Positions 1 to 64,000 of a stretch of 64,000 bases of DNA are shown here, piece after piece (the stretch's first letter is position 1; each line of letters begins with the position of its first letter). The stretch lies in NCBI GenBank assembly GCA_020975725.1, contig QXJR01000022.1, positions 124,001-188,000 of the forward strand. Reading direction: 5' to 3'. The translations under genes were made by a program, and so were the position numbers. The stretch comes from Picocystis sp. L7 (lineage: Eukaryota; Chlorophyta; Picocystophyceae; Picocystales; Picocystaceae). Under the pieces are notes generated by a model that made no database searches, was not told the DNA's origin, and worked only from the letters and a program-made list of their open reading frames with translations.

Positions 1-2329
1 ATAACTTCTCACAAACTCAATTGTCGTTTTGCTTTCATTGCGAATGCGGACTAAGGAGTGTTGTGCAAAGAACATACTACTACAAGCTACCACGATTTCC
101 CCCGTCTTCGCCACGATCACCAAACAATACATCATTGGTGAAACGTAAATTCTTTGAATAGCGTTTGGCCCATGTTGCACTTTTTTCATCACCTCCACAA
201 ATTATTGATCTTGCAAACAACATGTAACTCATTCCCCTGCAATTAAGCTTCTCCGTTGGTTCATGTACACATTGAGGCGATTTAAACTTTGCAAAATGTG
301 AATTATAGTTGCTAGAAGCACTAGCACGACTATGTGGACGAAGTCAAGCAAGGCATCTCATAAGCAATAATGTTAATCTAGAGCTGGATTAAACAATGCA
401 AGGTGAAGGTCGTAGTTATCGAAGGCTATACGAAAAGATCAAATTGAGAAACGACGCAAGGCCAAAGTCCATAAGCGAGGCCGCTTTCTTAAGCAAAGAA
501 GCCAAGATTATATGGTACAAAAAGTAGTTTTCATCATGCGACTATGTGAGCCCCACGACTATGGAGCCATTCATGCATTACTTTGCACATCCGCACATCC
601 CATCACACCCAAACATGATTGACCTTTACGGACGGTCCACCTTGGAAAAAGCATCACTAGTCGTGTGGAACATACGAGAAGCACGGAATATGTGGTGTTT
701 CGCAAAAGAATGTTGCACCACCTTTCAAGTGCATGAACACCTTTTTCGTCTTTAGGATTTGCTGATGATTTCTTTATACAAAGTATGCATCCCATGGAAT
801 CGCGTACTACATTTACACTTCTTTTAGACCTAGGGCTCTTTCCATAGTCACGGTACAAAAGTCTATGAATATATCTTGCAAGTTATTTCCCTTCGCCAAT
901 GTTCATAGATCGCGTAATGCTCGCTAAGACAATCAAGACGTGGGCTCATTAACATAAAAAGTATACCAAAACTCTAGTCTAGTAGATCCCATGAGAAGGA
1001 CGCATTAAAAAGCTTTGCTGGATGGGAACTCTGTAAATCCATCGATCAAGTGTTGCTATAAGAAATGCTTGTCGAGTTCCCCAAGACACTAGTCTTTGTC
1101 CTACTTCACAAACACCCTTGTCTTCACCTTCAAATTTTGTAAAATCTTTGCTTCTACTCCAGACGAGTGAAGTTACCTGTAAAACGAAAGATGACTTGTA
1201 TAGGTCACATGTCATAAGCATTTTCACATCAAAATTACATCTAACTTTTCCCTGAGATATGGAATGGAGCCTATCGCTTGTCGAAGATCACGTAGGGGTA
1301 GTACTAGCTACAAGCCAATCAAAACCAACAACTTGATCAAGGTTTTTGAAACTCATGTCTATCAACACAATTGATTAAAACCCTATCCTTCTCCCATGAA
1401 ACTCCTTGTAGTATTCTACGCCCACTGACTACCGAATACTTGATCCCAACCAACCACTTCCCACCAAATTCGCACATTGATTCATACAATGAATGCTTTT
1501 GCTTGTCATGAATTCTCAACGCCAAGGGCTTACAGAGTCCAACTCAATTCACGTGCGATCCACCTACCAACTAAGACACGTAAAAAGGAAAGTATAACAC
1601 GCCTTTGAGACCATGCGACTTTTTTATCATTCCTCGTCCAAGTCGGTCGCTCACATGTAGTGTGTGATGGTTGCAAGTTGAAATAGCTTTTGGCAACCGT
1701 GCATCACTCATGCTTGTTTTGTACGATCCTCGCATGGTTCTTTGAACGATGCCCCATACGCAACGTGCGACAAATTTTTGCGCAAGAGTCTACATTTCTA
1801 TGACGGGCAATTTGTTGCTCACTTGGGTGCGTCCTTCCCTCTAGGCACGTGTTCAAGTTCTGACTTCCTTTCAAAGTTGGATGCGTCTCCTTCTGCAAGG
1901 ATTGTTTGGAGTTGTGGCCATAACAACTTCGATATCCGTCTTCGAATCATCTATCAAGAGCCAATATTCTTTCTTTTGGGAATGCGTGTTTGATTCCTTG
2001 CAAGTGGACCATGATGTTAGCGGCGTTTTGATGTGTGAGCTATTCTCAACACTACATGGTGCACGTTCGCCAAGGAGAAGTCGACATAGATGAAAGCGTT
2101 TGAACGAAACCACGTGCTTCTTTCTTTGCCATCAATCTCCTCACCCTTCACGACTCCCGCCATCACGAACTTCCTTTCACTGGCTCACTTGTTGGACCGT
2201 TGGCGCTTCCAACCACCTCTCCCTCTCCTCGGCCGATCCCGAAGGGTCCGGCCTCCCTCCCCCAAATCGAGAATAAACTCCCTTGGTGGTTGCTGGCGAG
2301 ACCAGATAACGGTCTCGGACGTGTCGGAA
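1..2329. other. AT-rich gene-poor stretch
   Basis: No reading frame longer than about 95 codons is present, and none resembles a known family. Base composition is clearly more AT-rich than in the gene islands that follow. No tRNA, LTR or tandem array is visible. The last 150 bases become GC-rich and look like the promoter of the coiled-coil gene. Confidence 0.6.
2269..2282 (+). promoter_or_regulatory. GAGAATAAACTCCC word, variant of a recurrent promoter word
   Basis: This is a one-base variant of GAGAAGAAACTCCC. It ends 47 bases before the ATG chosen for the coiled-coil gene. The same word lies near five other gene starts in this window. Function is inferred from recurrence only. Confidence 0.35.
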
Positions 2330-2896
2330 ATGGAGATAACGATGAGGATGCGCGCCTTTGCGCCCATCCGCGGCGCGAACACGGCCCGAAATCGATCCAT
2401 GGAGACGCAGAAAAGGTCCTCGGATGGTCAGAGACGGCACTGTGCGGGAGAAGGAGAGTCGTGCTGCACAGCGGAGTTGTTGGACGCACTCGTTCCTCCA
2501 GGCGCGTGGCACACGAAGCAGGATTCCAAGAAGGTAGTGCTGGAGCTGCAAGTGCAGAAGCAGCAAAAGAAGATCGACATGCTCGAAAAACGTGTGGAAG
2601 ACCTACTCCTGTGTGCCCTGGAAACCGGGCAGAATGGGCAAGCGGATGGAAGCCACTTCGAATGGGAAAGTCCTCCGTCAGCAACGAGGAAGAACACCGC
2701 TGAAGAAGCTTCAAAGGACAATGCGCAGGAACGCATCAGGAAACTTGAAATAGAAAACAAGTCTTTGAGACGGAGGGATGCCATGCGGACAGAGTTTGTG
2801 CGCCAATCGAGGGAGCTCATCATGTTACAGTTAAAAAAGTCAGGCCAGGTGCTGGAAGAGGTGCAGAGTCAAAAGGCTCATTCTCTATCGCACTGA
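2330..2896 (+). CDS. Small coiled-coil protein of unknown function
   Basis: A single-exon frame of 188 residues. I start it at the ATG at 2330, because the 80 upstream codons are proline and serine rich, look like promoter, and contain the GAGAATAAACTCCC word. Residues about 60-105 and 135-180 are charged heptad-like stretches, predicted coiled coil. The segment ELLDALVPPGAW faintly recalls the EILNSILPPREW signature of axonemal dynein light chain p28, but the rest of that family is not recognisable and I do not assign it. The protein has no membrane segment or targeting signal. No close neighbour suggests a role. Confidence 0.5.
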   Translation: MEITMRMRAFAPIRGANTARNRSMETQKRSSDGQRRHCAGEGESCCTAELLDALVPPGAWHTKQDSKKVVLELQVQKQQKKIDMLEKRVEDLLLCALETGQNGQADGSHFEWESPPSATRKNTAEEASKDNAQERIRKLEIENKSLRRRDAMRTEFVRQSRELIMLQLKKSGQVLEEVQSQKAHSLSH

Positions 2897-3944
2897 CTTA
2901 ATTCGCTGGACTTAATTTTCAATGGTGCTTCTGACACTTTATTATTGATCAGTGGCGGACGGCATACTGTCCAGGCCGTGCACAGTCGATTCCTTGATGG
3001 AGAAAGGTGCACGCCAGGCTTGTTTAGAGTTGAACACTGCCGATGGCACCTGCAGCCAAGCTTGACTGTGGATTTGCCTCGAGAAGTGACAAGTATGCTC
3101 TGGATATTGATTTGCTTCGTTCGATCGTCATTCTGCATGCATTGACACAGGATATTTTTTCATTTTGTAACGCAACGGTGTTACTTCGCATACGAGCGAG
3201 ATACAGGCAGCGTCCCAGTTGTTCCGGACTTGGATAGATTTAGATCCATTTTGTCACATCTGCTGCATCGAGGATCACTAGAGCCATTGTGTTCTTTCCG
3301 AGCAAACAACTATTCAGTTTGACCGGTTTGGTAGTGGCGCTAGTCCTACACTTGAATCCATCTCCCCATGTTGATGTGTACTCCTTTCAAATATCCTCTC
3401 ACCAGGTATGCCCGTTTTGTTACCAAGTTTTGAACAAACAAAGTGGGGTGTCGTTTTCAAACACAGCTTTGAAAATCAGATTCAAGGGCCATCTACGCTG
3501 TCTTCCATTGTTGAGGCGATGAACCTACCCCAGAGATCTACCTCCTTATCATACATGCTTCCATCTGTGTTCATCTACACATGGGTGCATACATTGGTCA
3601 TCCCAGCCACCCTTGTGATGCGTCTGATCAGCCAGGTACACGTGATCCATGTCCTGCACCCCCACCCAACTTCCGTGCCTTCTTTTCCCCTTCTGTTTTG
3701 GACTATGTTGACCGGAAGAGGGACTTGGATGGGAACTCCAGGAGATACATTGGGATCGGCAGATGTGGCGTTGTGCTACTGCCAGTTTGGTGGTGGTATG
3801 GGCACCATGGTGGTGGCATTTCTGCCTAATTGCACGTTTCATGTAGGACACCTGTTGATTGCTGGGTGGAGACACCTGCATCCCTGATGGGCTTCATCCA
3901 TGGATCCTGTTGATTGCACATCTCCACCCTCGTCTGGGGATCCC

Positions 3945-4100
3945 CTGCCTTTCTCTCCTTTCCATCCGTTCCCTTTCTCCCCTTTCCATCCGTTCCCTTT
4001 CTCTCCTTTCCATCCGTTCCCTTTCTCTCCTTTCAATCCGTTCCCTTTCTCTCCTTTCCCATCCTTTCCATCCGTTCCCTTTCTCCCCTTTCAATCCGTC
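3945..4100 (+). repeat. Pyrimidine-rich tandem repeat (about 21-23 nt unit)
   Basis: At least six imperfect copies of a unit of the form CCTTTCCATCCGTTCCCTTTCT run head to tail, ending just before the CCCTTTCGAAAGGG palindrome. The array lies 110-265 bases upstream of the probable BRUTUS start. It produces a spurious open N-terminal extension rich in Pro, Phe and Ser. Confidence 0.7.
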
Positions 4101-4113
4101 CCTTTCGAAAGGG
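4100..4113. promoter_or_regulatory. Palindrome CCCTTTCGAAAGGG
   Basis: A perfect 14-bp palindrome 95 bases upstream of the chosen BRUTUS start. The identical 14-mer occurs at 35794-35807, 83 bases before the plastid HPF start codon. A role in transcription is inferred. Confidence 0.35.
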
Positions 4114-4208
4114 GGATGAAAGGGAAGGAGGGTCCACGAAGCAGGACGAAAGGAAGAACACTTTTTCACGTGGCATCGTCCAAAGCGCACGTCGTGCTGC
4201 GCTCGGCG

Positions 4209-7200
4209 ATGGCGATCCTGGCGCCGCTGGCGCTCTACAAACGCCTGCACGAGGCCGTGCGAGCGGAACTGGAAGACGTGACCGCGTGCGTGGTGCGCCT
4301 GGGAGAGCCTGCAGACGGACTGGAGCGCGTGCCGGACCTCTGCCAACGCCTGGCTTTTTTGCGTGCGCTGTATCGCTTCCATTCCGAAGCTGAAGAAGCC
4401 GTCATCTTTCCTGCGCTTGATGCGAAGGTCAGGAACGTGTCCAAGTCCTACCTCATGGATCATGGTGCAGAAACCGCGCTGTTCGACGCGCTCCTCGCCA
4501 GGCTGCGTGGCCTTCGAAAACTGGAACCGAAAGATGTGCAGAGGTTGGCCTGTGCGGCGGAAGGATTGCAAGCCACTGTGCGAGCCCATCTGGTCAAGGA
4601 AGAACAGCAGGTGTTCCCACTCCTGCTCAAGCACTTCAACGACCGAGAACAAGCCGAAATTGTCGCCAGGTTCCTCTGCAGCATCCCCCTCGCCACCGTT
4701 GAAAAAGTGCTTTCCTGGGTGGCCACGAGAGCCCCTAGAGAGGAGCAAAGAGGAGCGAGCTTTGGTGTGCAAAGAGCGGTGCAGGATCCGCTCCTTGGGG
4801 AATTGCTGGGAAGGTGGCTGGAACCCATGGCCACCCAATCCGACGACACTGACGTAGACATTTCACAAGAAAGATGCCAGACCCATCAAGCAAGCACGTC
4901 GACACCCCAAGGGTATGGGCAATTTGGGAATGGGGTGTCCAGGAATGGGTTCAAGAATGGAACATATGAGCAAAGGAGGCCTCCCATTCGTCAAATCATA
5001 CTAATGCACGATGCCATCCGTGCAGAATTCGAAAACTTTCACAAGGAGGTCAAGAACATCGCACAGGCATACACATCGGACAGAAACCTGCTGGTAGAAT
5101 CCGTGAAGAAACTTACAAGCTCTTTTCGCTTCTTGCAGTCTGTTTGCATGTTCCATTCCTCCGCAGAGGACGAAGTTGTCTTCCCGGCAGCAGATGCCGC
5201 AGCTATCAGGATCAACAACGCGATACTCTCGGAACATTCAGCGGAAGACAAACTATTTCATGTCATGGGGAAGTTGCTTCATCAAATGAAAGAGCTTTTG
5301 CTTACAACGGAAGAAATCTCTGTTTTCGGGCGCCTATGCGAAAAGCTCTTGAGCAGCATCGACAAAGTCAAGAAGTTAGTGAACTATCACATGGAGCGGG
5401 AAGAGAAGGAAATACTCCCTGAAATAGAGCAAAAGCTCACGCACCATGATCAATGTGTATTGGTATGGAAAACGTTGTTAGCAATGCCTTTGCAGCTACT
5501 AGAAAGGATCTTGCCATGGGTCGCGGCGGAGCTTACTGAAGAGGAGATGGAAGAAATGCTGAGGAACATGCGCCTCGCCGCGCCTAGCAACACCGAACCA
5601 GCTCTGCTGGAGTTGCTGTCAGCATGGCTGCAAAGGGGAAGAGAAGACCAGGTTAGCAATAGCAAAAAACGAACCGTTGCAGAGTTAGATTTGGAACAAG
5701 TTATGGGACATGCTGGTGTGGATATGTCAGGAGCCAAATTGAATGCTGGTACTCGACCTCACACGGTGAGAAGGTTGCATGCCCATGAATCCTCACCGTC
5801 TCTCTTTCTAAACGCAAGCTGTACTTTTGGGGAGGACTCCAAGTTTGTTGAGGCAGAGGGCTACAACCGGGAGGTCGAGATGTTGGCTGATGAACACCCT
5901 GCAGCGCAGCCTATCGACCATATCTTCAAGTTTCACAAAGCTTTGAAAATTGAACTGGAGATGCTAGAGAACATTGCTGGCAATGTTGTTGTGAATGGTG
6001 AGATTGCTGAAGACAACCTCAAGAACCTACATGGCAGGTTTTATTTCCTCACAGGTTTGTATGACGCACACTCTGAAGCTGAGGATGAGATTGTATTTCC
6101 GGCCCTTGAATCGAAAGAAGCTTTACACAATGTTTCTCATTCTTACAGCCTCGACCACAAGCAGGAAGCTATGCTTCTGAAAGAGTGCAAGACAGTACTG
6201 GAGGCTCTTTGCGACAAAGATTTGGTCCTGAAAGAGCGATTGGCAAAAGCGGCTACACTGCAGCGTATGTGTACGGGCATCCGCCATGCTCTGACTGTGC
6301 ATGTAGTGAAAGAGGAGCAAGAGCTTTGGCCCCTCTTTGCAGAGCATTTTTCCATGGAAGAGCAAGATGTGTTGGTGGGACAAATTATAGGTCGCACTGG
6401 TGCAGAGGTGCTTCAAGTCATGTTGCCATGGGTTACATCTGCATTGACACAGCAGGAGCAGGAGTCGATGCACGATAGCTTTCGCAATGCTGCTCGCAAC
6501 ACTATGTTTGACCAATGGCTTGCAACATGGTGGAAGAACAAGGACAGCTCGCAAAAGCTGGACGACAAATCGGAGAGCCCATCAGGTGAAATGGACCAAC
6601 AGGCCGTCCGGAGGCAAGCTGATGCCAATGCAGGTCTTCAAGCTGTCGCTAGTTACCTTCAAGAGTCCCAGTCGGACTCCAGGGGAACACTTCAGAGCTA
6701 TTCACAAGAGCGCAAGGCCGAGGCAATCCATTTCAAGCCTGGTTGGGAATCTCTTTTCAGAATGAACCAAAAGCAGCTGGAAGAAGCGGTAAGGAAAGTT
6801 TCAAGTGATGCCTCCCTTGACCCTCAGAGGAAGGCGTATTTGATGCAGAATCTAATGGCAAGCAGATGGATTGCGGCTCAGCAGCAAATCATTTCTGCTA
6901 CAGAAGGGAAGGGGACAGTTGATGCTGCACAGCCAGTGACCAAGAGTTTCTTCGACGTGAATAAAGGCATCATGGGTTGTAAGCACTATCAGAGACGGTG
7001 CAAGTTAGTTGCAGCATGCTGTGGTGCAGTGGTCGCGTGCAGATTTTGTCATGACGAGGTGAGCGATCACAATATGAACCGTCATGAAACACAGGAAATG
7101 ATCTGCATGGTGTGCGGGACAAGGCAGAAGGCAGACAAGTCCTGTTCCAACTGCAAGACAGAGATGGCAAGGTACTTCTGCAAATTCTGCAAGCTTTTTG

Positions 7201-7697
7201 ACGACGACCCAAGGCATGAGATTTATCACTGTCCATTTTGCAATCTTTGCAGACGTGGCAAGGGTCTGGGCATCGACGTGTTTCACTGCATGACTTGCAA
7301 TGCTTGCATGAGCTTGTCTATGAAAAAGCATGTATGCAGGGAGCATGGGTTGGAGAGCGAATGTCCAATCTGCAGCGATTTCTTGTTCACTTCTTCCATG
7401 CCAGTGAAGGAGCTACCATGTGGTCATTTCATGCATAGCAAGTGTTTCAAGACGTACTCGCGTTCCAGCTACACATGTCCCATATGTTCGAAATCTATGG
7501 GTGACATGTCCGTGTATTTCAAGATGCTTGACGCCATCCTTGCGGCAGAGCGGCACTACATCCCCCCCCAGTACAAGAACCAGAAGCAGTCCATCCTATG
7601 CAACGACTGTGGGACCCGTGGGGAGGTCCCGTTTCATTTTGTGTATCACAAGTGTGTGAATAGCGCATGCGGTTCTTACAACACTCGCATGGCTTGA
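4209..7697 (+). CDS. BTS: BRUTUS-like hemerythrin E3 ubiquitin ligase
   Basis: About 1162 residues in one exon, close to the roughly 1250 of Arabidopsis BRUTUS. Three hemerythrin domains lie at about 4209-4730, 4985-5560 and 5910-6450, each with the family's His and HxxxE iron ligands (for example RFHSEAEEAVIFP and HLVKEEQQVFP). They are followed by a CHY zinc finger (about 6960-7180), a CTCHY finger (to about 7340), a RING-H2 domain (7357-7490, CPIC...CGHFMH...CPIC) and a C-terminal zinc ribbon. In plants this protein binds iron through its hemerythrin domains and ubiquitinates bHLH IVc factors to limit iron uptake, acting in the nucleus. I chose the ATG at 4209 because the first hemerythrin helix starts right after it. 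The ATG at 4116 is possible. The frame stays open back to 3900 only through the tandem repeat. Its downstream neighbour is a bHLH of the substrate family. Confidence 0.93.
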   Translation: MAILAPLALYKRLHEAVRAELEDVTACVVRLGEPADGLERVPDLCQRLAFLRALYRFHSEAEEAVIFPALDAKVRNVSKSYLMDHGAETALFDALLARLRGLRKLEPKDVQRLACAAEGLQATVRAHLVKEEQQVFPLLLKHFNDREQAEIVARFLCSIPLATVEKVLSWVATRAPREEQRGASFGVQRAVQDPLLGELLGRWLEPMATQSDDTDVDISQERCQTHQASTSTPQGYGQFGNGVSRNGFKNGTYEQRRPPIRQIILMHDAIRAEFENFHKEVKNIAQAYTSDRNLLVESVKKLTSSFRFLQSVCMFHSSAEDEVVFPAADAAAIRINNAILSEHSAEDKLFHVMGKLLHQMKELLLTTEEISVFGRLCEKLLSSIDKVKKLVNYHMEREEKEILPEIEQKLTHHDQCVLVWKTLLAMPLQLLERILPWVAAELTEEEMEEMLRNMRLAAPSNTEPALLELLSAWLQRGREDQVSNSKKRTVAELDLEQVMGHAGVDMSGAKLNAGTRPHTVRRLHAHESSPSLFLNASCTFGEDSKFVEAEGYNREVEMLADEHPAAQPIDHIFKFHKALKIELEMLENIAGNVVVNGEIAEDNLKNLHGRFYFLTGLYDAHSEAEDEIVFPALESKEALHNVSHSYSLDHKQEAMLLKECKTVLEALCDKDLVLKERLAKAATLQRMCTGIRHALTVHVVKEEQELWPLFAEHFSMEEQDVLVGQIIGRTGAEVLQVMLPWVTSALTQQEQESMHDSFRNAARNTMFDQWLATWWKNKDSSQKLDDKSESPSGEMDQQAVRRQADANAGLQAVASYLQESQSDSRGTLQSYSQERKAEAIHFKPGWESLFRMNQKQLEEAVRKVSSDASLDPQRKAYLMQNLMASRWIAAQQQIISATEGKGTVDAAQPVTKSFFDVNKGIMGCKHYQRRCKLVAACCGAVVACRFCHDEVSDHNMNRHETQEMICMVCGTRQKADKSCSNCKTEMARYFCKFCKLFDDDPRHEIYHCPFCNLCRRGKGLGIDVFHCMTCNACMSLSMKKHVCREHGLESECPICSDFLFTSSMPVKELPCGHFMHSKCFKTYSRSSYTCPICSKSMGDMSVYFKMLDAILAAERHYIPPQYKNQKQSILCNDCGTRGEVPFHFVYHKCVNSACGSYNTRMA

Positions 7698-7731
7698 TAT
7701 GGGTGGGTCCGGAAGGTGCCACCATCCAGGC

Positions 7732-7737
7732 AATAAA
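7732..7737 (+). terminator. Polyadenylation signal AATAAA of the BRUTUS-like gene
   Basis: AATAAA lies 35 bases after the stop codon. Equivalent hexamers follow the desaturase, SDR and E(z) genes. Confidence 0.5.
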
Positions 7738-8198
7738 GCGGTTATACTTTCCTTTTGTTCGTTCCCTCGCCTAGGATGGATCGACCGAGACCGAGGTCCT
7801 TCCTTGTTTGTATTCATCCATCCTCCACCATGGCCACGAAGGGTCCATCTCCCTCCTTTTCGCCACTGGGCCTGGCAGCAGCAGCATCAGGTTCGAACTT
7901 CCATTTGGTGGTGAGGGAGAGGCAAAAGGGGGATGTCGACAGGGTCTTGCATTTCACTCGCTTAATTTCGCCCTCCGCATCCCACCGAGAGGGGCCTTTC
8001 AAACCTTCAAGGGACCCCAGGATCGACCCTTGATCCGAACCGATCCCGCATCGTCAGGCGAAACCCCGGATCCCTGATCTCGACGGATCCTCCCCTGACC
8101 GACGCCCCTTCTCGGGCATTTCTTCCCCCTCTCCCTTTCCCCGCCCCACCGGGGGGTCCGTTTCCCCCGCTCCGCCGCCGCGTCCCCCCTCCCCCATC

Positions 8199-8213
8199 GG
8201 AGAAGAAACTCCC
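8199..8213 (+). promoter_or_regulatory. GAGAAGAAACTCCC promoter word upstream of the bHLH gene
   Basis: An exact copy of the recurrent word, 360 bases before the bHLH start codon, in a GC-rich upstream region that otherwise lacks genes. Confidence 0.35.
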
Positions 8214-8573
8214 TGCTTGGGTGAATCTTCGCGTCGCAAAAACCTGCTTCGACCAAAGCACGAGCACACGCGTCCACGTGGTGCTTCTTTCCTCCTTCGC
8301 AGCGGCAGAAGGACGCGCAACTCGTGGCCGAAGGCGTGGAGGAGGAAGGCGAAGGAGACCTGCGACAGGCACGTGGGAAGGAAGGACGCCGGCGGCCGGC
8401 GTGGCGCGGCTGCGTCCCACTCCGCCTTTTCTTCTCTCTCTCTCTCTCTTTTTTTTTCTTGTTTCGTGTCTGGGACGCGAGACGCACGTGCGGCCTGGAA
8501 ACGCACGGACCTCGCCGTAGAGGTTCCAGACGTGCAGGATTGAAGCAGAGACGGGAAGCGAAGGGAAGAAAAA

Positions 8574-9795
8574 ATGAACCACGCGAACGATCCGTCTCGC
8601 AGTCCGCATTCCACGCAGCTGCTGTCCGAGCTGGATCAGTGGATAGCAGAGATGAACGTGTGGCCTGAAGTGCCGACAGGACCGCTAGAACAGCCGCAGA
8701 ACGACGAACGAGGGACGAAAAGGTGAGAAAAACACGAACGTCGCACGACGAAGGAACACGCGCCACGAACGGTTGGGAACGAATGGACTTGGCAAAGGAC
8801 GCATTCGAACGCCTTGTGGCACTTCCGCCCGTCGAAAAGCCGTCCGGAACGACGAGATGTTGGTGCGCCCGCTCGCTTCTTCGATCAGCAGCCGCTAACG
8901 TACCGGTCACGTTTTCTTGCTGTCCTTTTGCATGATCTGCTCGTGGTGGACACGCAGGGCAAGGGTGGAGGAAAAAACAAGGGAAGAACCTGCGGGCCAA
9001 AAAACCAAGGCCTCTCGAGAGAAGCAAAGAAGAGAACGCATCAACGAGCGATTTGCAACATTAGCAGAGTTGCTAGAGTTGGATTCTCCCAACCAGGACA
9101 AGTCGACAGTACTGCTGGAAGCCATCAGCAAGATTCAACGCATGTCCCATGAAATGTCACAGCTGAAGAATCGAGTGGCAGAGAAAGAGCGTATGAATGC
9201 TGGCTTGAAGGAAGAAAACGTGAAGCTGCAGGAGCGCCTTTGGAAAACATTGGACAGCTCCCTGGGAAATTTCGGGGGCTACGTTCCGACACCTTTGCAG
9301 GCACCATCCCAGTACGCACCGCAGCAGGCGCAGGCACAACCTCAGCAGCAGCAACAGCAGCAAGGTTATGGATATCAGCAGCAGCAGCAGCAGCAGCAGC
9401 ACATGTATGGTGCCCCCATGCCATGTGGTATGATGGACTTCGATGCACATGCACCGGCCACTGGGTACCCCATGGCTCGTGCCATGGCCTCTGGTCCACA
9501 CCTGGCAAGAGCCGAGCGCCCGTCTACCACGCCTGGAACCGGGCATGCAGATGGCGCAGAGGCTGGCACCAGCCCTTCCCATGACCACCCTTCGGACGAG
9601 GCTCGTGCTCGGTCAGCACGTGTCGCTGCTTCCCATGGCGAGGACGAGGACCACGAATCGTCTCCTCTCTTGTCCATGCTGGGTGACCTAGCAAAGCCTA
9701 ACGATGGTAGCCCGCCGGATGCCCCAATGTCCTGGTTGCCTCCTTCGGCTTTGGACACTTCTCAGGACCATGTTTTACGTCCTCCGGTGGCATGA
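8574..9795 (+). CDS. ILR3-like bHLH (subgroup IVc) iron-response transcription factor
   Basis: Two exons, 8574-8722 and 8958-9795, give 328 residues. The 235-nt intron has a GTGAGA donor, a GCTAAC branch site and a CACGCAG acceptor, and joins the frames exactly. The basic region ASREKQRRERINERF carries the H/E-R pattern of E-box binders (here S-E-R-R). It is followed by helix-loop-helix and a leucine-zipper-like coil rich in EEN and KLQ. A polyglutamine and Gln-rich segment occupies about 9317-9400. The last 13 residues, DTSQDHVLRPPVA, match from memory the C-terminus of Arabidopsis ILR3 (bHLH105), the region bound by BRUTUS. In plants, IVc bHLHs activate iron-deficiency genes. It lies 877 bp downstream of the BRUTUS-like gene on the same strand. 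The ATG at 8574 is the first in a clean short exon. Confidence 0.9.
8723..8957 (+). other. Intron of the bHLH gene
   Basis: The donor is AAAG/GTGAGA, a GCTAAC branch site lies about 60 bases before the end, and a pyrimidine-rich stretch precedes the acceptor CACGCAG. Splicing is phase 2 and makes an Arg codon across the junction. Confidence 0.8.
9317..9401 (+). repeat. CAG trinucleotide tracts coding for polyglutamine
   Basis: Two runs of CAG/CAA encode glutamine tracts of about 7 and 8 residues, split by a GYGY linker, within the bHLH protein. Confidence 0.85.
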
Positions 9796-10639
9796 AGGAT
9801 GATTGTCCCATGCTTTAGTTGTGAATGCGTTTTCTTTTTTCCCCTTTGTTTCTCACGTTTGTGTCGCTTTGTGGATATGATCAGTGGACAGCGCGAATCG
9901 AACATGGTGGTCGAACGAAGCGTACCATCCAATCTTGAACCTCGTCTCTTGGATGTCTTGAACGTGCGAGGGAGGCATTGTGTGCTGTTGGAGATGCATC
10001 CCTGCTCATTTTCGGTGGCGGCACGGCCTGTGCATTGTGTTCGCCACTGAGCTTTCCGTGTTTGATCGATGCGATCCCCATCGGCGCGGCACCTTTCATG
10101 CTCTGGTTCTAGCGATTCGGCTTAGGAAGAAACAGTGTCCACAAGAGTGTGGCTGGGTTCCAGGGTGATAGTACCAAATCGTTTCTATTCCCACCATCGA
10201 TTCCCAAGTCTATGACGTGGAGTTGTTCGCACTCAAAATCAACATCGTTTGCGTATCTTCGGATCCAACGTTTCCATCCTTGCATAAGAGGGTCCATGGA
10301 TCTCGATGGACCGGATGGGACGTCCTTGGTCTGTCCTCGAGAGTCTCTACCACGTTGGGGATACACGTTCCTTGTTCGGCGGAGGTTGTGCCTGGACAGA
10401 CGTATCGGTCCGAACCGACGCGAGGGGAGGGGAAAAAGAGGACGCATCCCATTGGCGTGCCTTCCGACGGTGGACGTCCTTGGGGTCTCCTTCTCGCTTG
10501 CATCGTTCCAGGACGGGAGACCGTGCTTGTGAAGCGTCCTACTTGGCTTGTGAAGCGCCGAGGATCCCATCCATCCTCCCTCCGAACTGCACGCAACAGC
10601 ATGGGTCCGATGAAGAGGTACAGACAGTCGATCCTCCAT

Positions 10640-10870
10640 GAGGTGCGGATTCCCTTGGGCTGGTGGGTCGGTCGGAACCGACGGGAGTTCGGCCGATGGA
10701 TCCAATGGACGAGCGTCTTGATGGCGGCTTTTGAGCGTGTGTTCGATCTATTCACTCCTGCATGTGAAGTGTCCGAGGTCGCATCCGTGCGATCCGTCGA
10801 GAGCCCGGCACCAGCCGGTCCGCACGGTAGAGTCTCTTCTCCCAATCGAGAAGAAACTCCCACGGAGGGA
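10640..10870 (+). repeat. Dispersed repeat, copy 1 (about 230 bp)
   Basis: This copy aligns at high identity to 31020-31290, which carries two extra internal insertions. Shared words include GGATTCCCTTGGGCTGGTGG, GTTCGGCCGATGGATCCAAT and GAGAGCCCGGCACCAGCCGG. The copy ends in an inverted pair GAGTCTCTTCTC / GAGAAGAAACTCCC (10830-10861). Both copies lie upstream of a gene. The class is unknown: there is no coding capacity and no obvious terminal repeat. Confidence 0.8.
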
Positions 10871-10943
10871 TCCAGCTCGCCCAACGAGAGGGGATCTCCC
10901 CCCCGTGTCCCCCCCCCGTGGGGAAGAGAAGAGAAGAAACTCC
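10830..10943. promoter_or_regulatory. Two GAGAAGAAACTCC words, one in an inverted pair
   Basis: GAGAAGAAACTCCC at 10848-10861 is preceded by its near-inverse GAGTCTCTTCTC at 10830-10841. A further copy sits at 10931-10943. They are 80-290 bases upstream of the hypothetical gene. Confidence 0.35.
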
Positions 10944-11119
10944 ATCCGATCCTCCTCCTCCCCCTTGTCCCCCCCCCGTGGGGTTAACCTTCGATTTAAC
11001 CCAGAGGGGGAGGGAGGAGGTTCGTGCTTTCGGAAAGCACGACACAAAGGTCCATTTCGCGTCGCACACGTGTTGCTTCTCGTGCTCGTCTTGGCCGCTG
11101 CCGTCGCATCTGCGGGAGG

Positions 11120-12007
11120 ATGGCGGGCACGAAGGAGGAAGGAGAAGGCGCCATGCTGCGTGCCATGGCCAGGCAACACGTCGCGGCACCGTCCCTGCGA
11201 AACCCACACGTGGGAATGGAAGACGAAGGAAGGGAAGAAGCCTCGCCGCTGCGAACGCCGAGAGGATCCTTCGACGCCAGAGAGGGAGGCGATGCGAAGA
11301 ACGGAGACGAGAGAGGAAAGGACCGTGGAGAAACCCTGCCGAAAGGTTCCTGCGTGAGCCTGCTCGTGCTGCAAAACCAAGCCGGATCCAAGGAAGACAA
11401 AGACACCAAGCTCGTGCACGAACTGGAACGTGTCCTGCGGAAGCGAAAGGTGGACCTCAACAAACGCACCGTTCAAGTCGCGAATGGGATCAACGGGACC
11501 GAAGATGCGTGCTACGGATGCGCAGCTGCGATCCTCGTGGTCGAGGCCTGCGAATGGGACGAAAGGAAAGTGGTGGAAACCGGCAGACGCGTGATGGAAG
11601 CCTTGCGTGGAGTGGGCGTGCCCAGAGTCGTCTGTGCCCTGGTGGAACGAAGGAACAAAACCGATGGACCCCCATCAGAAGGATACGACAAACAATACCA
11701 ACCAGTGGAAGATGCATGGGTCAAGGTGCTCCAAGACATGGACCGAGCAAACGATTTGAAGAAGAGAAACATCTTGTGGACCGTGGTCAGGATCAAAGCC
11801 TCCACCAACTGGTCCAGAATGCTCAGCTGCTTAGCCGGTGCCCCCGCGCTCAAGCCCGTCGTTGAAAGCGAGCAAGGGAAGAGGTACAGACCCTCGAAAG
11901 CGGACGAGGAAGAAACAGGACGCCTGCTGGCCGACCTGATCGTGCACATCCCGCCCGAGCTACAGAGAAAAGTCCTGCAGGTTGCAACCGTCTCCCGGAA
12001 AGGTTGA
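11120..12007 (+). CDS. Hypothetical protein
   Basis: About 295 residues from the ATG at 11120; the frame is open from 11024. The first 80 residues are charged and low-complexity. From about residue 90 to the end the protein looks globular, alternating hydrophobic strands (SLLVLQN, AAILVVEAC, RVVCALVE) with charged helices, as in a nucleotide-binding or Rossmann-like fold. A faint resemblance to the N-terminal part of the ribosome-biogenesis factor TSR1 (strand, then EWDE, then GVPRVVCALVE) is not strong enough to name it. There are no membrane spans. GAGAAGAAACTCC words lie in its promoter. It may have further 3' exons, since the frame ends shortly after a possible GTTGAG donor. It is convergent with the LAZ1-like gene. 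Confidence 0.55.
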   Translation: MAGTKEEGEGAMLRAMARQHVAAPSLRNPHVGMEDEGREEASPLRTPRGSFDAREGGDAKNGDERGKDRGETLPKGSCVSLLVLQNQAGSKEDKDTKLVHELERVLRKRKVDLNKRTVQVANGINGTEDACYGCAAAILVVEACEWDERKVVETGRRVMEALRGVGVPRVVCALVERRNKTDGPPSEGYDKQYQPVEDAWVKVLQDMDRANDLKKRNILWTVVRIKASTNWSRMLSCLAGAPALKPVVESEQGKRYRPSKADEEETGRLLADLIVHIPPELQRKVLQVATVSRKG

Positions 12008-12689
12008 GAATGAAGGTTCAAACGTAACCGAGCAGAAGGATGAACCTGCGGCGACGAGCCTGCAGCAGAACGAAACGCCAATGCACCAAACACGTCGTTT
12101 CACTGAACCTCGGAATGGACGCCCCAGCTCCAGTACAAGCTGGTGCGTTCGGCCCGCAAGATCGGAATCGTGCACGAACGGCCCATCTTGCGTTCTGCTA
12201 TGCATGAACTATGGACAGAAAGGGCGCAAACGCCCATCCGGCTGCCAGCTGGAACAAAGGGATGCCGATGCTACGCTTTTACTTGGCAAGCGTGGGGCGT
12301 AGGAATAGCCGATAGGATATATCCGCACTGGCGGACTCGTTGTTTGTTTTTATCGAAGTTGCTCCGAAGAGGAGGAGGCACAAAAGCAGCAGGCGGTGCC
12401 TCGCATACCTCTTCCTGATTCCTGAATAAGGCTGCTGTGTCGTGCTTGCAGGCATGCCCCTTCTGAAGGATCAAAGGGGAGGTCGAAGCATCCTGTCTTG
12501 ACGATGGATCGGACTGAAGTCGCAGCTCCAACCCTGTCTGCCAAAGACAGATTGAACTTCCCTCCTGTAAGTATAAGTACCTCTGCTGCCCCCATGTTCC
12601 AACGTTTGCGTGACTGTGCGTACGAACAATACAAACTTCCGTGCCCTGTGCATGATGGATCGATCCAGACCCAATTCCGGCTGGTGTGC
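12008..12689. other. Intergenic region between convergent genes
   Basis: No frame exceeds about 130 codons and none resembles a family. This is probably the shared 3' region of the hypothetical gene and the LAZ1-like gene. Confidence 0.5.
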
Positions 12690-13916
12690 TTATTGCAGAT
12701 CCCTGCCATCTCCTTCGAAAGGTTCAGAGGAACTGCTGCCAGCTCCGTCATGCCGCGTCAACGGCTCTCCCTTGGGACCTAGGAGTGACTGCTTCATCGT
12801 GTCCAGGAATGCCCGTGAAGTCACCCTGACAGAATCTGCGGCTTGTTTTGGTGCATTGCGCACAGCTCCGCCTGCCACATCCTTGACATCGGAGTAAATA
12901 TCGTTGACATCAAACACCTGACGCAGGTTGGTTCGGAAGCTTGTTTCCAAAAACTCGTGTTCTCTATAATCCCTTGGAGAGAAGGCCCAAGCGTGCACGA
13001 GGGCGGCAAAAAACATTTCAATGCAGATGAGAAGTTCTTGAATGGCTGCTCCAAAGTCCTGGGTTTGGTAGGGGGTCCAGCTGTCGTCCGTCTTGATCAA
13101 GCCGAAGCGTATCAGGAGCGCGATGCAGACGGACTGCCAGAAGGTAAAGAAGACGACCATCTTCACGCAAATGAACTTCGGGATCGGCCGAACAGGGTGC
13201 AGGTCCTCTTTGGCAGCATAATAAAACATGATCAGGCAGTACAGAGCCCACATCTGAGACAAACTGTTGATGATGACCACGTAAGGATACACGTTGTAGA
13301 GGGTGAACTTTCCTTCCTGGAAGACACCAAACGCCTCGGAGATGACGGTGATGAAGGCCATGCTTGGTCTCCAGATGACGTATTGGATGACCCCTCGCCT
13401 GCATATGTCCAGGAAGCTTCCGTTCTGCATGCTCCACGGTTTCATGAAGTATCCTGCGGGAAAGAAATGTTGGACTGGTTCCTTGAGCTCGAAGCAGCTC
13501 TTCAAGTCCTGTCCGAGCACTTGTGGTTGTTCGAGGTAGGCCAGCAGGTAGTTGTAGAAGCTGTAGATGACCACGGATTCGTAGCATTCCCTCCACGGCG
13601 TGAGGTAGATCCTCGTGTCGCTGAACCTCAGTGCAAACCACGAGTCCCACGCGTAGATGGGCACCATCAGCAGGATCCGGATGACGTGCTTTTGCAGGTG
13701 CGGTTTGGCGTAGTGTTCGAGGTGCATGGCCACTTCCCAGAAGGTGATGGGTGTGGCCAGGACCACGAACATGCCGGCCACGAACCACGCCACCAGTTCC
13801 GGATGCACGTCGTTTCGCAGCATCTGCACGGCGAAGAACGGCACCAGGACCACGGCCATGGCGGTCAATCCCAGCCACGTGACGCGCACGAACCTCCGCA
13901 TCGGCGAGGAGGACAT
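12690..13916 (-). CDS. LAZ1/TMEM184 family membrane protein (DUF300)
   Basis: 408 residues from the ATG at 13916; the in-frame ATG at 13952 adds 12 residues. Seven hydrophobic segments span most of the first 290 residues. The family signatures are visible: HLEHYAKPHLQKHVIRILLMVPIY-type loop after the second span, DTRIYLTPWRECYESVVIYSF, and a GxFQEGKFTLYNVYPYV region. The C-terminal tail is soluble and Ser/Glu rich. TMEM184/LAZ1 proteins belong to the organic solute transporter alpha group. In Arabidopsis LAZ1 sits in the tonoplast and affects vacuole integrity, brassinosteroid signalling and a cell-death phenotype; in other eukaryotes substrates are uncertain. The gene is single-exon and complete. 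Confidence 0.9.
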   Translation of the reverse strand: MSSSPMRRFVRVTWLGLTAMAVVLVPFFAVQMLRNDVHPELVAWFVAGMFVVLATPITFWEVAMHLEHYAKPHLQKHVIRILLMVPIYAWDSWFALRFSDTRIYLTPWRECYESVVIYSFYNYLLAYLEQPQVLGQDLKSCFELKEPVQHFFPAGYFMKPWSMQNGSFLDICRRGVIQYVIWRPSMAFITVISEAFGVFQEGKFTLYNVYPYVVIINSLSQMWALYCLIMFYYAAKEDLHPVRPIPKFICVKMVVFFTFWQSVCIALLIRFGLIKTDDSWTPYQTQDFGAAIQELLICIEMFFAALVHAWAFSPRDYREHEFLETSFRTNLRQVFDVNDIYSDVKDVAGGAVRNAPKQAADSVRVTSRAFLDTMKQSLLGPKGEPLTRHDGAGSSSSEPFEGDGRDLQ

Positions 13917-13952
13917 CTCGATCCTCCTTCTCCTCCCCTCTTCGCCTTCCAA

Positions 13953-15000
13953 ACCGCGCGAATTCGCACGTCGATGCGAAATCGATCGTCCAAGTGAATG
14001 CGGGAAAACGTCGATGATGGGGGAAAGGATCCCCTTTTTCCCTGAAACTCGACGGTACCCACGGGAGGGAGGGGGTCGGATTCAGGATCCGCCGAGGAGG
14101 GAGGGGAAACCACGAGAGGAACGTCTCAGATCCTCCGGGAGAAGGGGGAGGGGGGGGGCGTTTCGCGACGTAGGCCCTAAACCCTAGGAGGGGACGGGTT
14201 GGGCCCGTGGACCCGAGGGGATTCCAATTTGTTGGTGGGTGTTGGCACACACGTCCTTCGATCCACACCAACACACGCGGTGGCAGGTGTGTGGAAGGAT
14301 CCACGCGTGCCCTTACTAGTGCCCGTTTCGATGCCTTGCCTTGTCTTCGACCATCGCCGCACGAGTCGGGACGGTCCATCGAGTGTGCCGATCGCGGTTC
14401 GAAAGAGCGATTCGTGGTGGACGAGATGGAACGACGCCGCATCCTCTTCCGGCGCATCCACCTTCGATGCATCCGTGTGCAAGGAAGGAAGCGCACGCGC
14501 TTCTTGTCCTTGTCATTCCGTCGGTCATCCGTGGGTGTGGTGGACAATGTAGGTCTTCTTCCTCTCGAATTGCCTCGATTCCATGCTCGTTCTCCCCGCG
14601 TTGGACATCGCAGATTTCTTGGCCAACGGGAGCGGATGCGCGTGAACCACGACATCTCCCCTGTACCGTCGATGGTTCCCTTTCCGATATAGCACCAAAT
14701 CCGCGGCGTCTCACGTGGACTTGTCAGGGTATGATCCCACTAATTCCGAAAGATGCCAGGTGGACGCATGGATGGGCCACGTCCACGAACCGTCGCCTTC
14801 CACCACCTGCTAGCGGAGAGCAGGAACGGGGCCAGTGACCTAGATCCACCGGGAAGGGAAAGGAGCGAGACGTGCGGCGCGGCGGCCTTGGTGAAACAGA
14901 GGTGATCCACGTGGTTGGGGGTGGGACAATGGCGTTCATTGGTGCAGAGGGGGTGGGGAAGGTGCCGGAGTGGTGGACACAGACATGGAGGGGGTGTGCA
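13953..15000. other. Intergenic region with a short telomere-like word
   Basis: GC-rich promoter-like sequence upstream of the LAZ1-like gene, then a mixed stretch without supported genes. CCCTAAACCCTA occurs once near 14172, too short to be an interstitial telomere. Confidence 0.5.
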
Positions 15001-16195
15001 GTGGGAGAGTGGAGAGTGGAGTGGGAGCGAGTGGTAGAACAGTGGTAGGACAGTGGCGTGGGAGAGAGTGGACAGTGGAGAGAGTGGACAGTGGCGTGGG
15101 AGAGAGTGGACAGTGGCGTGGGAGAGAGTGGACAGTGGAGAGAGTGGAGAGTGGAGTGGGAGCGAGTGGTAGAACAGTGGTAGGACAGTGGCGTGGGAGA
15201 GAGTGGACAGTGGAGAGAGTGGACAGTGGCGTGGGAGAGAGTGGACAGTGGAGAGAGTGGAGAGTGGAGTGGGAGCGAGTGGTAGAACAGTGGTAGGACA
15301 GTGGCGTGGGAGAGAGTGGACAGTGGAGAGAGTGGAGAGTGGAGTGGGAGCGAGTGGTAGAACAGTGGTAGGACAGTGGCGTGGGAGAGAGTGGACAGTG
15401 GAGAGAGTGGAGAGTGGAGTGGGAGCGAGTGGTAGAACAGTGGTAGGACAGTGGCGTGGGAGAGAGTGGACAGTGGAGAGAGTGGACAGTGGCGTGGGAG
15501 AGAGTGGACAGTGGAGAGAGTGGAGAGTGGAGTGGGAGCGAGTGGTAGAACAGTGGTAGGACAGTGGCGTGGGAGAGAGTGGACAGTGGAGAGAGTGGAG
15601 AGTGGAGTGGGAGCGAGTGGTAGAACAGTGGTAGGACAGTGGCGTGGGAGAGAGTGGACAGTGGAGAGAGTGGAGAGTGGAGTGGGAGCGAGTGGTAGAA
15701 CAGTGGTAGGACAGTGGCGTGGGAGAGAGTGGGCAGTGGAGAGAGTGGAGAGTGGAGTGGGAGCGAGTGGTAGAACAGTGGTAGGACAGTGGCGTGGGAG
15801 AGAGTGGACAGTGGAGAGAGTGGACAGTGGCGTGGGAGAGAGTGGACAGTGGAGAGAGTGGAGAGTGGAGTGGGAGCGAGTGGTAGAACAGTGGTAGGAC
15901 AGTGGCGTGGGAGAGAGTGGACAGTGGAGAGAGTGGACAGTGGCGTGGGAGAGAGTGGACAGTGGAGTGGGAGAGAGTGGTGTGGAGCGAGTGGTAGAAC
16001 AGTGGTAGGACAGTGGAGTGGGAGAGAGTGGTGTGGAGCGAGTGGACAGTGGCGTGGGAGAGAGTGGACAGTGGAGTGGGAGAGAGTGGTGTGGAGCGAG
16101 TGGACAGTGGCGTGGGAGAGAGTGGACAGTGGAGTGGGAGAGAGTGGTGTGGAGAGAGTGGTGTGGAGAGAGTGGTGTGGAGAGAGTGTTGTGTG
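15000..16195 (+). repeat. Higher-order minisatellite of GTGG/AGAG-rich units
   Basis: About 1.2 kb of purine-rich tandem DNA. A marker word, GAGTGGTAGAACAGTGGTAG, recurs at spacings of 75 bases (for example 15282, 15357, 15432) or 113 bases (15432 to 15545), that is 75 with an extra 38-base subunit. At the 3' end (15960-16195) the unit changes to a shorter form with GGTGTGGAGCGAG and GTGGTGTGGAGAGA. Copies are nearly identical. Both strands give spurious long open frames because the 75-base unit is a multiple of three. The array ends within 10 bases of the chosen start codon of the next gene. Confidence 0.95.
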
Positions 16196-16201
16196 TCGAA
16201 C

Positions 16202-17608
16202 ATGTCTGGTGGTTGGGAAGGGATGCGGCGCCATCGTTCTCGCGTTCCTCGCAGCAGGAGCGACGACGAACAGGTGTTCAAGGCGCACATCACCAAGGAA
16301 ACGGAACTGGAACCTTTGTGGAGGCGCGTTCTGGTCGCCAAGCCCCTCCATCGACGCGCACTGGACGGGATCGCCAGGTACAAGTACGCCTCCGGTGGAT
16401 ACACACCGCTGGACAAAGCCATGAACGCATTCTGGGATTGTACGTGATCGCACAAGCTCGAAAGATAACGGACGAAACGTAGGACGAGACGGACTCCTTC
16501 CCATCGAGAGAAACAAGGCACGTGGTGGCCAGCGAAGCGTGAGCGAAGGCTGACCCAAGAAGAGGACGTTGAACGAAACCAAGACGCGTCCACGCTGCTG
16601 CCCATGTGGATGGCTCCCAACCTCATCACGCTCGCAGGACTGCTCTGCCAAGTCACGGCCACGATGCTCATGCTCTGCTACGTGCCAGATCTACATGGCA
16701 GAGCACCCACATGGGTGTATCTGTTCAACTCCGTCTCCGTATTTGCCTATCAGACCTTGGATGGGATCGATGGCAAGCAAGCCAGAAGGACCGGGTCCTC
16801 CTCTCCGCTAGGACAGCTGTTCGATCACGGATGCGATGCGTTGTCCGTACCCCTCCTCATGATCTGCGCCTCAGGCGCAGCCAACCTGGGGAGCGGTGTG
16901 CGGCCCATGCTGGCCCAGGTCTTGGTCATGCTTCCTTGGGTCATTGGCAACTGGGAAGAATACCACACCGGGGTGCTCAATGTAGGGAACGGGTGGATCG
17001 GGGTCACCGAAGGGCAGTTTGGTTTGGTGATCCTGCATCTGATCACCGCATGGCGCGGACCAGAGATGTGGCAAACACCCACCCGGCTGCTCGGGATCCT
17101 ACCTGCCCCGTACGCCATGGCAGATGTCATCATGGGGGGCTTTGCGGTAGTGTCTGTAGTAGGAACGGCGCTAGAAATCATGAAGGTCATGGTCATGAAG
17201 TGTCCGCTGGGGAAGGAGGATGTAGGGAACAAAGAAATCGACAAGCTGGATGCCATCATGCACCTCTCGCCCTTTCTTTCCATCATGATATTGGGTCTCC
17301 TTTGGTCCGCTTATGAAAGCAGCGAGATCCATCCGTTCCTGCTGCTATCGAGCATCGGTGCACTTTTTGCATGGAACGCGCTGGAGCTGGTGGTTGCTCA
17401 TTGCGCGAAGGAACCATTCTCACCATCGTACTGGCCGCACTTCCTTCTGGCTGCCTGTGCGTTCAACTCCTGTTACGTGGGCCTGTACACAGAGTCGACG
17501 GAGTACCTAGTGATGTCACTCATGATATTCTTTTATTTACGGTTTGTGTTTGGGGTCGTTCGTCAACTGACCAGCTACTTGAACATCAGATGCCTGACCA
17601 TCGCGTAG
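16202..17608 (+). CDS. AAPT: Aminoalcohol (ethanolamine/choline) phosphotransferase
   Basis: Exons 16202-16439 and 16584-17608 give 420 residues. The 144-nt intron has a GTACGT donor and a CCAAG acceptor and creates a Tyr codon just before LLPMWMAPNLITL, the typical start of the catalytic domain. The CDP-alcohol phosphotransferase motif DxxDGxxARx8GxxxDxxxD is complete (about 16757-16834). Several membrane spans follow. The enzyme transfers phosphoethanolamine or phosphocholine from the CDP-alcohol to diacylglycerol at the ER, the last step of the Kennedy pathway. Choline versus ethanolamine preference cannot be read from the sequence. The second ATG, at 16223, is an alternative start. The minisatellite occupies the promoter position, and the gene ends 29 bases from the convergent peroxiredoxin-like gene. 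Confidence 0.92.
16440..16583 (+). other. Intron of the aminoalcohol phosphotransferase gene
   Basis: Donor GATT/GTACGT and acceptor CCAAG/ACGCG, with GGCTGACC as a likely branch site 20 bases upstream of the acceptor. Phase 1. Confidence 0.65.
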
Positions 17609-17637
17609 ACGCGATCGGGCTCAGGCTGCGCACCGGT

Positions 17638-18492
17638 TCAGGTGGTCACTTTTTGGATTAATTCATCCACGTCCGCATACACCAAGATTCCCTGATCGTC
17701 AAACCTGTACACCAGTTCGTCTCCTTTGAACGCGAGGGTCCCGCCCAGCTGCGTGAGCAGCCTATCGTCGTCCGGACAGAGCTCCTTCCACCGGGACAGC
17801 ACCGACACCATGTTTTGCAGCCTGACTGTGGCCAGTTCGAAGGGTCTTTGGTATCCTTTTCCCACGGAATTGAACAGTTTCCCCAGGGTCTCGTCCTCTG
17901 TGAACCACGGTTGGGCATCTTTGTCTCCCAGGTATCCTCTCAGGACTTCTGGTATGGTACCTGGTGAGCCCAGTCCTGCCAGCATGGCCAAGAGCTTCAG
18001 GTATCCGCTGACGTTCGCTTCGGGTGCGAATCCACGTTTGAATCCCAGCAAGCGGTAGTTTTCCCCGTTGGGATCGCAGTACACGTCACCTTGCTCGAAT
18101 CCACAGGCTTGGCAGAAGAGCTTGGCTTGCTCCACGCGTCCGATACCCACGAAGACGAGCTTCACGTCCGCCTGTTGGAGCTTCGCCATTTCCTTCCGTA
18201 ACCTCCTGGCGTACTCCCAGGTGGTCAAGTCGGCGAAATGCGTGGCGAATGCGAACACGATCCTTCCACCTTGTCTTTCGTCCCACAGTTCTCTGGCTTG
18301 GATCGCTTCGGTGCCCGTGGCGGGCATCAGCCGCACGTCTTCCATTTGCTTCGCGCTTCGGATCCTTGCGAATCCCGGACGGGTGCTTCCACGTGATCCC
18401 GTGGCCATCCATCCGATCCCAGCCTTGCGCTTGCGCCTTCCATGTCGGCTTGCATCGACGTGATCCAGGCATGCGCGTGTCGAACGCGACAT
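17638..18492 (-). CDS. Peroxiredoxin-like AhpC/TSA_2 family protein
   Basis: 284 residues from the ATG at 18492. The first about 50 residues are Arg/Ser rich and could be a plastid or mitochondrial targeting sequence. The core has the thioredoxin-like fold of the PRXL2/AAED1 group: strand IVFAFATHFADLTTWEYARRL, strand VKLVFVGIGR, then FCQACGFEQGDVYCDPNGENY and LLGFKRGF. The first strand, where classic peroxiredoxins carry the peroxidatic Cys, has no CxxC, so catalysis by the usual mechanism is doubtful. The FCQACGF cysteines are a candidate redox site. Plant homologues are predicted chloroplast proteins, some affecting photoprotection. The open frame continues upstream through a minisatellite, which I reject as coding. 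Two GAGAAGAAACTCC words lie 119 and 233 bases upstream. Confidence 0.8.
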   Translation of the reverse strand: MSRSTRACLDHVDASRHGRRKRKAGIGWMATGSRGSTRPGFARIRSAKQMEDVRLMPATGTEAIQARELWDERQGGRIVFAFATHFADLTTWEYARRLRKEMAKLQQADVKLVFVGIGRVEQAKLFCQACGFEQGDVYCDPNGENYRLLGFKRGFAPEANVSGYLKLLAMLAGLGSPGTIPEVLRGYLGDKDAQPWFTEDETLGKLFNSVGKGYQRPFELATVRLQNMVSVLSRWKELCPDDDRLLTQLGGTLAFKGDELVYRFDDQGILVYADVDELIQKVTT

Positions 18493-18610
18493 CGAACGAC
18501 GAGGAATCTGTGGGAAAACCCCAGGGTTCCTCCCTTCGGTGCCGGGCCGGGACGGCCCGTCCCCGGGGATCCGGACCCCCCTCTCGAGGGAAACGCACCG
18601 CGGGAAAGGG

Positions 18611-18737
18611 GGAGTTTCTTCTCTCCCAGGGGTCGAGGGGTGACGGGCAGGGGGGCAGCAAAGACGAAGGGATCGAGACCCCCCTCCCGGTCGTGGGGGA
18701 GCCCCTGGGACCGAGGGAGGAAGGGGAGTTTCTTCTC
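18611..18737 (-). promoter_or_regulatory. Two GAGAAGAAACTCC words (18611-18623 and 18725-18737)
   Basis: Both copies read GAGAAGAAACTCC on the minus strand, in the sense direction of the peroxiredoxin-like gene, 119 and 233 bases before its start codon. Confidence 0.4.
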
Positions 18738-18884
18738 CCCCGTCCGAGGTGGGGATGGATCCGTGGGGTCCCGAGTGAAGCCCTTGTCTGGGGGATGGAC
18801 CTTGCCATGTCAGAAGAATGGATGGCCCCATGGGAGATGAACCACACATGTCCAAACAAACACAACGAATGCAAACGAAGATGG

Positions 18885-19040
18885 ACGTGTGCATGGGCGG
18901 ATGAAGGCGCGGATGAACGTATACACGGATGGACGGATGAAGGAAGGAAGGTACATATGAATGGAGGAAGGAAGGTATACACGGATGGATGAAAGGATGC
19001 ATCCATGTGTACACGGATGGATGAAGGGATACATTTATGG
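18885..19040 (+). repeat. GGATGAAGGAAGG-type minisatellite
   Basis: Imperfect copies of a purine-rich unit (ACGGATGGATGAAGGAAGG and variants with TATAC or CATATG) repeat over about 150 bases, upstream of the peroxiredoxin-like gene. On the minus strand this yields a spurious His/Pro/Ser-rich frame. Confidence 0.75.
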
Positions 19041-19786
19041 GTGAAGGAAGGCAAGGGTGTACAAGTGAATGAACGAATGCTAGTGCGATGGGTAGCGTCT
19101 AGGTGTCGGTGAGAAAGAAGCCGAGCATGGACGGAAGATCCAACGGACCACGACACAAACAATGACCTGCCAAACGGAGTGGACGATGCGCAAGGAAAGG
19201 ACAAATCGATGGACAAGATGGAAATCTGGACATTTTACATGCATAGAATGCGTTTAGATGAGCAAAGGAATGTCCTAGGTGAACCTCTTGGTTGTCAAGG
19301 AGAACTGAAAGGGCCCCCACAAACAGAACTGTCATCAGAAATACCCCATGAGGAAGTCTGGAAAGAGACATACTGTTGCCGTCACCAGATTGATGCAACA
19401 ACGAAGCTTCAGGTTCAGGGAATGAAGCTCGACAAAAACAGGGCGAGGACGCAACGCAAGACGCTCTCACCATGGAAGGGAAACACTTGGATCTCTCGTG
19501 CGGGAGTAGAAAGGACAGATGGGCTGGTCAGTGTACGCAGCACATTCTAATCTCAGAAAGACATGGGAGCGTAAACGTCATCATGTTGCACGCTGGAAAT
19601 CAAACCTGGGTGCTTGCCTCAGATGAAACCTGCAGGTAGGCAAAAGGAGGGTCCCGAGACGGCGAGTCCAAAACCAGGTAATGGAGATCTGGAAAATTGC
19701 GCAGCCAACAGCCCAGCCAAGGATGAAAAGAACTTACCGACGGTCAAAGAGATACCAAGTGATGAAAAAAAGTGCATGATTGTTAG
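19041..19786. other. Intergenic region with an unassigned 123-codon frame
   Basis: The plus-strand frame 19179-19550 is polar and could be a small gene or a chance frame. It has no recognisable domain. A second short frame (19614-19823) runs into the CRTISO-like 3' end. I do not call either a gene. Confidence 0.35.
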
Positions 19787-21436
19787 TTATTCGCTAGTGA
19801 CGCTGTCAATGAAACTCCAGTGATCAACCACAGAAACGATGGAATTGGCCACAATCTGCCCGCTTGCAGCAGCAGCGGGAACTCCAATCCCAGGAAAAGT
19901 GCTGTCTCCACACCGATACAGTCCCTTGATTGAAGTTGTATGCCCAGGAAACTGCATTTCACCCGCAACAATGGCCGGTCCGTACGTTCCTCTGTATCGC
20001 CTGAGGTACTTTTCATGTGTCAAAGGTGTGCCCACCATGGAAATCTCAATGCGCTCATGGATATCAGGAATGACCTTCTCCACAGCTTGCCAAAGGACAC
20101 GAGATCGTTCCTGTTTCAATTCCTCGTAGGCTTCCTTGTTCCCACGCACAGCCTCCCATATATCTTGCGGTTCGTTGCCTGGCGTGTACGCGTGCAAGGT
20201 GTGCTTTCCTTCCGGTGCCAGAGAGGGATCCAGGACACTGGGAATAGAAACCAGCACCATGTTTTGCTCAGAATCGACCCCCTTGCTCCAATCACCGACC
20301 CATACATGGTGAATGACCAAATCATCACTCAGACCTGTAGCATCAAAGCCAAGATGCAAATGCATAAAGCTTCTGCAAGGAGGGGTCCTGGTTGCTTCCT
20401 CCTGGATGCCCTGGAATTGGGATGTGCGGGGAAGAAGCTTGGGAAGATCCCACAGCGAGGTGTTGCTGATGACTGCACGCCTTGCCCTGATGACAATGCC
20501 ATCCTTTAAGCGGACACCAGTTGCACTGTCGTTTTCCACGAGAATTTCCTCCACATGGGCACGAAGGTGTAATCTGCCTCCACGCTTTTCAATCCCACGC
20601 ACAAGCGCATCTGCAATGGCTTGACTTCCGCCCACAGGGAATTCAAGCTTGCACCCGGGTTTGTACCATTCTGCAAACATGAATGCCACTTCTGCCCCCA
20701 AGGTCCCACTTGCTGGCAATCCCGACAACAGGAAACACAGCATGTTCATCCAGTTCTGGACAAACTCATCACTGACAACTCCTTCCATCAATTCCGAGAA
20801 GGGACGTATCAATTTCAGGCCATCTGGGTTGAGCAGTGTGCTTGCTGTTTCTCCAGCGAATCGACTAGCTGTAGCCACCACCCCCAGGTCAGAGCGCAAC
20901 GCTGCTGGTGGCATGGCCACGCTGGCCTTTGCCAATGGTGCCATGCGTTCCTGCAGAGCTCGCCACTCCTTCTTCGCTTTTGCTGGATGCTTGCTAGCTC
21001 CATCGATCACGTCAAGGAACTGATCAGCTCCTACTTGTGCCATGAAGACCCCTTCAGGCAAGAAGCATTGCCATGTGTCGTACTCCATGCATGGCACTTC
21101 CTCCTTGATGAATTGAAGGACCTGCCTCAAAGGGCTGGCCGAACCTTTGGCATTCGTTCCCGAAAAAAGCGAAGGTCCGACATCAAACGTGTATCCTTTT
21201 CTGTGGAAAGCGTGCATGGCTCCACCAGGATACTCGTGGCTCTCGCAAACACTCACTTGCAGTCCATAGCGAGCCAGCATCGCTGCTGCACACAGCCCAC
21301 CGACACCTGAGCCCACCACCACCACATCCGTCACTTGTGTGGACTTGCCACGACATGTGACTCTTCTCGAAGCAGTCCATTTCGCTCTGCCAACACCCAA
21401 CGTGCATCTTGCATCCATGCTCGTCCTGGTCGTCAT
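19787..21436 (-). CDS. CRTISO-like FAD-dependent oxidoreductase, probably plastid
   Basis: 549 residues in one exon. About 35 basic, Ser/Thr-rich residues at the start look like a transit peptide. A Rossmann FAD site follows (VVVGSGVGGLCAAAMLA, then E at the end of the second strand and PGGAMHAFHRKG). The C-terminal FAD motif CGDSTFPGIGVPAAAASG is intact. Internal segments (LFSGTNAKG, MFAEWYKPGCKLEFP, SFMHLHLGFD, RGTYGPA) match the plant CRTISO-like protein At1g57770 better than prolycopene isomerase itself. Family members act on carotenoids or related polyenes. This clade's substrate is not established, so isomerase activity is only a possibility. The gene is complete. Confidence 0.88.
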   Translation of the reverse strand: MTTRTSMDARCTLGVGRAKWTASRRVTCRGKSTQVTDVVVVGSGVGGLCAAAMLARYGLQVSVCESHEYPGGAMHAFHRKGYTFDVGPSLFSGTNAKGSASPLRQVLQFIKEEVPCMEYDTWQCFLPEGVFMAQVGADQFLDVIDGASKHPAKAKKEWRALQERMAPLAKASVAMPPAALRSDLGVVATASRFAGETASTLLNPDGLKLIRPFSELMEGVVSDEFVQNWMNMLCFLLSGLPASGTLGAEVAFMFAEWYKPGCKLEFPVGGSQAIADALVRGIEKRGGRLHLRAHVEEILVENDSATGVRLKDGIVIRARRAVISNTSLWDLPKLLPRTSQFQGIQEEATRTPPCRSFMHLHLGFDATGLSDDLVIHHVWVGDWSKGVDSEQNMVLVSIPSVLDPSLAPEGKHTLHAYTPGNEPQDIWEAVRGNKEAYEELKQERSRVLWQAVEKVIPDIHERIEISMVGTPLTHEKYLRRYRGTYGPAIVAGEMQFPGHTTSIKGLYRCGDSTFPGIGVPAAAASGQIVANSIVSVVDHWSFIDSVTSE

Positions 21437-23895
21437 GATGTCTTGTCGGGAACGATGGATTCAAGCCATCTGGAAACGAGGGTGTCCACGTGGCCAAAGG
21501 GGGTAGGTGCTGAATGAGGGTCTTCTTCCCTCTGGTAAATTTCTGCAGTGTTCACTGTTGTGAACCTGTTGTGAACTAGTTGGTAGGGTTTCTTTCTCTC
21601 CCTCCGTACGTTCACTTTCTGATCCGGTGTGACGTTACGTCGACGATGTCGTCCGTCACGTGTTCGAGAGCTGCTCGTGGAGCTCGATGGAGAAAGAAGG
21701 CACGTTGTTGATGTCGTGTCAGGTTCTAAGTTCTCTTACAGGTGAGGTGTCGCGCTCCTTATATAGTCGCGTAGGTTTGTTTGTCCAATGGTTTATCATT
21801 GGTCTATTTTGCTTCGGTTGACACTAGTTTGTTGGGCTCAGTTGCTCGTTCCTCGGACGGACAGTTTGTTCCGTTCCACGAAACGTTCGTCGGCCCACAT
21901 GTCGATCTGTCGGTCGACTCTTTGGTTTGGGCTCCCAGAGAGTAAAACCCCTTGGTTGGGGCTGTCAACGCCTCTAGTACTTCGGGTACTTCAACAGTAG
22001 GTCCTGTTGTTTTGAATTGGATATGTAACCACCATGTCCATCCCAACTCGGATGGACTGAAGATAGGAGCGATGCACGGGGAAAGGAGAATGTCACGACG
22101 TGTATGGGATCAAGAGGAAACGCTCACCTCAATGTCTAGGTCAAGGACACTAAGAAGGAGGAATTGATTAGCAACTAAGATGGCAAACGAACGTGGTGAC
22201 AAATGTACATGGTGTAGCCCCTTCTTCTAGGCCGCATTTCTAGGACGTCAATGCTTCCAACTTGGGTTCTAACATGCTCAAGCATAATGCCGGCGTCGGG
22301 AACCATGCCAAGTTTTGATGGTATGGCGAAGTACCGACCAAGACAACGTATTTGTGTAATCAAAGGAAGTTTATTTGCGAGGTGCCCGATCATGTTTCAT
22401 GTTTACAATTCAACGCAAATATTGAAGCGTGTTACTTAGTTATGGGGTGGACTTGCCCTTGCGCAACCTACAAACCACCGTCGAATCCTATCCGAATAGA
22501 AATCTGTGTCGTTGTGGCACTAGCGCGATCGTGCTCGAGAGGTCCTATGCCATGACCGTACAACGAAGTTGCAACACGTAAATGTCCATGAGGCTAATCC
22601 AAAGCTTGTGATGTACGGGGCAAACCTGTTTGGTAGTCCCCATGATAAATTTCCCCGCCTACACGCTTCCCGTGGAGACCTAGGAGATGAAGCAAGTTTA
22701 GTCCACGAATCTACCACATCTTGAATCGAATGCGCAAATAGGTAGTAGGAAGAAGGTAGTTGTGCTTGTATACATCCCCATGCGATGTAAATTGCAAGTT
22801 CACGAAAACACACAAGAAAGTGTTACCATACAGTAGACGCAACCAATGAAAACACTTCTAATGCCCTTCGATTCTTCTCATTCGCTTCATGTTTGGCAAA
22901 GCGACTAACTTCGGTTTCGCGACTTGGCCAAATCGCCCGCCGCATTGATTACGAATAATGGTACAACTTCTCCGACATGCTCACCACTTTGTACTCATAC
23001 GAATACATGCGCTTGTTGAAGTATACACCTTCGCAAACAATTTTCTGCTAGTGACAAATTCCTACATCACACCATGTCGAGCGTTTGCTTTCAACAATCA
23101 CGGCGGAAAATCCAAGATCGGCAACCAATGAAAAAATTACTTCGCATCGATTTGGTTCGTTTGTTCACCATGCATCCACCTTTCACATGGGAATAAACAC
23201 TACGTGTTACTTGCTTCCTTTCTTGGTGTTCCATTTCCAACCATTGAGGCAGTCGCGGTGGGATCGAGGCATCGATGGGTTGCGCGATGTTGGAAGCGAC
23301 GCACACACTTTTTAACGTATGAATATTTTGTGTCTGGAGGATGCACTTGTAGATTGGATACGGCGATTGAGGTGAAGACACATAGGTATGCGGAGGTGGT
23401 CGCTTTTGTTCGATGAGGCGACGATTCGATGTTTGACCACTGTTTCAACGAGGCGCAAACCACGTTGTAACGAGCATATCCTATTGCACTTGAGCGGCGT
23501 TGTACCTCACCATCACCTATCCGAGTCACGACGGATGATCGTCCCAACACCTCAACACACTTGACGTGCACCTTCCCGCAACACTCGTGGAACCCGAGCC
23601 ACACACATGTTTAGTTTTCTTTCACTACAATTTGAAGCCCGGACTTGCAGTTCACAGAGTTGCAATCAAAACTCCCTCGTGGTTCCATACGATGGCAATT
23701 TTCCTCGTTCGCCGGTTGCCCCCCCACCGGTTGGTCGAAAAGATATCGATGGTTTTCGGTGGGAGATATCGAATCTGGATCGATAGCAGGGAAGAAACGT
23801 ATCGATGACAAGGGGTGCGTGTGCATCGGCATCAGGCCAGTGACATCGCGATTGCCGACGTCGATCGCGTCCAATTCGCAACGCTTTGGAACGCG
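21437..23895. other. Gene-poor region, mostly AT-rich
   Basis: The first 300 bases are the likely promoter of the CRTISO-like gene. A TATATAG word occurs near 21757 on the plus strand. From about 22100 to 23700 the DNA is AT-rich and holds only short frames with no recognisable product. I see no LTR, tRNA or tandem repeat. Confidence 0.5.
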
Positions 23896-24642
23896 ATGGT
23901 GGAACACGCGCACCGAAATGCAGGAGATCGAGACACACCCGTGTCGTTGGGTGTACGTGCACGTAAACAGGACGTGCTGGGAACGTGAGCGTGGACACGA
24001 TCGAGGACTGACGAAGGAGACGATGTGCAGACGACGATCCTGGCTGCCTGCTACGAAGGAGGCGTGGTACTCGCGGCAGATTCGCGCACGTCCACGGGTA
24101 CTTACGTTGCCAATCGAGCGTCGGATAAAATCACCTGCTTGACGGAAAACGTGTACATCTGCCGCTCAGGATCAGCCGCAGATACCCAGTTCGTGGCTCG
24201 CTTGGTACAGTACTACCTGGAACAGCACAGCTTGGAGCTGCAAGAACAAGTGCAGGTCAAGACTGCCGCCAACCTGGTGATGCAGATCGCGTATCGCAAC
24301 AAAGACAAGTTGCAGGCCGGTATGATTGTGGCCGGATGGGACCGCCATGGAGGAGGTAGCGTGTGGGCAGTTCCGCTGGGAGGAACACTGCTGCAGGTTC
24401 CATTTTCCATTGGGGGTTCGGGATCCGCATACATTACAGGTTGGTGTGACAAAAACTGGAGATCTGGCATGACCAAGGAGGAATGCAAGGCGTTTGCATT
24501 ACGGGCCGTCTCTCACGCGATGGCACGCGACGGATCTAGCGGGGGATGCATACGCATAGTGACGGTTGACTCCCAAGGTGCGACCGCTGATTTCGTCCCC
24601 GGCCATGAAGTCCCTGTGTACCAGGACGAGGCCCTTCCTTGA
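23896..24642 (+). CDS. PBA1: 20S proteasome subunit beta 1 (caspase-like active site)
   Basis: Exons 23896-23952 and 24031-24642 encode 222 residues: a 19-residue propeptide ending in Gly, then TTILAACYEGGVVLAADSRT. Splicing places the autocleavage Gly-Thr bond exactly at the exon junction. Counting from that threonine, the catalytic Thr1, Asp17 and Lys33 are present, and Arg45 marks the caspase-like beta1 pocket. GGSGSAYITGW and ARDGSSGG are typical of the subunit. It sits in the beta rings of the 20S core and cleaves after acidic residues. The downstream frame by itself begins only with GTG, which supports the upstream exon. The ATG at 23896 is the start that gives the correct phase. Confidence 0.93.
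23953..24030 (+). other. Intron of the proteasome beta 1 gene (78 nt)
   Basis: Donor GGGT/GTACGTGC, branch-like GGACTGACG, acceptor GTGCAG/ACG. Phase 0. Confidence 0.8.
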
Positions 24643-25660
24643 TTACTCTGAGTTGGTGGTAGTTCAATAACATCCTTGCCCGAGGGTGGGCGCCAGATTG
24701 CTTCGAAGTTTGATTTCTTTCGATCAGCGAATGCTACCGTGATCAAGGTCACGCCTGCGTTGCGTCAAAGTGGGCACTGAACCCAAAGGGCGCGGACATG
24801 GTGTTGCCTGGACCACGGGCGCTGCTTATTGAGGTCAAGGTACCTCTTTGGTAATGATGACAGGTGTGGACAAGCTGGCTCGGCATTCGCTGCTGCTACT
24901 CTCCGAGGTATTCCGCAGCTCGCTCGTCCTCAAGGGCCCCTTCACGCTCATTTCGAAGGCAGGTGCATGTCCACGGCTGCGTTGCAAACGCTGCTTACCG
25001 CCCACGGTTGGGTCAAGGGCCTGTTGTTGGGCCTGAATGGTGATCCCTTTCTATTTCCTCGTCCTGTCCTTCCGTGGAGTTGCGTGGCCGATCCTTCCCT
25101 GTTGGATTTGTCTTTGTTGGTTCACAGGCCTTTCACCGAGGGTCTCCTTCCCCGGGAAACGCAGGAACTGTGCTGTATTCCTTCCAATGTTCTTGGTCCT
25201 GTTGTCTGTTGCACCCTGATTGGATGGCTGAGCTGTCCATGGTCCTTGTCCACTCGTTCCCGGACCGTTGGGCGGTGGGGTGTGTCTTGCGGTCAACGGG
25301 TGTGTCTTCGGGTGGGCACGACCCGTTCTCCCTCCACCCACCCCCCATCGCGAGGGTGTATCTGTCCCCATCAGGGTGCAGCTGCCCTCGTGCCTTGAGG
25401 AACTGGGGGGACACCCCCCCCCCTTCCACGGGCCCCACGGTCCAATCCACCCCCCTCTCCCTCCCCCTTCCCCTCCGGGGAACCCCTTTCCCCGTCCCTC
25501 TGGAAGCTTCCACCCCCTTCCCCCCAAGGGAGTTTCTTCTCTCCTGCCAGGGTCCCAGTCCTTCCCACGTCCATTTCGTCATCGCCATCCGCGCCTGCTC
25601 GCGCCATCGCCGGCGATCGAAACGCGCGAAAAACGCGTCCGAAACGATCGAAAAGGAGGC
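24643..25660. other. Intergenic region upstream of the GATA gene
   Basis: Several overlapping frames exist (up to 189 codons at 24829-25398), none with a recognisable domain. A short, hydrophobic, possibly spliced frame around 24798-25036 could hide a small gene but cannot be supported. From 25300 the DNA is rich in C-runs and looks like a promoter. Confidence 0.45.
25529..25541 (-). promoter_or_regulatory. GGAGTTTCTTCTC word upstream of the GATA gene
   Basis: Reverse complement of GAGAAGAAACTCC, 119 bases before the GATA start codon. Here it is in the opposite orientation to the gene. Confidence 0.35.
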
Positions 25661-26482
25661 ATGCCCGCAGCTGCCGTGGCGTGCCGGACCTTCGGGAGGC
25701 AGGAAGAGAAAGTATGCGGCTGGGAAGACACCGCCAAAGGCGTGGACCCGTGGCTGATCGAACACGCCAATCAATACTTGGCCGAGGACAACGTGCTCTT
25801 CTTGGGAAGCAAGAGGTCGTGGAACGGTGGAAGGAACTTCCTGAAACGAGAAGAAGATCCCAACACCGGATGGGAGTGCTCCTGCGAAGAACAGGAGGAA
25901 GAAACGTTCCCCAACGCTGCCCAAGTCGCTTCACGCGACGAAACGACCGTGCAGGATGGATCGAATGAACATCCGTGGTGCAACTGGGAAGAACCTGGAA
26001 CGATAGAGACGACGACGCACCATGCATCCGGATTCAAGAGAGAAACGGATGTGCCCGTACGGCCCGCATCTGCACCCAACCTGCAATCCTTCCATGTGCA
26101 AGCAGAACGGGAATCCTCCACCGTGGAAGATACGCACCATGCACAGACCCATGCAATGGCACCAAGGACACCCACAGCAGCAGAGGTCAGCGCGGCAGCA
26201 AGGGCTGCAGCAGCCGTGCAAGAAATGGCGTCCAAACCGCACACAGCTGCGAACGTGGCCAGGAGATGCGTGCACTGCGGTGCTACCAAGACACCCCAAT
26301 GGAGAGCCGGACCGGCAGGACAGAAGACCTTGTGCAATGCATGCGGGGTCAGGTACAAAGCGGGAAGGCTCACCCCACGTGTGAATTTCCCACCCACCGA
26401 AGAAATGTGCAAAGCCGCCAAATCTACTCTGGAAGGCGTGGGTTCCAAACTTGCCAATGCCTCCAAGCGTCGCAAAGTGTAG
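25661..26482 (+). CDS. GATA-type zinc finger transcription factor
   Basis: 273 residues in one exon. The single GATA finger lies near the C-terminus (about 26268-26370): [13 protein letters not shown], then [14 protein letters not shown]. The C-x2-C-x18-C-x2-C spacing is typical of plant GATA factors. The tail after the finger is basic (ASKRRKV) and may be the nuclear localisation signal. The N-terminal 190 residues are acidic and low in structure, with an Ala-rich run just before the finger. It should bind (A/T)GATA(A/G) sites; target pathway is unknown. The frame stays open 5' of 25661 through a C-rich promoter, so I start at the ATG after the GGAGTTTCTTCTC word. Confidence 0.88.
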
Positions 26483-26949
26483 ACGAGCGGAAATCACATT
26501 GCAGGAAAAAGCGTAGACACATCGGTCGGAATCTTCGGAACGCAAGCAGCAAGGGGAGCAAGCATGTCCACTTGAAGGTCAGAACTGGTGCCGGGAATGC
26601 TCCGAGAGGATGGTCCCTTCCTTTCACGAAGGAGAGCGCTGTGACTGTGCATCGGAGGTGGCATGCCTTGCATGTCTGACAGTCGCAGAGGCCAACAGGA
26701 GCCTTTGCGAGTGGCGGAGTGATTTAGTGGGGGGCTTAATAGGAACGCGTCATGCCAGGTAGAAAAGAGAGAACGTACAACACGGAAGAAAACATCATGC
26801 ACATAGGGAGCACCGTTGCATTGAGAACGTGCAATGCAAAGCTCTTTTGTCCTGCTGGTCTCTGATCAGGAGCTTGTAGGACAGAAAACACAAGTAGCGC
26901 TGGTAGGTAAGAACATTTAAAATTTTCAAATTGCGCAGGCCTCACTTGC
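26483..26949. other. Intergenic region between convergent GATA and E(z) genes
   Basis: Only short frames, none recognisable. It holds the 3' ends of both genes, including the E(z) polyadenylation signal. Confidence 0.5.
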
Positions 26950-26955
26950 TTTATT
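26950..26955 (-). terminator. Polyadenylation signal AATAAA of the E(z) gene
   Basis: AATAAA on the minus strand, 62 bases after the stop codon of the E(z) homologue. Confidence 0.45.
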
Positions 26956-27016
26956 CACATCCAACCAACGAACGTTTCAACCATTGAAAGTACACTGCTT
27001 TCCACACGTTTGCTCC

Positions 27017-29146
27017 TCATGGGTTCTTCCGTTGCGCTTTCTGAACCATGGCCACCTCCTTGTCCTTCTCATACCTGTAGTCGTAGAAGAGTTCTTCACC
27101 ATCCTTGATGCGCTCCTTCGCGAAAATGCCGACGCGGTGCTCACCTTCCACCAGAAGAACCTTGGCATAGCAGTTAGGATTGGGCGAATGGTTGGCAAAC
27201 CTAAATTTGTTTCCACGAAGAAAAGCATCTACCACAAACTCGCTGTTCAGATTGAACAAATAACTGCTGTTGACCAGGTCGTACACCTTGCCACGCCTGT
27301 CTGCTTCTTCGTGGCTGATCAGTTCTCCCGTGTACTCTCCCAGGAAGCTGTTTTTTTCTGCTTCTCCTTTGAGGAAGGCGCCCCATCCATGGATTTCGGA
27401 GATCCCCATCTGCACGTGCCTGTGGCGTCTCAGCAGCAAGTTCATGTTCTGGCAACACTGAGGCTGATCCGCGCCATGTGCCCTTGCGTTCTCCCCTGCG
27501 GGACCCTGTGCACCATGGGGCGGAATGCTTGGAATACAGTTGTGACAAAGGTCAGGGTCACACTCTCTTCCAGCTGCAAAGCACGGGCATGCCTTTGTTC
27601 GACACTGGCCTTTTTTGCATCGACACCCCGAAAAGCGATGCGGGCAGGTTGGAGGGCACTGGCAGAACTTCTCACAGAAATTTCCATTCTGAGCACAAGT
27701 GCAGGTTTCAAACACGCAGTTTCCACTACAGCTGCATGGGCTGTACGCAGGAAGGATAGACTTACCCGACTTTTCTATTTGCTTACGAACAGCCAGCGCC
27801 GCCGGTGTGATGGAGGACCTCGACCTCTTTTTCTTCCCGTTCCTTTTCTTTTGATTCTTTAGGGGCTCGAGATCTACTGGTGTAGGCTGCTTGGTGGGCT
27901 CTTGCACATGCTGATTGAGCCACTCTTTCACAGCTGCGCATCGGCGACCAGGTAAGAGCCTTGCGATGAGACATGCGTTAGGGCCAAACATCTTTTTCCC
28001 CATCATCATAATTCCTTCATCAAGTGTGCTCCATTTGTCGGCGAACACAGCCCCCCTGAGTCGAGATGCAGGTAATTCCTCCTTCCAGCAGTTGCGTTTG
28101 CAGGGCATCTGCTTGTTTTCATCATCCAATTTCATGCGTGGCCACAACCTTTCCGGCTTCGGAGGTGGGGCATATCCAAGACATTGCCTCTTGCAATCAA
28201 ACACCCTGCACCTTCTGCAAAACAGGGTTTGATGTGTATCAATGGCTTCTTCGAGGTTCTCTGTCTTAGCAAGAAGTGTTCGGCACTGAAGGCCTTGTAT
28301 GGTGTCGATCCCCTTTTCCAGGCACAGGATCCTCTTCTGGATCATTGTGGGCGTGGTTTCTGCATAGTCTGCCAATGCTTGGATGACTTCGGCATCTCTT
28401 GGGTCAAATACTTCCACAGTCGATCGTATGACATAATCATCGATGGGTTGCCAGTAGGGTTCAGGTTCGGAATCACTATCGTAGGGTGCATGGGACATAG
28501 TGCGAGGTCGTCTCTGATGGTGGTCGACCCTTTTCTTGGCATTGGTCGACTTGTGTCTTTCTTTAAACTTTTCAGGGTTTCCTTTGATTTGTTTTTCGAT
28601 CTTTTGCCTCACTTCTGAGCTGCAGAAATTATCTTGTGGTCCATCGTCATCAGATGGGTTGGTGGTGCTGGAAGGAGCATGTCGCCCATGTTCAGCGCTC
28701 CCTTCTGAATCGCTCGCATGCACAGTTTCACCGCCCACTTCATAGAGAAGCTTTCTGCCCACTTCAGAATCGTCTCTCACGTTTCTGGTGGCGTACCTCC
28801 AGGTGACGTATTTGGGTGGTGGCTGTGTGCATTCCAGTGGACGGGCCAGCATTTGCATGGTTCCACCACGGTTCTTCTTGACCACTACGTGTAGTTTTTC
28901 CTTCGCGGTCGTGCTGGTTGGTTCATTGTCGTTGGCCAATTCGTTCGTTTGGGATGTTTGGGGATGGTTTTGCATCACCAGTGGCGGCCTGGACTTGGCT
29001 TGGTTCCACGTGCGTTCCAAGGCAGGTTCCAGGACGTCGCGGTTCTGTTGCATCGTATTCCTCACGTGTTCTCGATGCACGTCCACGTACTTCTTCCTCG
29101 CGTTCCTCACGTGTTCCTGCAGCCGTTGTTTTTGGTCGGTCGACAT
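27017..29146 (-). CDS. E(z)-type histone H3K27 methyltransferase of Polycomb complex PRC2
   Basis: 709 residues from the ATG at 29146 (MSTDQKQRL); an in-frame ATG at 29203 would add 19 residues. The order is that of plant and animal E(z) proteins: a poorly conserved N-terminal half with a conserved Cys cluster (RTLLAKTENLEEAIDTHQTLFCRRC), a SANT-like segment (MFGPNACLIARLLPGR), a CXC domain with about 20 cysteines (about residues 470-540), and a C-terminal SET domain (about 577-696). SET motifs are intact: GWGAFL, FRFANHSPNPNC and EELFYDYRY. It is expected to trimethylate H3K27 together with ESC, Su(z)12 and p55, which are not in this window. No intron interrupts it. It is 3.3 kb from a DRM-type DNA methyltransferase on the same strand. 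Confidence 0.93.
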   Translation of the reverse strand: MSTDQKQRLQEHVRNARKKYVDVHREHVRNTMQQNRDVLEPALERTWNQAKSRPPLVMQNHPQTSQTNELANDNEPTSTTAKEKLHVVVKKNRGGTMQMLARPLECTQPPPKYVTWRYATRNVRDDSEVGRKLLYEVGGETVHASDSEGSAEHGRHAPSSTTNPSDDDGPQDNFCSSEVRQKIEKQIKGNPEKFKERHKSTNAKKRVDHHQRRPRTMSHAPYDSDSEPEPYWQPIDDYVIRSTVEVFDPRDAEVIQALADYAETTPTMIQKRILCLEKGIDTIQGLQCRTLLAKTENLEEAIDTHQTLFCRRCRVFDCKRQCLGYAPPPKPERLWPRMKLDDENKQMPCKRNCWKEELPASRLRGAVFADKWSTLDEGIMMMGKKMFGPNACLIARLLPGRRCAAVKEWLNQHVQEPTKQPTPVDLEPLKNQKKRNGKKKRSRSSITPAALAVRKQIEKSGKSILPAYSPCSCSGNCVFETCTCAQNGNFCEKFCQCPPTCPHRFSGCRCKKGQCRTKACPCFAAGRECDPDLCHNCIPSIPPHGAQGPAGENARAHGADQPQCCQNMNLLLRRHRHVQMGISEIHGWGAFLKGEAEKNSFLGEYTGELISHEEADRRGKVYDLVNSSYLFNLNSEFVVDAFLRGNKFRFANHSPNPNCYAKVLLVEGEHRVGIFAKERIKDGEELFYDYRYEKDKEVAMVQKAQRKNP

Positions 29147-31019
29147 CGCGCACTTCAGGAACGGCGCACCAACCACGCGCACACCACAGGATCCACTGTT
29201 CACACCACGTCAACACCACAACCCACACAAAGTTGTACACCCCCCAACACAACCACACACGTGCATACAAGGATGCACCAACACAAGCACCTACACCAAC
29301 CCACCCTTCTCCTCGGGCGACTTTCAAGTCTTTCTACTTGGACGGGTGGAATTGGACATCCTCACATTGGCTCCTCGTTCCTCTCGAACGGCGAGGATGG
29401 TGGCTACGACGAACGTGCAAACGAGGGATGGCGATGGCAGAAAACATTGTAGCATGGGTGAACGTCCGAATCCAAACCCAACATGGTGATTCCACCAAGA
29501 CGGTGGCTTCAGAAGCCATAACAGAGCCTTCACAGGGCGGTGAACAAGATGCGCTTCACAAGGATTGGTCACTGCAATGCAAACACGGCCGAACATCAAT
29601 CTACGAAGACTCCCCACGCTCGCCCAAAGATCGCTGACACGTGAGTGCATCGAAAAGCGTACCGCATATGTTTCGGGAAGTATTCCGCTCCATTGTACGT
29701 GATGTGAACGGCAAGGTTGTGCATGGGTTCCTTAATCATTGGTTCGACAACTTCCTTTCGCGTTGGAAAAGGTACCAAACGACCGCCCAATTTCATGTGT
29801 TATACGCTTGCTCTTGACAACGGGCTCCGCCAGTCATCACCAAGCGTGCGCCGGTTTTCGAGGACGACATTGTCCGCGCCGTCTAAGCGCAATGTGAATG
29901 GTACTTGACCCAAACAAATCGTGACAACCTTGTATCATTGATCTTGTCCTCCTTTTCAAACACAACCGATTCGCGCAGTCAAGGAACACGTACCGTTCGT
30001 CTATTACCCAAGACAAGTTTAGATGTGGGCACCGTTGATCCCCAATCTCGTTTACACCCAAACCTTTGGACCCTCGAGGGCATATCGTATTGTGTACTTC
30101 AGCAAGGTGTGTTCACGAAATTTAAAGGAGAAAGGGGAGGCCGGAGGTGGTGTGCCATAAGAGGGAGCCGTAGTGCACTATGGAAATTTCATCGCTGTAG
30201 ATCCCTTCCAACGATGGGGCGGGGAAGCGCGCTTAGTTTGGTGTTTGAAGAAAGTGGAGTGATGTGACGGAGCGGTTGGTTTACGTGTCTTTCGATTGCA
30301 TGTTTTTTTCTTGCTTTTGGCATCTACTGGGATTGTTATTCAAAATCTCCGAGAATGACGCACATGCATGATTGCACCTTTGAGCATGCCATTAGCTTGT
30401 GTTCGAGCAACGGTCACACACGACCGCTCCACACTCACCCGAGAGCGGAAACATCGTCACGGATGGTGCAACGATCCCTCTTGTTCTTGCCGTTCTCGTG
30501 TTAATGGTTATTGGCCACGTCATTGTTTTCGTGTTCTCGTGTTTTCGTGTTCTCCCCATGGTCGTGGACACCGTTGCGATTGCCTTGGTTCCGTTTGCCG
30601 TGGTCGTATCGGCGATGCTGCTCACGGGGATGGAATCAGACGGGTTGGGATGGAACGGGTTGCTGTCCGAATAGTGCTTGTCCTTGTTTTTGGGCGAGCG
30701 AGAATGGTGTTCAAAGCCAAACGTTCACTTCCTCGTGTTGCACTTCCAAGTCTACGGCAGGTAGGGTCCGAGTTTGATCGTGTGTGTTCCAACGGCTTTG
30801 AACTCTTCACTCTTCCGTCCAGTCTCGCAGTTTTGCGATTTCGGCACAGCGGCGAGCATCCACGCTTCCCTATGTCTCTCGCGTCGGACACTCCACTGGA
30901 CTACATCCGTGCGATGCATTGCTACCTCTTCGTGCATTTCATGTGACTCCACATCTCGCTGGGGATGGATCCCCTCCTCGACTTGTCGTGGTTTTTTAAA
31001 AACAGTTGATCCTCAATGG
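29147..31019. other. Intergenic region, partly AT-rich
   Basis: 29150-29650 is the promoter side of E(z), with CA-rich stretches. 29650-30400 is AT-rich. 30400-30950 has a CGTGTTTTCGTGTTCT-like simple repeat and overlapping spurious frames. No gene is supported. Confidence 0.5.
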
Positions 31020-31290
31020 AGTGAGGATTCCCTTGGGCTGGTGGGTCGGTCTGAACCGACAGAGTTCGGCCGATGGATCCAATGGACGAGCGTCTTGATG
31101 GCGGGGGTGCTTGGTGGCGGCTTTTGAGCGTGTAATCGATGTATTCACTCCTGCATGTGAAGTATCCGAGGTCGCATTCGTGCGACCTATCGAGAGCCCG
31201 GCACCAGCCGGTCCGTTCGGGACCGTCGTCCCTGCCTGCCTGCACGATAGAGTTTCTTCTCCCAATAGAGAAGAAACTCCCACAGAGGGA
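31020..31290 (+). repeat. Dispersed repeat, copy 2 (about 270 bp)
   Basis: Same sequence as 10640-10870 with two extra short insertions (around 31107-31120 and 31222-31240). It ends in a clean inverted pair GAGTTTCTTCTC (31250-31261) and GAGAAGAAACTCCC (31268-31281), separated by six bases. It lies about 480 bases upstream of the small cysteine-protein gene. Confidence 0.8.
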
Positions 31291-31765
31291 TCCCTGGACC
31301 CAGGTCTCTCAATATTCTTCCTTTCCTTTCATCCCGATGGGACAGACCGGTGTGGTTCTTCCTTGATTGGAGGGCGGTTCGGTTGGATCGGGAGGGGGAA
31401 ACCCATCGCCAAGGGCACGTGTCGAGGGACGAAGAGAAAAGGCGCGTCTCCATCATTCGCGAATCACGTTCACGTGGTTTGGAGCGCGTGCGACATGGAC
31501 GAACCGAAGGATCGATGCTTGCCCGTCCATCGCGAACCCGTGGCCATGGAAGGTGCGAAGGAAGGAAACGACGAGGTAGAAGGTGGAACGAAGCAAGGAA
31601 GAACGGACGGTGGGTTCGGGGAAGCGATGGACGCGCGGAGGGCTGATGTACGTACGTCTTCGACTTCGCTTGGGATCTGGCGCCGCACCAGCCGGTGCTG
31701 TGCAATCGGAATCGTCTCCCAGGACCAGCCAAGAGCGAGAACGTGATTCAGACGCGTGCAAGACC

Positions 31766-32222
31766 ATGGGATTCGCATCCCACACCGGCGTGTGGGCACA
31801 CACCTTGAAAGACGACGGCAAGACCGTCGACCTGTACTACTGGACGTGCTGCGGACCCAAACATCCGGAATCCATGCGAAAAGACAGCGAATGTCCGCTG
31901 GTCAAAGGTGAGACAAGACGAGGAACGAAACCAGACCACGTGGACGCGGAGGAGGTGAGAAGGATGTGTCGAGAAGACGTCCCCAGGAGAACCGAAGACC
32001 ACCTCCACGTCCACCTGCACACGAACCACGATCCGAGCGCGAAAGAGCGGAAAAAAAAAAGAACGGAGAACGAAACCAGGCGGTGGATCGTGCTGACCAC
32101 GTGGATGGTGCCGCACGACGCTCCGCCGCCTTTCCAAACACGCAGCACAAATGGAAGAAGCGAGGGTGATGCTCCAACAGGGACAGAACCAGAGTCAAGA
32201 GGACGAAAAAATAAATATGTAG
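31766..32222 (+). CDS. Small cysteine-containing protein, unknown function
   Basis: Predicted from splice signals: exons 31766-31907 and 32146-32222 give 72 residues. The intron (238 nt) has donor CAAAG/GTGAGA, branch GTGCTGACC and acceptor CACGCAG. The first exon encodes HTGVWAHTL, then YYWTCCGPKHPES and ECPLVK, a compact Trp/Cys/His pattern that suggests a small metal-binding fold. The second exon adds a short polar helix, AQMEEARVMLQQGQNQSQED. I do not recognise the family. The start ATG at 31766 gives a good N-terminus, but the frame is open further upstream. It is tail-to-tail with the DRM gene 210 bases away. Promoter words of the GAGAAGAAACTCC type occur about 490 bases upstream. Confidence 0.55.
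31908..32145 (+). other. Predicted intron of the small cysteine-protein gene
   Basis: Donor GTGAGA, branch GTGCTGACC and acceptor CACGCAG, all like those of the bHLH intron. Phase 1. Confidence 0.55.
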
Positions 32223-32432
32223 GTACACTAGCAGTGAAGCCCACCGTGGACCGATGCATTCGGCTGCATCCGCGATGGATGGCCCACCGGGACGCATCCA
32301 AGGCAACGACGGAGGCCATGTGCCGTCCCCGCAACCCCGGTGCACGGAGCCAGTTGTACAGAACCACCTGTAAAAGGAATAACTGCCAACGCATAAGAAA
32401 CATCGAAAGAAAGAAAAAAACAGCGAGGCGCC

Positions 32433-34839
32433 TCAGCCAGTCCCACCATGCCTGCCTCTCCTCTCGTGCTCCTCCTTGCACTTGCGCAAGATGGTGACGT
32501 AACTGAAAAACAGGTGTGAATCATCTCCGGAAAAACCGGACCTGCCGCTCCCCTTGTCGCTGGATACCCGGTTCAACATGCTGATGTTCTGGCATGGACT
32601 TCCGCCGATCACCAAATGGATGGGGCCTTTGTTCATGATGTTGCGAATGAAAGCGGTGCTGCTTGGGCCCTTGGATGCGTCCCTGATGTCTACCATTTCT
32701 ATGTGAATGGCACGAGGTGCGTGCTTCTGCATCCAATTCCTCACCACCATCCTCCTTAGCTCGTCCTTCTCGCAGGTGATCACACGATTCAACCTCACGC
32801 CGATCTTGTGCAAGGCAACTAATGCCCCTCCGATGCCATCAAACAGAGACAATACCGTGATGCCCTCTGGAGGTAGCTTCCCTGCCTTCTGCAAGTCCAG
32901 AAACGGCGTCAGCAAGTAGGCGACCGTGTCCACCTGGAACGAGTCTCCCAGCATCTTCCTCCTCTGATGGTCAGTGGTGTGGTATTGGTCGCAGCTTCCA
33001 GTGTGACCCCTCGAGAATCCCATCAGCTCTTCGACCCTCTCCACGGAAAGCACATCGGGCGTGGTTCCTGTTCGGCTAGGCACCAAGTTGTACACGCGTA
33101 TCTTTTTGAGGACGTCCTTCTCCGATGGCTTGTGCAACCGAGTCCCAGGATTGGCTTTGATGTACTGCTTGATCTGAGTGACTGATCGTGGACTCGCACA
33201 GGACAGCCCTACGATTGCCCTCAGACAATTGTCAAACCATGCAGTCGATGCCCACGCCGGCCACGGTCTGTCGGATGGCCAGCCCAAGAACTCCTGGACG
33301 GGCTTGACGGAGACACAAGAGGCATAGGAGGTGATGGGCTTGTGTCCTCGTAGGTTCGTGCAGTAGCATCTTGACCTGGAGGCCGTGGAGAACAGCCCCC
33401 CTGAATTGATGGCTAATAAGGGCTCGTCCCACAAGTTGCTGTGAATGGTGCAGGCAATGTCTAGGTGTGAAAGCAAAAAATCGTTAGCACGGAACTCTTC
33501 AGGAAGTAACGCACTCGAATGGACGCTACCACTGTCTGATCGCTGCATGCTCACCGGTGAACTTCCTTGAAGGCATGAAAACTTGCTCATACAAAAACTT
33601 TGGCCATTCGAACGATGGCTTCTGAAACCGCTTCGATGACATTAGCTGCGCCGGGTCTGTAAACGTCGGACAGCTCATCCTCACCTCAGGGTTCCTGCAC
33701 CAGCTCTCATACGGAGCTAAAAAAATCCTCAGTTGCTCTGCTGTTCTTGTTGGACTGCTTCTGTCTACAGGCCAGCTCATCTTTGGTGCCCTGACTTTCC
33801 TGCGCAAGGACAAGAAGTCACCGTCCTCGTCTGAGGAGGTGAGAAGGTCGATGGTCTCCCAGAAATCTGGAGCACTGGAGCGCGGTGGTTCTATTGGTTG
33901 TCCTGCTTGCCTAAAATCTGTCAAAACATTCTGGATTCTTTTCGGTTTCACGCAAGGCTTTTCTGGCCTGCATTTGTCCAGCAACCTTGCCACATCGAGG
34001 GATTCTTCGTCTGCTCGCGGCCTCTTTTGCAAAGGAGGGACTTCTACAGCAGGAAGGATCGTTGTTTCAGGAGGACTCCCTAGTTCATCTGGTGCGCTCA
34101 GGACGGTGTCAACCGCAGGCTGCTCGGCGCAGATTTCGTTGATGTTTGCAAACTTGGGTTCTCGCTTCTTGGTGTTCTCGATTTCTTGCAGGACTGGTTC
34201 CCTGGGCTCCTGGTTTGACCTCTCCGACTCTGGCATGGTTTGTGCCTCTAGGAGGTTCCAGTTGTTCCTGCCCGGTTCTTGGATCGACAATGACCAGTCC
34301 TCCATGCACAGGTGTGGATTTTCGTGCTTCGCGAGTCTTTTTCGGTGACGACAGAATGGACATCGCCAGAACAACCGCAGCGCCCCGTTTTTTTCTCTAT
34401 GATCACTCCCCCAGAAGAGATCTAGGCATGTTTCGCAGATTCCCGTGGCACAGAAATGATCCCTGGCGAAGGGTTTTCTCCTGCACATCTGATGATTGCA
34501 TTTTTCCACCAGGCAATGTTGAAGTAGTTTTTCTCTTCCACAGCACCTGCACTTCGTGTCTGCATATCCTGGGTAGTCTTTCCTTGGTTTCATCTCCCAC
34601 CGGATCTCTGCGATCTTCTGGCGACACGTCGCGCACAGTTTCAATTGAAAGTGCGGATGGTCGTGTTCTGGTTCGCCGTGTACGTGTTGGGTCCACACCC
34701 GTTGGAAGGCACATTCGTTCCTCGGGATCTTTCTCCGTGCTTCTTGTCCCACCTTGGTTTTGTTGGCTTCCCTTCTTCTTTCTCCCATCCCTTGGTCATC
34801 GAACCATTCCCTTTCGTGCTCCACCTTTGCCTTGGCCAT
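32433..34839 (-). CDS. DRM-type (permuted) DNA cytosine methyltransferase with N-terminal zinc domain
   Basis: Exons 34839-33555 and 33460-32433 give 770 residues. The C-terminal about 350 residues are a DRM catalytic domain in the circularly permuted order of plant DRM2: VEELMGFSRGHTGS (motif IX region), LGDSFQVDTVAYLL (X), VLSLFDGIGGALVALHKIGV (I), CEKDE (II), and IGGSPCQNI with the catalytic Cys (IV), then HLFFSYVTIL. The UBA domains of plant DRMs are absent. Instead residues about 67-160 hold a Cys-rich zinc domain: CATCRQK, CRCCGREKLL, C-x3-CRR, HFCATGICETCLDLFWG and WRCPFCRHR. It resembles the CDCA7-type zf-4CXXC_R1 and, less, the ADD finger of DNMT3. A disordered linker separates the two. 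The expected role is de novo cytosine methylation and gene/transposon silencing. The start at 34839 excludes an upstream GGGAAA repeat. Confidence 0.88.
33461..33554 (-). other. Intron of the DRM-type methyltransferase gene (94 nt)
   Basis: On the minus strand: donor ACCG/GTGAGC, branch GTGCTAACG, polypyrimidine tract TTTTTTGCTTTC, acceptor CACCTAG. Phase 1. It links two frames that are each open on their own side and creates KFTD/IACT, which aligns with plant DRM. Confidence 0.85.
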
Positions 34840-34889
34840 TTCGTTCGTCGACCTCGAGGGGTGAATCACCAGGGGGGATGGCACCCCAC

Positions 34890-34965
34890 CTTCGAGGGAA
34901 AGGGAAAGGGAAAGGGAAAGGGAAAGGGAAAGGAAAGGGAAAGGAAAGGGAAAGGGAAAGGACCC
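34890..34965 (+). repeat. GGGAAA hexanucleotide microsatellite
   Basis: About a dozen copies of GGGAAA with some AAAGG interruptions, 50-125 bases upstream of the DRM start codon; pyrimidine-rich on the sense strand of that gene. Confidence 0.85.
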
Positions 34966-35890
34966 TCGAGCCTTCCCCCCACCCCCCCTTGGTGGTCCGG
35001 GACGAACCCCACCCGCAGACACACCGCACCGGAACAGATGCACCCCCTTTCCCCACCCGCATCCGAGTGGGGGAGGGAGGGTGCAACTGACCCACGGGGG
35101 TGCGTGATGGGTCCCCTTCCCCCTGTGGCAGGGGGAGAGGTCTGGGCGCACGGAAGGAAGCCAGAAGCAAATGAGAAAAGGAACACCAGACCGATGCGAC
35201 ATCCGAGCGGATGCACGGGAAACGGACATGCCTCGACGCACCCGCACTTGGAACGGAAAAACGCCGGGAAAAGCCGCCGATGCGGCCTCGAGAGAGACGG
35301 GGGATCTCGTGCGCAGGAAGAACCACGGTCGGACGTGCACGTGGTCCTGGATCTCCCACCGCGGGCCCGGGATCGATGCGTCGTCGATCCTCGTTGCCCA
35401 GGGTCGAAGGTGGCGCAAGGTCGTGCATGGTGGCACGCTACGTGTGGAAACCGCCGTGGCGTGTGTTGTTGGGAAGGTCCAGGCGAAACCATGAACGCTT
35501 CACCTACCCCCCTTTCGGGGGCACTGGATCCCTGAAGGGGGGCATCTAAAATGCACCCTTCGGATGCACCACCATCCACGTGTCGTGGAATGGAGGATGG
35601 GTTCGGTTGGGGTCTCGGATCTTTCCACCCGGTTCCGAAACGGTGGTCTTTCGGTTTCAACCGTCCCGGATGTCCCTTTCTCACCCCGGACCTGAACCGG
35701 ACAGACCCGATCTCACCCGCACCCATCCACCCCGGGGAACAACCATCCTGCTTTCGACCCCGACGTCCTTCGGGTTCGAACCCGATCCTCCTTCCCTTTC
35801 GAAAGGGAACCCTGCCTTGGGTTGTCCTGGGTTCCCATCCGTCTCGTGCAGATCGTCGTGTTCGTCGCGACGCCGTCGCGCCACACCGCC
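34966..35890. other. GC-rich divergent promoter region
   Basis: Lies between the divergent DRM and plastid HPF genes. Open frames on both strands are composition artefacts. It contains C-run clusters near 34975, an inverted CCCCTTTCGGGGG / CCCTGAAGGGG pair near 35510-35540, and the CCCTTTCGAAAGGG palindrome. Confidence 0.5.
35794..35807. promoter_or_regulatory. Palindrome CCCTTTCGAAAGGG
   Basis: Second copy of the 14-bp palindrome seen before the BRUTUS-like gene, 83 bases before the HPF start codon. Confidence 0.35.
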
Positions 35891-36942
35891 ATGTTGCGCG
35901 CCGCAACCACGCATGCGTTCCAGGTGAGATGCGCGAAAAAGACGTGGAAAGGTCAAGGGAAGAAAGGGAACGACGCCGTCCTGGCGTGGACGGAGATCGG
36001 ACGCCCAGATGCGACGCCTGCGAAGAGGTGGTTGACGTGATCGGACTCCACTGACGTCGGAAACGCACACGTGCTTCCGTGCCGCTTCAGGGATCGGTTT
36101 CCTGCCGCAACGGATCCGCTGCTTCCACGAGAACCGCGCCGAAAACCAAGGTCGTCAGAAAAGGGTGGGGAACCACCACCCTCGTCGCGGAACGTGAAAG
36201 AAACCATGGACAACACCACCTGGGGAATGGTGGTGGGAACAAGACGAAGCAACTGTCCTTCGTCCCTCAAGCCACCAGAAGCGTGTGCCACGGGCTCACC
36301 ACTGCACGCATGGAGATCCACGGAAAGCATCTGGATCTCACCGATGCCATGAAAGACTACATCACCCAAAAAGTAGAACACGCCGTCGAAAAGTACGAAA
36401 GCTTCGTCAAGAAAGTGGATGTCAAGGTTTCCGTCCACGGTGGCGATGCGGGCAAAGGAGCCAAACAGCAGAAGACGGAAGTCACCATCTTCATGAAAAA
36501 GGGAGTGGTGAGGGCCGAGGCAAAGGAAGAAAGCCTGTATGCAAGCGTGGACCTCGTGGCGGATAAGGTCTCCCGGAGGCTCAGAAAGGTCAAAGAAAAA
36601 ACAGGAATCAAGGCAGGAAAGCACAGAGGATCCGCCGTGGTCACCGACATGGTGGATGCAGAAATGGTCGAGGACAACGAGGTCCCCATCTACGGAGAGG
36701 CCCAGCTTCCGAAGGAAGTGGTGAGAACCAAGTACTTCTTCCTAGAAGCGCTCGATGTGGACGAGGCTCTAGAACAAATCAAGAATATCGATCACAGCTT
36801 CTTCGTGTTTCGAGACAAGAAGACCAAAGAGGTACAGGTGCTGTACAAGAGGAACCACGGTGGCTACGGTCTGATCATCCCCATGGATAGTAATGCCCAA
36901 GTGGATGAAGAGGAAGCAGAGCTGTATTCGCAGCCACTGTAA
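35891..36942 (+). CDS. PSRP1: Plastid ribosome hibernation factor, long HPF type
   Basis: Exons 35891-35923 and 36091-36942 give 294 residues. The first exon supplies MLRAATTHAFQ. With the next about 70 Ser/Arg/Gln-rich residues it forms a typical chloroplast transit peptide. The N-terminal HPF/RaiA domain begins at MEIHGKHLDLTDAMKDYITQKVEHAVEKY-like sequence and the long-HPF C-terminal dimerisation domain ends the protein (KYFFLEALDVDEALEQI...FFVFRDKKTKEVQVLYKRNHGGYGLI). In plastids and cyanobacteria this protein binds the 30S decoding region and inactivates or dimerises ribosomes in the dark or under stress. Without the first exon the frame would start only at GTG. The 167-nt intron has GTGAGA, CACTGACG and CTTCAG signals. 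Confidence 0.93.
35924..36090 (+). other. Intron of the plastid HPF gene
   Basis: Donor TTCCAG/GTGAGA, branch CCACTGACG, acceptor CGCTTCAG/GGATCG. Phase 0, inside the transit peptide. Confidence 0.8.
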
Positions 36943-37146
36943 GCGCGGCGTTTGTTCCACGAATGGCCACTTATTCGGGGTCCTATATTCTTATGTAAGT
37001 ACTGCATGACGAGTGTTGGCACTGGATTCCAGTTGTGTTTGAAAAAGGTGCATACGAAAATCTGTGACATGTAGTATCACCTGGGCCGTGGGTGGAGTAT
37101 GACCCAAGGACTCAAACTCCCTGACTGGTGTGCAAGAGCTCGTCGT

Positions 37147-38109
37147 TTAGATACCAGTGTACTCTGAACAAAACAATGCAAGATAGGCTGCAGCAACTAG
37201 CTGAAGGCACCTTTCGTCGGCATAAACGAGGGGTTCCCCATCGACCTGCTCCAACTCTGCCATTGACATGCGATCGAGGCAAATGAGCCGCTCTGAAAAC
37301 GCGGGAAGAAGGTACCTGTTGCGATCCCTTGCATCTTCGTAGATCCACTGGATGAAGTGGACAAAGTCGCTGTACCCCATCCCTTCCTTTCCTTTTCGAT
37401 AGGCCGCTTGTCTTCTCCAATCTTCCCAGGTGAGCATTTTCATTCCCTTACTATCGTCCTCGCAGGCTTGTGTAAAGTTGTCGTTCACAAAGTTTTCCAA
37501 ATCTTCCCGAAATGATGAACTTGCCACGAATCTGAGTTTACACCACTGAAGGAGACAGTTTCCTGTGCTCAACTGCCGTCGAAGCTCCTGCTCCACCTCG
37601 ATATTTGCTTCTTCCAACATGTGAAAGGGGAGATTCACTACCTCGAGCTCCATTTCCCATCGCCTGTTCAAATCCATTGTCGCTGAATACGTCGCTTGGT
37701 CAAGCCTGCCCGCGATCGTGTTTTTTTCCTGTATGGCCAGCGTGTCCACCACCAACCTGGTGCACAGGGCTTCTTCGTGGTCCAGTTCATCCATCGAGTC
37801 CGGTGTACCCTCCTTCTTCTCTTTCGTGTGCGCAATGTCTGCAGTGCGGTACTTCTGGACTTGCCTGTCCTTTATTGTGGAGATGATGTCGGTGTCTGGC
37901 TTTCCTGCCACATCGAGGAGGGTGGCACAGAGCTTGTTCCATTGCCTTGCGGCCAATGCTTGTCGCACGACCTTGGCCATCCTCTTGTTCCTTGCTTTTG
38001 CGTTCGTGATCTGCATCCCACCACGGAAAGTCTTCACCAATTGTTGCTTCCATTCTTGTCGGCCCATCTGTGCCTTGTTGTCCAGCCTGGCCAATGGATC
38101 GTGTCCCAT
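37147..38109 (-). CDS. Hypothetical protein
   Basis: 320 residues from the ATG at 38109 (MGHDPLARLDNK); an in-frame ATG at 38145 is possible. The protein is highly helical and charged throughout, with Trp-rich amphipathic segments (QEWKQQLVKTFRGG, MLTWEDWRRQAAYRKG, FVHFIQWIYEDARDRNRYLLPAF) and a hydrophobic C-terminus (LQLVAAAYLALFC). No transmembrane span, signal peptide or known domain is visible. Codon use and length argue for a real gene, and no antisense frame competes. It is convergent with the plastid HPF gene, with about 200 bases between stops. I cannot name a family. Confidence 0.7.
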   Translation of the reverse strand: MGHDPLARLDNKAQMGRQEWKQQLVKTFRGGMQITNAKARNKRMAKVVRQALAARQWNKLCATLLDVAGKPDTDIISTIKDRQVQKYRTADIAHTKEKKEGTPDSMDELDHEEALCTRLVVDTLAIQEKNTIAGRLDQATYSATMDLNRRWEMELEVVNLPFHMLEEANIEVEQELRRQLSTGNCLLQWCKLRFVASSSFREDLENFVNDNFTQACEDDSKGMKMLTWEDWRRQAAYRKGKEGMGYSDFVHFIQWIYEDARDRNRYLLPAFSERLICLDRMSMAELEQVDGEPLVYADERCLQLVAAAYLALFCSEYTGI

Positions 38110-38149
38110 GGTCTCGATCCTCCCCTCGCTTCCCTTCCAGGGCACCTGG

Positions 38150-40688
38150 TCGTTCCTGCTCGTCCCACCTTATCGAAGGAAGGTACACGTGAAGTGCACA
38201 AAGCTCGTGGACGGGATCCAATGGTGCGTTCGTCCACGGTGGTGGAACCAACACGACTCCAATGGTGTTGCTGTCGAGTCGGACGTTCGAATTCGCGCGT
38301 TTCCCCCCGTCCCCCCGATCCTGCTACAGGGGCGGCACCGGGTGGGAGGGCGAGGGAAGGGTCGATTCGGAAGAAGGGGCGCACACGTTGGCAAGGACCC
38401 CAAAAGGCATGAAGGACGCCCATCCCCACGGACGGGGTTCGAAACAAGCAACGGACCCAAACAACAAACGCGTGGTCCACGGCTCTTTCTGAGAGGTGGT
38501 CGGACGAACGGAAGGAGAAGGTCGGACGGGATGCACCCCCCCCCCCCCCCCCACGTGGACGCTTCCATTCTTCGTAGGGAACCAACGGCACAATCGTTTA
38601 TCGATTCGAAAACGTTCAAGGCGAGAGAAAAACCACGCAGACAAAGATGCCGATGTGTATGGCATGCCAAGACGGAATGCCGGCGGATTGAGGCATGCGC
38701 CACAACGTACACATCTCCGTGTTTCGTTCGTGGTTTACGATGCTTAACTTGGTCGTGTAGTATCGCTTGACAAAAATGCTCCAAGTGCATCGACCAAAGG
38801 AAATCTCGAGGTAGGAACCAAACTAGAAATGAGACACGCTCGTTGGCGGTCTATCACGAGAGTCATTCAAGGCTCCAACCGCTTCAACTTGCTCTTTTCT
38901 ACACTCCATGGTCACCAAAACCATAAGGGAGATACGCACACATTCAAACCTTCTGAGGAGGATGCAAGGCGCCTCGCAAGGGGTTGGAAAGTGAACCATT
39001 ATGCATTCCGGCAGCGCAAAAATAATGTGATGCGAGGCCGGGAGGATTCGTGTAAGACATATTTCATTAAGAAGTCCTTTGCTCAACGTGTTTTGGGTGG
39101 TTAAGGCAACCCTTGCGTTCTTGGTCTGAATACTTGATTTGTTCGTATACATGAACGCCTTAGCCTGAAGCATTTATGGCTGCACCTTCGAGGACGAGAA
39201 ACGCACTCTCCTTCTTTGGAACGTTCACCACGCATGGAAGGTGCAACAAATGCAACGTGCCTCGAAACAACGATCTTACCATACCCATACTTTCTGGTGC
39301 TCGAAGCTCCTCAATATGTTTGCGATATGTATCTTGGTTGAAAGCTTGCGCTAGTCAAGGATTTCGTGTTGGTTTGGCCTCAACGAAGACAAGGCCAAGG
39401 TGCCTACAAATGTGCTTTGCTACTTGGCCTTCGGGGGAATGTCCTACGAGTGATTTTCGAAGCTAGGAACCACCTTGAAGCCGCCCGGTTTGGTCCCGAA
39501 AGAAACGACATGGCTAATGGACACGCTTGCATGCAAGTGCCTATCGCTATTCTTGCTTGCATAATCTTTGCATGCATTTCGTTCCGTAAAAACCCGATTC
39601 ATTGATCAATTTTTAAGTTTCTCAACATGGTGCGAGGATCAATGACCTTCACCCAAGGCATCATTGACCCTGGGCAAACAATAACGCGAACGAAGTTTTT
39701 CGAAACCCGCTCCATTTCGAACGAACGTTTTTTTACTCGGTGCTAATTCGCAAGATGCCAAGTACGAGTCTTTAGGGGAATGATTTGTGGCGGCATCCAT
39801 GCCCCTTTCAAACCCACGTACACTCGTACACTTTGCCCCTCGCTCTCTTGTTTAATGAGAGGCACAATTGGTACGTTGCAAGCACAACCACCCGAGCAAA
39901 GGTTCACCACATTTCCCCCTTGTTGACAATCGGACCCACGGTACAACCACACGACTTGATGCGCACCTATCCGACATGCTTCGTGGAGTTCATTTGCGCT
40001 TTTTAGGGGATTCGCGGCTTCTTGGTTCACCCACGGGAGTGTTTTTTCTTCTCCTTTCGCAGTTCGTTGGTGGGTTTCTGGTTGGGCAGGGGTCGGATTC
40101 TTCCATGGGTCTCTTTGTCTTTCCCATCCGTGTCATGTGGGGATCCACGAGGATGGAAGACCACCTCTGCTTCCCCTTGGGTTTCCCTGATTCACATGGG
40201 TACGAAACCGGATCCATTCCCTTTCCATCCCCCTTTCCACCGGGGTCGCACGTGGGGGTGATTGGACCGCATTCCACGTCTCCCCCTTGTCCCACCACGG
40301 TTGGAGTGGTCGCACCGCGATCCTTGCGCCATCAACGCATCCAAACCAACACGTAACGAAGGCGTGCGGGGAGGTGGAAAAACAAACCGAACGAACGAGT
40401 GGGATCGACACGCGTCGAAGGTCCATCCTGTCGCGAAGGAGCACGCGTGAACACCCGAAGGAAGACCGTACAGCAGAAGGAAGAGGTGAAATACACCGTC
40501 CACCAAGACGGAACACGCGGTCGTGGAAACTCGTCAGGCGACGAGCTGGTGCAACAAATCACGTGTTCAGCGTGGTGAAACAAAGAAAAAACTGCGTGGT
40601 AGATCTTGCCGTCGTCTCGACAGACCCGAGGAAGACGTACCCAACGCGACGTCTACCCACTTGAAGGTCAATCCTGGAAGAACGAACC
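38150..40688. other. Intergenic region: GC-rich ends and AT-rich centre
   Basis: 38150-38700 is a C-rich promoter region with a pure C run. 38750-40000 is AT-rich with no supported gene. 40010-40690 becomes GC-rich upstream of the desaturase. Frames here are short or overlapping shadows. Confidence 0.5.
38537..38552 (+). repeat. Homopolymer C run
   Basis: An uninterrupted run of at least 16 cytosines within the upstream region of the 37147-38109 gene. Confidence 0.9.
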
Positions 40689-41650
40689 ATGGAACCCACC
40701 GTGGGACACGTTCACACCATGCAAATGCGCATGGCGCGGTTCGTGAAGGTGCGTGGGATCGCCACCCAAACGAACGGGACGCGAACGACACGAATGCCGC
40801 CCAAGTGTTCTCGCAAGCAACGGCAACCAGAGCGCGGCTGGCGGACTGACCAGGAGGAGACGTGCAGGAGGATGACTGGAAGAACGAGATCGTGCTTTAC
40901 TTCTTTCCCGACGGAGTGTATGAGCTCCCTCGGTTCACCAGGTGCTGGATACGCAACTACCTGCTCACGGTGGTGCTGTACCTAGGACTGGGCGCACTGT
41001 GGTCCTTGTGGGTCTACAGGATCAAAGGGAAAAGGTACTTTGCACCGGGTGAAATGCCAAGCAAGAAGGACGTCGTCGAGCAGATCAAGGTCTCCATGAA
41101 GGCGATCCCTCTGTACGCCCTCCTGCCCTGCGCTGCCGAGTGGATGGTGGAGAGGGGATGGACGAAAGCCTATGCCAACATTAGTGATGTGGGAATTCCC
41201 ATGTTCTTCGCGTATTTTGCGATGTACATGTGCTGTGTCGAGTTTGGTGTGTACTGGATGCACAGGATGTTGCACGAGTCCAAGTTTCTGTACAACAATC
41301 TTCATCACATACACCACAAGTACAACAAGGAGAACACCATGTCTCCCTTTGCAGGACTGGCCTTCCACCCGTTCGATGGTATGCTGCAGGCCATCCCCTA
41401 CGTCTGGACGTTGTACCTCGTTCCCATGCATTTCCTCACTGTTGAATTGCTTCTGTTTGCAACGGGAATTTGGACCACCAACATCCACGACAACATCAAC
41501 GGGAAGTGCGAACCTATCATGGGGGCAGCGTATCATACGATTCATCACACGCTGTATCGTTTCAACTACGGGCACTACCTGACATACATGGACCGTGCGT
41601 TTGGCACGTACATAACCCCGTACCAGGTCGAAAAGAGAAAATCCAAGTGA
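40689..41650 (+). CDS. STE1: Delta7-sterol C5(6)-desaturase
   Basis: Exons 40689-40748 and 40868-41650 give 280 residues, the same length as the Arabidopsis STE1/DWF7 enzyme (281). The three histidine boxes of the fatty-acid hydroxylase superfamily are present: WMHRMLHE (HxxxH), LHHIHHKYN (HxxHH) and YHTIHHTLY (HxxHH). NTMSPFAGLAFHPFDG and GIWTTNIHD are diagnostic of C5 desaturases. Three to four membrane spans are visible. The ER enzyme introduces the C5-C6 double bond into Delta7 sterols. The second exon alone would start with GTG; the added exon MEPTVGHVHTMQMRMARFVK restores an N-terminus that aligns with plant homologues. The intron (119 nt) has GTGCGT, GACTGACC and GTGCAG signals. Confidence 0.94.
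40749..40867 (+). other. Intron of the sterol desaturase gene
   Basis: Donor GAAG/GTGCGT, branch GGACTGACC, acceptor CGTGCAG/GAG. Phase 0. Confidence 0.8.
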
Positions 41651-41700
41651 GGATACGCATTGCGTTCACACCTGGATGGGCAGAGGTCAATTCTTGTGGC

Positions 41701-41706
41701 AATAAA
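41701..41706 (+). terminator. Polyadenylation signal AATAAA of the desaturase gene
   Basis: AATAAA 51 bases after the stop codon. Confidence 0.45.
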
Positions 41707-42301
41707 ACCCACGTAGGATCGTTTCGTGCGTTGCCATGTTCTCCCTGCCTTCTGTACGAGTGCTTGCTTGCTTGTGCTTGGGTGGGTCTCTCTCCGAGAC
41801 CCTGTTCCTGTGTGACCCTTCGCCGCGAGGACTTTTCACTCTGCACACCGTGTGATGCTATCACAACGGTTCTCCTCCGTCCATCCCTCCATCCTCAGCA
41901 ATTTGCTGAGGATGGATGGTCCTGTGGGATCTGTCGCATTGGTTCTTCGGTTGACAGGGATGCAGGATACCGGGGGTCGTCCACCATGGTGGGTTCCACA
42001 ACCGTGCGGGTCCGAACGGTTATCGACGGTATCGAGAGATCGTCCTTCCGAAACGAGGGGATACCTTCGGAATCATTTCGACATGATCGCCACGATCGCT
42101 TCCTCACACGTTCGTGTGGCGAAGAACACAAACAGGAAGGCGTGTTCCATCTCCTTCGAAATCCAACGAGGCGTAACGAATCGATGCATCCGTGCCCGAT
42201 CGCACCGTACGTCCCAGGTGGAAACCAGGAGGTCGAGGGACGAAGATGAGGACGTCCTCGTCTTGCAAACGGAAAGCTCGCCTTGGCACAGGAGGACGTT
42301 G
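41707..42301. other. Intergenic region with a 27-bp palindrome
   Basis: Contains the desaturase 3' end and the probable promoter or transit-peptide exon of the SDR gene. A perfect inverted repeat lies at 41889-41915. Confidence 0.45.
41889..41915. repeat. Perfect inverted repeat, 13-bp arms and one-base centre
   Basis: CCATCCTCAGCAA, one T, then TTGCTGAGGATGG. It could form a hairpin or cruciform between two genes on the same strand. Confidence 0.9.
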
Positions 42302-43135
42302 ATGCACGCATCTCTGCTCGCGTGTTGCGCTGCTTGTCAGGCCTGGCCGAAAGAAGGGAAGGCCGAAGTGTCGGAGCCGGATCGGGAAGGCGCGGAACCG
42401 CCAACGTGTCACGTGAGGCGCGTCTTCGTGGCGGGAAGCACGGGACAGAGCGGACAAAGGATCGTCCGACAGCTCCACGACCGCGGGATACACGTGCGGG
42501 CAGGAGCGAGGAACGTGAAGAAGGCCACCAACATGCTCTCGTCGACGACGGCTGGCGGTGCAAAGGTGGAGGTCGTGGAAGCGGACGTCACCTGGGAAGT
42601 GGAACGACTCCGCCAAGCCATCGGCGAAGTGGACGCGGTCGTTTGTGCCACAGGGTTTCGTCCCAGCCCAGATCTCAACGGAGTCTTCAAAGTGGAGAAC
42701 CTGGGAACCAAGAACCTGGTGGATGCAAGCAAAGCTGCAGGCGCCTGCAAGTTCGTGTTGATTTCCTCGCTCCTCACCAACGCACAAGCAGTCGGACAGA
42801 AAGACAATCCCAACTACAAATTCTTGAACTATTTCGGTGGGGTGCTGGATCAGAAAAAAGCAGCAGAAGATTACCTGCGGGCTTCGGGGCTGAACTACAC
42901 CATCGTCCGTGCAGGAGGATTGACGAACGATCCTTCTTATGCAAGCGGGCTGTACGTTAGCCCAGAAGACACGTTGTTCGGACTGGAACAGGAGCCTGGA
43001 AGGGAAATATGCAGGGATTTGGTGGCATCCATCTGCATCGAAGCCTTGTTCCAAGACAAGGCCACCAACAAGGTGGTGGAGGTGGTGGCCACGGGTGGAA
43101 CCGATCCACCGAGGCAGAAGTGGTTCGATGTATGA
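42302..43135 (+). CDS. Atypical short-chain dehydrogenase, probably plastid (At2g34460-like)
   Basis: 277 residues from the ATG at 42302. The NAD(P)-binding motif is VFVAGSTGQSGQRIVRQL (GxxGxxG), followed by AGARNVKKA, EADVTWEVERLRQAIGEVDAVVCATG and KFVLISSLLTN. Later come LNYFGGVLDQKKAAEDYLRASGLNYTIVRAGGLTNDP and EDTLFG. This is the atypical (extended-like) SDR family shared with chloroplast proteins Tic62 and At2g34460; it lacks the classic YxxxK pair in normal context. Molecular function is not established; an NADP-linked role at plastid membranes is likely by family. The frame is open upstream to 41852, and an ATG at 42083 would add a Ser/Arg-rich stretch that could be the transit peptide. 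Confidence 0.85.
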   Translation: MHASLLACCAACQAWPKEGKAEVSEPDREGAEPPTCHVRRVFVAGSTGQSGQRIVRQLHDRGIHVRAGARNVKKATNMLSSTTAGGAKVEVVEADVTWEVERLRQAIGEVDAVVCATGFRPSPDLNGVFKVENLGTKNLVDASKAAGACKFVLISSLLTNAQAVGQKDNPNYKFLNYFGGVLDQKKAAEDYLRASGLNYTIVRAGGLTNDPSYASGLYVSPEDTLFGLEQEPGREICRDLVASICIEALFQDKATNKVVEVVATGGTDPPRQKWFDV

Positions 43136-43152
43136 TGGACGGGCAAACGTCA

Positions 43153-43158
43153 AATAAA
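43153..43158 (+). terminator. Polyadenylation signal AATAAA of the SDR gene
   Basis: AATAAA 18 bases after the stop codon. Confidence 0.4.
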
Positions 43159-43210
43159 TAGCATAGGTGCGGTCACCTCCGTGAATGCGAAGGCACAAAT
43201 GTCTCGTCCC

Positions 43211-43945
43211 TTATTCTCCACCTCGAACCGGTGTACAGGCGGCACAACTGAAGACTCGTCCCCACAGACCCCTCCTGCCTCGTCCCTTCTCGTCTGCAGG
43301 CGTCTTTGCTTCGTCCTTGTCCGATCCATTCGCAGTGGGCGATGGCGGCGCTTCTGCATCGACCTTGAGCGCCTTGCCTTGGTCCGAGCGGTTCGCCTTT
43401 GCGTCGGTGGGGTGGTGCACGGGTTCTACTTCGTCTCGTGGAGATGTGCCTGCGCTTTGCTTCTTCGACAGCGTGTCGATGATGGGACGTCGATCATCAT
43501 CGGTGGTGTGCACTTCCACGCCTTCGGCCTCTTCTCTTTCCTTCTGGCTGGACGCGGATCTTCGGGCGGCGTGGACTTCGTGAAGGCGATCCACCCTTGC
43601 TTTGAGCGCTTGGGCTTCCGCCTCGAGTTTCTCGTAATCTTCCCGATTCACTTTGTCTTTGTTCTTCATCATGTCCTGCTGCAGATCTACCATTTTCAAG
43701 CGCAAGGACTCTTGTTTTTTCTGCTCTTCTTCCAGCTTCCTTTGGAGGGCTTCGAGTTCGTGGCGCAAACTGCGTTCCCTTTCTTTGGTTTCACGTTCGT
43801 TCTTTTCCTTCTCTTCAACCTCCCGCGTTTTGTGGTTTTGGATCTTCAGCTTCCTCACCACGACGGGAAAGGATACGAACACGGCGATGGTTCGGATCAC
43901 ACTGGCACGTAGAGGGATGCCCAACACACGTCGCGAAGGTGGCAT
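43211..43945 (-). CDS. Coiled-coil protein with N-terminal membrane anchor, unknown function
   Basis: 244 residues from the ATG at 43945. A hydrophobic segment (VIRTIAVFVSFPVVV) near the N-terminus is flanked by basic residues and looks like a signal anchor. It is followed by about 90 residues of continuous charged coiled coil (TREVEEKEKNERETKERERS through ALKARVDRLHEVHAARR). The C-terminal third is disordered, Ser/Asp/Lys rich, ending RRGLWGRVFSC. The frame stays open further 5', but that part is Gly/Val/Trp-rich shadow sequence over CA repeats. It is convergent with the SDR gene, 75 bases apart. No family is recognised. Confidence 0.65.
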   Translation of the reverse strand: MPPSRRVLGIPLRASVIRTIAVFVSFPVVVRKLKIQNHKTREVEEKEKNERETKERERSLRHELEALQRKLEEEQKKQESLRLKMVDLQQDMMKNKDKVNREDYEKLEAEAQALKARVDRLHEVHAARRSASSQKEREEAEGVEVHTTDDDRRPIIDTLSKKQSAGTSPRDEVEPVHHPTDAKANRSDQGKALKVDAEAPPSPTANGSDKDEAKTPADEKGRGRRGLWGRVFSCAACTPVRGGE

Positions 43946-44185
43946 GGCGACGTCCACTCCCACCGAATCCGCCTCCCCAAAAGGGGATGAGAGCATCCCG
44001 CTCCCATGCTTGCCAAGGACACTCGGACTGCCCATCCACCCCCACACCCACACTCGGATCCACAACCACACGCCGACACCCGCACAAAGACGCCCGGACG
44101 CAAACATAGAGACAGAGCGAGACACCGAAGCCTGCCCTAACCTCGTGCACGTGAGGGGGATGGGAGGGACACATACATGATCCAA

Positions 44186-45136
44186 GTGTGGACGCCAAAA
44201 GGGGGTTCTTGACCAGGTTGCATACGGACGACCTTATTCAGACGCCAATCGAGGGATTAGTCTACGTTGCGTTTTGCATCATGTCCGCCTCTTTCTAGCA
44301 ACCGAGAAACAAATATTTGTGCACACCACATGGTTCGACGGGAGTTTTTGGTAACTGCAACCATGGTGGTTGCACTCGAGTTGGAATCACGGACGCCCTA
44401 TCTAGTTGGGCTAGACAAGAAAGAAAAAGATGCGCATTAGGTCGATCAAACAAGACGATCCAAATGCCCAAGCACGGTCCGTGCGCTCATGTGCATACCC
44501 CGACGTGTACAGGTGAGAAACAACTTTTCTCCCCTACACGCCCGATAAGCGTATGGAATGTACCACACATTCTACGCTCAAATGGAAATTTTCCATAAAC
44601 TGTGAGGGAAGGAGGCAAGTGACGAGAACGATTCAAAGATATACAAGGAATGAAACCAGAGTGTCGAGAACTCCATGCATGGCGTGGTATTTGGGGCCAA
44701 ATAACCAGACTACATTTGAATTTGATGCAAGTGCGCAGTTTGCGCACATTCATACGACCGAACAAAACATGTGTTGCACCCGATGGTCCTCACGTGCCTT
44801 ATGCTTTATGAATAATATGAAAACACGCAAATAGCATTCAAGTTTGACATCAAGCCAACATAATCACGTGTATACCAAGCGACTTTGAGTTGAATGGGCG
44901 AGCGAAAACTATGATAGATGTCCCAATTGGTCGGCCAAGGTACTCCTATCGCTACTTTTGGAAGACGTGAAAGGCACGATTGTAACGGGGGAGGGGGTGC
45001 ACTAGCCATTTAACGGATTAAATTGCCCGCAATAATGGTTTGCGGCATCGTCCATTAGCATCTTGAATGTATCTAGGTTCTTAAGCTTTTGAAGAAATCG
45101 TTTCTTCCATTAGACGAGGATATGTACCTCTCCTAC
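44186..45136. other. AT-rich intergenic stretch
   Basis: Short frames only. No recognisable gene, LTR or RNA. Confidence 0.5.
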
Positions 45137-45425
45137 GGTTGAGCATGCTCGTCCCTAGTCTAAGCAGGACGCGTCCCCACTGACCAAGCCCCTAGATTTA
45201 TCCGGGATTCTTCGAGGAATGAAGGAGCTTTGCAGGACCTCGAAGAGACATACCCTCGAACATGCGGTGAAGATTTGAAGAAGATCTGTTTGTTCTACTC
45301 TAGCGGTCCTCCACGGGCAATGAACGATCTTGCTCAGAGTAACCTCCGCCACCCATGGTGGTTATGTGATAGATCAAGTACGAAGGTGGCGACCCACGAA
45401 CGTATAGAAAGATTTGCTTCTTACA
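45137..45425 (+). mobile_element. LTR of family C (Ty1/copia type)
   Basis: About 289 bp, beginning GGTTGAGC and ending CTTCTTACA, with the shared tail word GGTGGCGACCCACGAACGTA. It aligns with the solo LTR at 47409-47694. No primer binding site follows it, and flanking duplications are not clear. Confidence 0.7.
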
Positions 45426-45971
45426 TCAAAGTTACCGAAGATAACATAGCAAAAGGTAAGAAGTCATTACACATGGATTTAATCAAGCCGATCAACCCTG
45501 TATGCGTTAAGGGTGATAAGTATGTTCTTCGCATTCAAGATGTGAACAGTAAACTTGGAATTGTAAAACCATCTACAAGCAAGGCATAGGCAAACAATGT
45601 GGTCAAAAGTGTTGTTAGAGTATTGGAAAAAATACTGGAAACCAAGTAAAAGCATTTTGATAGGACCGTGGCTTGGAATTTCTCAATATGCATTATTCGT
45701 TGTTCCTAAAGGACGATGGTATCGAACATCATACAAATGCTCACTATATACCACAGTAAAATGGAAATACAAAAAGATTCTACAAAACAATTATGGATAT
45801 GGTTCGGTCAGTCCTAGTGGACTCCGACCTAGACAAGAGTTTCTGGATCTTTGCGGTCGTATACTATTCGTTTGTGAGAAAGCGCCTGCCATGCAATCCA
45901 CATTTGCAAAATCCTTTAGATATGGTGTTTGGCAAGCACTCAGACCTCCTCAAAATGAAATTTGCGAATAA
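45426..45971 (+). mobile_element. Fossil Ty1/copia integrase fragment
   Basis: Short conceptual pieces here match the integrase region of the copia element at the right edge of the window (for example LHMDLIKPINP and SKLGIVKP). The fragment is broken, with several interruptions, and much more diverged than that element, so it is older. It is bounded by an LTR on each side, which do not match each other. Confidence 0.75.
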
Positions 45972-46267
45972 TGTAAGAAGCGCTCTTTTTTGTGAGACGT
46001 TCGTGGGTTTCCACCTTCGTACTTCTATTTCAACAAAACAAACGGAGGGTGGATAACACCCCGTACTAGGATTCCCATGGCACACTGAGGGATACGGGGA
46101 ATGCTCCCACGATTCCTCGTCGGTGATGACACTGTAGTCTGAGGGCATGTAACTTCGAGGAGTCGACAGACTCCCTCATACCTCGAAGAGTACTAGATAG
46201 TTTCAGGTCAATTATCTAAAGACTTTCGACCTCTCAAGGGTTGAGGCATGAGTACTTCCAATAGACA
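45972..46267 (-). mobile_element. LTR of family A, inverted
   Basis: 296 bp in inverted orientation (starts TGTAAGAAGCGC, ends GACA). It aligns to the direct copies at 46612-46905 and 61158-61376. It directly abuts the integrase fragment. Confidence 0.75.
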
Positions 46268-46438
46268 ACGTTGTTCTTTTCTGCCAAGTGCGGTTCCAAT
46301 GAACGGGGAACTTGACGCAAAAAGAAAAATTAAAATGTACTTGTGACTTGAACTAGCTACAAAAGGCATGTACAAAGTTTGGTGCGGTGGAAAAAAAATT
46401 GTCTACAACTACTGCATTTCTTACTGATAATCTGCAAG
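46268..46438. other. Unassigned sequence between LTRs
   Basis: About 170 AT-rich bases with no recognisable element. Confidence 0.4.
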
Positions 46439-46611
46439 AATATAATAAGAACGCTCAAGCCCTGGTCTTTGAGAGGTCGGATCCCTAAGGGAGCACTACC
46501 GAGGTTTTTTTCGATTACCTTCGAGGAGTGTGGAACCATTGGGTCCTCGAAGGGCGATGCGCATCCCTGCAGTGAACCGCACTGACGAGGATCAATAAAG
46601 GTTAGAGACGT

Positions 46612-46905
46612 TGTTGAAGATACTCATGTCTTTAACCTAGAGTGGTGGGAAACCTATGAATGATCCACCTCAAGCTACTTGGTACCCTTCGAGGTTCGAG
46701 GGAGTCTATTGACTCCTCGACGGTACATGCCCTCAGACTACAGTGTCATCACCAAAGAGGAATCCCCCGTGGATCGCCCGTATTCCTTTGAGTATGCTAG
46801 AAACCCTAGCAGAGAGTGATATCCACCCTCCGTTTTGATTGTTGAAATAGAAGTACGTACGTGGAAACCTACGAACGTCTCTCACACGACACAACGCTTC
46901 TTACA
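46612..46905 (+). mobile_element. Solo LTR of family A inside a family B LTR
   Basis: 294 bp, from TGTTGAAGATAC to CTTCTTACA. It is flanked by GACGT on the left and GACGC on the right, a near-perfect 5-bp target duplication. No internal element sequence is present. Confidence 0.85.
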
Positions 46906-46952
46906 GACGCAATCCTCAAAGGTTGGTAATGCCGCCATTGAGTGGGAATACT

Positions 46953-47240
46953 TGCAAGAAGCTCGTTGCTTTGCACGTTCATGGGTCGCCATCTTCAAAC
47001 TTGATGTCTTTCACAGCCGAAACGCGTGGCTGAGTTTACTTCGATGGTAATTGCTCATCGCCCGTAGAGGACTGCTGCAATAACACCTGACAAATCCTCT
47101 TCGGTCATGACTGCATGTTCGGAGGCACATGTACGTTCGAGGAGCTGTGAAGCTCCCTCATTCCACGAAGGGTACCGGTCAAGTCTGAGACTTTTTGACT
47201 GGACGCGTCCCATATAGTCTACGGAGACGCACACTCAACA
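46953..47240 (-). mobile_element. Solo LTR of family C, inverted, inside the same family B LTR
   Basis: 288 bp, from TGCAAGAAGCTCG to CACTCAACA. The host LTR continues on both sides: left flank ATACT, right flank GTACT, a 4-of-5 target duplication. Confidence 0.8.
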
Positions 47241-47408
47241 GTACTCACCATTCATTCATGCATGTAAAGTACGACGTCATATGTGCGAACCCACAAATGT
47301 ATCTCAAGTCAGCACCCTACTTGCATAATTAAATATATCATCAGCACAAAATCAAGAATGTTCGTTGGAAGACAAGATGTTGCGAACAGAACTTATACCG
47401 ACAAAAAG

Positions 47409-47694
47409 TGTTGAGCGAGCTCGTCCCTACTTTAGACAAGACACGTCCCCGCTTAGAAGCCTGACATGTATACAGTACCCTTCGAGGAACGAGCGAGCTT
47501 CATAGCTCCTCGAAGGAACATGCCCTCATGACTCTTGTGAAGTAACCGTCGAGGATTGTACGAGATGCACCTACAATCCTCTGCGACGGATGGAAACCCT
47601 ACTCCAATGTATTTCCAACCACCCATTTCGTGTGTTGAAATGGATCAAGTACAAAGGTGGCGACCCACGAACGTACATGTGGCAGCTTCTAACA
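47409..47694 (+). mobile_element. Solo LTR of family C with perfect 5-bp target duplication
   Basis: 286 bp from TGTTGAGCGAGCTCG to CTTCTAACA, flanked by AAAAG on both sides. No primer binding site or internal sequence follows, so it is a solo LTR formed by recombination. Confidence 0.88.
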
Positions 47695-47857
47695 AAAAGA
47701 GATGACATGGAGATTAAGGTAAATTAAGAACAACCTAAAACAAGCACGTGCGAAGAGCTTATAGATGTTGCGGCCAGTGTCGTCGAAAATCCAAGTGAAA
47801 CACGACAGTATCCTATCCGTAAGCCACGACCACCTAAACCTTTTTGGATTGCGCATG

Positions 47858-48152
47858 CGTTGAGGCTGCTCCAGCCCTGGTCCCTGGGAGGTCGAATCCC
47901 TTGGGGACCACGACCGAGTTTCGGTCGAGTACCTTCGAGGAGTATGGGGCCCCTTTGGGTCCTTGAAGGGCGATGCCCATTCCTGCATTGTTCGATACCG
48001 ACGAGGAGGGATCCCGGTTTACTGAGAGGTCCTCTGCGGTCGATGACGCCGCCATTGAGTGGGAATACTCACCACTCATTCTTGCATGTAATACACAACT
48101 ACAAAGGTGGCAACCCACGAACGTACCTAAAGTCAACACCATGCTTCTTACA
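47858..48152 (+). mobile_element. LTR of family B, solo
   Basis: 295 bp aligning at about 95 percent by eye with 61720-62014 (CCTGGTCCCTGGGAGGTCG, CTTCGAGGAGTATGGGGCCC). No element interior adjoins it, and flanking target duplications are not visible. Confidence 0.8.
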
Positions 48153-49713
48153 GAGATTGAATGGGACTTTTAGCGAAAGAACATTATGATGGGCCGGGAG
48201 CTATGTGTTAGCAATGTTCTAGAGAGAACTTTAAGATGGCGGATCGTCATAGTGTGTCTGTTCCGAATCAAGGTAAAATGCGGGCATACGTGAGAATGAC
48301 GTTTGGGAATGGCCACCTTCGTTCTTCGATTTGAATACATGGAATGGAAGGTAGGTACTGCTTGTGATTAGTAGTTCCATCGTCGTCAGACCTATGTAGG
48401 GGCTAGCCCATACCCCACTTGTCGATAAGATCAATGCTAAAGGAAGCACGGTGTTGTTTGTTAATGTGTTCTTGGGTTACCACCTTCGTACTTGTGAACT
48501 GCACTTCGAGCATGATTGGTAACTACCAAAAATAAAAAGGTGGCCTTATCTACCGTTGAGATTTTTGTAGTAATAGTAGCCGATCCTTGTCGTTGTCGTT
48601 CACTACAAGTTTAGACATTGACCTTCGAGCACCCAAAAGGTTGCACGTTCCTTGAAGGGTATCGGATATATTTCGAGCAGGGCACAACATGGATTCGAGT
48701 TTTTTGACCTAGAGGGCCGAATTCCTTAAGGTGAGTCCAACATAAAGAATATTTGGTCCACAACTCAAGTACGTGCAATGCTAGAAGCTTTTCTTTCAGG
48801 GTGATGTTTTTGATAAAGGCAAGTTGGAACATCGAAGTCAAATGAATGGAGAAGTAGAATGCTAATTTATACCTTTGACTGGTAGAGGAATCTCGGTTGG
48901 GCTTAGCAAAACCAACATCGGCAAAAATTCGAATTCCTCACATCTATCCTACTATGATCAGCCAATTATTGAATCATGTACACCAACATAAACTGGAGCA
49001 AATATTTTCCGAACTAAGCAACATTTGTTGTAAGTGGCAGAGTCTTTGTCATGGAAGTTCCTTATTAAATTCAATCGAGCACAGAATAAATAAGAACAAA
49101 GTTATTGTATTCCTGGTTGCCCCATCTTCACGTTCTATATAAGAGACTGCACGTCTTCGTGGAAGCAGATTTGTCAATTCAAGAACTCCTTTATTTATAT
49201 GAGTGGAGACGCAGCCTACTACTGAGTGTATGTAGATTTGTCATAAAAGTACGCACGAGGCCTTTTTCAATCAATGCAACATAAAACTCTGTAGACATGC
49301 GACATGTAGACCGTTACCTGGATCGACGATGGCATCCTGTTGAAAAGCTAAATATTCAAGCTTTTGGATCATATAGAAAAAGTGTAGCACGGTAATGTGT
49401 TTAGTGTGTTTGCTCGATAAGGTGAGCTTACTAGATCTCTTACCAAACTTTGTGATTTACATTCTTTGCACAGCGCATTATTGATCAAGCTTTTTGCAAT
49501 CGGCCGTACAAGCAACATGCGAACCTTGCAATTTGAATACTCCTATGCTAATGTTTTATACTGCAGCACTAAGATTCAGCCATCACACATCCTCACATAC
49601 ACAATACAAGTCGGTATTGCAAACTTGCTTTTTTCTATTGCAAAAGATAACAAAACACACAACGTCTCTGGGACAAAAGGGTTACATGGGCACCGATGCA
49701 TCCAGATCAATTA
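48153..49713. other. AT-rich stretch with decayed LTR traces
   Basis: Words such as CCACCTTCG, GTGTTCTTGGGTTACCACC and CTTCGAGCA at 48300-48510 and 48600-48700 look like very old remnants of the LTR families above. From 48850 to 49700 only short frames are seen. Confidence 0.45.
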
Positions 49714-50628
49714 TTAGACATATGATGAAGTTGTTCTCCTGATGGATCTGTAAGGAAACAGCAGATTTGAATCCTCCGAGGAAGAAATGGGAGATTGGGA
49801 AGGACTGCGGCATACTTCCTGAGTTATCCGGTAGGATACAAAGGGTCCTCCACTGGTGCATTGACGTTGCTCCTCCCCATTGTCGCGAAAAACAGACTGC
49901 ATCCTGACCATCCTTGCCTGCAATTTCTCAAATGCCCTTGACATGATTCTTTGCAGGAGGCATGGGCTAAGCGAAGCCAACCTCTTGTCTTCTTTGATAT
50001 GCTGGTACTCATCACTGAGTGCCTCAATGCAGTTGTCTTGAAGGTTCACAAGGTTGTATTTATCTGCCAACAGGGCTGTGTGAAGGGTTGGCCGGTTGGA
50101 TAGAATCTGATCGCAAAGGGCAAAAACTGCTGGACCACACTTGAAGGCATCAGCCAACTCTAGAGCTTCTGTAACATCAAGTGTATTGAGCTTGATGCAT
50201 TGCAGCATCTTCTCTTCACATTTTGCCTTCAGCGCTGGCATGTCATACTCCTCAGAAAAAGAAAGCATGAGCGGCAGGGAATCCAGATCAATTTCCCTTG
50301 GACATGGTGGATAAATAACGGCCAGCAGAGCAACAACTTGTTCCTTGCTTTTACCAGGCAATGGAAGTACATTCTCATCAAACTCCATCTGAAGGAGATC
50401 GAAGAAAACATTCGACCAAAGACCAAGCACGGCCTTTGAAGCGTAAAGACATTCATGAGAATCCAAACGAAGCACCACATCCCAGAACGGTGATGACGTG
50501 GGAGTGGAAAAATCTTGCATCTTTTCCTCTTCATGAATGACTCGAGGGTAACTTACCCGCCTGTTCACATGTGCAGTCGCCTGACTGCTGGTGAAAGGTT
50601 TGTCCATGACTGACGATATTGCTGCCAC
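49714..50628 (-). CDS. BTB/POZ domain protein
   Basis: 304 residues in one exon. The BTB domain covers about residues 45-150: FWDVVLRLDSHECLYASKAVLGLWSNVFFDLLQ, then VVALLAVIYPPCPREIDLDSLPLMLSFSEEYDMPALKAKCEEKM. A BACK-like helical region follows (LELADAFKCGPAVFALCDQIL through LSPCLLQRIM) and a short coil before a Ser-rich tail. There is no MATH, Kelch or NPH3 domain. BTB proteins of this kind are usually substrate adaptors for CUL3 ubiquitin ligases; the target is unknown. An in-frame ATG at 50607 is an alternative start. Complete, no intron seen. Confidence 0.85.
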   Translation of the reverse strand: MAAISSVMDKPFTSSQATAHVNRRVSYPRVIHEEEKMQDFSTPTSSPFWDVVLRLDSHECLYASKAVLGLWSNVFFDLLQMEFDENVLPLPGKSKEQVVALLAVIYPPCPREIDLDSLPLMLSFSEEYDMPALKAKCEEKMLQCIKLNTLDVTEALELADAFKCGPAVFALCDQILSNRPTLHTALLADKYNLVNLQDNCIEALSDEYQHIKEDKRLASLSPCLLQRIMSRAFEKLQARMVRMQSVFRDNGEEQRQCTSGGPFVSYRITQEVCRSPSQSPISSSEDSNLLFPYRSIRRTTSSYV

Positions 50629-52811
50629 ACCGGACCGTAAAATGTCTGCAAATAATACGTTCTCCGGACACGCTTTGCACAGACTAGGTTTGCTGCTTGT
50701 TTGTCGTTCGGAGAAAGTGATTCCAGATGGTAGTTTCTCAGTACCAAGAAGCGAAGCTACCTGTTAGTTTCGTTTAGTAGCACTGGCTAATATGGGAAGA
50801 ACTACACACAAAATACCGTGGTACCTTAAACCAACCTTCGAAGGAAGGCTGTACTGCTTTGTTCGGTGCAGGATAGTAGTACGCCTTCTTCAGTACTGTT
50901 CGAAGGATCAGCGCCAATTTTGATCTCTAAGTGTGATGATTGCTTGAACTCTCACCGTCAATCCAAACTAGTAGCGTGCAGTTGCTGAATAAAGATCTTG
51001 TGCAAGCTCTCCTGGGAGGCTTTAATATGGTCCTATCTCAAGAGCACAAGTTCTGTATGAAGAAAAGTTGCCAGTGACGCACAAATGATACAGAGCAACT
51101 GACTTGTGAAGAGTGATTAAACGTGTTTAATTGGTATAGTTTACTTTGAAAACACTTTTTGTCACACAAGCTGCTTTGCTCTGACTCCCCTTTGGTGCCC
51201 TCGAGCTATCGTTCTTCCCTGGGCAACTGTATTCTCCAAGGCTCAGGAACGGCGTGATTCTTCCCTGCTGCTTAGTCGATTGGTCACAAGCACCAGTGCT
51301 CACGGAAAGGGCACACGCAGAGGTCGTGTCAGCACTTGTGCGCTCTCCACATACAGCAGGTGTCCATTAGATAGAATCGTACACCCATTCATTCTGTGTG
51401 GCAATGCATTGCATGTGCTCTCTTTTCCAGCACTTTGAGAGGCCGCTGCATGTTTTGCCTTGCGAATTCCAGGTAAGGGAACAACTCGTGTTCGATGCCA
51501 ACCCTTTGATTGGGTTCGACACACTGGTTGGATTTTGCCGTGGATACGTACCTGAGAGGTGGTTACCTTCGTGCCCTGTGCGCTCTGGCTTTTAGGATGG
51601 AAACGCAAGTCCTACGGAGCAGGATGTCCACTTTCTCTTTCTTGACTGTCTTATCTTCCTGTTCGACGTGTCCAAACGGCGCACCGATGAAGACACAAGA
51701 AGGAGGTGCAGGAGCGTTCCCGAGGGAGTGCATGCACCACAGTTGTGCCTCAGCACGTGTCGGAAAACTACGAGGGTGGGAAAGGGGTTCCCCTCTAGTT
51801 TCTCGGACCCAGTGAACCGGTCGCACCAGTCCGATCCCCCGACCTTCACCGTGGGTAGCGAGGGACCCATTCGGGTCTCCTTGGTGGAAGACCCAAGAGG
51901 AAAGACAATCGGAAAAAGGGATCCGATTTCCCTCGCCCCGAGGGGAACGACCGGGGTGACCGTCCAGCCTGTTCCTCGTGGTCCAGGATGGCCCACCACC
52001 AACCAGGGCAAATCAAAAGCATGGAGAGAAGAGATCCCTCGGAGGGTCAACCCTCTTCCATCTGAATTCGAACCCATTGCCATCGGAAAGACCCAGTGTC
52101 CTCCTCCATGGGAATGGGGGTCCGTCAGAATACCATCCACACGAGAGCGGACCTCTCCCTATACAGCAGCCAAAAATCAAAGCAATGCAACAGATCCAGG
52201 ATAAAAGACAAAGAATTTGGTACTCGTATCAGAGAGACACTCCTTTCCACACAAAAAAAACAGGGTCGACACTAGCATGGAGAGCAACCAAGCAGTGAAC
52301 AAAGATGCGACACGCAAGGAAATCAAAGGCTGCGTAAGACAAACTGGACCACCTTTCGCGTGTCCAGGGCCATGAAAATAAAACTGCTGTCCCTGAATCC
52401 TAAAATGCTGGAAAATACTCAACCTACAAGACACCCTGGACGATAAGCATCACATATGCCCACTTAACCAATTGGGTCCGGATCATGTAGAAGGCTGCTT
52501 CTACGTTCGCATGACTTTCACCACCCTCGAAAGACGATTGCCTGAGCTGTTTGCTCTGCACATACAAAACTGCCTTTCAAGTATGAGCCCCCTTTGAACG
52601 TCATCGGGGGTGTTTCTTGTAAAATAACAAATTCCAGCATACTAAGCAGAGGTGACAGCCATCCAGCATGGCAGCAGCATGCGTACACTGTGGCTTGGCC
52701 GACAAAACGCAGCCGCTCTTATCAACGACGATTTGAGAAAAACACCACCTACTGCTTCATCTATGCTCTATTCTTGAACGTTCTCCAAAGTGGACATCGA
52801 ATGTCTGTTAC
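50629..52811. other. Intergenic region between the BTB and RUS genes
   Basis: Promoter of the BTB gene to about 51300, then a GC-rich stretch (51300-52200) with overlapping frames on both strands (up to 182 codons) that lack a recognisable domain. 52200-52800 is the 3' side of the RUS gene. Confidence 0.45.
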
Positions 52812-54296
52812 TCAGGGAACAGGTTCAGAGACAAGCAAACGGCGGATACGATAGCTCCCAATGCTTATTCTAGTTCGCTCCAACTCCCATCCTGCTGAGT
52901 TAAGCAATGAAATGTATGTGTCGAATTCCTTCTCCAAATATTTTATGGCAGAGACATAATCCGGCAGCCCACACAAAACATGGCTACCTCTGTGATCCTG
53001 CATCCATGCAGCCATGAGTGTTGCTCGCAGCAAATCCCGCATCCCAAAATCCTCCTCGAAAACAACGTTATACACATCGTTGCACTGCACCAAAACAAAC
53101 TTTTCGTGCCGAAAGCACTGTAGATGTGCGTTGGTGGCAGAAAGGTTGCCGCGAAGTTCTGCAAGTACAGTGTCAAAGCTCACTCCAAATTGCAAATGCA
53201 GTGCTTGAATGTCAGGAAAAGTAAGCACTATGCCTTCCCTATGATTCACATCATAGATGTCCAGAGTGCCGTCATTCCTGATGTAGCTGAACGCTGAAAT
53301 GATCAACCTGGATCGATTGAGGTGAGTAAAGGTGACCACTCTTAGTGCTTGAAATCTTGCCAGAATATGAAGACCAACCAGGATGCTCCACAGGGCTAAA
53401 ATGTCCAAATATGAAGTCACAAAATCATCGTACTGTAAGAGCAGGACGCTTAAGAAAAGACCAGCCAACTGGGCAGCAACCTCCCACACTTCTTCTTTGG
53501 CAGCCACATCTCCAACATTCTCAGACTTGGCAAAATGATTCTGAATCACCCTAAACGAGGGGTTTGCAAGACCCTTACCAACAGCTTTGGAGAGATTGCC
53601 AATCGATGCCAACAGCAAGAAATTTGAAGGAGCGAGGGGAGTCACGAGTTCAAGCAAACTGCCTGCCACTGAGAATAATTCAGCAAACATCCTCCAACGC
53701 CTTGGGTTCTCATCAAACACAGTGCCAAACTTGCTCCCGATGATCAGTCTTCCTACTGCTCCCAAGCCGTCCTTAGTAACCCACTTGATTGCAGCACTGG
53801 CTGCAGCGACACCCGTCGGGCCTGCGCTGACTCCCACAGCTTGCAGCATGCTTGCGGTTGTGAGTGAACTATACATCCAACCAAATACATGGCAAGGGAA
53901 CGTCCATACCATGTAGGGGAGATAGTCATTGGTCACCGAAGAAGGATAACCGGCGGGCAGAAGCAAGTTCTGTATTGATTCTTTCACAGTAAATGTTTCG
54001 CTTTGGTCTGTCTGTGGAGTCCATTCCTTAGCACAAGGGCCGAGAATGACACGTTTCGTCTCGCCACCGTTCGTTTCGACCACAGATATCCATTCCTTTT
54101 CCGAGCATCGACGGGGATCGATAGATTTACGGTTCCGATTCCGCCTGTCCTTCTTTCGGTCATGGAACGCGCCTCGTCTTTGAGTGTGCCGTGTGTGTGT
54201 TCTCGGCCTCCAGTTCGAACGCACTCTTTCTTTTCCATGTCCAATCCTTTGGTCCCAACCAAAGGCCCACGAGCAGCTTGGAATACGTCCAACCAT
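52812..54296 (-). CDS. Root UVB-sensitive (RUS/DUF647) family protein
   Basis: 494 residues. The DUF647 core starts near residue 105 with LLLPAGYPSSVTNDYLPYMVWTF. It continues through ASAAIKWVTKDGLGAVGRLIIGSKFGTVFDENPRRWRMFAE-type sequence, PLAPSNFLLLASIGNLSKAVG and IQNHFAKSENVGDVAAKEE, all hallmarks of the family. A less conserved C-terminal domain completes it. Plant RUS proteins act in early development, plastids and vitamin B6-linked processes; biochemical activity is unknown. Which RUS clade this belongs to is unclear, with RUS6 a possibility. The first about 60 residues are Arg/His rich and may be misannotated upstream sequence, with a true start or first exon elsewhere. Confidence 0.87.
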   Translation of the reverse strand: MVGRIPSCSWAFGWDQRIGHGKERVRSNWRPRTHTRHTQRRGAFHDRKKDRRNRNRKSIDPRRCSEKEWISVVETNGGETKRVILGPCAKEWTPQTDQSETFTVKESIQNLLLPAGYPSSVTNDYLPYMVWTFPCHVFGWMYSSLTTASMLQAVGVSAGPTGVAAASAAIKWVTKDGLGAVGRLIIGSKFGTVFDENPRRWRMFAELFSVAGSLLELVTPLAPSNFLLLASIGNLSKAVGKGLANPSFRVIQNHFAKSENVGDVAAKEEVWEVAAQLAGLFLSVLLLQYDDFVTSYLDILALWSILVGLHILARFQALRVVTFTHLNRSRLIISAFSYIRNDGTLDIYDVNHREGIVLTFPDIQALHLQFGVSFDTVLAELRGNLSATNAHLQCFRHEKFVLVQCNDVYNVVFEEDFGMRDLLRATLMAAWMQDHRGSHVLCGLPDYVSAIKYLEKEFDTYISLLNSAGWELERTRISIGSYRIRRLLVSEPVP

Positions 54297-56290
54297 CCTT
54301 CGCCCTCACGGTAGTCCACTTGAGCTTCGGTGGATCGAAGGCGTTGGTGCACGTGAGGAGACCTCCATCCCAAACTGGTCCGGTCGGACCCGACCCCGTG
54401 ATCCCAGAGGTCCAAATCCAACCGGACAAGTCGAAGGGATGATGGAGGTTGCAGAAAAGGGTGGTACGTTGAATGGGTCACTTACGATACGTCGGATCAA
54501 GACGCACACAAGTGTGCGGTAATTCATGGTCGAGCATGCTCTAGACTTGCACCATCGAGATGAAATCGAACACTTTAACTTGCGGCGTTTCCTGTCCAAA
54601 AATCCATGCATGGTATTCAGCTTACCCACAAGTGGCCTACGCAACAAATCGAGACCAGCTTTCGCAAGTAGCGACACTTTCCACAACAAAGTATTCCATG
54701 ACGCAATAGTTGAACCTTGCAAATAAGAGTAGAATCGCTACAAAAAAACATGCATCGCGAGTAAGCAACGGCGTCTTTAATGTTGGGAAATCGTGCCTAA
54801 TGTCGAATAATGTTTGACCATCACGAGTGAGTGGGCAACCACAAGCTTCACAAAAAAGCATGGTGTGTTTAAGTCGATGCCACGATTGGAACACATTCAT
54901 TTTGCAAGTGACCAATAGAAAGCATACTCTAGATCCACCACTTCATCAAGTTGCATGCCCCATTATAGGCCACTTCCACATCTGTGCATATGATCATGGT
55001 ACAGACACAATGTCTCAACAAGCAAGAATCGAAAGCACCAAAGGAAAATCATTATGCGAAGAGAAAAACATGTAGGAATTCAACTTTTCAATGAAGGTAA
55101 ATTTCCGTCTATCAAACACGACGCCTTTAGAATTAAGAATTCGTTAAAGGACCCAACCACTCGACTCGTATACGGAATGTGAATGGTTTCTATGTTCGTT
55201 TCTTCCAACAATTCGAGTTCAGCATTGATTTCTTAAGAACGCATTTTGAATGAGTCAAATCGTGCGCAATAATAAGCAAAGTGACAGTATTGAACACGAA
55301 CCCGTTTTCTTGCTATAATAAGAAAATAACAAGTGCATCAACTAATGAAGAAGCAAAATTGCACTTGGGGTCGATCAAGACAACATAGCTCACAATAGCC
55401 ACAATACAAAGTGCTTTGAGTGCGAATATTTTCGAAAGATTGCGTATTGCTTTATATCTTGTACAGCGCTCTCCTCATGAGAAGGATAAAGTGTCAAATA
55501 AGAAACAAAACTAGGAAAACAATGGGCAATGTGTTTGCGATGACGACTAAAAAAGTCAGTAGGCGGTGTTGTGGTTGGTTGGCCTGAGATTGGTTGTCAA
55601 GCGATAGCACCACGTACCACGACCAAATTCCTAGCCATTCCCTTGTGGAGAAAATCCCACGTTGAGGTGGGAGGTACGAAGAACCGAACCGTAACTGGAA
55701 CTATCATCAGAAATATCAAATTCAATTGAACTATTTCGTAGGAAACCTTTGGTAGCTTCTCATAGGAGGGTGTTGTTTCAAGGTCCTATCTACCATGAGA
55801 TCTGGTTGATGAAGATCTCGTGGCTATTTTGGTGCCTACTGGCGATAGGTCACCGGTGGTAGTCCAACTCGTTCGGTCAATATGAGCGTCGAATTCGTGT
55901 GCTCGTGCGAGCCTTACTCGTTTTCCTTTTGCAAACTATGTTCACTTTTTCTTTTTTGTGTCGCATGCTAGCATGGTATCCTTATGCCAACTCAGGTGCT
56001 CTCGCACCTAGCATAGGATAATCTAAGATGCCTACTCTTCAATCTCAACTCTTTTCTATTCTCAATTACAAAGGTAAAGCCTCACACCTTAATATAGTGG
56101 TCTAAAATACTAGTGGTTTTGGGGCTTGAGTGCAATGAGGTCCACGAGGGACCTGCCATGTGATGTGCAAATGGGCTGCATCTCTAAGCAATATTCCATC
56201 ACGTAATGTTGCGTAGGGCGTCTAGCCCCCCATTTCCTCTCACATCCCGTGAGGACTTCGTCCACTACAGACCTGTTACGCTCCCTTGAG
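54297..56290. other. Gene-poor region, AT-rich from about 54.5 kb
   Basis: The promoter of the RUS gene, then AT-rich DNA with frames below 100 codons. No recognisable gene, LTR or RNA. Confidence 0.5.
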
Positions 56291-56399
56291 GGGACCCATC
56301 CATGGGCCCTAGGGAGCTCCTCTCCACGCCCCACACCAAGGGGGGGGCGTCCTCGGGGGCCCATTCTTGCTCAAGGGGCGGTACATGCGGGGGGGGATT

Positions 56400-57517
56400 C
56401 ACCCTTGAGAATCTTGCCTTAGACTCCAGAAGGTCCATTCCTTGCCTTCTGACTAAGGAGTCCACACTTAGCCTCCAACAGTATGCCTTTCGAACATATG
56501 GTGGTGACAACACCACAACGGCGTTGCTTATGATGCGTTCCGCGGCAATGGTGGAGTCGTTCTCTTGCGAGGTACCTTCCAAGGCCCATGGTCGTGGCAA
56601 CAATCGAAGCTAGGAGTATACACATGACCATGAAAAGTGGCTTGTGCGCTTTCTTACACAACGGGTCAAGAAGGGGCAGCGCACGTACACGGAAGATGCT
56701 CAACGTGCATGGCACAACAAGTACAAGAAAGTCATTCCCTTGAGGACGCATCAACGTGTCTTTCGAGATTTTGGAGTGGGTTCCAAAGCGTAGACAGTGG
56801 AACGCAAGCTCAACCTCAAGCACAAAGCCGCGCAAGTTAAGTTGGCTTAAGACCACACGAACTTTGACTTCGGACAGGTCATGTTCATGGATGCACACAC
56901 TTTGCGCTTGTCACACACTCTTCATTCCAAGGGGAGGAGAACCATGGCACCAAGTGGCGTTATTCTCAACTTCTTTGCCTAAAAGAACACGCCTTGCATC
57001 AAGGTGTACGCTAGGATAACCAAGCATGGGTGTACCGAAATTGTCGAGGTCACCGGGACCGCGGACTTGGAGAATGCTAATGAGACTAAGCGTCGGAAGC
57101 AAGAATGCAAGGGGGTGTCTTCAACGAAGTACTCCTATGATGTCCTTCCTTGCCTATTGGCTGAAAGCAAGAGGTTGTTCAAGGGGGGTCACGGACCGTT
57201 AACAAGACGGTGACATGGCACACACATCCAAGGCCACCCTCACCACCTTGAGAGATTAGACAAAAGACATGGGTGTGGATGTGATGTTTGACTGGCCCTC
57301 TATGAGCCCAGACCTCAGTCCCATTGAGAATCTTTGGGCCTTGCTTAACATAAAGGTTTTGCATGCTCAGCCCACCACCCTTGGAGAGTTGAGAAGGTGC
57401 ATGTACCAAGCATGGGCTGAGCTTGGAAGAGGAATTATCCCAAGGCGACTGATGGATAGCATGCCCCGGAGGATGGATCAAGTACGGAAGAGGAAAGGAG
57501 AAATGATTCACCATTGA
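56400..57517 (+). mobile_element. Decayed Tc1/mariner-type DNA transposon
   Basis: The last 82 codons (57269-57517) encode the C-terminal catalytic part of a Tc1/mariner transposase: DWPSMSPDLSPIENLWALL contains the second D/E block (PDLSPIENLW), followed by a helical tail. Upstream pieces in more than one frame carry matching fragments (WHNKYKKVIPLRTHQRVFRD, then FDFGQVMFMDA with the first catalytic Asp, and TKYSYDVLPCLLAESKRLF). Internal stops and frame changes show it is dead. I could not identify terminal inverted repeats or TA duplications. Confidence 0.8.
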
Positions 57518-59103
57518 AAGTGGAGTACACGTGGGCTTGAAGGATAGTAGCCCAACCCACCTGAAAATTTGAAAATCCAGGCCAAAATTCCTGTTTTTTT
57601 TCATCGTTCCTCCTACATTCACCATGGTTCCTTTTCCTTCCATTTTTTTACAGGAGTCTTGTCTCCAACAGTGAAAGTGATGTACTTCGTGTGGCTCTCC
57701 GTAGGGGCATGCACTGTCCATGGCACGATTTTGAAACAGGGCTGACCCAGTAGTCCGCCACTTCTTTCGAGGTTCCTGCCCGACCCGTTGAATTCTCCTC
57801 CCCGTTTGACCCCCATTCCGACCGTTTCAGGACTTGCATCGCACACCAACGGATTCCTTGTAAAATTCTCTTTTTGTTCATGGGATTCACTAGGGCTATA
57901 TCGGCCTCAGTGGCACACAACGAGGGGGAATAGGTCCCTACCATTGCTTGGCCCGAGTGGGCACCCTTTTGCACAGCCACGGCAAGGCCGACGCCTTCGT
58001 TCGCCATATCCTAGCGGGGGATGGGATGGATTCGAAACTCCGGATCTATATCAACCACATCGTGTTCTACACTGTTATCGACGTTCGTAGGTCGAAGTTT
58101 GGTGGGTGTTCTGTGGCACCCATTCCCATCCGGATGTGGGTGACCCCTCGAAACAGGCCATCTTCGCCGCTTGGGATCCAAGGCCCAGTATATAGGATAA
58201 AGACAAAGGGAAGGGTAGGGACGTAGAAGGAGAGGCCAAGGGGTTGTCTTGCGCCTCTTGGATCGCCAACGGAAGGTGGCCGCTTAGGACCCTCTATGGG
58301 GACGGTGAGCTCCTTGTGAAGAAATTTGTGATATCGGACCATCCCTTGGCGTGGACCGATTTTCAAAGGAGGTGTGCGGGCACTCTCGAGGGAGGACCTT
58401 CCAATCAGGCAATGTAAGAGTCCCTCACCAAAGTTTTAGCTTCTATTCCCATGCCAACACTTCCGCTTCACAAGCAAAGGACTTAAAAAGACCCCTCGGG
58501 GAGGCATGGTAGAGTATTGTTGGGACCCATAATCCTTGCAATTTGTCACAGTATAATGACTAAATCTATCCATGCTAATAGTAGAATATACCTTTGCGGA
58601 GGAGTTGCTACCGATCACAACCGCTTTTGCTAATGATAATATAAGCATGTTGACTTGGATGCAAAAACCTCTTTCGTTAAATACGCAGGGTGAAGGTCTT
58701 CAAGGCATATTATCATACAACATATGAAATAGTATGTGCTAAACATTTCTCGTACTCCGTAATGCAAGAAGCATCAACTTCATCATAGGACAACTTTCGA
58801 AAGCACCAATAAAGGTGGTGCTTTCATATCAATTGTGCAATCAATCCAACATTTAACAGATGTTTTAATGTCTAGTGGTGTTCGACAGTTTTGTCGTTCA
58901 TCGTTTGTAAATATTTGCACATAAAGAAGTCAAATTCGTGGCGCTCACTTCCAAACCCTAATCCCTAAAACACCACTATCATTCAGGATCACGATGTAGG
59001 ATTGATGGGATACGTTCGATGAGTCTTCAAGCCCGTGTTTCATTCGAAGGTTGACATCCAAGCCTACGATAAACAATACCGGTGAAGATCGTCATGCTCT
59101 CGG
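57518..59103. other. Unassigned region
   Basis: 57600-58440 is moderately GC-rich with short overlapping frames on both strands and no recognisable protein. 58440-59100 is AT-rich. No gene is supported. Confidence 0.45.
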
Positions 59104-60326
59104 CGTAATGCACAATTACGAAGGTGGCAACCCACGAACGTATCCAAAGTCAACACCCTGCTTCTTACATGGTATCGGAGCCCGTTTGGAGCAGAAGAAA
59201 ACAGAAAACAATTGAACTAAACAGAGAACAAGGAAAACAACAAAAAAAAAGGATAAAAACAAAATGGAAGGAGTGAATTTCGAAAAACCGAACTCCGAAA
59301 ACTTCCCGATATGGAAACATCGGATGAAAGCTTTGCTGGTCACCAAGGGAGTTGGAGAAGCCATCTTAAACAAAGACAGTGAACACTCTGAAAAGGCATT
59401 GGCCCTCATGTGCTTGTGTGTGAGCAATGAGTATGTGGATTTGGTGGCAAACTCCGAATCTGCGCAGCATGCGTGGACGATGCTCGAGGACATGCACGCG
59501 GGTCAAACCGCGGCCCGTCGTCTCACCCTACGCAAGGAGTTAACAGGACTTACCAAGAAACCGGAGGAAAGCATGATGAGCTATATCATGCGTGGAAAGC
59601 AGATTTGTACCGACCTGCGCGCGATCGGTGGGTCGGTGACCGACATCCATCTGATCGATGCGATCCTATCTGGCTTGCCGGAGGAATATGCGAACAAAGT
59701 CGAGATGCTCACCACCTTGGGGGAGACAGACATGCTCAAAATTCAGAATCAGTTGCTCATGGCTGAATTTGCCATAGCTGTACGCGAGACATCTAGAGGT
59801 CAAGTTGCTTTTGCTGCGCGGAGCCGACGCCCGAAGATCACTTGCAACTATTGTGGTAGAATTGGACATGGCCGCGAAAAATGCTGGTATTTGAACGGAT
59901 TGCCACCACACCTGCAGAGAAAATCCACAAATGATGCTAATGATGAGGAAAAGGTGGCATTGGTGTCCTATGCGCTGGAATGTGGAAATGCCAGTAGCTT
60001 GGGAGACATCTGGATCGTGGACAGCGGCGCGACGGCTCATGTTTGTGCACAACGAGAAGCGTTCACATCTGTCACACAGGAAGTTACACCACAATCTATC
60101 CTGGTTGGAAATGGAGAAGTTGTCCTGGCAAAGGAAACAGGAACCGTTGCTCTGGGTGGAAATGTGGAATTGCGAAATGTGCTTTATTGCCCAGAGCTGA
60201 AGGTGAACTTGATCTCGGTCCCTAAGCTGATGGAAAGAGGATGCAATGTTTACTTTGAGAACGGTGAATGTGCTGTTTGGAGAGGAAAGCAAAAAATTCT
60301 CAGTGCTATGCAGAAAAATGGACTTT
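59104..60326 (+). mobile_element. Ty1/copia element fragment 1: partial 5' LTR, gag and start of pol
   Basis: The 3' end of a family B LTR (59104-59169) is followed directly by the primer binding site TGGTATCGGAGC, as expected for an initiator-Met tRNA primer. The gag frame starts at 59264 and includes a CCHC zinc knuckle (CNYCGRIGHGREKC). A protease motif (IVDSGATAHVC) follows. The fragment is cut off at 60326 by an inverted LTR, so most of pol is missing. It is very similar to fragment 62015-64000 and therefore young. It is a truncated fossil. Confidence 0.88.
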
Positions 60327-60619
60327 TGTAAGAAGCAGGATGTTGAATTTGGATACGTTCGTGGGTTGCCACCTTCGTAGTTGTGTTACGTGCAAGAATG
60401 AGTGGTGAGTATCCCCACTCAATGGCGGCTTCATCGACCGCAGAGGACCTCTCAGTAACCGGGATCAGTCCTTGTCGGTATCGTTCACTGCAGGAATGGG
60501 CATCGCCCTTCGAGGACCCACAGGGGGCCTGATACTCCTCGAAGGTACTCGACCGATACTCGGTCGTGGTCCCTAAGGGATTCGACCTCCTAGGGACAAG
60601 GGCTTGAGCAGCCTCAACA
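60327..60619 (-). mobile_element. Family B LTR, inverted (3' LTR of a minus-strand element)
   Basis: 293 bp from TGTAAGAAGC to CCTCAACA. On the minus strand it starts with TGTTGAGG directly after the RNase H coding region to its right, as a 3' LTR should. Confidence 0.85.
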
Positions 60620-61145
60620 CTCTCCGCTGCTCATGGCCTGGTACTCCAACAAGCCCAATGTCTTCAATGCAGCTTGCAACTTGGTGGGCCCCAGGGCCTT
60701 GGTCAGGAAATCTACCAGCTGATCATTTGTGCTGATGTACTGGAATTTCAGCTCTCCCCGACTCACGCGGTTCCGCACAAAATGATGTGCGATATCGACG
60801 TGTTTCGTACGGGACACGGTCAGCGCGTTCTTCGTCAAATTCACAGCACCGTGATTGTCACAATAAGTGGTGATACATTGGGCCCCAAATCCAATATCAT
60901 TCAACACCTTTCTCAGGCACAACGCTTCTTTTGCTGCAGAAGCAGCAGCCATATACTCGGCCTCCGTCGTGGACACGGCAACTGTTTTCTGCAATTTTGT
61001 CTGCCAGGAAACCAAACTGCCATGCAAAGTGAACACGTAGCCAGTTGTGCTACGTCTGGTTTCTTTACAGCCTCCGTAATTGGTGTTGAAATACTCATGC
61101 CCTAGCTCATCTGAGATCGAAAACTTATGAATGATGGGCTGATTA
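60620..61145 (-). mobile_element. Fossil Ty1/copia RNase H fragment, minus strand
   Basis: Encodes the C-terminal RNase H part of a copia polyprotein (TTGYVFTLHGSLVSWQTKLQ, STTEAEYMAAASAAKEALCL, CDNHGAVNLTKNAL, KHVDIAHHFVRNRV). Its 5' part is missing, cut off where a family A LTR begins. Together with 60327-60619 it is the 3' end of an element oriented opposite to its neighbours. Confidence 0.88.
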
Positions 61146-61157
61146 ACTTCTGGGAAC

Positions 61158-61376
61158 CCTTCGAGGTATGAGGGAGTCACTGGACTCCTCGAAGGTACAT
61201 GCCCTCATATTACAGTGTCATCACCGATGAGGAATCCGGAGAAGATTCTCTGTATTCCTCTGAGTGTTATGGAAACCCTAGCACGGAGTGATATCCACCC
61301 TCCGTTTTGATTGTTGGAATAGAAGTACGTACGTGGAAACCTACGAACGTCTCTCACACGAACGAGCGCTTCTTAC
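61158..61376 (+). mobile_element. Family A LTR, 5'-truncated
   Basis: About 219 bp of the family A LTR, ending CTTCTTACA and followed at 61377 by the primer binding site TGGTATCGGAGC. About the first 77 bases of the LTR are missing. Confidence 0.8.
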
Positions 61377-61719
61377 ATGGTATCGGAGCGCGTTTGAGGC
61401 GCAAGGAACACACAGCAACCGAAAAAAAAAAAAAAATGGAAAACGGAAACATCATCGAAAAGTTGAACGACGACAACTTTCACGTTTGGAAGCACCGAAT
61501 GAAAGCTTTGCTCGTCACAAAAGGACTCGACAGTGCCCTTGAAAAGACAGATGATTCACACTCTGCCCAAGCACTTGCTCAAATGTGCTTATGCGTAAGC
61601 GCCGATTATGTCAACCTGATAGCGAGTGCTGAATCTGCATTTGAAGCTTGGCGGGCATTGGAAGCTATAAATGCTGGGCAAACAGCTGCTAGGCGTTTGA
61701 AACTGCGCAAAGACCTTAC
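61377..61719 (+). mobile_element. Family A Ty1/copia gag fragment
   Basis: After the primer binding site a gag frame starts at 61436 (MENGNIIEKLNDDNFHVWKH). It is clearly related to, but distinct from, the family B gag. It runs 95 codons and is interrupted at 61720 by a complete family B LTR. Truncated fossil. Confidence 0.85.
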
Positions 61720-62014
61720 TGTTGAGGCTGCTCAAGCCCTGGTCCCTGGGAGGTCGAATCCCTTAGGGACCACGACCGAGTTTCGGTCGAGTACCTTCGA
61801 GGAGTATGGGGCCCCTGTGGGTCCTCGAAGGGCGATGCCCATTCCTGCAGTGTTCGATACCGACGAGGAGGGATCCCGGTTTACTCAGAGGTCCTCTGCG
61901 GTCGATGAAGCCGCCATTGAGTGGGGATACTCACCACTCATTCTTGCATGTAATACACAACTACGAAGGTGGCAACCCACGAACGTATCCAACGTCAACG
62001 CCCTGCTTTTTACA
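61720..62014 (+). mobile_element. Family B 5' LTR of the element at the right edge
   Basis: 295 bp, TGTTGAGG to TTTTTACA, followed immediately by TGGTATCGGAGC. It sits inside the family A gag fragment. Confidence 0.9.
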
Positions 62015-64000
62015 TGGTATCGGAGCACGTTTGAAGCAGAAGAAAGCAGAAAACAACTGAAAATCTAAACAGAAAGAAAACGCAAAAAAAAAACAAAAAA
62101 AAGAACAGAGAAAAACAAAAAAACAAAATGGAAGGAGTGAATTTCGAGAAACTGAACTCGGAGAACTTCACGATATGGAAACATCGGATGAAAGCTTTGC
62201 TGGTCACCAAAGGAGTTGGTGATGCTATCACAAACAAAGACAGTGAACACTCTGAAAAGGCATTGGCACTCATGTGCTTGTGTGTGAGCAATGAGTATGT
62301 GGACTTGGTGGCGAACTCTGAATCTGCGCAGCATGCGTGGACAATGCTCGAGGACATGCACGCGGGTCAAACTGCCGCACGCCGTCTCACCCTACGCAAG
62401 GAGTTAACAGGACTTACCAAGAAACCGGAGGAAAGCATGATGAGCTTCATCATGCGTGGAAAGCAGATCTGCACCAACCTGCGCGCGATCGATGGGTCGG
62501 TGACCGACATCCATCTGATCGATGCGATCCTATCTGGCCTGCCGGAGGAATATGCCAACAAGGTAGAGATGCTGACTACCTTGGGAGAGACAGACATGCT
62601 CAAAATTCAGAATCAGCTTCTCCAGGCCGAAAGTGCCATCACCGTGCGAGAGACATCTAGAGGCCAGGTTGCTTTCGCTACGCAGAACCGACGCCCGAAG
62701 TTTACCTGCAGCTATTGTGGCAGAAGTGGACATGGCCGAGAAAAATGCTGGTACCTGAACGGATTGCCTCCACATCTGCAGAAACAGCCCAGAAACGATA
62801 GGGAGACGGATGAAAAGGTTGCATTGGTCTCTTACGCTTTGGAATGTGGAAATGCAAACTGTTTGGAAAACATCTGGATCGTGGACAGCGGCGCCACCGC
62901 TCATGTTTGCGCTCAACAAGCGATGTTTACATCGCTGACACAAGAAGCATCGCCGCAGTCCATCTTGGTTGGAAATGGAGAAGTAGTGCACGCCAAGCAA
63001 TCTGGGACCGTTGCCCTTGCTGAAAACGTGGAATTGCAGAAGGTGCTGTTTTGTCCGGAGTTACGGGTGAACTTAATCTCGGTTCCAAAACTGATGGAAC
63101 GTGGATGCAACGTGTACTTTGAAAATGGGGAATGTGCGATTTGGAAAGGAAAGCAGAAAGTCCTCAGTGCGGTGCAGAAAAATGGTCTTTACGTGATCTG
63201 TGGACAAAGTGAAAACGTTTTCTCAGCCATGGAGTGGCACAGAAAATTGGCTCATTTTGGCTAGATGGAAAAGCTGCACGACACCGTGGTAGGTGTACCA
63301 GACAATCTAAAGTGGACCAAAAACAGCTGTGAAACGTGCATTCAAGCCAAACAAGCCAGATCTGCCATCCCCAAAGGAAATGAAGAAAATCTGGCAAATG
63401 TTGGAGAATTGTTGCATATGGATTTGATGGGACCCATCACGCCTGCTGGAAAGAACGGAGAAAAATACATTGTCAGCATTCTGGACGAGAAGAGCAAACT
63501 GGGGGTTGCAAAACCTATTTGCAACAAATCACAAGCAGCAGCTGTCATCAAAACGGTGATTCGGCTGATGGAGAAGCAAACTGGAAATGCTGTGAAGTTT
63601 GTGCGTTCGGATCGTGGAACCGAATTTCTCAATGCAGAGTTACAAAACTTTCTGCAAGAAAACGGCATCCAGCAACAGACGAGTGCACCATACACTCCAC
63701 AACAAAATGGAAACGCAGAACGATATAACCGGACAATTCTGGAAAAAGTGCGCGCAGTGCTCTTGGATGGTGGTCTGGACAAACGTTTTTGGAACTTTGC
63801 CGTGGAATATTGTGCTCTTGTCAGAAACCGTGTGCCTTGCAAACCTCATGGCCGTACACCCTACGAAGCAGTTTTTGGTCAGAAACCGGATGTTTCCGAT
63901 ATGCACATATTTGGTGAAACGTGCTATGTGCTTAAGAATCCAACTGAGACAACTGGAAAAATGGATGCAAAAAGTAAGCCAGGTCATTTCGTTGGATTCG
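62015..64000 (+). mobile_element. Family B Ty1/copia element interior, running off the window
   Basis: Primer binding site, then gag from 62128 with a CCHC knuckle (CSYCGRSGHGREKC), a protease motif (IVDSGATAHVC), the GAG-pre-integrase region, and integrase (LLHMDLMGPITPAG, SDRGTEFLNAELQ, YTPQQNGNAERYNR) up to the window edge. The coding region is interrupted at least once, so this copy is probably broken; the remainder lies outside. High similarity to fragment 59104-60326 points to recent activity of the family. Confidence 0.92.

Follow-up and report, generated by a model that had tools for sequence, protein, structure and literature searches.

Plant DRM1/DRM2 and tobacco DRM are permuted cytosine-5 DNA methyltransferases, in which motifs VI-X precede motifs I-V. 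The animal enzymes DNMT3A and DNMT3B are built as PWWP-ADD-methyltransferase; two papers assign ADD to the DNMT3 of animals, and one of the two confines DRM to streptophytes. Plant DNMT3 is unpermuted and carries a C-terminal DUF3444 (PMC6453930), and a review describes the DNMT3 of Cyanidioschyzon as organised in a vertebrate-like manner (PMC9861306). Proteins with the zf-4CXXC_R1 domain, such as CDCA7 and JmjC fusions (PMC10538959), have a Cys-rich zinc domain with a CxxCRQK start and a WxCPxCR end.

The gene described here lies in a 64,000-nt stretch of contig QXJR01000022.1 of Picocystis sp. L7 (hereafter the window) and has points in common with each of these systems. With the plant DRMs it shares the permuted order, colinear with the structures 4onq and 7l4c; with DNMT3A/DNMT3B, an ADD-like domain that precedes a catalytic domain of the DNMT3 family; with plant DNMT3, the de novo methyltransferase family and the green lineage; and with CDCA7, the start and end of the Cys-rich domain. 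It differs from plant DRM in its ADD-like zinc domain, the lack of a detected UBA, several short catalytic insertions (one of 6 residues past motif IV), and PCQ and EQV instead of PCN and ENV. Unlike DNMT3A/DNMT3B, it has a permuted catalytic domain, a linker of ~240 residues and no PWWP listed by Pfam, and its ADD-like domain lacks the first zinc pair, has an insert in the PHD half and has Pro for D531. It is permuted whereas plant DNMT3 is not, with DUF3444 not listed by Pfam, and the Cys spacing and CNCS tail of CDCA7 are missing. We did not find an ADD-DRM pairing described in the literature consulted, in agreement with the initial annotation.

Table 1. Coordinates of the gene, its parts and its surroundings (positions in the window)
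Feature	Position	Strand	Description
Gene	34839 to 32433	minus	770 residues, one predicted 94-nt GT-AG intron
Exon 1	33555..34839	minus	Residues 1-428 and first base of D429; open frame without stop; ADD-like domain, linker, catalytic motif VI
Predicted GT-AG intron	33461..33554	minus	94 nt; GTGAGC, pyrimidine tract, CACACCTAG
Exon 2	32433..33460	minus	Residues 429-770; remaining permuted DRM catalytic domain and stop
ADD-like zinc domain (putative)	34342..34713	minus	Residues 43-166; ADD profile, hhalign, ORF scan
GATA-like ADD half (putative)	34624..34713	minus	Residues 43-72, HPHFQLKLCATC
PHD-like ADD half (putative)	34351..34551	minus	Residues 97-163; C97xxC100, C109x4C114, C135xxC138, WxC160xxC163
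20-residue insert in PHD-like half	34438..34497	minus	Residues 115-134; H116, C119, H128, C130
Linker segment TIDLLTSSDEDGD	33817..33855	minus	Linker
Motif VI, PKFLYEQV	33580..33603	minus	Aligned with PFFYYENV of tobacco DRM; ENV to EQV, Glu kept
Motif X, GDSFQVDTVAYLL	32910..32948	minus	Precedes motif I (permutation)
Motif I, VLSLFDGIGG	32826..32855	minus	SAM site
Motif IV, VIGGSPCQN	32586..32612	minus	Contains catalytic Cys (C718)
E(z)-like SET neighbour	27017-29203		
S30AE neighbour	36079-36942		
Neighbour ORF without family	37147-38145		
Copia domains	62128-63264		Sole site among 10 ORFs scanned

Exon 1, with a length of 428 codons plus 1 nt, holds the Cys-rich part, the linker and motif VI in one open frame. 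Thus, the fusion of the Cys-rich domain to the methyltransferase, as the initial annotation had read it, is real and independent of the intron call, and a reading as two separate genes is rejected. The predicted intron (GTGAGC...TTTTTTGCTTTCACACCTAG), already proposed there as joining the two frames, is plausible: the unspliced read-through hits a stop at codon 438, splicing restores the DRM reading frame, and the spliced coding sequence of 2313 nt contains a sole, terminal stop. Codon usage was uninformative: compared with seven neighbouring genes, the true frames correlated no better than other frames (0.60 for exon 1 and 0.63 for its +1 frame; 0.63 for exon 2 and 0.69 for an antisense frame). 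The linker segment TIDLLTSSDEDGD resembles a SUMO-interacting motif and is a candidate for one.

Neither Rfam nor the tRNA scan gave a hit in the window. A retrotransposon-borne methyltransferase found no support, as no reverse transcriptase or integrase was found beside the gene among the 10 ORFs scanned, a set without the shorter nearby ORFs. When relatives were sought, the exon 2 query gave 0 loci in viral contigs, and a DRM alignment query gave 2 loci in viral contigs and 13 in genome contigs. In the parts examined, two of these loci (L001 and L009) encode canonical-order methyltransferases and a third (L002) a fragment of one, none of them informative on the zinc domain; reading frames of the 12 further loci served as background in the scan of 2332 reading frames described below.

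Motif order and sequence similarity identify the C-terminal half as a cytosine-5 methyltransferase of the permuted DRM type, so that the permutation noticed at the outset was confirmed. The motifs run VI (YEQV, residue 417), VIII-like (452), X (GDSFQVDTVAYLL, 600), I (LSLFDGIGG, 632) and IV (GGSPCQN, 714), colinear with tobacco and Arabidopsis DRM (motifs VI-X, then I-V); the canonical DNMT3 order from I to X was not found. The catalytic part matched NtDRM of tobacco with E 3.2e-39 and AtDRM2 with E 2.5e-29, and phmmer with exon 2 matched 4onq (E 6.8e-38) and AtDRM2 structures (8.3e-29). Motifs I-V scored 83.2 bits with NtDRM (I-V alone) against 40.9 bits for the best DNMT3A chain; by this sequence comparison the shared motifs are nearer to DRM than to DNMT3. 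In NCBIfam, the frame holding exon 2 matched dcm (E 1.4e-7), and exon 1 gave a chance-level match alone (E 0.13). Pfam listed no UBA family for exon 1 at E up to 10, consistent with the absence of UBA domains claimed initially, in a search whose HMMER filters may overlook UBAs of low similarity and on a gene model whose N-terminus may be too short.

Residues 43-178 contain 15 Cys in 136 residues, the other 634 residues also containing 15, and an equally dense 136-residue window was seen in 6 of 5000 whole-protein shuffles (windows every 4 residues). In the GATA-like half, the H-P motif and the second C-x2-C (C69xxC72) are kept and the first C-x2-C is missing, giving two of four matched ligands; C43 and H52 are possible substitutes for the lost ligands, with H52 spaced as the second lost Cys. 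On the PHD side eight ligands are matchable (C97, C100, C109, C114, C135, C138, C160 and C163), the middle pair being uncertain because hhalign and HMMER position the insert differently. The insert, with putative borders, is a candidate extra zinc site. The aspartates of ADD that bind H3K4me0 are D529 and D531 (PMC13109025), and one of the two is kept here, D529 corresponding to D88 and D531 to P90 in both the HMMER and hhalign alignments.

The initial annotation had called the Cys-rich domain CDCA7-like or ADD-like. Comparison of this single sequence, for which no relatives were available, favours ADD over CDCA7. An ADD profile built from the ADD domains of DNMT3A, DNMT3B and ATRX scored 26.9 bits on residues 38-185 with a large composition-bias term (12.2 bits), a score reached by none of 2000 shuffles with C, H and W fixed (best shuffle 22.8 bits); its best single segment, at 18.8 bits, was reached by 1 of 2000 such shuffles. 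A profile of DNMT3 ADDs only gave 20.7 bits (0/2000 shuffles), and hhalign against ADD gave a probability of 53%, E 1.4e-4 and 31% identity across 87 columns. When the domain was divided, the GATA-side profile scored 15.5 bits on residues 38-96, reached by 0/5000 C-fixed shuffles (4991 scored) and 3/5000 C/H/W-fixed shuffles (4998 scored). The PHD-side profile scored 15.3 bits, reached by 3/5000 C-fixed and 74/5000 C/H/W-fixed shuffles; the latter count, together with matches of the ADD profile in PDB to PHD fingers of CHD4, with as much as 27.1 bits, and to designed TIM barrels, with as much as 41.8 bits, makes the PHD half alone unspecific. Because ADD had been chosen as a known partner of DNMT3, 2332 reading frames were scanned to offset this selection, and the gene was the sole significant ADD match (21.6 bits, E 2.3e-5, again with a large bias term of 11.2 bits; next E 0.23). 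In the same scan the half-domain profiles gave no significant match to the gene (N side E 0.61; C side absent among the six matches listed).

Pfam was searched with the whole of exon 1 and with pieces of 131, 91 and 47 residues that were cut after viewing the sequence. The 47-residue piece also drew Zn_ribbon_LapB (E 0.024), Nairovirus_NSm (0.1) and zf-Sec23_Sec24 (0.67). ADD_DNMT3 was not listed for exon 1 and was one of two weak matches for the 131-residue piece, with E 0.2 and 12.1 bits against a cutoff of 26. The single-sequence phmmer search of PDB, which holds ADD structures, retrieved none of the ADD chains within an E limit of 10 for exon 1 or the 131-residue piece, but one unrelated chain each. 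The structure prediction suggested at the outset did not help the ADD assignment: two AlphaFold models made without an alignment had mean pLDDT of 42.8 and 46.3, and the 243 Foldseek matches of the second (E up to 10) all had E above 0.001, the best (0.22) being RNA polymerase subunits and not ADD.

These results leave some room for the Cys-rich part being a cross-brace zinc domain unrelated to ADD, either of RING type or a finger particular to the lineage, with a chance likeness to ADD, that would serve the DRM as an E3 ligase, protein-interaction or DNA-binding module; we consider this rather unlikely. It is in line with the missing ADD chain in PDB and with Pfam, where RING_XB3-XBAT31 was the top match, as the sole family listed for exon 1 (E 0.31) and ahead of ADD_DNMT3 on the pieces (E 0.026, 0.011 and 0.0024 for 131, 91 and 47 residues), and where PF25080, a RING-like family, matched the 47-residue piece (E 0.024). 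The core pattern of RING is C-x-H-x2-C, which C114-x-H116-x2-C119 recalls, and the additional Cys/His insert would fit such a domain. However, the RING spacing fails past C119, the next Cys being C130, and the RING_XB3-XBAT31 score stays under the Pfam cutoff (18.3 against 50 bits). The match moreover spans only residues 130-166 (exon 1 and the 131-residue piece), and the region beyond it, HPxF...CxxC, has an ADD score that 0/5000 C-fixed shuffles reached.

It is improbable that the domain is a CDCA7-type zf-4CXXC_R1, reading hemimethylated or nucleosomal DNA and thereby aiming the DRM. The CATCRQK start and ICETCL..G...WRCPFCR look like CDCA7, fusions of zf-4CXXC_R1 to an enzyme (JmjC) exist (PMC10538959), and Pfam zf-4CXXC_R1 matched the 47-residue piece with E 0.015. 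However, the start, taken initially as a sign of CDCA7, was matched about equally by the ADD of DNMT3B (HPLFEGGLCQTCR), and the 11-Cys spacing of CDCA7, CXXCX10CX4CX7CXXCX19CXXCX3CXCXXC (PMC10538959), does not agree with the Cys positions here. The CDCA7 profile gave 0.6 bits, near shuffle level (reached by 153/2000 shuffles, and by 168/2000 for the best segment), and hhalign against CDCA7 gave 6.8% across 28 columns; these profiles are narrow, built from three close vertebrate-type sequences (HMMER) and two (hhalign), and a divergent plant class could escape them. Pfam, HMMER with shuffles, hhalign and Cys spacing thus leave the CDCA7 reading unsupported. In the comparison of zf-4CXXC_R1 with ADD that the initial annotation had proposed, our own profile speaks for ADD, although both families stay under their Pfam cutoffs (15.9 of 22.7 bits on the 47-residue piece for zf-4CXXC_R1) and no library scan reached a curated cutoff.

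DRM3 has been described as a non-catalytic DRM paralogue, and a decaying or non-catalytic protein with the zinc domain as scaffold might be suspected from EQV for ENV in motif VI and PCQ for PCN in motif IV, but it is very unlikely here, with 770 spliced codons free of stops and frameshifts, motif X retained along with the catalytic Cys (GGSPCQN), the Glu of motif VI (YEQV) and the SAM motif (LFDGIGG), and 40% identity to NtDRM in pairwise alignment.

Taken together, the gene probably encodes a de novo DRM-type cytosine-5 DNA methyltransferase in which a diverged ADD, not UBA, would be the targeting module. If the domain behaves like that of DNMT3A, it would bind the tail of histone H3 and might also mask the catalytic domain as long as chromatin is not bound (autoinhibition), and chromatin state would then aim methylation, instead of or besides UBA/siRNA-linked recruitment. 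We infer zinc binding, histone binding, autoinhibition and cellular activity. With Pro in place of D531, a strict reading of H3K4me0 is uncertain, and the domain might instead recognise a different H3 state or serve regulation alone.

A wider history can be proposed only tentatively and seems doubtful to us: ADD would have been present on an ancestral DNMT3/DRM enzyme and been kept here on a permuted DRM, streptophyte DRMs would later have swapped ADD for UBA, the absence of ADD from unicellular DNMT3s would be loss, and the protein would link histone state with de novo methylation independently of recruitment through UBA/siRNA. The lesser version would be an independent capture of ADD by a DRM. 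If confirmed, the architecture would question the view that ADD joined this enzyme family in animals only, and its combination of ADD with a permuted DRM would either represent an independent second union of this reader with this enzyme family or indicate that their union is ancient. The origin and targeting of DRM would also become testable, in particular whether a DRM without UBA follows histone H3 state and not small RNAs.

Excision of the predicted intron joins the two open frames into a coding sequence of 2313 nt that specifies 770 residues and one terminal stop, whereas the unspliced frame stops at codon 438, in support of the 94-nt intron proposed in the initial annotation. As the open frame continues stop-free upstream of 34839 to 35499, the predicted protein may have a longer N-terminus. 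An AGGGAA-type hexamer repeat of 11.5 copies (34895-34961) lies upstream of the predicted start ATG, beginning 56 bases from it.

Exons of the DRM-type gene and other annotated features of the window
Feature	Position	Strand	Description
Exon 1	gene span 34839 to 32433	-	open frame, 428 codons
Predicted intron		-	94 nt between both open frames; GTGAGC at start, pyrimidine tract and CACACCTAG at end
Exon 2		-	second open frame, through to stop
E(z)-like SET protein with CXC domain	27017-29203	-	one open frame, 728 codons
S30AE-type ORF	36079-36942		
Hemerythrin-CHY-RING ORF	3900-7697	+	1265 codons; three hemerythrin stretches, CHY zinc finger, RING
Copia gag and Pol domains (Pfam)	62128-63264		Copia-type ORFs span 59264-64000

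The exon 2 frame aligned in the same order with most of the length of tobacco DRM (4onq, E 6.8e-38) and Arabidopsis DRM2 (7l4h, E 8.3e-29), and motif X precedes motif I as in both structures. With the end of exon 1 added, the tobacco DRM match reached motif VI (PKFLYEQV aligned to PFFYYENV; E 3.2e-39, approximately 5 bits gained). Over motifs I-V alone, chosen as the portion comparable with unpermuted enzymes, tobacco DRM scored 83.2 bits versus 40.9 for the best DNMT3A chain. Pfam generated only a partial DNA_methylase hit (E 4.3e-7), as expected for a permuted domain. The domain keeps the catalytic Cys, the Glu of motif VI and the SAM motif; EQV stands in place of ENV and PCQ in place of PCN. 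The catalytic domain was thus assigned with high confidence, by sequence comparison, to the DRM type, and the permuted enzyme recognized in the initial annotation was upheld. Among loci fetched as methyltransferase relatives, a viral contig (L001, 4986-5948) encodes a canonical-order m5C methyltransferase with a motif X (GNGFQVDTVAHIL) closely similar to that of the DRM domain (GDSFQVDTVAYLL), and a 597-codon ORF of a bacterial locus (L009, 4995-6788) reads, by eye, as a tandem pair of m5C methyltransferase domains.

Residues 43-178 contain 15 Cys in 136 residues, compared with 15 in the other 634, and an equally dense window arose in 6 of 5000 shuffles. In library scans of exon 1 and its pieces, no family passed curated cutoffs for this zinc domain: RING_XB3 gave E 0.31 on whole exon 1 and E 0.026, 0.011 and 0.0024 on hand-cut pieces, where zf-4CXXC_R1 (E 0.015) and ADD_DNMT3 (E 0.2) likewise fell below cutoff. 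Single-sequence phmmer searches of PDB with exon 1 and a 131-residue piece (E up to 10) returned no ADD and one unrelated chain each. A profile built from the ADD domains of DNMT3A, DNMT3B and ATRX scored 26.9 bits (bias term 12.2) on residues 38-185, a score reached by none of 2000 shuffles with C, H and W fixed (best 22.8); scored by the best single segment, it gave 18.8 bits (1/2000 shuffles). The alternative raised in the initial annotation, a CDCA7-type domain, is less favoured, its profile scoring 0.6 bits, matched by 153 of 2000 shuffles. In hhalign, ADD reached 53% (E 1.4e-4, 87 columns, 31% identity) and CDCA7 6.8% across 28 columns. Across 203,301 residues in 2332 reading frames, drawn from the window together with the fetched loci, this gene ranked first with the ADD profile (21.6 bits, E 2.3e-5; runner-up 8.7 bits, E 0.23), and was absent from the best six listed for CDCA7. 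The CATCRQK motif that had suggested CDCA7 is also explained by the N-side stretch matching ADD. Of the two readings offered, ADD is therefore favoured, the main weakness being that the assignment comes from a single diverged sequence compared by itself; the interpretation given in the initial annotation is partly supported.

ADD consists of a GATA-like finger packed against a PHD-like finger. The PHD-side match alone is weak, because the ADD profile also raised plain PHD fingers (CHD4, 27.1 bits over two stretches and 24.0 over one) and designed TIM barrels (up to 41.8 bits) in PDB; the 15.3 bits of the PHD side were reached by 74 of 5000 C/H/W-fixed and 3 of 5000 C-fixed shuffles. The GATA side, in which HPHFQLKLCATCRQ aligned to HPLFEGGLCQTCRD of DNMT3B, is the more specific part, with 15.5 bits reached by 0/5000 Cys-fixed (4991 scored) and 3/5000 C/H/W-fixed shuffles (4998 scored). 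Across the 2332 frames, the N-half profile alone placed this gene second (E 0.61), and the C-half profile did not place it among the best six listed; as neither half is significant alone, the case for ADD rests on both jointly.

On the PHD side, C97, C100, C109, C114, C135, C138, C160 and C163 can be matched to ADD ligands, and a 20-residue insert bears H116, C119, H128 and C130. The position of this insert differs between the HMMER and hhalign alignments, so the middle ligand pair is uncertain. The GATA side retains C69 and C72 and lacks the first CxxC; candidate substitutes are H52, spaced as the second missing Cys would be, and C43, which lies nine positions before H52. Of the H3K4me0-binding residues D529 and D531 described for DNMT3A in the part of the source consulted (PMC13109025), the former aligns with D88 and the latter with P90, so that strict H3K4me0 reading is uncertain. 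AlphaFold models built without an alignment had mean pLDDT of 42.8 and 46.3, and Foldseek, run on the second of these low-pLDDT models, found nothing at E <=0.001.

Family scans covered ten ORFs of the window, one of which matched none. The mix of families points to a photosynthetic eukaryote as the probable host. Located on the same strand as the DRM gene and 3.2 kb further downstream, the E(z)-like SET gene puts writers of two silencing marks next to each other. The hemerythrin-CHY-RING frame is presumably a BTS-like iron sensor E3. Further ORFs were bHLH, GATA, amine-oxidase-like, fatty-acid hydroxylase, UVB-sensitive family and Copia gag; the ORF at 59264-60331 closely resembles by eye that at 62128-63264, suggesting a second Copia copy. 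A 1.1-kb tandem repeat array (15052-16161; its unit lengths include 75, 188 and 263 bases) lies in a region of strong GC skew (0.446 over 14001-16000).

In the portions of the sources consulted, unicellular holozoans have a DNMT3 devoid of PWWP and ADD, domains described as acquired in animals (PMC11244446, on Amoebidium), plant DNMT3 bears DUF3444 (PMC6453930), and retrotransposon DNMT3s occur in charophytes and dinoflagellates (PMC5890265). The portions seen of a CDCA7 survey combine zf-4CXXC_R1 with JmjC, DDT/WHIM1 and chromo domains, and contain no DNMT fusion (PMC10538959). An ADD and DRM pairing was not described in the literature searched, in the parts seen (most subscription papers and all preprints lay outside the search); its novelty is tempered by a Cyanidioschyzon DNMT3-like protein called vertebrate-like in organisation, and which may thus carry an ADD, in the part seen of a review citing another work (PMC9861306).

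The fusion of the ADD-like sequence and the permuted catalytic domain in one frame is confirmed, and a linker of approximately 240 residues joins the two. Linker residues 329-341 (TIDLLTSSDEDGD, 33817-33855, minus strand) form a putative SUMO-interacting-like motif. Most likely, the protein would act as a chromatin-aimed de novo methyltransferase, in which the ADD-like domain would serve as a histone reader, and possibly as a gate, and the DRM domain as the writer.
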